NCBI GenBank assembly: GCA_004802725.1
Contig: SGPM01000261.1
Coordinates: 1-39,273 of the forward strand
Direction: 5' to 3'
DNA length: 39,273 nt
Source of the DNA: Antrodiella citrinella
Lineage: Eukaryota; Basidiomycota; Agaricomycetes; Polyporales; Steccherinaceae
Positions 1 to 39,273 of the stretch are shown piece after piece. The notes under the pieces were generated by a model that was not told where the DNA came from, did not search any database, and saw only the letters and a list, made by a program, of their open reading frames with translations. A program made the translations under genes and the position numbers. Every line of letters starts with the position of its first letter. Position 1 is the stretch's first letter.

Positions 1-205
1 TGAAAGAAGGTATCGGAGGTGGATGTATAGCTCTCGCGTGGCTCCGGACGATGCGCGGACATGAGTTCGGGGATTTCGGACCTCGCGGGTGATGCGCGGG
101 TCGATCGTCGGAAGCTTCGGGTGTGAGTACGAGTCGAAGTAGCGGGCGAGAAGCCTTCGGAGGTGCTGAAGTAGAGGAGGACGGGTGCTAGGAGGTGCGA
201 AATAG

Positions 206-1382
206 CGGCGCGCGGGTACCAGCGATAATCGGGGCTCATCAACGATCTCATCCTGGGAGGCTATCCTCAAAGAAGCTAGCTTCATAGAAGCTGCTCATCG
301 TGTTACTGAACGACACAAGCCTACGAACAAACCCGAAAAGGGTAGGAATCGTGAGCAAGGAAACAGTTCCTCAGGACTGAGTACTCCTTCACGACAATGG
401 AGGCCCAATGGCCGCCGCGATGAAATTCCACGTCCTCCTGACAAACAGAGGACCGGAAATGCTCCCCAGCCGTCGTACTCCAAGACCATCCAATCCATCT
501 ACTCTGGGTAATGGCTCCAGATTGAAGGCAAATGGTGGTGACAAACGCAAACCCCTGAGTGAGCGTGAACAGGCAGATTTACGAGCTGCCGGGAAGTGTT
601 TCAATTGCAAGGAACCGGGACACATGGCACGAAATTGTCCACAAGACAGCCATGTGAAATCGGACCAGAAAGGGAAGCCTCCTGGCATTCCGACGTACAG
701 CATCGGAATTGATCATGATACCGAGCATCTTGGAGCATTGGCTGAGTCAACAGTCACTGCAGAAGAATTAGAAGTGGTGCACCTCTCATTTGATGCAGCA
801 GAGACCCACACATTATCTCACAATGATGGTGAAGAGGTTGATACGGATATGTCAGCAATACCCGTGGCAGACTTCCTAGCTCTGCGCACTGAGAAGCTCT
901 TGGATGAGCATGCTCCATACACTGCTCTGGGTTTAGACAAGAAGCCTCGTCTTGCACATGGTCCATTTGTCGTGTACCAAATCTTGGACTCCCAATATGT
1001 GGTGATCGGGAATTTGACTAATGATGTTGTTATCGACACCGACTTGCTGCGAAATCCAAAGTTCAATCTTGTACGCTGCTTCCGGGTCAAATTAATGCCA
1101 CAGCCGAAGGATAGATGCAACCATGACTCTGACTCGGACAACTATCCTCTAATGGGAGATGTTGATTTGGAACGGGTACGAGTGATCTTGAACTCCTGTC
1201 TGCACAGTGATGGACCATGTGAGCGATTCAATGTTGAACGCATCTGCGAAACTGAGCTCCGCATACACGATAAGGACTTCGGTGTGTCGTGCATCTTCAG
1301 TACAGTGTATCTTGACCGCGAGGTTGATATTGCCAGCTGCTACAAGGAATGCATAGAACATTACATATTTGCCGATATATGA
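206..1382 (+). pseudogene. Gag-like region with zinc knuckle (frameshifted)
   Basis: The reading frame from about 206 to 511 is hydrophilic and rich in Arg, Pro and Gln, as expected of Gag upstream of its zinc knuckle; it ends in a stop at 509-511. The continuation lies in a different frame (the one from 408), which carries the knuckle CFNCKEPGHMARNC (C-X2-C-X4-H-X4-C) at 597-638. This knuckle binds nucleic acid in Gag proteins. A frameshift near 490-510 joins the halves. The second half ends at a UGA (1380-1382) and the protease frame continues immediately in the same frame. Upstream of 206 I see no convincing frame. Confidence 0.75.
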
Positions 1383-1388
1383 GATGAA

Positions 1389-2278
1389 ATGGATGGTAGC
1401 GAGCTCAATGCTCTCTTCACAAACATGACAAATGACGACAGTATCAGCCAGGTGAGCACCACTGTTCTGTTGCTGCACGCAATGGACTCACGTCCCGACG
1501 TGTCGACGTCCCTAGTGGCACTCCAGCGAAACGCGTCGTCCCCTCGAGACTTCCAACGACTCATCCCCGAACCAATCGTTGTCGTTGTAAAGATCAACGG
1601 ACAGCCTGCACGAACCCTGGTAGACTCAGGTTCGTTAGGAGACTTCATCTCTGCGAAATTTGCTCATCAGATTGACGTCAAGGTGTTTGAACTCGAAAAA
1701 CCCTTACCTCTGCATCTTGCTGTCCAGGGTTCGCGCGCAAAGATCTCTACGGGATGTAAAGCACGTCTGCAATACCAATCAGTCAGCGAGGAACGCTACT
1801 TCGATGTAGCCAACTTACTGAATTATGATATGATTCTGGGTACTCCCTTCATGTTCCAACATCGTGTGACGATCAGCTTGAATCCGACGACGGTTGACAT
1901 AGGCAGTGCTGCAGCATTGCCGATTCAAGGTAAACGTGTCCGCGTTCTTGAATCGCGCGCGGCAGAAGTGTTCGTTGAACGTATTGAGGCTGCAAGGCAA
2001 CTTCTTCGTCAGTATGCTGAACCTATCTGCAAAGAAGCAAGTGACTCACCTTTACCACCGCTGCGTTCAATTAATCACCGGATTCCACACAAAGATCCTG
2101 CGAAAGTCTATCATTGGCGACCGTCCAAGTGTCCTGATGCTCATCGAGCGAGTTGGGTGGAGAAACGTGACGCATATCTCAAGTCGGGACGTTGGCAGAT
2201 GTCGACGGCCCGTAATACAAGTCCCATGTTACTCTTGACGAAACCTGGGACTGGTGTAAAAGGCATCCTCCACGTCTT
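1389..2278 (+). pseudogene. Retroelement aspartic protease and start of reverse transcriptase
   Basis: The frame opened at 1389 carries the retropepsin-like motif LVDSGSLGDFIS at about 1617-1652 (catalytic D in DSG) and the second protease landmark ILGTPF at about 1834-1851. It runs into the N-terminal reverse transcriptase region with the block SPMLLLTKPGTGVKG near 2221-2262. The frame is then lost: the next conserved RT block is in another frame from 2279, so a 1- or 2-base indel lies between about 2250 and 2279. It follows the Gag frame in phase, separated only by one UGA, so it may once have been made by readthrough or the UGA may be a mutation. Confidence 0.82.
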
Positions 2279-3559
2279 CGTGTTGTCTTCGACCTGCGTG
2301 AACGGAACCAGAAAACCGAGAAGGTTGTATCGCCGTTGCCTGACATGGAAGGTATATTACGACGAATGGCTTGCCGGCCGTATCGCTCGTTAGACGGCAA
2401 GGATGCCTACGAACAAATCCGCGTTGAACCAGAGCATGTCGAACGAACAGCTATGACAACTCCTGATGGAAATATGATGTCATTAGTAATGCAGCAAGGC
2501 GACTGCAATGCAGTAGCGACTTACCAGACGTTGATGAACCACATATTCGGGCCTTACATTGGCCGTTTCATGGACGTCTACCTTGACGACATTGTTATCT
2601 ACTCTGATACCCTGGAAGAGCACATCAAGCATGTGAGAATCATCATCGACATGCTACGACGCGAAGAACTTTACCTCAGTTCCTCTAAACTGAATTTTCT
2701 CACTTCCGAAGTGAAGGTCCTAGGACGTATCGTGGATAGTCACGGTATCCGAATGGATCCTGACAAGGTAGACACTGTCTTGAATTGGAAGGTCCCGACG
2801 AACAAGGAGCTCTTGCGTGGCTTTCTTGGGTCTGTCGGGTATCTGGCAGATGATATTGCAACCGTCCGTATCCCTATGGGCATCCTGACATCACTGACTG
2901 GTGCAACGACGAATTTTCAGTGGGACTTCACGCACCAGCGCGCATTTGATGAGATCAAGCGACTGCTTCATGAACACCGTGAACATCGTCGTGTTCCATT
3001 GGAATACAGTGGAGACGCACCTCCTATCTGGTTGGTGACTGATGGTTCTCTTGGCGGGATTGCGGGAGTGATAACGCAGGGCACCGACTGGCGTACTGGA
3101 CGTGTCGCTGCATTCTTCTCGGCGAAATTATCTTCGGCGCAGATGAACTATCCTGTTCACGAAATCGAGATGTTAGCAGGTGTCGAGGCTATGCAGCGTC
3201 ACCGCGACATCTTGTTAGGATGCGCGTTCACGTGGGTCACAGACCACAAAGGACTTACGCATTTTCTCGCTCAACGTAACCTGTCGGGGCGGCAGGCGCG
3301 TTGGCTGGAGAAGATCTCTGAATTCAATTTCCAGGTGGAGTACGTTCCCGGTGTGGAGAACGTACTCGCGGACGCGCTCTCGCGCATTTACTCGAATGAC
3401 AGTCCCGGTACTGTACGAGCCGCGTCAGAGTACGTTCAGTATGATGATGATGAGCATTTACCTCAGCAGTTGGGATCCGTCCACATCTCTGCTCCTGTGT
3501 ATGTTGGGCTGGAAGCTATGGCCATAACTGGTCGTCGGGGTCGTTCAGCCTTCACCTGA
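2279..3559 (+). pseudogene. Reverse transcriptase and RNase H domains
   Basis: This frame contains the RT block RVVFDLRERN at 2279-2308, then LDGKDAYEQIRVE with a catalytic Asp (near 2392-2430), and the active-site box YLDDIVIYS at about 2578-2604. RNase H follows with WLVTDGSLGGIAGVI near 3031-3075 and the motif TDHKGLTHFL near 3240-3270. It functions in copying element RNA into DNA. The frame runs off into a chance stop at 3559, while the real continuation is already open in the frame from 3543, so a frameshift lies near 3530-3545. Catalytic residues look intact in the stretch that can be read. Confidence 0.9.
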
Positions 3560-4335
3560 AACGACCGCCGCTGCAAACGCGAGTCAGTTTCTCGAACACA
3601 TTACTACTGCTGCGGAAGGAATTGACTTACCGACCGTAGTGAAGGATCGCTTCGGCGAGGATCCGTTCTTTACTATTATCCTTGCGAACCCAAAGAACTA
3701 CAAAAACTTTCGGGTAAGTAATGGACTAATATTCATGAAGGAACGAGATCGTGAATACCTCTGTATACCTAACATCCTGCACAATGGTAGGAGTGTACGC
3801 GAGATAGTGATCTTGCACGCTCACTCGATCTTGGCACATCTTGGTGCTTTCAAAACACTGAACTTGCTGCGTGACCATGTCTGGTGGAAATCTATGACAA
3901 AAGATGTTCAGTCATATTGCGACACGTGCATGACCTGCAAAAGAAGCAAACCTAGTAATCAGAAACCCTACGGACTTCTGAACCCGCTGAAAGTCCCAAT
4001 CTTGCCTTGGGAAGCCATAGGCATTGACTTCGTTGGCCCAATCCCCGAGTCTAAGGATAGAGATGGGACGTATGACTCCATCACCGTGATAATTGATCTT
4101 CTGACTGCAATGGTTCACTTGGTCCCAAGTCGCACGAACTACAACGCGAAACAAGTTGCTGAATTAGTTTTCAGCGAGGTGTACAAGCATCACGGTCTTC
4201 CTAAAGCAATCGTTAGCAACCGCGATGTTTTGTTTACGAGCACGTTCTGGTCGCACCTTCATCGACTCATTGGAGTTGAGCTCTGCATGTCGAGTGCATA
4301 TCATCCCGAATCAGATGGATCCACGGAGACGGGCG
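3543..4335 (+). pseudogene. Integrase N-terminal zinc domain and catalytic core, with D-to-N change
   Basis: The HHCC zinc-binding domain is visible (H..H in LHAHSILAHLG, then CDTCMTCKRSK, about 3810-3950). The core begins with GIDFVGPIPES near 4020-4053 (first catalytic D). The second catalytic position reads IVSNRDVLFTS near 4210-4242, where the family normally has SDRD; the active-site Asp is Asn here. The third residue lies in DGSTE at about 4315-4329. Just after it the frame shifts (near 4330-4340). Both the substitution and the frameshift would abolish integration. Confidence 0.88.
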
Positions 4336-6090
4336 AACCGCACGATTACTCAGATGTTAAGACAGAGTATCAATACGGACCAGCGGGACTGGGTGGCGAA
4401 ACTCCCCGCCATTGAATTTGCTATCAACTTGGCCCGGTCGGATAGCACCGGCTACGCCCCATTCTTCCTCAACACGGGACGTATGCCACGTTCTTTGATC
4501 TGGAATAATCCTGGTCTTGATGAATATCCCGCCGTCCGAACGTACGCTCAACGAGTGAAGTACGCGGTAATGGCCGCTCACGATAGCATCATTGCTGCTC
4601 GCGTTAAGCAAACACGCGACGCAAATCGTCGTCGTCGTCCGGTACCATTTGTTGCCAATGATCTTGTATACGTGTCGTCCAAGAACATGTCCTTGCCTAA
4701 GGGGTTGGCTCGAAAGTTTATCCCTGAGTATATTGGACCCTATAAGATTACTCAAGACTTTGGAAATAACTCGTTCCGGTTAGACTTACCTCCATACTTG
4801 AAACGTCGTGGTATTCACGACATCTTCCATTCGTCGGTGCTACGGGCTCATGGGCCCAACGACGACCGATTGTTCCCGGGACGACTCGATAGCCAAGTGG
4901 CTGAGATCGCGGATCAGGACGAGGAATGGGCGATCGAGAGGATCGTCGGCCACAATGGATCTGGCGAAAATGCAATCTTTGAGACAATCTGGAAAACTGG
5001 TGATCGGACATGGGTCCCTTACCATACAGTAGCACACGTTGGAGCCTTGGCTGCCTATCTAGAGGCTGTCGGGGTCGAGCAGATTGGGGACTTGACCGAA
5101 GGTACGGGAACTCCGCCAACAGATGACCCTCAAATCTTCATTGGGCAGTTGGAAATTGCCCTGCCACACTCCGAGCACTGGGAGTATAAAGTCAGTGCCT
5201 CCGTCGATGGTTCGGAGCCCCAAGACTCACCATTTGACTTATCACATTCCCTCATCATTATTCCCAACCTCGCTACCATGGCTGAGACCGGCCACGCCTT
5301 CTTCTGTCGCTATCTGGACGGCACCGGCGCGGTCATATCTGAGATCACAGATGACGGCGAACCCGAATATTATCACTATACCTCGAGCAGGTTGCGCGAG
5401 TACTCAGGCTTCGACAGTATCCTGCGAACGGGCACCTTCAACCCCGTGAAGACGGCTGTCCCATCCGGGTACCCCGAGTTCGCTGTGCGATTCAACCGCG
5501 ATGACGATTGCCGTTATGGCTTTTCGACCTTCGATCGCGACTCCATGAAGACCCGTATCGTTCGTGCTCATCTCGACGCGGACGTTCTCGCACCCCTACC
5601 CCCTGGTCTAGCTCAGGCAGCCCGCGACAGCGAGTTGGAGGCTCTTCGAGGCATCGCCGTTCGCGACATGATTCGCAAGTCTACGCGTGCCGAGCAAGGC
5701 AAGAATCAACGTCTTGCTCGCAAGAACGTCGTCGTTACTCCCCCTCACGCTGCGCTGGATGATATTCGTCGTCAGCGGAAGAAGCGCACTGACAAGCGTC
5801 CTGCTCACCCTGCTGCTACCAATGGTGTCGCAGCTGGTATCCCTATTCCCCCGCAGAACGACACCGTCGCCGCCGTACTCGGACCCGTAGCGGGACCGTC
5901 CTTCAACCACGACATCGCAGAATTCCTTGCTACTGGCACGGGCGCGTCTACTCCTGCTGGCGAGTTCATTGCACAGAACTTTGCAGTTCCCGCTATTGCT
6001 GCCGGTGACGAGGACCAGGAGATGAGTGATAAGGGTGCTGACGGAGAGCAGTTGGAAGGATATGACGAGTTGGTGGCTGGTGGACCTTAG
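4336..6090 (+). pseudogene. Integrase C-terminus, chromodomain and long post-pol extension
   Basis: The frame from about 4336 continues the integrase (RANRTITQMLRQS), passes the GPYKI-type C-terminal segment at about 4737-4760 and the conserved RRGIHDIFHSSVLR near 4807-4848. A chromodomain-like block follows (EWAIERIVGHNG...TWVPYHTV, about 4924-5035); chromodomains in this group direct insertion to marked chromatin. After that some 330 residues continue to the stop at 6088-6090, charged and Ala/Pro-rich near the end, with no family I recognise. This tail could be an extra structural protein fused to pol or a separately started ORF (an ATG lies at 5279). Confidence 0.8.
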
Positions 6091-6136
6091 GCCGTTGGAA
6101 GGAAGGAATCTCGAAGATCGATGTTCGGAGGGCGGA

Positions 6137-6368
6137 TGTAACGGTTACGGCTGTTACGTGACTGTTGGGTTTGGTGTGACTCGTCTGTGACGAGCACCGC
6201 GTGGAATGAGTGGGCAGTCTGGGGGTCGGGGACCATAGAGTATATAAGGACGAGACCTATCGAGTGTGTACTTCGCTTCGCTTGGAACACAGACCTTAGC
6301 CCTGTCCCTTCTCGAGTGAACTCTCTCTTTCTCTCTCGTGTGCGTTAGCGCTTGTCGCGAACGTCACA
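6137..6368 (+). repeat. 3' LTR of the gypsy element
   Basis: The candidate LTR starts TGTAACG at 6137 and ends CGTCACA at 6368, giving near-perfect short terminal inverted repeats (TGTAACG against TGTGACG). A purine-rich tract (GGAGGGCGGA, 6127-6136) sits directly before it, as expected for a polypurine tract. A TATA box lies inside. The right end coincides with the first base of homology between the two FunK1 arms, which independently supports the boundary. The matching 5' LTR is outside the window, so identity between LTRs cannot be tested here. Confidence 0.7.
6241..6247 (+). promoter_or_regulatory. TATA box within the LTR
   Basis: TATATAA lies about 105 bp into the LTR, a usual position for the LTR promoter. 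It is seen directly; activity is inferred. Confidence 0.5.
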
Positions 6369-6840
6369 CACGCAGACACGTGACCACGACGCGTCGCGTT
6401 TCGGCGCCTAGTTAAGCGATCTGGCCCCGTCGCTCTGATCAGTGGCACATCTTCCTCTCCATCTCATCCTCAATCCCCGCGACATTGTTGCCCGGGTTTG
6501 ACAAAAGGAAACGCGTGTGTTTCAAAGGTACACTCCAGGGGACTGAATCTGCCAACGCTGTACTGTGCCACTCACTTTGTCTTCAGAGCAAAGCTGAAAC
6601 TGTTGGGTGCGTGTCATTTCTGCACGCGTGTTGAGTGTCTCATCGTAACGGCTGGTGCTATTGTTCTACAGCCTCACTCGGCTTTCTACTAATAAACCGT
6701 ACACGCATTGTCCGTTTCGGGCAAATTGAGTGGCCACCTCACTGCAAATTGCGGCAAGATCTGGTGAATCTCTTTTCATACCCATTGTCCCTTTGTATCG
6801 CTTAATCAGATCTCCGACAGGTTGCTGGCCACCCAGGCGT

Positions 6841-6850
6841 CAATAAAAGT
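6841..6850 (+). promoter_or_regulatory. TATA-like element upstream of FunK1 copy A
   Basis: CAATAAAAGT lies about 60 bp before the start codon at 6902. The same CAATAAAAG string occurs before the hypothetical gene at 13033 (12972-12980) and in arm B (complement of 33458-33467), which supports a shared core-promoter role. Otherwise 6369-6840 holds no gene that I can support. Confidence 0.4.
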
Positions 6851-6901
6851 AGCGGTTCTCTGGCCACAACGGTATGCTCCTTTCCTCTTCCACCCACCAT
6901 C

Positions 6902-9637
6902 ATGACCACCACCACTACCCCAACCAACACGCTGACTTCCAATGATGTAGTCCAAAAACACAAAGACACTCCAATCACAGCTAAACCTCTCAATCGCGAC
7001 CAAGGAGATCCACACTATCGCATGCGTCTCGAAGGCGGGATGACCCAGAAGAAGGATCCAAAGGACTTGGCTTCGGCCGCACCTCCGACTCGCTTTGTAG
7101 AAGTCGCCGTGGAGGGGTTTACGGATGTTCTTGGCGCGAAAGGTCGACCCAGTCCTTCGTCTCGTCCGACGCTTGATCTGACGCACCTCGATGTCGGGAA
7201 CGGTGCCCCCAAAAACGAAAGGATGACTTACGCGGCTCTGGTGAGTGAGGTCTTGTCGTCTCTTCCACATTTTGACTCACTGGTTTTTGTGACTTCAACA
7301 GAGCGCGTACATCAACCACGCCCTTGGGCACGAGAATCTTGTCTGCAAAGACGTGTCGACTTGGCCTGCCTTGGATACGACTACTTCAGGCTCGCGTCGA
7401 GTCGACCTCAGTTGTTTCCTCATCCGTCTTGAGGAGATGTGGAAGGATCCAGAACTTGAGGTCAGTGCGGATCGCGAGGAACATGCCGCTCGTAATTGCG
7501 TGGTCCACTCTGTGATCGACGGTGAAGTCAAGGTCGACGAACCAGGCTTTGGATGCACTGAAACCGACCCCTTCCTCCCGTCTACCGCCGCCGCCGTCAA
7601 GACGCGAGGGCAGATGTGCGACTACGCCACCGAGGTCCAGCTACACCAGCACAGACTGTTCTTCTATTCGTTCTACGTCTACCGCCATACAGCTCGCCTC
7701 CTGCTCTGGGATCGCGTCGGCGCCATGGTCACGAAAATCATCGACCTCAAGACCGAACCCGAGAAGTTTTACGACTTCTTCTACCATCTCCGTTACGCGA
7801 GAGACGCTCAACTCGGCTTCGACACGACAGCCACCATGCTCAAAGACCCCACCAAGGACCGCGATGTGGCCGCTCTCACGACGGCTATCAATGCCTTGCC
7901 TTCCGAACGACGAACCAAGTCCTACGTTGAGAAGGCTTTCGAGGGAAAGAAGCCATACTACAGGTTGCAAGTTCCTGACAAGAGCGATCCGGAGAAGACA
8001 CACACCTTCCTTGTCCGCAATCTCTCCACCAACAGTGTCTCTCCTACTGGTCGTGCTACCAAAGGATTCATCGCCTTCGATCTGGAGACGAAGCAGTTCC
8101 GGTTCTTGAAGGACTCCTGGCGACCGGACTCGTCGTCGTACCATACGGAGATTGAGATCTACAATGTACTGCAGCCCCACAGTATTCCTGGCGTCGCCAC
8201 TCTCCTTTGTGGCGGAGATCTCAAGCAGGACGGTCAAGTTCAAAAAACGAGGACGCAGGAAGTGGCGACAGCATACCTGGCGCGTATACACACTCGGTTG
8301 GTGTTGAACGAGGTCGGCATACCACTCCAGGACTACCAGGATTCGAATGAACTGTGTACAGCTATTCTGTATGCTCTCAGGGGTGAGCATTCTTCTCGAC
8401 TGGCTTCTCTCATCCCGTACTGACATTTTCTGCGACAGCTCACGAGCTTGTGTGGAATCTGGAAATCCTGCACCGGGACATCAGTGACGGGAACATCGTG
8501 ATTTTCGAGAATCCTGTTACCGGGGCCATCTCAGGATTGCTGATCGACTGGGACCTTTGCAAGTACAAGAAAGATCTGGGTAACGGTAAACCTATTCAGA
8601 CAGATCGCTCTGTAAGTTTCTCAAGTCGAGCTGAGTTATCGTTCAGGGTACTGACTTTGTCGCAGGGCACCTGGAGATTCTTGTCTGCCACGCTGCTCAA
8701 TTATCCCATGAAGGGCAACGAGGTGGCCGACGACATCGAGTCTTTCTATCATGTGTTGATGCTCTTCGCCATGCGCTATCACAAGCACAAGAAGTCGCCG
8801 GATGAGCTCAAGGGAACTCTCCTGATGCTTGATACCTGCACCAACATCAACGGCTTCTCGGTGGGCAGCTCAGACAAATTGGAGTTCATGCGGGACGGCA
8901 CGATGTTCTGCAAATTGGATGACAGCAACGGCGCCTTTGCTGTACTCCTGCGATCTCTCGCAGATATATGCAAGGAACACTATGCGGCGCTCGACAAGGA
9001 TGACCTTACGAAATATTCGTTGAAAACCACCCCGCAAACCCTTTCCAATACCTCGGATGCTCCTCGACTCGCTCGCGATCTGACTGCTTTCAAAGACCTG
9101 TTCGAAGACGAAGGCGATGACCTCGAATTCGAGCCAAAGTCCCAGCCAGTCATCGCAGCTGCCGCTCCGAATCGCACACTGGACACGCACACGGCCTTCA
9201 GAAAAGCACTTCTCGGGGCACTCTTAGCGCAAGAGAAATGGGACTTCCAGGACAAACTGCCCAATGACCAGTTCAAAGCCATCGACTGGATTCCAGGGAA
9301 GACGAAGACCACAGGGGGCACGAAACGCTCCCAAGCGATGAGCCTTTTAGGAGCGCGACCGTCCGCCGCGAAGAAGCGTAAGACATTCGCTGGTCAATCA
9401 GCGTCTGGCGATGCTCAGACTGCACCGACGACCAGATCAAAGACAGCGGCGGCAAGGATGGCTGCTGCCCAACCGGTGGCAGGTCCGTCGACTGCAGAGG
9501 CACCGGTTGCTTCGACATCTGGTAGTCAGCGGTCAGGATCGACTGGGGGTGGTTCCACCCGCGGAAGAGGGTCAAAAGGCGGCAGAAGCACGGGCAGTGC
9601 GAGCAGTGCCAGTGGGAAGCGTAAGAGTCGTCGCTAA
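6902..9637 (+). CDS. FunK1-type fungal protein kinase, copy A
   Basis: Model: four exons 6902-7240, 7302-8382, 8439-8611 and 8666-9637 (854 aa), with introns of 61, 56 and 54 bp and consistent phases. The family is a fungal-specific branch of the protein-kinase fold, expanded in mushroom fungi, with unknown substrates. The catalytic loop HRDISDGN lies at residues 485-492 and the metal-binding equivalent of DFG is LIDWDLC (about 508-514), followed by GTWRFLS. The N-terminal third is the family's accessory region. The C-terminal 130 residues are Ser/Gly/Arg-rich and low-complexity, with basic clusters (AAKKRKT, GKRKSRR) that suggest a nuclear location. Its inverted partner is at 30650-33406. 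The start was chosen as the first ATG of the frame that splices cleanly. Confidence 0.88.
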
Positions 9638-10193
9638 TGTAGGGGACAAAGGATCTGGCAGTACGGACTTGTTGACCAAGTTCGACGACTTTCTCATATT
9701 ATCACGACACGCATTGCTCTCTTCATCACGTCTATGTTTGTATTTACTATCCTGCATGTACCAGTGTATTTTATTATCAGGAATCGATTATGGACTATGC
9801 ATCGCCTCAGGCGTTCAGAGGTTGCCATGAAATTTATGCCGTGGCTAGGAAGAAGCGGACAACCGTTTTACCTCGAGATTATTTCGTGCGTATCTGGGTA
9901 TGTTGAGATGTCGCAGGTCAATCAGTACCACGAACCGCCGTTAAATAATANGATTCCGAGTCATGTTAGATTACTAGNTCTCAGAGCATTCTCCATCCGC
10001 GCCGACTACGAGTTTCATATCGAAATGCCGACTGTTAAACGAGCTCGACAGCCCGGCTTTCCACAATGAAACCGCCATCGCCACCTAGAGTCAGCATGCG
10101 TAGTCTTTGGCCACACCCGTGACAGGTGACGAGTGTGTGACAGTTCGCGTTTTGGAATGCGTCGACCCTATGACACGAAAATTCAGTCCTCTC

Positions 10194-10260
10194 NTCNNAN
10201 CGGANTCNNNNNNNNNNNNNNNNNNNNNNNNNNNNNNNNNNNNNNNNNNNNNNNNGNGNN
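10194..10260. other. Assembly gap / ambiguous bases
   Basis: A run of N with a few called bases marks a sequencing or assembly gap. Isolated N also occur at 9951, 9978, 10413 and 10482. The whole 9819-10579 interval holds no gene that I can support: open frames there cross N and show no family features. A 14-base match to the region beyond arm B (10003-10016 with 30256-30269, inverted) suggests it is eroded repeat flank. Confidence 0.9.
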
Positions 10261-10579
10261 CGGGTTAACAAACATGACTGAGATAGTAAAGTCAATCGTG
10301 AACTGCAAGTCTACGATATACTTATTGATGTTGCGTATCTGGCAGGTGCTTGAACGTGGTCGGCCACGCGCAAAAGTCGCTCACAAGCCACGCGGCCGAT
10401 TCTGACAACTCGNCCTCTAAGCCTGAGTCCCGAACTTGCACCACTTGCAGGTGCGTCCAAGATTTGCTCGCCACAGCCCGNAAGTGTCTTTCCTCACGCG
10501 TCACAGTGATTAGAATTGACTCAGATCTCAGCACTGGCAGTTTGTTTGAGCTTGCGACTCATCGAGGATATACTCCGGC

Positions 10580-12513
10580 ATGGTTACACAAAGGCCTCCC
10601 ACGTCGCGGATGTCGACATTGAAAGCAATCAATTACCATTCACAACGTCTGCGAGAGCTACGCAGCCACCTCAACGCTTTCTCCCCGATCAACAATGTTC
10701 CCCCGGAGATATTGTCTCACATTCTACTCCTTCTGGTGGAGGACCACGTGGCGTCATGGCTTCGCCGCTGCAGACAGTATCCTGGTGAAGACCTGGATCC
10801 AAATGAGAAGAAGTCGAAAGACAAAGGATCGTGCCGTTGGACTACACGCGGTTGGATTGTGTATACCCACGTTTTTTCGCATTGGAGAGAGGTTTCCTTG
10901 CAAACTCCGACGATGTGGTCTTATATCCTGTCTACGCTGTCTTCGGAATTCGAAGATGCAGAGTTCCCAAGGCTTGTGCTGTCTCGATCAAAACAAGCCC
11001 GCCTCACGGTGGTGATGACGGGAGAGGATCCCCTTATTCGCCGAGTTCTTACTCAACTTCCTCGTATCAAGGAACTCACCTTGACCGGTGTTGGTGATCT
11101 GGCACACGACCTCCTGGAACTCACCCCCTTCCTATCATGCTCAACAGTCATGCCGCGCCGTCTTTGCGTCATCTTTCTCTCTCCGAGTATAGGTCCGGCT
11201 TCCAGAATACGCACGCAGGTCAGACGGACCTCAGGGACAGGGATTCGTGCGAGGCAAGCCGTCTACTCCCTCGTCTTCGCAGTCTCTACATCAATCACGT
11301 GCCCCAGTTCGGACTTGTCAGTCACCTTCTTCTCCCAACTTTAGTCTCACTCTACCTCGGCGACTGGCACCCTGAGGTGGACTCACGAACCCTTCTTCAG
11401 GCTTCGTGAAGGTTGCCACTTCTCCAGGAGTTAAGGTTACATGGTCGAAAGGATTGTCAGTGGGGGAAACAGACCAACGCGAATTCAAATGATTGGTCCG
11501 CTCAGGCGGACAGTCAGAGTCGCAACGCAGTCTACCTCCATCGTCTGCAAGACCCAAAGTCAGAGATACCGAAGCATGGCGCAATTTACTTCGTCAGCTT
11601 TCATATCCTCCCACCACCCGGGTGTGCTTGACACACCCCGAACACGATTACCGTGACGAGACCTCTCTGAATGCTGTTGTCTTCGCTCAAGATATTCTTC
11701 TTTCACGATACGACTACGGCACTGGCAATCCGGAACTCGCGTGGCCATTTTCATCTGCCGCAGTCATCATTGATGGTCCTCGGTGCTCGTGGTACAACGG
11801 CGGCAGCAAGTGTAAGTTATACCACTTCCACGCTGGCATACTTGACTCCGATCGCGGCAGCCACTCAAGCCACAATGATGCATTGGGAACACAGTCGCCC
11901 TCTCTGTTTTCTCATCACGTCGATGGAGGCGGAATATTTGGGCCGCAGGACATAAAGGAAATCTGGTGTCGTCCGGGGTTCAAAATACCTACCACTGGCA
12001 TTCGTACATTCTGCGTCGACGTTACATGGGCTTATGCCAATCTCCGTTGGATTGAATTGTTTGAGTACATGGTGCACGTGGATACCCTCTGCATTCTGTC
12101 CAACACCTCCGACTCGCTGATAACAGCTCTCGGTGTATGCACAACTGCAGGCACTACTACGGAGTCATCCGCCTCCGATCCTGTCGTCGTGAAAGAGCTG
12201 TTTCCGAAGCTCACGACGATGGTCATATGGGTTGCATCTGCCAAGGAACCGCTTGATCAATTGAGATACACATTGCGGTCTCGCTTCAAAAAGGGCAAGG
12301 CTTTGCACACACTTATCCTGGGAATGGCAAAGCGACTGGACTGATTTCTTGAAATCTGATGCGCTGAGGTCAATCAAGAAAGTCACGAAGGTCAAAATCA
12401 AGTTTGTGGACTTGGATGGGCTGGATAGGACGTCTGTGTCAGATCTATGTTTTAGGTTGCTTCGGCGTCATCGGATGAAGATGACGTTGACTGAGAAAGG
12501 TAGCGCCGATTGA
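10580..12513 (+). pseudogene. F-box / leucine-rich protein, broken
   Basis: The first frame (10580 to about 11130) has an F-box-like block INNVPPEILSHILLLL and the motif FSHWREVSLQTPTMW, typical of mushroom F-box proteins that recruit targets to SCF ubiquitin ligases. Leucine-rich text then continues in another frame (SLRHLSLSEY, LPRLRSLYINHV; about 11137-11406), is stopped by TGA at 11407-11409, resumes in phase (RLPLLQELRLHG), switches frame near 11540 (AWRNLLRQLSYPPTTRV) and runs to TGA at 12342-12344. The final stretch (KKVTKVKIKFVDLDGLDR) is in yet another frame to 12513. Four lesions make a functional product unlikely, although one or two could be unrecognised introns. Confidence 0.75.
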
Positions 12514-13032
12514 GTACTCAGGATGTACTGTAAGTCCGTAACACTATTTTCGTGTTGCGAATGTGAATAACATTTCGTTCCTTCCAGGATGGTCGTTGAT
12601 GATCATTGCAGACTAGCAGCGGTAGTACACAACTTATACCACATCGTCCATCCTTCCGCAACAGGTTCAGATTCTGATATTGTGGGCAGATTGTCGTATT
12701 GTGTTCAACCCGGCACTGGTATTCGATTTCCATCGTCCAGAGTACTTGTCCAGCGTTGATCGATCGTGCTCTTGCTGTGAGTTGCCACTTTGCTTGCTTT
12801 GCACATGATGGAAGGTGTAACGTTTAACGTCAAAGTTCATCCGCGACAATTGTGGACCAGGTTACACACGAAAAAAGCTGAAAAAAGGCGATGCAGACTC
12901 GGAGGAGTCCGAGGACGTTCGCGACAACGTCCGGAGCCGGCATGAACAGACGCCTCCTGCTCCGCGCGCTCCAATAAAAGCGGAATGACAACGGCCATCT
13001 CTTTCCTCACTCTCATCGACATTTCTTGCTGC
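12514..13032. other. Intergenic region with paired hairpins and core promoter
   Basis: No gene is supported here. The stretch holds two adjacent perfect stem-loops: CTCGGA/TCCGAG at 12898-12913 and GGACGTT/AACGTCC at 12913-12932. A TATA-like CAATAAAAG follows at 12972-12980, upstream of the next gene. The hairpins could be a regulatory site or part of a 5' leader. Confidence 0.5.
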
Positions 13033-14534
13033 ATGACAGACGGAAATAAACCCACTTCACCTATTACGCTTTCCGAAGAATATGTTCAGGATTGCTTCCA
13101 CAGCTATCTCAAATCCTCACTCACCCAGGCAAAGGCGGAGAGATTGCTGGACATTGATGTCCTCGCGAGCGCGGAGGGCGATTTAATGATCACAGGTGCG
13201 TCCGTATCACCACTATCATATCTTTCTTATCCTGATTTTGCTTAGGCCCTGCGTTGTGCTTGTACTTCGCTGCTCTGCGATCCACAACATATCCCCCTTC
13301 TGTACCTTTGCCGCGTCTCTCCAAATCCGGCACAGCTCCGACCGACCTTTCGCTCTCCAATTGTCCGCCCGCGTTTCGACCGTTCCTCATCGTATGGTCG
13401 AACACCGTCCTCGACATTCAGGCCTTGGCTCCGGAGTACCAACATGACCTCGCTCGTATCATCTGCAGTCTTTCCCCAGTCGCTCAACCACTCAACCCTA
13501 GACTTAATGGGATAGCTGCAGATCTGAGGGCTGTCGCTATTGAGATCAGTATGCGCCGCACGTTCCAGGACAGATACGCCAATGATCTTCAGGCTGCACT
13601 GGACGCGGGAAATTCCACTTCCCTGCGTGTCAAGGCCTCCTTCGTCCCACCTCCCACGTATGATGACGCACCGAGCTCCCCAGCGCTCTCTGTGCGAACT
13701 TCTTCGTCTACTCTTAGCCCTCTCCCTTCCGGAAAGAGCTTTTCCTCATCGAGTTCTACTTCTCCGTCAAGCAAATCTTTCAGCCCTATACCCCCGTCGC
13801 CATCGTCACCGGGGAGGTCTATCTTGACGGAGGACTCTCCGGCGATCGAGTTCATCCGAGAAACACTCTATGCTGCGCTGGGGGACGTGCTTGAGCGGGT
13901 ACCCGCGCTGCGACGTCTATTGCGCAGAGATCCCGGTCGTGCCTACTTCGCTTCTGTAGCGTTCGCCATCCTCGACGTCGCATCTTACTCGACGTATCAC
14001 GAGAACGGGGATCCAGCTATTCGCGGCGTCATGGGCACACCTCTCCGTCTGTCCATGTGCCCCCCGGAGCTGAAGCCGTTCATGGTCGAGCTCTGCGCGA
14101 TCGGAGAGGCGGTGAAGGAAATCGACAACGAGGACTCGTTGGCGTCGGTGGACGCGATGCGGCATGGGAAAGACCTCCCTATTCCCCGCATGGATCGTGT
14201 ACGGGACATCCTGGAGGGCGGCGTCGGGCATGCGTACAATCGGCGCAGCAGTCGTCCGCAACATCACGGGCACGGGCATTCGCACTCACACAGTGCCAGT
14301 AGCAATGGGAGTGCACGGGGGTCCAATGGGAGTGCACGGGGGTCTGATGAGTACGATCCGTTGGACACGCGGGCGACGGATCCGAGACGGCGGACGACGT
14401 CCACCGAGGGCCGCGCCGTTGCGTTTGCGAATCGGATCAACGCGTTGGCGTTGGGCATGACGCGTCTCAGGGCATTCCGTGAGCGGCAGGAGGCCGTTTT
14501 CAAGGTGCTTATCGGAGTTGGCGGGGGGACGTGA
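13033..14534 (+). CDS. Hypothetical protein, Ser-rich and His-rich
   Basis: Two exons, 13033-13195 and 13246-14534 (483 aa), with a 50-bp GTGCGT...TTAG intron in phase 1. I do not recognise the family. The N-terminal part is helical and Leu-rich (SYLKSSLTQAKAERLLDID), the middle (about 200-260) is a Ser/Pro linker, and a second folded-looking block (AIEFIRETLYAALGDVLERV to about 400) follows. Near the C-terminus there is a His tract (HHGHGHSHSHS) next to a twofold repeat NGSARGS. An in-frame ATG at 12985 would add 16 residues, but it lies only a few bases from the TATA-like element, so 13033 is preferred. The balance of folded blocks and linker suggests a conserved basidiomycete protein. Confidence 0.75.
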
Positions 14535-14801
14535 TTCAAGATGCACATGTTGGTTGGATAATGTATGTTATGTATTGATTGGATATTTGGTTGCGACGAT
14601 CAATGCTCGGAGTCTCGGATGTGTTCATATGAACTCTGAATGCTTTACGATGTTTATGTACTGTACTGTATCTGCGTATAGTGTACATCACTTTTTGACT
14701 AATTTCTTAGTACTACAGTATACTGTTTATCACTTCTGCTGAAGGGACAATAAATCCGGACTCGTAAGCAGTAAGAATGATTGCGAAAAGGGAAGCGGTG
14801 A

Positions 14802-17103
14802 CTAGGTGAACGGTACTATATCATGATATACAGAAGACGCCATGAACCTATTGAGCATATACTCGTCGTGCTCCTTCAGAATAGGACCAGCGGCAAAGAC
14901 GGTCGGTGCCCACCTAATATCAAGGTTTATTGTGAAAGGGTAGGTTGTCTCGCCCGCAGTGCCGGACCAGTCGAAGTCTATCAGCATTGCGTGGTCCTGG
15001 ATCTCGTTGCCAGAATTCTCCAATTCCGCGCTTGCATCGAGACCCTCTTCGCTCTCGGCCCGCTTCCTGTTTCTGCGCTTCTCCTGGACCAAGACGTTCG
15101 ATCGTCTCAAGTCACCATGTACTGAGCCCCGTGAGTGAAGAACCTGCATTGCTCGCTGAACGTCTGCTGCAAGTGACATCGACATCGGCCGGTATTTATA
15201 CATATCAAATGCGGTCGAAGCGTCGACGTAGTCCATCACGACCATGACGTAGCCTCCCAGAAGAGCAGCTTGGAAGTGAAACTTGGGTGCGAGGGGAGGG
15301 CTCTGTTTCGCCAGACATTCGTGTGCCTCTCGTCCGTACCGCTCGCAAAACTTCACCACGACGTCTCGCCCGTTATACTTTCCCCTGAAGATCGGACAAC
15401 GGAGGGTCCCTTGAAAGTTGTCCATATCGCACCACCGTTGGACCCTATCACGCTCAACCCCGTTGAGCAGCCGACTAGTAATGCGCAGATTTGAGAGTGC
15501 TTCTCCGTGTTCGTGTTCGTCCGCCAGCACAGGAGATAACGTCCGTCCAGAGTCAGCAACCAACGGGTCAAGTTTGAGGGCGTTGTACATCTCCACGAGA
15601 TTCTCGAGTGCATCACGAATGACAGTGAACACACGCGACACGTGGAGGAAGCGTTCTTCGCTCGCGGTACACCCGAGCAGGATGGGGTCGGTCAATGGCT
15701 CGACGACAATTACCTCAAGGAGAAACGCGCTGAAAAAGTAAATGTAGGGGCTAGCAATGGCGACCAGGACGCTTGGGCATCTCGATACATTCCGTAGGGG
15801 CGCATACTGTATGGATGCGGATCAGTGTGACATAGACAGTCGTGATACAACGGACATACTGCGCGATGCGAAACATGCAAAGCGTAGGCACGTTTCACTT
15901 CTTCTATTGGATTTCCTTCGAGGCCAAATTCGTCCCTGTACGAAATACGGTACAAAAGAATTCCGAACCGCTGGAGATCCGCCCTATCTTGAGTGTCCGG
16001 TCCGTACGTGGAATCAGTGATACAATTCGTGTGGAGGAGGGGTGTGCACCCAAACAGTTCCTCCAATATAGGTCGCGTAGCCTCCTGCCGGCGTTCGCCT
16101 GTGTATAATTCGCTCGCCCTTTTGACGAGGACAGCGACCTGCTTGCGCAACTGTGGAGAGGTTGAGACTTGATCCAAGTGAGACAAACGGTGCTTGATGA
16201 CGGCAAAAATGGGCTCGTAAATGGAGCCCGTCGAGGATAGGAGCATCACCTTGGTGCGGCTCTCCGATACGTTTAGGGTCCCCCGCGAGCACTGAAGGAG
16301 AGGGGCCAGAGAGAGGATAGCGTTCAAGTACGCCGCTTTTTCTATCCGTCAATATTGAAGACTCAAGGTGTTTCTGAACGAGCATGGACTCACTATTTGT
16401 GTAGTTGACCCGTACGAGGAGAGGTTCTGTGGTAAGATAGTGCATGAATACAAATGCAAGCGATGGCCCACGGGATACAGAAAAGGAACGACGAACCTTG
16501 GTCAAAGAGGACGATAAAATGAATAAACTTGTCGTATGAAGCGATATCGTTCGTAGGGGGAGCATAGTCTGGGGCCGTAGCAGCGAAACGGATGTTGTGA
16601 ATGAGAGCATCTTTATGCTGTTCGAGGTACGCCGATACGACTTGAGGGAAATTTTCCCTGTCCTACATAGAGAGGTGCATCTTTGGGCTAGCAGGAGAGT
16701 ATAAGGATGTTTTTTACTTCAGACTCGCGGTTGAAAGACGTACGAGTCCTATTAAATGCCCATCGAGAGGCCCAACGTGTTCCTCAAAAAGCGGCGGGCG
16801 GCTTCCCCGACAAAATAGAGATATGAGCCGTATCACGGAATCTTCTTCATCGATTTCGATAGGTAGGATTATTTGCAAGCGAGGGGAGAAGACATTATAG
16901 TACACCATGGGGGTGACGGTGGGTAGGGGCACAAGGTCGGGTGAGATCTGGGTGAGATAAGATTCGGATAAGATTCGAGGCTGAATCAACGTGGCAATAC
17001 TAGCCGTCCTACTACGTATGGCCTCGAGTTCATTCACGTTAGCATCGTAACTGCACCATCTATAGCTTGCGCTCAACCTCATGGTCGCATGGTGTGTTGC
17101 CAT
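14802..17103 (-). CDS. Protein-kinase-like domain protein
   Basis: Five exons on the minus strand: 17103-16718, 16657-16497, 16426-16394 (33 bp), 16341-15860 and 15806-14802 (688 aa). All phases agree. The C-terminal domain is kinase-like: a candidate ATP-binding Lys in VVVKFCERYGREAH (about residue 506), a catalytic loop of the HGD type in VHGDLRRSN (584-592), and the metal-binding IDFDW near 630-634. The block before it (SRCPSVLVAIASPYIYFF, IVVEPLTDPILLGC) matches a recurrent mushroom family in which a nuclease-like or crinkler-like N-terminal part precedes the kinase fold; YRDEFGLEGNP is part of that region. The substrate is unknown. Exon 4 begins after an acceptor at 16342; nearer AG sites give a frame that breaks. 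Confidence 0.8.
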
Positions 17104-17155
17104 AGCATGCGTATTTCAAGTTGATCTAAATTATCGCTGAAGTTCAACCCAGGAA

Positions 17156-18892
17156 ATGCTGCCATCTCCTCAAATGCCAGTGGACGCGCAGAACGCACCG
17201 ATATTTGGTCTCCCGTCTGAACTGACCGAGAGTATCGTTGTGCTCCTCGCAGAGTATCCTGTGGCTATTGCAGCTTTCGCCCAGACTTGTCGGCATTTCC
17301 GATCTCTCGTATACGCAACCGCGGATGATCACCTTTGGCGCAATCTGTTCCTCGCACTGCACGACGATCCTCGCAGGGCGTACCGTGCAGTTCCACCTTC
17401 TCCGCTGGTAAAATGGGGAGAGGAGTATCAGAGGCGCGTGCGGGCCTACAATTACTTTAGGCGGGAGCAGATGCTGTATTCGCGTATCCCGGAGCATTAC
17501 GCTGACCCAAGTGCGGTGCTCGCGTTCGAAGCCCTACAGACCCTCCACTCTATGATAGACACCACAACACCTCATCCTCCGGCTGCAGGCGTCGCTCCTC
17601 AGCCCTGCGAAGAGTCTCTCATAAAAGCTCATTACCGCGCACCTAATTTCTCCCCACATCCCTTCGATCTCAAGGAGCCTACCAAGACCATGCTCATGTA
17701 CCGCAACATCGTCTACTATGGTATTCCGATTAACCTTGTTCGGGAGTTGCACCGCGAGACAAATCACGCAACGCCAGAACTTCACAAGCTCATCGCCTTC
17801 AGTGGGCTCCACACTTGCCGTACAGATGAGGAGCTGCCTGAGCCTAGTTTGACCGAATCCGTACCAATCACCCTCCTCGTAGGTCGTCCCAAAGTCACCA
17901 ACGTAAATTTGGTAGCCTTCAAGCAACATATGTTGTTCGAGGCAAAGAGGACCGTCTATAACATGGACTATCCGACCAAGGACCGTTTATACGGTCCATT
18001 CTGTCGTGTCAGTGGACGCCGATCGACCAATTCATGTGATCACTACCCTCACTGGAAACACCTCGCGGCAGTTCGCTTGGTCGTTCAGGAAGCGATGGTC
18101 GAGGAGTTTGCGAATGAGGGACCAGAGTTTCCTATGACAGAACCCATGGCCTTACGGAGTAGATGGGTCACTCTTCCGAGCATCCCAACACCTCTATCCG
18201 AGAACTCGCCGAGCAATCTCTCTTCAGAGAGAGACTGGGCAGGCGTAACCGGCCTTTGGAGGTATGTTCCTGTTCTTTCGTACCAAGATATATCAGTTCA
18301 ACTAACTCATTATGTAGACGACTTGTCACATGGTATGGATATGGGTCGTTGTTAGGTGAATTCACTTTAGATCGTCTGATCAGATTGAATACTAATGCTT
18401 TGCAATAATAGACCTCAACGACACCGATTTTGACGAGGTCGTGATGGGCAACGTTTTCGAGATCCGCACCTGCGTTCCCGTTCGCTTACGGGTGGTTGGC
18501 TACATCCACGACGACGGCTCACCAGCAGACTTCCCCACGATCAAAACCGAGGGTGAGTCGGGCGGCGAAGGGTGGCGGGAACGCGACGAGAATGATCCAA
18601 ACGACAATGGCGACCAGCGATCTACAGAGGGCAGAGTCTCTATGCTGTCAGATGGGTCCGTCCGGTGGACTACGGTGCGTCTCCTTGTTGCGCTACGTGA
18701 TATGTGACTCCGTTGAACGCATGTTGCCAGTGGTCGTATACGGATGCGAGCAAGAGGAAACGTCAATGGGTGTCCGAAGGGGTACAGATTGGCGGTATCG
18801 GATCCACAGCAGGGGCAATTGGGATGTGGACGGGTGCTTCACATGAGGATGGAGACCCGATCGGTGCGTGGTGGCAATGGAGAGTCGAATAA
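17156..18892 (+). CDS. F-box domain protein with conserved C-terminal domain
   Basis: Four exons, 17156-18261, 18318-18355 (38 bp), 18412-18674 and 18731-18892 (522 aa); phases agree. The F-box is at residues 17-65 (GLPSELTESIVVLL, then TCRHFRSLVYATADDHLWR), which would bind Skp1 in an SCF ubiquitin ligase. The C-terminal half holds a separate conserved region beginning at WAGVTGLWRRLVTWYGYG and ending GMWTGASHEDGDPIGAWW, a block I associate with basidiomycete F-box proteins and take to be the target-binding part. A second ATG at 17174 is possible. The gene faces the kinase-like gene across only 52 bp. Confidence 0.82.
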
Positions 18893-18996
18893 AGATAATA
18901 TAGAGGAAGCCATCAAATATTGTACAACATAGCTCAAACATAAACTGTAATGATACATACAGGAGCCTCGTTCCCCCCAGAGTCTGGCGCTTGCGC

Positions 18997-19865
18997 TCAT
19001 CGTCTGTACTTGGACAACGCTTCTTGTTTACACGCTCTCCCACAGAAATGGTCTGTCTCCCTTTGCGGGTTCGAAAGGCACATGACGCAGGGAGAGGCCA
19101 AGCCAGAATCGACTGCTTTCCTGAAACAACCATCGTCAATGAAAGCACAAGCCTGGCCGGAGATGTTCCTTACTCTCGGTGACTCTGGGAACAATATTCG
19201 CCGGTGCGCCCGTCCTTGCTAACATGTACCGGTTGCTTGCACTTCGGTAGCATGCACAAAACAGGAGATGGGCCGTCGTAGTCAGCCTCTTCTTCGTTAT
19301 CCTCGTGACCGTATTGTGGAATGTGAGCTGCTTTGGCCACTAGGATTCGGGCAAGAGGTGTTAGACATGGAAACGGCCAATCACATACTGGGTACCATAC
19401 CTGTCGTGATCAGGTCGCCCAGTGGGCCGAAATGATGCTTCTTGGGTTCTGCTGCCGCTGGAACTCGAATACGCAGAGGAGGCAACGATTGTGACGACGG
19501 CTTTGAGTGATGGGGCTGTTTGGCGCGCTCGGCGCAAGTCTTGCCACAGTATTCGTATTTGCCATACTGAGGTTTCTTGTGACAGTACTGCAATCATATT
19601 TGAATGCGACATACGACACGGAACAAAGGCTTTGTAAGTACCTTGCAAAGGTTCCCGGCTGCAATCGGCGGCACTGGGCGACTCTGAGACGGAGCCGCGG
19701 CAGTGCACGTCTTGCAGTAGCGAGCGCCGCCATGAGTGGATCTGGAGTAACAAGACTATTGTATGTTTAGTGATAGTGACGATCATGATCTAAGACGTCA
19801 CTTACTTGGCAAAGAGTGGGTGTTGGGATGTCAGACATGGCAGGATAGTATATCTCCGTGGGCAT
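18997..19865 (-). CDS. Multi-zinc-finger protein (CxxC...YCxxxC repeats)
   Basis: Five exons on the minus strand: 19865-19806, 19755-19642, 19587-19401, 19339-19174 and 19120-18997 (216 aa); phases agree. Four Cys clusters of one pattern are seen: LCQSC...RYCKTC, LCKYCHKKPQYGKYEYCGKTC split at an exon junction after LCK, LCMLPKCKQPVH...EYCSQSH, and PCVMCLSNPQ...HFCGRAC. These are short zinc-binding repeats. From memory, this array in mushroom fungi is normally followed in the same protein by a PARP-like ADP-ribosyltransferase domain. Here the reading frame stops (KQEALSKYRR, then TGA) where that domain would begin. The start could also be the ATG at 19838. The NADAR gene at 20100 ends 234 bp upstream on the same strand. 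Confidence 0.75.
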
Positions 19866-20099
19866 GTGTGATAATGACGAGCAGACGATCCACCACCGCT
19901 TAAGACAGATATATACTGCGAGACGTAGCAGTGCTGGCCAGCGCAGCAGCATGCTGATCAACACGAGGATTGTGTTCGGAGATGAGATACGCTGGAGTGC
20001 CCAGAGCGGGGAGGGTAGCCAGCCTCATGTTCAGCAAACTCGTGGCACACATGCGTGTATCCGCACAGCTCCAACCTCCGAGCACCCTGCAGGCCGTTG

Positions 20100-21476
20100 C
20101 TAGAGCGACAAGTCGCGCAACATATCCCGCACGTTTTGCAGGGCTTGTCCAAGCATGTTTCTTCCGCGATATTCAGGACCAGAAGTACAGCCCCAGTAGC
20201 GGTCTTCTCTCGAAATCTACGAATCGCACGATAGAGTACGTGAGCACGAGAAACGCATAGAGAAACAAACCCGGAAAGCCTTACATGATAGATATCCTTG
20301 CTACCTGTAGACAATAGCTTCCGTCTCAGGTGAGGATGTTGCGAGAACTTCAAGAGCAGGATCTCAGTCATCTGTACAAACAAACGTTAGTAATCGGGGA
20401 GATATGAACTTGCCGAGTTGACATACCTTTCGGAACCGCGGAGTACCCCACCAGTCTTCACGTGTCTCCCTTTCATAACGATGTGCTACCTCGATGGCGT
20501 CAAAAGGGTCATTGCCAGCTTTCCTGATGCGTTCTGCAATGTCAGGATAAGATGGTCGAAACTGAACGCAGAGTTAGAACAAGAAATCATATCTTCCAAT
20601 CAACGTACGGCTTACTTTGAACGACTGGTGTAAGTGGACGCATGTGGGATACCACTTGCCCTCGTACATGACCGGATGGGGAGAGAAAGTACTGAAGCCG
20701 TAATACGGTCCGGTCTTGTCGTACGTCCTAAACTCTATAGGAAGTTGGTCATCGTAGACCGGGATTGGAGCAGGCTCGATGTCGGGGTTCCAAGCCGGGT
20801 CTTGATTATCTTGGTCAGGATTTGTCGTCTTACCACGAAGAGACTGGTAGCTGCGTTTGAGGGCAGCAGCAGCTCTACAAAGGGAGCTTGATCGTCGGCG
20901 ACGCTTGCGTTCGCCTTCATCCCGATCACTGACGTTACTGTGCCTTCTTTCCAGAACCGACGTAAAATCACCGTGTCCAAGGGGCCAATTTGATGGCGGA
21001 GAATGTGCAGGTGTCGAACTGCGCGGAATATCTTTCGAGTGGTTCTGAGCCCTCTGAAATGCATCGTCAGTATTTCCCGGGTCCTTGGGTGTGACAACAA
21101 TAGGTGCACGTGAAGGATTGTCGACGACATTCACGTCTTCACGGGAAGTCTGTACGAGGTGGTACGCGTATCTCCGGGACGCGTCTGCATGCTTCGAGCG
21201 GTCGCGCTGGGAATCCGTATTCTCAGTATCTATTGCAGGCGAGACTGGAACCGCACGAGAGACTGATGTGGCGTTCGGATGAGGGGTAGGTGGTCGGTAG
21301 TCCGAAGCGCCAGAGGCTCGCCTAGAACTAGGACCGCTCGGAGTGGCGTGAAGGGGGTCCTCAAGTACATCGTACGTTTCCGAAGGAATGTAGTAGATAC
21401 TCCATCGCAAGAAGTCGATATGCTGAATCCACTCTGCGTCGGAATACCCGCAGAGACGCTGCACAGACCGGGCCAT
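20100..21476 (-). CDS. NADAR-domain protein, probable degenerate active site
   Basis: Four exons on the minus strand: 21476-20616, 20561-20427, 20371-20285 and 20216-20100 (399 aa); all junctions are in phase 0. Residues 1 to about 245 are mostly disordered, with a short N-terminal block (YSDAEWIQHIDFLRW) that resembles the start of the paralogue at 22048. The NADAR domain begins IEFRTYDKTGPYYGFSTFSP and continues through RPSYPDIAERIRKAG to YWGCTSGPEYRGRNMLGQAL. NADAR (YbiA-like) proteins are N-glycosidases acting on ADP-ribose-type or ribosylated substrates. The usual YPTSEH.FQ motif reads YPTCVHLHQ here (residues 276-284), so the conserved Ser-Glu is Cys-Val; FSNFS reads FSTFS. It may bind but not hydrolyse. 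An upstream ATG at 21542 is less likely by comparison with the paralogue. Confidence 0.85.
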
Positions 21477-22047
21477 GGCACTAAACGATAGGGGATGAGT
21501 GAGGATGTGATGAACAAGATGTGTGAGGATGCTTTTAAACATACTTCAAGAGACAAGGATGGACAGCGCCACAACGGAGGTGTGCGCGAGATGTCCTGTC
21601 ACAAGAACAAAGAAGGCCAGAACGGTGGCAAGACATTACTACATACCCTAATACAATAGCCTGTAAGCGCATCGATGTACTTGTCATAGCAGCAGTTTGC
21701 GCCTGACGACGAAATCACGTACCGAAGGTCAACGCGCAGGTCGTCCACAAAGAAAGAATCGGGCGACTCACGTGTCGAGCGTTGGAAGGCCATAACACGA
21801 AACGGTGAAATGTCGAAAACTTGTCAGTAGGGGCGCTGCAGCGGCACGCCAGTCCGATCCCCATGCATCGTACTTTGAGTCTGGACACTGCGAATCATAC
21901 TGGAACCGATCTGGGGATCGGAACTGGCGGCCTGTGGCGAATAGCATTTTAATTGTACAGCCTACTGAATATATACGTCCGATACCAATGATGCACTGCG
22001 ATAAAGTCCTATGAGCTTCAGATCATACAAAAATCAAACACAAGATT
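21477..22047. other. Intergenic region between the NADAR genes
   Basis: No independent gene is supported. On the minus strand there are plausible splice pairs (GTATGT near 21650 with an acceptor near 21598, and GTATGTTTAA near 21545 with CGTTTAG just before the start at 21476), so part of it may be a spliced 5' leader of the gene ending at 20100. A short frame starting with ATG at 21793 is possible but unproven. Confidence 0.4.
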
Positions 22048-23798
22048 CTACGCATGGGGATCCGCGAACGTCAGAGCACGTAACTCGTCTCGTAGCCTCA
22101 TCAGTGCCTTCCCAAGTTCATTGCGGCCTTGACCATTGGGTCCACTGCCCCAAAATGCGTCCTTGTCGGATGCCTGTGATAACACGTTAGCAACTGCATA
22201 TATATAAGGTGTTGAGATCGCCAACCTCTACTAATATGGCATCCCCTGTGCTAAGGAGCTCCGCCCGCAGACCCTCATGTTGTGAGAACTTCAACCTGAG
22301 AGTCTCGTACATCTACAAAAGGGGGTGAGGTCATGTACGTTGAGTGTATTAGGTTTCCTACCTTCTCGATGTTGACTTCGAACCAATCAGGCCGTACCTC
22401 ATCCGCGAGTCTGTGTGCTTCTGCCAATGCTGAGCTCGGGTATTTGGAACCTATCCTGATCCTCTCCGCGAGTTCTGGTCGATATTCATGGAACTGGAGG
22501 GAGCTTAGTGAGTCGTAGAGGAAACATGCATGACAGCTTACTTTGAATGATTGGAATAAATGTTCGCTGGTTGGGTATTCCTTTCCTTGATATACGACGG
22601 GGTGGGAAGAGAAGTTGGTGAAGCCATAGTGCGGGTCCTCTCTGTGGTAGAATCGGATCTGCGACAGTTGTCGACCACCTTCACGCGGCGAATTCCTCGG
22701 TAGGTCTCCGAGCTGTAAACCATTCCAGCTGACGGGCGTGCCGACCGTAGATAATCGCGAAGACGACTGTACGTGATGCTCAGCCTGAGGAGAGCCCTGG
22801 TACGGAAAATGGTGTCTATCGATGACCGACGCTGGCCGAGAGGCGCTGCGTCTGTCGGTTAGGCGTCGCTCCTGCGATTCCAGGATGGGAGCTGAATGGG
22901 GGCCATACGCAGACGGGGGACGGCTGCCATGCGGCGAGCGTGAAGACTGGGGTATCACTGGTACGTCAAAAGTAGAAGGAGGGCGATTCGAGAACTCCGC
23001 ATGCTGAGATATAACACGCGGGCTGTGCTCGTTAATGTGACCTGCATCGCTCAAATGGCGGTGTCGCGCGTAGGGAGTACTGCTAGGAATCACCGGTGTG
23101 ACAGCACTGTGCGGTTCGCGACCACGGGCACGAACGCCGTAATGAGCACGAGACTCATGTTCATCTGCGTCATCACCATATGGTATCTGCGAGGAGGAAG
23201 GTGTATTTGGATTACGCAGAATACCCCGTAAAGGCGATGCGGGAACTCTATGAGTGTCACCTCTGGTTGGGGGTGCATTGTACCCACTATCCCGACGCGA
23301 TCCATTGTTTCTACTGAGCACAGACGTGCCTCCGTCGTATGGTGAACGCCCTCCGCGACCCGAGCTCTCCGGTCCACCTGTGATATACCCGCTGTCATCG
23401 TCGTAGTCAACGGCGGCGTCTGGTGTTCGAGCATCGCCATCATAATAGCTGCGATATAAAGGACGAATATTCTCGATAGACACACTGGATCGCAAAGGGG
23501 TGGAGCGCCGACTGCTGTGGTCGCCACGGTAGAGCTCCTCGCGAGCGGGCCCTCCACTCGCGGTGGCGTAGCTATTTCTCCTGCTTCGACTCAATTCGTC
23601 ATCTGCTGCTGAAGTATTGACCACTTGTGGGATCCGGTCATCGTACTTTGCATACGAGGAGCTGCGACGACTGTGGAAGTCATCCGTTGATATGGTCAGA
23701 TGGGGAGGTCCGTAGATAGTGTTTTGAAGTTGATAGATACGACGTGACCATTGCTCAGCCGTATACGCCTCGGTCGGTGGGTAAAGTGTTGAGGCCAT
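22048..23798 (-). CDS. NADAR-domain protein with intact motif and long disordered N-terminus
   Basis: Four exons on the minus strand: 23798-22542, 22493-22362, 22312-22226 and 22173-22048 (533 aa), all joined in phase 0. Exon 3 is 87 bp, exactly as in the neighbouring NADAR gene, and the intron positions correspond, so the two arose by tandem duplication. Residues 1-45 form a short conserved start (YTAEQWSRRIYQLQ); about 45-375 are low-complexity, rich in Ser, Arg, Tyr and Asp. The NADAR domain starts IRFYHREDPHYGFTNFSSHP and has the canonical YPTSEHLFQSFK (residues 408-419, Glu412), RPDWFEVNIEKV, MYETLRLKFSQHEGLR and DAFWGSGPNGQGRNELGKAL. It is expected to be an active ADP-ribose N-glycosidase. 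The donor of intron 3 (GTTGGC) is weak. An ATG at 23900 is in frame but is not shared with the paralogue. Confidence 0.88.
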
Positions 23799-24468
23799 TT
23801 GGTGAGACGAGTAGCTGAAAGAGAGGCGCAATATGGATATGAAGAATGTGTCGAGGTGGTAGTATGCCGTCACAAACAGGTTTGCCAGTGCCACAGCCAA
23901 CTGACCCCGGGGTTAGGCGACGTGATATTCGCCTAGGAGATCTTTTTCATAGCTGAACGAGGGCAGCGTCCTGGACTCCTAGTCACAGCTGCTCTCTTGC
24001 AAGCAGGAAAACGGGTAGAGAGGAAGATCATGGTTTCACTGAACGAGGGCAACGGAAATGCAGCGAGAGTGATGGTGCCGATCGGGGTGCCGTAACCCTT
24101 ATTTTGCGATTTGGAACTTGAATTTAAAATTAGAAAATATTGACGCGCCCATGATGATATCAGATCATGACAGATGTTGCTTCGTCTCTACTTTCGATGG
24201 ATTTTCGGTCTTGCGTTATGCAACTTGAAAGCTTGAACAACTCCATGTGGCCGCTTTCCTGCAGGGAACTATGTGATGATCCGCTCATGTACAACAAGCT
24301 GTGTTCCAGCCCAAGGATTCCTTACTGCTGCAACGTGGATCTCATGTCTTATCCGACTTGCATACTGAGGCATGTTTTGGTCGCAAATTGCTCCTAATCT
24401 CTGTAGTGCCATACCCAAGAATCACGGTATATATATGGACAGTCTGCAGATATATCTATATCTAAGAC
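23799..24468. other. Shared upstream region between NADAR and ADP-ribosyltransferase genes
   Basis: The two genes diverge from this 670-bp stretch. It holds an imperfect direct repeat (CTGAACGAGGGCAGCG near 23954 and CTGAACGAGGGCAACG near 24038) that could be a factor-binding site. A frame at 24167-24397 (+) is Cys-rich (LCSSPRIPYCC) and could be a decayed zinc-finger exon of the downstream gene, but I cannot connect it with confidence. Confidence 0.4.
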
Positions 24469-25398
24469 ATGCACGAATACTACTCTGAACTTCCCCGTAA
24501 TCCTACTGGTCACCGGCGGGCCCGGTTGACCCCCGTACCAAGAGCGGATCCACGATTCGCAGAAGGTATGCCTGTTTTTGTCACATGGTCTATTTTGGAC
24601 GAGAACTCATTGATGTCTCCCCAGTTGAGGCACTATTTCGCAAAGGATGGCTACATCCTCATAAGCCGGTCCCGCATCTGCAAGCCGTGTACCGCGTTAT
24701 CTATTCACAAACACGTATCACGCCATTCCTTAAGTACAGGTTAGTGGTCCATCGACGTGCAACCTCTTGTTGAACTCATAAAAGTACTACGCAGATCATC
24801 CGTCATGTCGGCTGTGCCGTATTGGAGTCCATTCATTCGCACCGGTCTAGAGGCACTTTTGTTTCATGGGACCACAAGAGAATGTCTGGTAGCGGAAACC
24901 CCGGGCAAGGTATCCTTATGCGGCTCGCCGACGTGCTATTTATGCAACATACTAAGAGAATCTTACGATCTGAACAAGTGTGGTAAGTCTACGAAGGTGA
25001 AGCTGCGTCGTTGTCTCATGTATAATTGATAGGCCGCAAGAACAAATTCAGTCGATTTGGACGTGGTATCTACACCAGTTCATGCTCATCTAGTACGTAC
25101 GCCTTTTAAACTGACACTTTGAACTTGGTATACTCAGGGACTTGCAGAAGCGGATGACTACTCGTCGAATGTATCCAAGGACGCAAGGTCACGCGTCGTC
25201 TTGCTCAACCGTGTCACTCTGGGCAAGACGTACAAACTCCATCGCAACGCAGTGGATCTTGTAGGCCCACCCGCAGGATACCACTCAGTCGTGGGTGAAC
25301 CCGGAGAGGACCTCAACTATGACGAAACTGTCGTCTACAACAATGATGCTATTCGTCCTGGATATATCTTGGTCTACGGTGACTCTAGATCTACCTAG
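24469..25398 (+). CDS. PARP-like ADP-ribosyltransferase
   Basis: Five exons: 24469-24565, 24625-24739, 24795-24982, 25033-25092 and 25148-25398 (236 aa), with introns of 50-59 bp and consistent phases. The fold is recognised from its three blocks: LFHGTTREC with His95, FGRGIYTSS with Tyr147, and YDETVVYNNDAIRP with Glu213, the H-Y-E arrangement of PARP-type transferases, which move ADP-ribose from NAD+ to a target. Conserved family stretches also include GWLHPHKPVPHLQAVYRVI near the start and CGSPTCYLCNILRESYDL. At 236 aa it has only the catalytic part; relatives usually carry Cys-rich zinc fingers in front, and such an array is encoded separately at 18997-19865. Further upstream exons cannot be excluded. 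The target is unknown. Confidence 0.82.
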
Positions 25399-25487
25399 TC
25401 ATTGACAACATAGTCATATGACATGAGGATTTCTCTATATGTATTCTGCTGCACTAGTATTTTATTTGTATTTCATCGATGTTTGTG

Positions 25488-26652
25488 TCAGAAAGTCTTG
25501 GGGTCGTCCGAGTTAACGAACTCTGATGACCCGAACGTCCATCTCAACCATCTTTCCCTTGCTATTGCGAAATCTTTCAGCACGTCATCTTTCCGCTTAT
25601 CCTCATTCTGGACAAGCGGAGGCTGCGATACAGCCAATATCCGTCTCACTCCCGAGCTCGTCGTGGCATCCGAGGGAGATGGAGTGACCTCGGAGTTCGC
25701 AAGCGCTCTGCACTCTTGAACAAGAGGATACGTGCCATACAGTTGGCCCGCAAGATTGACGATGTAGTGTGGCTCAAAATCCACACTGACGCTGTGCAAC
25801 TTCTTGGGTAGAATGGACGATGTAGCGGACATGGAACTGCTGACAGTATTGGTTGCAATGGATTGCAAGTCTGCTAGGCCGCTGTATGCGCGCAGGAATC
25901 CTGTAAGATTTTGACCGTGGGATGGGCCAGACGGTAGGCCTCGGTTTTGATGCATCACTGCTGGCATATCACCGTCGTGCATATATCGAGATGACCTCAC
26001 TTCGAGGTGGGTAAGGCGGGGACACATATGAGCAAGGTGAGTCCCAAGATTCTGTGGCAACGCGGACAAATGCCTGAGGCACAGCTGCTTTAGGCGTGGA
26101 GCACGATGCGAGCACTGTGTAAATGACCGGCCGTCGAGAGAACCGCCGATAGCGAGTATCTCAAGAGAGGGTAACGGGATCGGAATGAGTGGGATGAAAG
26201 ATTTGGTCGTGTCCGGGAAATCAACATAAAGAACACGGAGGTTGTCGGACGAGATGATTTCGAGTATCTCCATAATCACAAGGAGGCGATCTGCGGAAGA
26301 ATATTAGACAAAGCGATCATACTCCAGTGACCTGAATGGAACACGAGCCTTCATCAACATTCGTATTGGTACATGATGGTATCTTTGACTTTTGCTCGCT
26401 GCTCAGAAATAACGAATGAACCCGCTGCGTCTGGTTCGGCCTCTTCTTCAGCATAGCCAGAAAAGCTTCCAGCCTCCTTTCGCCACAAACAGACGCAATC
26501 TGGATATCCACACCGGTCTCTGTACACAGTGTCCTGAACGGCTTGCACACCAATCCAAGAGCGCACCCAGTAGGACCGGCATCTGTACACGCATAGCTGA
26601 AGATGTCGAGCAAAAGCTCGTTGGGAGTCGTTTGAATGCTAGCGCGTGACAT
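25488..26652 (-). CDS. F-box protein, two blocks with unresolved junction
   Basis: The N-terminal frame (26652-26317) starts MSRASIQTTPNELLLDIF and continues YACTDAGPTGCALGLVCKPF and LFLSSEQK, an F-box-type start seen in many mushroom proteins. The second frame (to the stop at 25488) is leucine-rich: LRVLYVDFPDTT, PLPSLEILAIGGSLDG, APRLKQLCLRHLSALP, CPRLTHLEVRSS, as in the substrate-binding half. The order and spacing fit one gene with an intron near 26280-26330 ending ATTCTTCCGCAG, but no donor gives a clean phase, so either the intron uses a weak site or the gene carries a frameshift. It would act as an SCF adaptor with unknown target. Confidence 0.65.
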
Positions 26653-27446
26653 TGTCTAGGACACGTAGGGAGGGTTGCGCAGAGCAAGGGAAAACAAGAC
26701 AACAGTCTGTGAAGAGCTTTGAGAGTGGGTTTATGTGACTCGTCCAAGATTAGACTCACTGCGCTTCCGGGCGGCAGTAGCAGCATGTGAACATATGAAG
26801 ATGGACCGCCGTGCGAGGAATTCAGAGATGCACTGTAAGTCTGACAGACAGGGAAACTTGGCCGGAAGGAGTAGAATTGTGTATCTGGAGTACAGGGGAT
26901 GGTCGACAAGTAGGAAGCGAAGACAAGCAGACTCTAGCGATATGGATTTAAATATGGCCGAAATCACTAAAACGCACAGTCGAGAATATGTATCAGCCAT
27001 GAACGATATGTTTACGGTTATAATCACGCACCTTGCGCATTCCATATTCGTCTCTCACTGCGACAACTCAGGAAACGATGTATAGCCTACAAACCAATGC
27101 AAACCAATGCCAGCTCTGTGCTGCGAATATTTACGCCAGTCATCAGCTTCGCACCTTTGGTCCGAGCATGTACCCATTCCCCTCTTTTCTCTGGATACGC
27201 ACGCAGAGTCGTACACTTGGCAATGACAAAGTCGAAGTAGAGATCTCCGAGAACGATGCAAGTCCGAAAGGAAAGTCCCGAGTCGAGTCCGATATCGTTT
27301 TCACCGCTAGTAATCTGATAAGATTACCCACGCAAGATCACGACATTCCGCCATAATGTCCGCCGTTCATAAGAACAAACCCACCCCAAACCTACCTGGT
27401 CCCTCCTTCACATGTTTTCCACTCACATCATCGCCCGAGTACACTC
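26653..27446. other. Intergenic region
   Basis: Open frames here on both strands (for example 26735-27085) show no family features or splice support. It separates the divergent F-box and ATM1 genes and should hold both promoters. I see no strong TATA box. Confidence 0.5.
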
Positions 27447-30082
27447 ATGATGAATGTACTCTGTCGGGGGCAGCGGGCCATAACATCCAGAGCCTTCGTA
27501 CGACCAGCACCTCGCACCTCCTTCCGTTTCCGAACAGCGTCATTACGACCTCTGCCCCGACCACTCCCAGCGACTCACGTTCTGGCAGTCCGCTATTACC
27601 AACAGTCATCTCCAGAACCTCCCAAATCATCTACAGAAGCTGCTCCGAAACCTCCTGCTCAAACCAAACAGAGCCTAGGCGAGGAGGGGCACGCGAGTCA
27701 AAGAGAGCAGCGGAGTAAGGACTGGAATATTATCAAGACCCTTGCCAAGAATCTTTGGCCCAAGAATGACTGGTCAACGAGAAGCCGAATCATGTTTGGA
27801 GTTGGGCTTTTGGTAGCTGGGAAGGTACGTGTCTGTGGCTCGGTCAATTGTAGAGCGTGTCGCTGAAAGCTGCATGCTAGTTATTGAACGTGCAGGTCCC
27901 TTTGCTGTTCAAGCAAATTGTGGATGTTTTGAACATACCCCTTACATCTGATAACACTGTCTGGGTATTAGCAGGATCACTTATCCTTGGATGTAAGTAT
28001 TCACCTGCCTCGAATTCTTGCATCGACTCTAATGCGTCGCTCTTCGAGGTTACAGATGGTGCGGCGCGAGTGGGTGCAACTTTATCCGGGGAACTGCTCA
28101 ATGCCGTCTTTGCGAAGATCGGACAAAACGCTGTTCGCAAGGTGGCACGGGAAACATTTGAACATCTGCTGAATCTGGACTTGAGATTCCACTTGTCGCG
28201 TCAGACGGGCGGACTCACACGAGCAATAGACCGGGGGACAAAGTACGTCTTTCTTAGTCATAGGTATCTTTGGTCAATACTCATCTGGATAGAGGTATCA
28301 CTTTCATTTTGCAGGCAATTGCTCTCCGAATCGTTCCTACGGCTCTTGAGATATCACTTGTCTGCGGCATTCTGGTACGTCGTGTGCCGTATTTGGTCGG
28401 GATGGTCACTCACGATACCACTAGAGCTACAACTATGGCTGGAATTTTGCAGCGATCACTGTCGGTACGATGGCGGCTTATACTTGGTTTACGGTGCGCA
28501 CAACGGCTTGGAGGTCAGTGCGTCGTCGACTGGCGCAGGGATTTGGCATGAATATGTATTTTTCAGGACACGTTTCCGGCGTGAGGCAAACGTAGCTGAT
28601 AACAAGGCAGCAACAGTCGCGGTTGACTCCTTGATCAACTACGAAGCTGTAAAGGTGCGTGGTATTGTTGAGTTCACGTGTAAGCAATGCTCACTTCCAT
28701 TCCGTAGAACTTCAACAATGAACAGTATGAGGTCTCACAGTATGATAAGCACCTTGCGTCGTACGAGAAGTCTTCGTTGAAGATTGCGACCTCGCTCGCG
28801 TATCTCAACTCCGGACAGAACGTTATCTTCTCGTCTGCTTTGACTATGATGATGTTCCTTGCAGCGCAGGGTGTTGTGAATGGTACGTAACTATCTTCAA
28901 TTATGCCTTGCATTCTCTGAGTGATTTTAGGCACAATGACTGTTGGTGATCTCGTTATGATTAACCAGCTCGTATTCCAGTTGTCACTACCGCTCAACTT
29001 CTTGGGCACTATTTACCGGGAAATGAGGCAAAGTCTCCTGGATATGGAGGTGTTGTTCAATCTTACCACCCACAACCAACCGCCTCAAGTATGTACCATT
29101 GTTTCCTGAAATGACGGCTTGCACTAACGAAATGTTGCAGGACAAACCTGGAGCGAAGCCATTACAACTCAATGGAGGCTCAATTCGATTCGAGAACGTC
29201 AACTTCGGATACCACGTCGAACGACCGATTTTCCGAGACCTCTCGTTCACGATTCCAGCAGGGAAGAAAATCGCGTTCGTTGGCCCGTCAGGATGTGGCA
29301 AGTCGACGATCATGCGACTTCTCTACCGTTTCTACGATCCTTCTTCCGGCCGAATCTTCATCGACGATCAAGACATTTCCGAGCTACAACTGCAGAGCGT
29401 TCGCAAGATGATTGGTGTCGTACCACAAGACACACCGTTGTTCCACTCGGATGTGATGCATAATGTGAGGTATGGACGGTTAAATGCGACGGATGAGGAA
29501 GTTATGGAGGCCGCTCGGAAGGCGCACGTCCATGACTCGGTGATGAGATTGCAGGATGGGTACGCCACGAAGGTGGGCGAACGCGGCTTGATGGTTTCGG
29601 GAGGAGAGAAGCAGCGGCTCGCTATCGCTCGGGTGCTATTGAAGGATCCTCCCATTCTCTTTTTCGATGAAGCGGTACGTGTGGTAGATCATCTAACGTG
29701 TGACATGGTCGCTGACGTATAGCGCATACAGACATCTGCTCTTGACGCTCACACAGAGTCTGAGCTGATGAAGAATATCAACACCATCTTGCAAGAGAAA
29801 TCAAGGACAAGTATCTTCATCGCGCATCGCTTGCGCACTGTAGTCGAAGCTGGTACGATTATCGTATGATGTATCGCATTCGACTACTGACATGTATTCA
29901 TCGCACTTCTAGATCTGATCATCGTACTTCGTGACGGACAAGTCGTGGAGCAGGGAACTCACGAGGAGCTCATGCGTACGGGCGGCTTGTACTATAGCAT
30001 GTGGCAAGAGCAAGCTTCCGAGGCGTATATTGAGTACGACGCTATAGAGGAGAAGGAGGGGGACACTACACCTATGAAGTAG
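27447..30082 (+). CDS. ATM1: Mitochondrial iron-sulfur ABC transporter ATM1
   Basis: Eleven exons: 27447-27824, 27881-27992, 28056-28242, 28293-28374, 28425-28513, 28567-28654, 28708-28882, 28931-29088, 29141-29674, 29732-29852 and 29913-30082 (697 aa, the usual family length); all phases agree. The Arg/Ala/Ser-rich, acid-poor first 50 residues are a mitochondrial presequence. The half-transporter membrane domain follows ([34 protein letters not shown]). The ATPase domain has Walker [10 protein letters not shown] (471-479), signature VSGGEKQ, Walker B ILFFDEA (near 595-601) and the H-loop IAHRL. ATM1 exports a glutathione-linked sulfur compound from the matrix for cytosolic Fe-S assembly and iron sensing. 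It looks intact and is the only clear core gene in the window. The tandem ATGs at 27447 and 27450 are equivalent choices. Confidence 0.95.
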
Positions 30083-30469
30083 TTAATCAGCGATTACAAT
30101 GTTAAATTATGACCCCCTCTAGGAATTCATGTAGTGGATATCCGGACAGAGCGCATCGTGTTCAGCTGTATCTCTCAGTGACGGAGACAGCGTGGTCGAC
30201 TATCCTAAAATCAAGTCCTCACTGAGTGGCGATGGGAAGGTTAACGTTTTGGTCCGAAACTCGTAGTCGTGAATAGACGTCGACATGATCTGGCACGATT
30301 CGGTACCGGTGTATCAACATTTGACCTGCACATACACCCCCAGACGCGTGAGTGTACACTCGCGTGGCCAGTCGAACACAACCTCACCGGTCAAAAAGGC
30401 AAGAGGGCCCGGGGGGTGAGCTTGCAAGTGAAACTGAGGCTGCTTTTCAAAATCAAATGCTTGAGATCT
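30083..30469. other. ATM1 downstream region and eroded flank of arm B
   Basis: No gene is supported. The 14-mer at 30256-30269 and GTGGCGATGG at 30226-30235 match, inverted, sequence beyond arm A (10003-10016 and 10075-10084), suggesting a remnant of a longer duplication. Confidence 0.45.
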
Positions 30470-33400
30470 GAAAGCCTGAGGGAGATGCATAGTCCATAAC
30501 CGATTGCTAATAATAAAATATACTGGCACATGCAGGATAGTAAATACAAACATAGACGCGATGAAGAGAGCAATGCGTGTCGTGATAATATGAGAAAGTC
30601 GTCGAACTTGGTCAACAAGTCCGTACTGCCAGATCCTTTGTCCCCTACATTAGCGGCGACTCTTACGCTTCCCACTGGCACTGCTCGCACTGCCCGTGCT
30701 TCTGCCGCCTTTTGACCCTCTTCCGCGAGTGGAACCACCCCCAGTCGATCCTGACCGCTGACTACCAGATGTCGAAGCAACCGGTGCCTCTGCAGTCGAC
30801 GGACCTGCCACCGGTTGGGCAGCAGCCATCCTTGCCGCCGCTGTCTTTGATCTGGTCGTCGGTGCAGTCTGAGCATCGCCAGACGCTGATTGACCAGCTA
30901 ATGTCTTACGCTTCTTCGCGGCGGACGGTCGCGCTCCTAAAAGGCTCATCGCTTGGGAGCGTTTCGTGCCCCCTGTGGTCTTCGTCTTCCCTGGAATCCA
31001 GTCGATGGCTTTGAACTGGTCATTGGGCAGTTTGTCTTGGAAGTCCCATGTCACTTTTTTGTCAGCAAGTGCGTTGTAGAAAGTCTGCACGAATGCCGTG
31101 TGGTCGTCCAGTATGCGCTTTGATGGAGCAATTTCGGTCGGCTTGGGTATCGGCTTGAATCTGTTCTCAGCGTCACCAAGGGTGAGTCCCAGCTGCGCAA
31201 AAACATCTTCCTGAGGCGGCTGAATAGATGCGTTTGGAGCAACGACTGTGGTATGAGACGCGGTGGGGTTCACTGGCAAGGAATATTTCGCGAGGTCCTG
31301 GATATCTAGCGCCGCGTAATGTTCCTTGCAGATATCTGCCAGAGAACGCAGGAGTGAAGCGAATGCCCCGGTCTGATCAGACAGATCGCAGAACAAGATG
31401 CCGTCCCGCATATGTTTGAACTTCTTGTGACTTCCGACGGAGAATCCGTTGACGTTGTCGCAGGAATCATAGATGATGAGCGATGACTTGAGGTCTTCGG
31501 CACTGTCCTGGTGTCGGTGGTAGCGCATGGCAAAGAGCATCAACACATGATAGAACGACTCGATATCGTCGGCCACCTCGTTGCCCTTCATGGGATAATT
31601 GAGCAGTGTGGCAGACAAGAATCTCCAGGTGCCCTGCGACAAAAGTTAGCACCCAGATTATCAATACAGTTCGAGTTGAGAAGAGACTTACCGAGCGATC
31701 CGTCTGGATAGGTTTACCGTTACCCAGGTCTTTCTTGTACTTGCAAAGATCCCAGTCGATCAGCAATCCCGTGATTGACCCAGTAGCAGGATTCTCGTAA
31801 ATCACGATGTTCCCGTCGCTGATGTCGCGATGCAAGATACCAAGCTTCCAAACACGCTGGTGAGCTGTCGCAGAAAATGTCAGGTCGGAACGAGGAAGAT
31901 CTGTTGAGAGCCTGAGAATGCTCACCTGTGAGAGCAAACATCACCGCTGTGCACAGTTCCTTCGAGTACCAGTAGTCCTGGAGTGGTATGCCGACCTCGT
32001 TCAACACCAACCGAGTGTGTATACGCGCCAGGTATGCTGTCGCCACTTCCTGCGTCCTCGTTTTTTGAACTTGACCGTCCTGCTTGAGATCTCCGCCACA
32101 AAGGAGAGTGGCGACGCCAGGAATATTGTGGGGCTGCAGTACATTGTAGATCTCAATCTCCGTATGGTACGACGACGAGTCCGGTCGCCAGGAGTCCTTC
32201 AAGAACCGGAACTGCTTCGTCTCCAGATCGAAGGCGATGAATCCTTTGGTAGCACGACCAGTAGGAGAGACACTGTTGGTGGAGAGATTGCGGACAAGGA
32301 AGGTGTGTGTCTTCTCCGGATCGCTCTTGTCAGGAACCTGCAACTTGTAGTATGGCTTCTTTCCCTCGAAAGCCTTCTCAACGTAGGACTTGGTTCGTCG
32401 TTCGGAAGGCAAGGCATTGATAGCCGCCGTGAGAGCGGCCACATCGCGGTCCTTGGTGGGGTCTTTGAGCATGGTGGCTGTCGTGTCGAAGCCGAGCTGA
32501 GCGTCTCTCGCGTAACGGAGATGGTAGAAGAAGTCGTAAAACTTCTCGGGTTCGGTCTTGAGGTCGATGATTTTCGTGACCATGGCGCCGACGCGATCCC
32601 AGAGCAGGAGGCGAGCTGTATGGCGGTAGACGTAGAACGAATAGAAGAACAGTCTGTGCTGGTGTAGCTGGACCTCGGTGGCGTAGTCGCACATCTGCCC
32701 TCGCGTCTTGACGGCGGCGGCGGTAGACGGGAGGAAGGGGTCGGTTTCAGTGCATCCAAAGCCTGGTTCGTCGACCTTGACTTCACCGTCGATCACAGAG
32801 TGGACCACGCAATTACGAGCGGCATGTTCCTCGCGATCCGCANTGACCTCAAGTTCTGGATCCTTCCACATCTCCTCAAGACGGATGAGGAAACAACTGA
32901 GGTCGACTCGACGCGAGCCTGAAGTAGTCGTATCCAAGGCAGGCCAAGTCGACACGTCTTTGCAGACAAGATTCTCGTGCCCAAGGGCGTGGTTGATGTA
33001 CGCGCTCTGTTGAAGTCACAAAAACCAGTGAGTCAAAATGTGGAAGAGACGACAAGACNTCACTCACCAGAGCCCCGTAAGTCANCCTTTCGTTTTTGGG
33101 GGCACCGTTCCCGACATCGAGGTGCGTCAGATCAAGCGTCGGACGAGACGACGGACTGGGTCGACCTTTCGCGCCAAGAACATCCGTAAACCCCTCCACG
33201 GCGACTTCTACAAAGCGAGTCGGAGGTGCGGCCGAAGCCAAGTCCTTTGGAACCTTCTTCTGGGTCATCCCGCCTTCGAGACGCATGCGATAGTGTGGAN
33301 CTCCTTGGTCGCGGTTGAGAGGTTTAGCTGTGATTGGAGTGTCTTTGTGTTTTTGGACTACATCATTGGAAGTCAGCGTGTTGGTTGGGGTAGTGGTGGT

Positions 33401-33939
33401 GGTCATGATGGTGGGNGGAAGAGGAAAGGAGCATACCGTTGTGGCCAGAGAACCGCTACTTTTATTGACGCCTGGGTGGCCAGNAACCTGTCGGAGATCT
33501 GATTAAGCGATACAAAGGGACAATGGGTATGAAAAGAGATTCACCAGATCTTNCCGCAATTTGCAGTGAGGTGGCCACTCAATTTGCCCGAAACGGACAA
33601 TGCGTGTACGGTTTATTAGTAGAAAGCCGAGTGAGGCTGTAGAACAATAGCACCNGCCGTTACAATGAGACACTCAACACGCGTGCAGAAATGACACGCA
33701 CCCAACAGTTTCAGCTTTGCTCTGAAGACAAAGCGAGTGGCACAGTACAGCGTTGGCAGATTTAGTCCCCTAGAGTGTACCTTTGAAGCACACGCGTTTC
33801 CTTTTGTCNAACTCGGGCAACAATGTCGCGGGGATTGAGGATGAGATGGAGAGGAAGATGTGCCACTGATCAGAGCGACGGGGCCAGATCGCTTAACTAG
33901 GCGCCGAAACGCGACGCGTCGTGGTCACGTGTCTGCGTG
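30470..33939 (-). repeat. Inverted repeat arm B (FunK1 unit)
   Basis: Reverse-complement partner of 6369-9818. The outer boundary is sharp: homology stops at 33939-33940, where arm A passes into the gypsy LTR and arm B passes into unrelated sequence. Nine isolated N (from 32843 to 33810) lie in this arm and none in arm A, which points to uneven sequence quality or ambiguous read placement between the arms. Confidence 0.92.
30650..33406 (-). CDS. FunK1-type fungal protein kinase, copy B
   Basis: Four exons on the minus strand: 33406-33068, 33006-31926, 31864-31692 and 31633-30650 (858 aa), with introns of 61, 61 and 58 bp. Exons 1-3 match copy A in length and phase. The catalytic loop HRDISDGN, LIDWDLCKYKK and GTWRFLSATLL are intact. 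Residues encoded before about 31967 and after about 31050 are nearly identical to copy A, while the stretch between differs (for example HQRVWKLGILHRD against HELVWNLEILHRD) and holds a different linker (FAQLGLTLGDAENRFKPIP). The basic Ser/Gly tail is shared. Several codons contain N, so a few residues are undefined, but no stop is seen. It is likely functional. Confidence 0.88.
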
Positions 33940-34012
33940 TTTATTCGGCGCCTACGGTTTGTTCAGGCCTGTTCATCGATCGCAAGTTCAACGCGCAACG
34001 CTCCTAATACCA

Positions 34013-34273
34013 ATGCACCTTCTTACTCTTCCAGACGACGTTCTGCTCAATATTGCACTTTACCTATCTATTGTTGATGTTTTATCACTGAGACAGGTAA
34101 TTTCAACTCCATATGTATGGCCCCCTCTCATGTTGCATTTGCAGACTTGCCGTACTCTCCACACCTTTGGAGGAAACGATTACTTATGACATCGACTAAT
34201 TGCTCGACTCGATTTACCTCTCAACCTTCCATCTGGTACCCCTCATTCTATTCTGTCAGATTATCTAGATTAG
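34013..34273 (+). pseudogene. F-box gene fragment with premature stop
   Basis: Starts MHLLTLPDDVLLNIALYLS, a clear F-box, then IVDVLSLRQ, a 48-bp intron (34097-34144) and TCRTLHTFGGNDYL. The next codon is TGA at 34187-34189, where relatives have Trp (DYLW). The same frame then reads HRLIARLDLPLNLPSG before a second stop at 34271-34273. The reading after the first stop still looks like the family, so this is a recent nonsense change plus loss of the 3' part. It starts 73 bp outside the edge of arm B. Confidence 0.72.
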
Positions 34274-34333
34274 ATAACCACCTTCATGGGACTGTACATG
34301 TAATGTACATCAGTGAACAACAGGTAAAATTTC

Positions 34334-35079
34334 GCACACCATCTATAACCTACTTCATCCATCAGGGAAATCCTCCTATCCTGATTAGACTGAATTACAA
34401 GTGATTGGTCTGATCCCCAGGGATCCACCCTAATTATTATCATTAACAGGATTATACATATCCCTTGTAATCACAAAGGTCCCCAGTGTTATCCCTGTAT
34501 CTTAGGCATGATTAATAGTGTTTCAATCATGAAATTGCTGAACTCATTCTTGGAGCATAACCTTCACTGCAAACTTGAAGCATCACTTGTGATCATACAT
34601 GATCTTCACTGAATCAAAATCTATAATGTGCAAACCCTCAGTTTCACTTCAGACAATGCACACAGAGATATAGCAGAAGAATCATATAGTATTGTTGAGT
34701 CCAAGAGAAATTACTATCAAAGCCAATTAAACTATCTGTATTGAGACCAGAGCAGGAAGAGAGAGTGAGAGAGGAGAGCAGAATGATTAAACAGCACACA
34801 GAGATAAAGAGAGGACAGATGAAGTGAGAGTAAGAGATGTGTCATGCAGAGAACAGATGGATCAAGAGAATGAATACAAGAAACAACAAGCAGCAAAGAA
34901 ACACAGTCAAGATGAATGATGCTAGCCACTACTCAGGCATATTCTCATAATCAACAAGACCAGCATCCACAGTGGCATCCTCATCTGCAGGTGTGGTGCT
35001 CCTAAAGGACAGTCTTGAGCACAAGAAATGCAAGCATTAAAACACATACCTGACAAGGTCAAGGATGTTCACCATCATA
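34334..35079. other. CpG-free, CA/TG-rich block
   Basis: Reading every line from 34334 to 35079, I find no CG dinucleotide at all, whereas both sides have many. The block is AT-rich with purine-rich runs (for example 34750-34830). This is the pattern left by cytosine-methylation decay of an old repeat. No intact gene is visible, apart from the last exon of the orphan set on the minus strand. Confidence 0.7.
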
Positions 35080-35292
35080 CGATGCCGTCGCAGAGGACCC
35101 GCTTTCTTCAAGACATCATCAAGGTATTTCTCAGAAGACATGTGATATGCAACACCAGAATCAACGTGGAACAGGACAGGTATACACCTGCCCGTCGTCC
35201 ACCAATGTATGACAAACTCTATCTAGAACAACAATGTGAGCATACAGTCATGGCAATATATCATGACACATGACTTACCACAGTCATAGCCA
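34929..35292 (-). pseudogene. Orphan C-terminal exons of an unidentified protein
   Basis: Minus-strand exons can be read as: one ending at 35279, one at 35222-35050, and a last one from 35001 to the stop at 34931-34929. Introns of 56 and 48 bp have GTAAGT...TTCTAG and GTATGT...CTTTAG borders. The last junction gives RHRMMVNILDLVR joined to STTPADEDATVDAG and an acidic end. Between the upper exon (THGYDC, then VCHTLVDDGQVYTCPVPR) and the SSEKYLDDVLKKAGPL part the frame changes inside the middle exon, so it is probably broken. I do not recognise the family. Confidence 0.4.
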
Positions 35293-35296
35293 TGAG

Positions 35297-35720
35297 TGTT
35301 ACAAACACGCGTGCGCTCTATTCTTTTTCCCTTTTCTTTTCCCTTTGTTTCCTGTTATCTCTTTATTCCCTCATCCACTTCCTTCGTCGTACCCTTACCC
35401 GCATATGGACTCCCATACGAATACCTAGTACGACTCACCCCCTTTTCCCTTTCCCTTACTGCGGATGAACCGTCACCGTCCAACGCTCACCGTTCCAACG
35501 GTTCCCCTTTGAACGTTCCCCCTTTCCTTCCGCAGTCCTTTAGTACTCGAACGATCCTCCTTCAGATTCCGCAGTTCTCATACCTGTATAAATACCTGTA
35601 CGCGTCGGTCAAGTTGTTCCCCAACTTGACCTCCTTGTTAATAGAGGTTATCTTCCACTCTGAACATCGTCCTCGTCTGCACATCGTCCTCATTGTCTCA
35701 CTTGAACCTCGTCCTAGTTA
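35297..35720 (+). repeat. Possible LTR or promoter-like sequence
   Basis: Begins TGTTAC at 35297, contains a long pyrimidine tract (about 35320-35370) and a TATA box (TATAAATA, 35587-35594). These are LTR-like, but no matching end or second copy is seen in the window, so the call is tentative. Confidence 0.25.
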
Positions 35721-35814
35721 GAACTCGTGCCGAAGTTACGCCTCACGTCACATTAGGTCAAGTTGCTACTACTGCGCTGACTCCTCGTAGTCCAAGCGCA
35801 CCCCCACCCACACC

Positions 35815-36303
35815 GTGGCTCCCACAGAGCACTCCCCAGACCATCGACCTCGAACCTCACACCGTCTCCAGACCGGTCCCCTCACCGGATTCTACGCCGT
35901 CTACACCTCTGCAGATACACGAGTCGCCTACGAGTGGTGCACTAACCAGAGCAGACCTGGTTGGTACTTTATCGCAGACGTTACCAACCCAGACCTTCCC
36001 CAGGTCAGAGAACGCGTCCAACGCATCCCTGATAGCTACTTCCGTGACCCTGACGCCTCCTACTCTGACGACGAATCTAACCCTGATTCCGAGACCAACG
36101 CTGATGAGACCCACGGCTCGCTGGTACCGGATACGCCCATAGGAGACCATTTTAGCATTATTCCGTGGCACTTCGGACCTCTGCGAGTCGATTCTACGAT
36201 ACATCGGACCCTTCCTATACGATTCTACGGTGCATCGGACCCCTTCGATTCGATTCTACGGTGCATCGGACTTCTTCTACTCCCTTCTACTCATTCCCTA
36301 TAG
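35815..36303 (+). CDS. ORF of unknown function running into a minisatellite
   Basis: A 162-codon frame. The first part has low-complexity sequence and then a protein-like stretch (GFYAVYTSADTRVAYEWCTN, SRPGWYFIADVTNP) with an acidic segment (SYSDDESNPDSET). The last 45 residues are encoded by the 31-bp tandem repeat. I do not recognise it. It may be the first ORF of a retroelement that starts at the possible LTR upstream, or a degraded gene. An overlapping frame from 35693 is also open but is Pro/Thr-rich and less protein-like. Confidence 0.3.
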   Translation: MAPTEHSPDHRPRTSHRLQTGPLTGFYAVYTSADTRVAYEWCTNQSRPGWYFIADVTNPDLPQVRERVQRIPDSYFRDPDASYSDDESNPDSETNADETHGSLVPDTPIGDHFSIIPWHFGPLRVDSTIHRTLPIRFYGASDPFDSILRCIGLLLLPSTHSL

Positions 36304-36452
36304 TTCTTCTTGCGATGTTTCGATTCGGGCTTTACGATGCGTCGGACCTCTTCGAGTCGATTCTACGATATGTCGGACCTCTCTGCTTCAATTCTACGAT
36401 ACGTCGGACCCTTTCTATTCGATTCTACGATGCGTCGGACTTCTTCTATTTC
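36174..36452 (+). repeat. 31-bp minisatellite with ~169-bp higher-order period
   Basis: The unit ATTCTACGATRCATCGGACC plus 11 variable bases starts at 36191, 36222, 36253, then (after an interruption) 36329, 36360, 36391 and 36422. The steps are exactly 31 bp inside each block. The two blocks and their tails (TCTTGCGA at 36308 and 36477) are offset by 169 bp, so a block was itself duplicated. Since 31 is not a multiple of 3, the array is read in all three frames in turn. Confidence 0.85.
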
Positions 36453-36608
36453 CTTCTACCCTTTCACTCCAACCCGTCTTGCGACGTCCCGGTTCGAGTT
36501 TTGACGAAACTCGGACATCTCCGGACTTTCGTCGGACGCTTCCGTACCTATTTCGAGTATGTTTCGGGTATTTCCGAGGCCTATAAGTAGCACGATCATG
36601 TACTGTAG

Positions 36609-38696
36609 CAAAACAACAAGAGATCCGCCTCCCATTCACGCTCATCGCCCGCCTGTTCCTCACCCACGCCACCACCCCCTCTTCGTCCAGCCCCCCTCCG
36701 GACATCCAGCGCCTCGAGGACCTGTTCGCAGGCTATCAAGGCCCCGACGCGTGCTGGGCACCCAAGTACATGTGCCTCCCCGGGATGCTCAGCCCGGGAG
36801 AGTACGCGATGATCGCGCCGCTGTTGGTCGTGTTCAAGATGGAGATGTGGCGAGGGCAGGAGAGGAAGAAGAGTGGGGAGGGGTGGGGGACGTTGGCGGT
36901 GGATAAGCGGTTTGTGCTGTTGGCTGCGTTTGGGAAGAGGCGGTATATGACGAAGGGTAGGTAGGACGTCCTGTGTCGAGGTGTATGCTAAGCATCCGTA
37001 TAGGTTATGAACGAAATAGCAGTCTTGCGTTCAGTTGATCGACCTGCAGCGCGGTGTACTGGAACGTGTATAGCACCCCGTTATACAAGCCCTTCCAAGT
37101 AGTTCTCTACCCACGCGTGATCTTCTGGACATGTTCAAGTTCGCCACACGCTCTTTTCATATCCATACATGATCTCGTTCGTTGATCAAGGAATTGCATA
37201 AGGATAGAGCACATCATACCCGGGTTCACATATATGCGAAACGACCTGGATGGCCGTGTGGATGGGACCGGTGTCGCGAAGATCAGTCCTGCCAGTGCGT
37301 ATATTAATACAGGCAATGTCGTCGCTGATGTTATATGGCACTCCAGTTAGAACTTTATCAAGTGGGTATGAGTACCAGCACGATGGAGATACACATATGG
37401 TACTCACGACACGTAGGTCTATCCAAGACTCCGTCGCCAATATACCTGATCTATCGCAATAGAACATACGCACCCCACTCCGCCTGATGAGGAGCCCGAA
37501 GACGAAGTGCCGATCGCGTTGCGCTGCAAGTACCTCCTGCATGCAAGTTCGGCACAGCTCGATAGAACCTTCGTTATACTGAATACACAAATTCTTCTGT
37601 CTGAGTTTCGCGGGCGTATTGACTCGAATCCACGATATGTCGTCCTCAAACTCAAAGATCAGCTTCATAAGCTTCGAGACACTACAGCGGTCCACGTGCA
37701 GGAGACATACCTCGGATTCATCATATTCCTCTGACGTCCGACGTAGCCAAAGAATCCTGATTAGCACTTTTATATGTTTGACCTAGAGTGAACGACATCA
37801 GATAAGAACGTGATACAGATAAGTGGGTGAAGATACGCAACCAAAACAACTTAGGTGCCAGTGCATTCGAGGGTATTGAGTGATTATGTCCCAGTAACAA
37901 TGTCTCAAGGATTTCTCCGGTCTGCACGAGCTACATAGGTAAATGTTTGTTAAAATCTAGACACTTTGTCAGGTGTGCTGTGGCGGCGTACGTATGTGAT
38001 CGCATCTGTAGAGTCAATGTATGTCCTGGACTTCAGACTTTGGATATCGCTCCTCATTTGGACTCCGGATCCGTGCTGGCAAAAGCAAGGCGGCGACATC
38101 TAAAGCTGTTTGGCACAACAATAGGATCTGGAGATAGGTTAACGAGTTAGCGTTCAAAAATGATGTACGAGAGGACGCACTTTGTCTTGCTGATACACGT
38201 CCTTAGGTCCAACGATTTCGAGCTCTTCGATAAGCTGTCTCGTCCTGAAGAGCGACTGGAGGCTACCGAAGACGCAAGCCGCACCTGAGTAGTTATTACG
38301 AGGTCCAAATGTCTTCCAGTGCAAATGAATATCAAGGTTACTTCCCTGGTATGCACCAAGAATGGTGTTAGCATTATTGACAACGTGCTCATAGACGTTC
38401 ACGTCATCATTGGCGTCCGACGACCACGACGAAAGACGGCAGAGAGTAGACACTGCGTTTGGAGCATCCCTTATGGCTGAACGTGCAGTCTGCTGAAGGA
38501 GTTGACCCGGTGCGCGGACCTGTTCATGGCGGAGCCGATGACCCTCCATGCAGATTTCATGGTCGGGATGTACACGGATGTGGATGGGAGGGACGCGGCA
38601 CAGGAGGACATGAAGACGCGGGAGAAGGAGATTGTAGCGAAGTTACAGAAGGTGCTGGAGACAGATATGCCAGGGCGGTGGTACTGGTTGAAATAG
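36609..38696 (+). pseudogene. Two-exon remnant of an unidentified gene with a 1.5-kb insert
   Basis: Exon 36609-36960 (after a CTGTAG acceptor) encodes EIRLPFTLIARLFLTH...DACWAPKYMCLPGMLSPGEY...DKRFVLLAAFGKRRYM. A second open stretch, 38489-38696, encodes LLKELTRCADLFMAEPM...LETDMPGRWYWLK and a stop. GT at 36961 (GTAGGA) and AG at 38488 (GTGCAG) join them in phase, giving TKGSLLKELT. Codon use and GC richness match on both sides. The 1528-bp gap, far longer than other introns here, holds FunK1-like sequence on the other strand. The 5' exons are missing. I do not recognise the family. Alternatively the exons are separate fragments. Confidence 0.5.
37186..37767 (-). pseudogene. FunK1-like N-terminal region fragment
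   Basis: The minus-strand frame has RDRHFVFGLLIRRSGVRMF followed by YCDRSGILATESWIDL, the same block that in the complete FunK1 genes reads HRLFFYSFYVYRHTARLLLW and DRVGAMVTKIIDL. It is the conserved segment before the kinase domain. More minus-strand exon-like pieces lie upstream (38154-38450, with NVYEHVVNNANTIL), but frame changes and stops separate them. The kinase domain itself is absent. This is a third, truncated FunK1 relic in the window. Confidence 0.5.
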
Positions 38697-39273
38697 GTAT
38701 CGGTGCTGGAAGATTAGATCTATCTATGAGGTTCACATTTTGCTTTGGGTGAGGCCGTCCGCTGAATTCTATCAGTGTTGACGCGTCCTGAGATATCGGG
38801 TTTGTGTCAGACTCCTGGATTGCAGTCGTGCTTTTGGAGAACAGTCACCTCCACGTACCTTTCCACGCATCATGGCAGTGCTGGCGCTTGGTGCCACAAT
38901 GAAAAGAAACCCGTACCTGGCGTGCTGTAGACGAGATACAAGTACCCACGAAAGAGCAGAAAAGGTGTATTTTCGGAGACGTGGCATGTCAAGGAGAGAT
39001 GATGGCGTTCAATTTCAAGGATAGACGAAGGCGCGAATAAACACATCAACAAAGTCAAACCGAGACTCGAGAGTCTCCAAAATTAGCTGGCAGCATCGCA
39101 TGTGCCGTACTAAATAGAGCGATATGAGTAACCATCTATAATTTATGCCAATGCCGAATATCAATGCATACCTTGGCAGCAGACCAGCCCGCACCAGCTG
39201 CGGAGATACCAGTCCTTGAAATAGCGATATTAACACAATGCTCACTTCGATTTAAATATATGGGAAGACGTAC
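38697..39273. other. Window end; possible minus-strand exon pair
   Basis: On the minus strand, an exon ending at 39172 (TGISAAGAGWSAAK) can splice via GTATGC and GCTGCCAG to 39086-39015 (LILETLESRFDFVDVF, then a stop). The protein is unknown and its start lies outside the window. Nothing else is supported here. Confidence 0.25.

What the first reader, a model, noticed from the sequence alone, without database searches (positions are those of the whole stretch)
18997..25398. A putative ADP-ribose writer/eraser gene cluster in a mushroom fungus
Four adjacent genes point to ADP-ribose chemistry: a PARP-like transferase with an H-Y-E triad (His95, Tyr147, Glu213), two NADAR-domain proteins, and a zinc-finger protein of the type I recall fused to such transferases in related fungi. 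NADAR proteins remove ADP-ribose from nucleic acid in bacterial toxin-antitoxin and defence contexts. A eukaryotic cluster with both activities could be a modification/reversal switch, a self/non-self or anti-virus device, or a selfish pair. The gene identities are read from motifs; the functional link is inference.
Basis: partly seen in the sequence, partly recalled or inferred. Interest (0 to 1): 0.88.

Follow-up and report, generated by a model that had tools for sequence, protein, structure and literature searches.

The report
Fungal ADP-ribose writer-eraser gene cluster
In a fungal genome, four neighbouring genes look like a kit for adding the small molecule ADP-ribose to a target and taking it off again, although one of the two 'eraser' proteins seems to have lost its cutting residues and the joint function is inferred, not shown.

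Summary
Between 18997 and 25398 lie four adjacent multi-exon genes: a Cys-rich zinc-finger protein (-), two NADAR proteins (-) and a PARP-type transferase (+). Pfam assigns PARP (2.6e-15) and NADAR (7.6e-26, 3.9e-35); the finger protein has no Pfam match. My model puts the triad at His95, Tyr147, Glu213, as stated.

Three things change the reading. (1) Only NADAR2 is a plausible eraser: NADAR1 has Val and His at the two catalytic glutamate positions. Of seven NADAR domains found in this genome, three lack both glutamates; one lies between two intact domains in a single gene. (2) On contig C462, two gene models fuse such fingers to such a transferase, so the separate finger gene is a credible partner. 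(3) Linkage is unlikely by random placement (0.33% for PARP beside NADAR; post hoc) but occurs at one of four PARP loci.

Best reading: writer, targeting subunit, eraser, and a degenerate NADAR as binder or regulator. Flavin damage control and chance neighbourhood are live rivals. Other fungi could not be searched, so conservation is untested. The nearest analogues, DarT1-NADAR and YarT-YbiA, are bacterial; it is not a DarT1-NADAR, and YarT was not compared.

The parts
18997..19838 (-). ZNF: Cys-rich zinc-finger protein gene, about 203 aa, exons 19838-19806, 19755-19642, 19587-19401, 19327-19174, 19120-18997 (third acceptor uncertain among 19340/19331/19328, or donor 19388)
   Evidence: models; no Pfam family; fingers match a profile of the finger units of two finger-PARP models on contig C462, 20.7 bits, 0 of 846 Cys/His-fixed shuffles as high
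20100..21476 (-). NADAR1: N-terminal 245 aa with a basic run RKRRRR at residue 190, then a NADAR domain with V and H at the two catalytic glutamate positions; exons 21476-20616, 20561-20427, 20371-20285, 20216-20100
   Evidence: 7.6e-26; residue table; basic run
22048..23798 (-). NADAR2: N-terminal 375 aa rich in S, R and P, then a NADAR domain with both catalytic glutamates (TSEH, LVE), YbiA-type; exons 23798-22542, 22493-22362, 22312-22226, 22173-22048
   Evidence: 3.9e-35; YbiA 2b3w, E 2.1e-27
23799..24468 (.). 670-base divergent intergenic region between the NADAR2 and PARP starts (possible shared promoter; inference only)
   Evidence: gene models; length
24469..25398 (+). PARP: PARP-type ADP-ribosyltransferase, 236 aa, H95-Y147-E213, with C101, C113, C118 and C121 invariant in four paralogs; exons 24469-24565, 24625-24739, 24795-24982, 25033-25092, 25148-25398
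   Evidence: 2.6e-15; tankyrase-1

Best explanation
A small fungal gene cluster for reversible ADP-ribosylation. The PARP-type transferase (writer) uses NAD+ to put ADP-ribose on a target; the separate zinc-finger protein is its targeting or adaptor subunit, the counterpart of the finger part fused to sister transferases in the same genome; NADAR2 (eraser), a YbiA-class NADAR with both catalytic glutamates, removes the mark, most plausibly from guanine bases of DNA or RNA because that is the linkage studied NADARs hydrolyse; NADAR1, a diverged NADAR without those glutamates but with other ligand-site residues kept, acts as a non-cleaving ADP-ribose binder or regulator. Shown here: gene models, domain assignments, triad, absence of the glutamates, finger-PARP models elsewhere in the genome, linkage at this locus. 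Inferred: every activity, the nucleic-acid target, any physical partnership, the role of NADAR1.
For: Domains; triad, kept in C152 and, as far as modelled, in the two C462 genes. Finger-PARP models on C462: in gene B the frame stays open from the fourth finger for 22 residues and one low-scoring predicted intron joins it to the first conserved transferase motif; in gene A two predicted introns do so. Finger homology above shuffles. NADAR2 keeps E43, K50, W89, E125, D130 and W133 of the Phytophthora numbering, residues that contact ADP-ribose in the solved complex (PMC11543638, section 12). [quoted passage not shown] Random placement of 4 PARP and 4 NADAR loci puts two centres within 3 kb in 0.33% of trials; with 2 free finger loci assumed, all three kinds within 6.5 kb in 4 of 400000; both post hoc. 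Another NADAR here (C70) fits the riboflavin N-glycosidase model better (131.1 bits against 102.7 and 74.3), which leaves the window copies free for another job, but see evidence against.
Against: Linkage at 1 of 4 PARP loci and 1 of 4 NADAR loci of the one genome searched. NADAR2 and, narrowly, NADAR1 pass NCBIfam's cut-off for the riboflavin-intermediate N-glycosidase (domain pieces given). The C70 argument cuts both ways: C70 groups with the Phytophthora guanine-ADP-ribose hydrolase (support 99), so C70 could be the guanine eraser and the YbiA-like window copies the flavin-type ones. E. coli C7 NADAR was inactive on RNA modified by human PARP10 (PMC13036486, passages), so a PARP-type writer need not make a NADAR substrate. 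In DarT1-linked NADARs the catalytic carboxylate comes from a neighbouring position (PMC11543638), and phage NADARs with His there are active (PMC11125620, passages), so inactivity of NADAR1 is likely but not proved. NADAR1's long branch also fits decay. No conservation, expression or activity data.
Confidence: 0.4

Rival explanations
1. The NADARs are flavin-pathway damage-control enzymes (riboflavin-intermediate N-glycosidases) or diverged copies of them; the PARP and finger genes are unrelated to them in function and merely neighbours.
For: NADAR2 102.7 bits and NADAR1 74.3 bits against TIGR02464 (cut-off 73.7); NADAR2 is closer to YbiA (42% identity) than to the Phytophthora guanine-ADP-ribose hydrolase (33%), while C70 groups with the latter (support 99). 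PMC11543638 (passages) speaks of flavin NADARs in plants and fungi.
Against: C70 has the highest TIGR02464 score in this genome (131.1 bits); NADAR1 lacks the glutamates; adjacency to a PARP is unlikely under random placement. YbiA itself hydrolyses guanosine-ADP-ribose in vitro (PMC11125620 and PMC11833690, passages), so the label does not exclude an eraser role.
Confidence: 0.22
2. Chance neighbourhood in a repeat-rich region: the finger and PARP genes may be remnants of one fused gene, and a NADAR pair happens to lie between them.
For: Flanks hold an inverted repeat of about 3.4 kb, 98% identical over most of its length, a retrotransposon polyprotein and a fungal kinase gene; linkage at one locus only.
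Against: Random placement gives PARP beside NADAR in 0.33% of trials and all three kinds together in 4 of 400000, though chosen after seeing the data. The four gene models have intact frames.
Confidence: 0.25
3. A toxin-antitoxin-like or selfish pair, or an anti-virus device: the transferase harms the cell or an invader and NADAR2 protects.
For: Analogy only: DarT1-NADAR and YarT-YbiA in bacteria pair a transferase with a NADAR antitoxin (PMC11543638, PMC11125620, passages); [quoted passage not shown]
Against: The other three PARP loci, among them two finger-PARP models in tandem on C462, show no NADAR match on their contigs, so this enzyme type does not seem to need a linked NADAR. No toxicity, drive or induction data. 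The transferase is PARP-type, not DarT-type.
Confidence: 0.08

Closest known systems
DarT1-NADAR (DarTG1) toxin-antitoxin system of bacteria (PMC11543638)
   Same: A transferase gene next to a NADAR gene; NADAR fold, with the first catalytic glutamate and the lysine kept in NADAR2.
   Different: The transferase is PARP-type with H-Y-E; NADAR2 carries the YbiA-class glutamate rather than the aspartate of DarT-linked NADARs; genes with introns on two strands; an extra degenerate NADAR and a finger gene.
YarT-YbiA pair of myxobacteria (PMC11125620)
   Same: A transferase with an H-Y-E motif paired with a YbiA-class NADAR; the nearest published arrangement that I saw.
   Different: The paper likens YarT to bacterial Tre23-type toxins; here the transferase aligns with tankyrases and other PARPs. 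The two sequences were not compared.
Finger-PARP models of the same genome (contig C462, two genes)
   Same: Fingers of the same kind and transferase of the same family (37% and 43% identity to the window PARP over the parts compared).
   Different: One predicted polypeptide instead of two genes, and no NADAR match on that contig.
E. coli YbiA / riboflavin-intermediate N-glycosidase (TIGR02464, 2b3w)
   Same: NADAR2 is 42% identical in the aligned part and passes the family cut-off.
   Different: Long low-complexity N-terminus, gene pairing, and a neighbouring paralog without the glutamates.
Fungal PARPs of Clades 1 and 6 (PMC2964712)
   Same: PARP catalytic domain in a fungus.
   Different: Clade 6 proteins of that study lack the final glutamate, present here; Pfam shows no second domain above cut-off in this 236-aa protein. 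Clade not assigned by a tree.

Membership tests
PARP / ARTD family (PF00644) | Profile match above the curated cut-off | tested here: met
   56.9 bits against 26.7
PARP / ARTD family (PF00644) | H-Y-E catalytic triad | tested here: met
   H95, Y147, E213; invariant in the four-paralog alignment; Tyr and Glu aligned to tankyrase-1
PARP / ARTD family (PF00644) | ADP-ribosyl transfer activity | not testable with these tools
   needs protein
NADAR superfamily (PF08719) | Profile match above the curated cut-off, both proteins | tested here: met
   91.7 and 122 bits against 35.1
Catalytically competent NADAR (YbiA class) | Both catalytic glutamates (E43, E125 in the Phytophthora enzyme) in NADAR2 | tested here: met
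Catalytically competent NADAR (YbiA class) | Both catalytic glutamates in NADAR1 | tested here: not met
   V and H at the two positions
DarTG1 (DarT1-NADAR) | DarT-type transferase | tested here: not met
   the transferase matches the PARP model and, in the PDB, tankyrases and other PARPs in the 60 best of 71 matches shown
DarTG1 (DarT1-NADAR) | Aspartate-class (BC4488) NADAR | tested here: not met
   NADAR2 has Glu, NADAR1 has His at the aligned position
YarT-YbiA | YarT-like transferase next to a YbiA | not tested
   YarT sequence not compared; only passages of PMC11125620 seen
Riboflavin-intermediate N-glycosidase (TIGR02464) | Score above NCBIfam cut-off 73.7 | tested here: met
   NADAR2 102.7, NADAR1 74.3, domain pieces given; for comparison C70 131.1
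Riboflavin-intermediate N-glycosidase (TIGR02464) | Activity on flavin intermediates | not testable with these tools
   needs protein
NADAR anti-phage protein DS-32 (NF053876) | Score above NCBIfam cut-off 240 | tested here: not met
   73.8 (NADAR2) and 59.9 bits (NADAR1)
Finger-PARP module of this genome | Finger part homologous to the fused fingers beyond Cys/His spacing | tested here: met
   0 of 846 Cys/His-fixed shuffles reach 20.7 bits; pairwise 0 of 1000 (gene A) and 1 of 1000 (gene B) such shuffles
Conserved gene cluster | Same neighbourhood in other fungal genomes | not testable with these tools

The most novel reading that the evidence does not exclude
A eukaryotic reversible guanine-ADP-ribosylation system: a fungal PARP-type enzyme aimed at nucleic acid by a detachable zinc-finger subunit, an active NADAR eraser, and catalytically dead NADARs, arisen perhaps more than once in this genome, that serve as readers of the mark. 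It would supply the missing endogenous writer for eukaryotic NADARs and a new class of ADP-ribose reader.
Probability: 0.15. Interest if true: 0.88.

Novelty: new variant of a known kind. Interest (0 to 1): 0.58.

Why it matters
The physiological role of NADARs found across eukaryotes is called unclear in a 2024 study (PMC11125620, passage). A locus where an H-Y-E PARP, a finger module of the kind fused to its sisters, and an intact NADAR sit together gives a named candidate writer, eraser and possible reader to test. NADARs that lack the two catalytic glutamates, with an intact-dead-intact series inside one gene model, hint that NADARs may also work as ADP-ribose binding modules. If only flavin repair and chance neighbourhood are at work, most of this interest falls away.

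Tried and rejected
Survey in other fungi: the search for homologous proteins answered that the shared database is switched off; no other query was sent to it. Scans of GTDB genomes and IMG/VR contigs with the four-transferase alignment confirmed no relative (0 of 134 pattern matches; 0 of 39). The GTDB set is bacterial and archaeal and the other is viral, so this says only that no prokaryotic or viral relative was caught at that sensitivity.

Structure prediction was not used: the tool's description accepts only proteins that the DNA gives letter for letter, and these proteins are spliced.

NADAR1 and NADAR2 as sister tandem duplicates: not resolved. Domain identity is 49%, NADAR2 is 51-55% identical to the C20 domains, and tree supports among these domains are 34-56; similarity of the first 45 residues is weak (374 of 20000 shuffles as high).

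Pairwise finger comparison gave mixed strength (gene A 0 of 1000 shuffles of either kind, gene B 1 of 1000 of either kind); the profile test is clearer. Two of its eight rows (the second unit of each C462 gene) were joined by hand across introns that I did not fully model.

Hypergeometric figures for loss of both glutamates (four active references: 0.0486, 0.0135, 0.0742; six references: 0.0286, 0.0095, 0.0571) are descriptive only, because the three domains were picked for lacking the glutamates.

Erasers elsewhere: macrodomain family one locus, C155; ARH none, controls rang in 5 of 14; PARG none, but its controls were silent too, so absence is not shown. The search with PF00644 missed the window's own gene because exons are searched singly; gene counts are lower bounds.

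Mapping of R79 of the Phytophthora enzyme is uncertain: the alignment puts His there with Arg next to it in both window NADARs.

Odds: on re-checking, C70's grouping with the Phytophthora enzyme makes the C70 argument two-edged; for that I moved the best reading from 0.42 to 0.40 and the flavin rival from 0.20 to 0.22.
Full report
What is there. The window is part of a 30-Mb assembly in 602 contigs. Reading both strands and enumerating splice sites gave four gene models with intact frames: ZNF (-, 19838..18997), NADAR1 (-, 21476..20100), NADAR2 (-, 23798..22048) and PARP (+, 24469..25398). The outer ends coincide with the finding's coordinates. Gaps between the coding parts are 261, 571 and 670 bases; I did not compare them with gaps elsewhere in the genome. 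Four ZNF models with slightly different third introns are possible; the difference lies between fingers. No transcript was available.

Domains. Pfam finds PARP in the transferase (2.6e-15; best stretch 113-204) and NADAR in two proteins (7.6e-26 and 3.9e-35), all above curated cut-offs, and nothing in the finger protein; two further matches were below cut-off. In the PDB the transferase matches tankyrase-1 best (E 4.6e-7, residues 141-230), with tyrosine and glutamate in register. Three other genes at two loci encode transferases of the same family: two on contig C462 and one on C152. In the alignment of the four, H95, Y147, E213 and also C101, C113, C118 and C121 are invariant. A further PARP locus, C259, was found with the Pfam family and not studied.

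The zinc-finger link. In this genome both C462 genes have four finger-like units ahead of the transferase on the same strand. In gene B the frame stays open for 22 residues beyond the fourth unit and one predicted intron of low score joins it to the first conserved transferase motif; in gene A two predicted introns do so. The fusion is therefore a gene-model inference. A profile of the eight C462 units, two of them joined by hand, scores the window's finger protein at 20.7 bits; no scored shuffle reaches this, 0 of 846 with Cys and His fixed and 0 of 833 without (1000 of each were made). Pairwise, 0 of 1000 Cys/His-fixed shuffles reach the score for gene A and 1 of 1000 for gene B. So the window's finger protein looks like the same kind of module, here encoded apart. 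By the fusion argument it is a likely partner of the transferase; that is inference.

The NADARs differ. Aligned with E. coli YbiA and the Phytophthora NADAR (8bau), NADAR2 keeps both glutamates that hold the distal ribose (E43 and E125 in the paper's numbering), while NADAR1 has V and H. I mapped numbers by a constant offset of two between the 8bau chain and the paper; the residue letters at all eleven positions then agree with those named in PMC11543638 (section 12; row Pnic_8bau). In that paper, substitutions at either position in E. coli C7 NADAR abolished rescue from DarT1 in cells; in vitro, E88A had a minor effect, E88Q was inactive, and the D171 changes lost efficient activity. NADAR1 keeps K50, W89, D130 and W133. 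Two cautions: in C7 NADAR the catalytic carboxylate comes from a position two residues from the aligned one, and phage NADARs with a histidine there are active (PMC11125620, passages). NADAR1 is called probably dead on both changes together.

The genome's other NADARs. The family search gave 11 matches at four loci: the window, C20, C268 and C70. C20 encodes what reads as one gene with three NADAR domains joined by open frame, intact, degenerate (Q and F) and intact in order. C268 is degenerate (Y and F). C70 is intact; it has the highest score against the riboflavin N-glycosidase model, 131.1 bits, against 102.7 for NADAR2, 92.7, 84.6 and 84.1 for the C20 domains, 74.3 for NADAR1 and 66.0 for C268 (cut-off 73.7). 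Yet C70 also groups with the Phytophthora guanine-ADP-ribose hydrolase (support 99), so it cannot be taken simply as the flavin housekeeper. In all, 3 of the 7 domains found lack both glutamates, with a different pair of replacements each time (V/H, Q/F, Y/F), which suggests separate losses; the tree is too weak to show it (supports 34-56). NADAR1 and C268 have the longest branches among the six YbiA-like domains of this genome, which also fits relaxed constraint.

Is the linkage more than chance? If 4 PARP and 4 NADAR loci are dropped at random on 30 Mb, two centres lie within 3 kb in 0.33% of trials and within 10 kb in 1.07%. With two free finger loci assumed, all three kinds within 6.5 kb occurred in 4 of 400000 trials. 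These figures were chosen after seeing the locus, gene counts are lower bounds, and genes are not placed at random. Against linkage as a rule: the other three PARP loci and the other three NADAR loci have no partner of the other kind on their contigs, though C70 lies only about 4 kb from a contig end. Ten of the 58 frames of 130 residues or more near the other loci were scanned with Pfam; none of the ten is an ADP-ribose gene. Linkage in other species, the decisive test, could not be run.

Surroundings. The gene at 17141 passes the Pfam F-box-like cut-off (26.0 against 24.3); the one at 25488-26655 gave no match for its main frame and is called F-box/leucine-rich by eye. Further out are a retrotransposon polyprotein (reverse transcriptase, RNase H, integrase zinc-binding domains), a fungal-type kinase gene present as an inverted copy on both sides, and an ABC transporter.

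How it most likely works. The transferase would use NAD+ to mark a target chosen with the finger protein; NADAR2 would remove the mark; NADAR1 would bind but not cleave. Guanine bases are the favoured target because the NADARs tested cleave guanine-linked ADP-ribose on DNA and RNA and not phosphate-linked forms (PMC11543638, PMC11833690; passages). A caution is that RNA modified on uracil by PARP10 was not a NADAR substrate (PMC13036486, passages). I put this reading at 0.40, chance neighbourhood at 0.25, flavin damage control at 0.22 and a selfish or defence pair at 0.08.

Comparison and novelty. DarT1-NADAR shares the pairing but not the transferase type or NADAR class; YarT-YbiA is nearer in pairing an H-Y-E enzyme with a YbiA-class NADAR (PMC11125620, passages). 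Of two surveys of eukaryotic PARPs seen in passages, PMC2964712 reports Clade 1 and 6 PARPs in fungi, Clade 6 lacking the final glutamate; PMC4245714 does not hold the word NADAR. The listings of seven library searches showed no paper on a fungal transferase-NADAR cluster: 20 of 42 listed; 15 of 586; 15 of 3,136; none found; 4 of 4; 10 of 13; 7 of 7. Most listed papers were seen as titles and abstract openings only. The Rhizoctonia paper's eight hits are an author's surname. Subscription literature and preprints are not covered. The earlier bioinformatic definition of NADAR (reference 30 of PMC11543638) was not read and may mention fungal contexts.

Verdict.

Noticed in passing
window 6368-9806 and 30481-33940: A fungal-type protein kinase gene (PF17667) occurs as an inverted pair, 98% identical over most of about 3.4 kb with parts at 84-85%, on both sides of the cluster; partial copies at the starts of contigs C374 and C514 and weaker matches on C600.
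   Followed up: partly
window 381-5500: Retrotransposon polyprotein, Ty3/gypsy-type by eye: reverse transcriptase, RNase H and integrase zinc-binding domains.
   Followed up: no
window 17141-18890 and 25488-26655: An F-box-like gene flanks the cluster on one side (Pfam above cut-off) and one that looks F-box/leucine-rich by eye on the other; an F-box-like frame lies near the C268 NADAR gene and a sub-cut-off one near C20. Probably a large family and chance; not tested.
   Followed up: no
L031 (contig C20:16001-26000), about 7870-4628 on the minus strand: One gene model with three NADAR domains, intact, degenerate, intact at the catalytic glutamates.
   Followed up: partly
L033 (contig C268:86001-96000), 6809-5054 on the minus strand: A NADAR protein with a long N-terminus and Y and F in place of both catalytic glutamates.
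   Followed up: partly
L026 and L027 (contig C462:84001-104000): Two tandem finger-PARP gene models with a BTB-domain frame near them; no NADAR match on the contig.
   Followed up: partly
window 36173-36502: Two direct copies of 161 bases, 79% identical, start to start 169 bases.
   Followed up: no
window 27357-29722: ABC transporter gene; likeness to mitochondrial ATM1 is recalled, only the ABC domain was tested.
   Followed up: no
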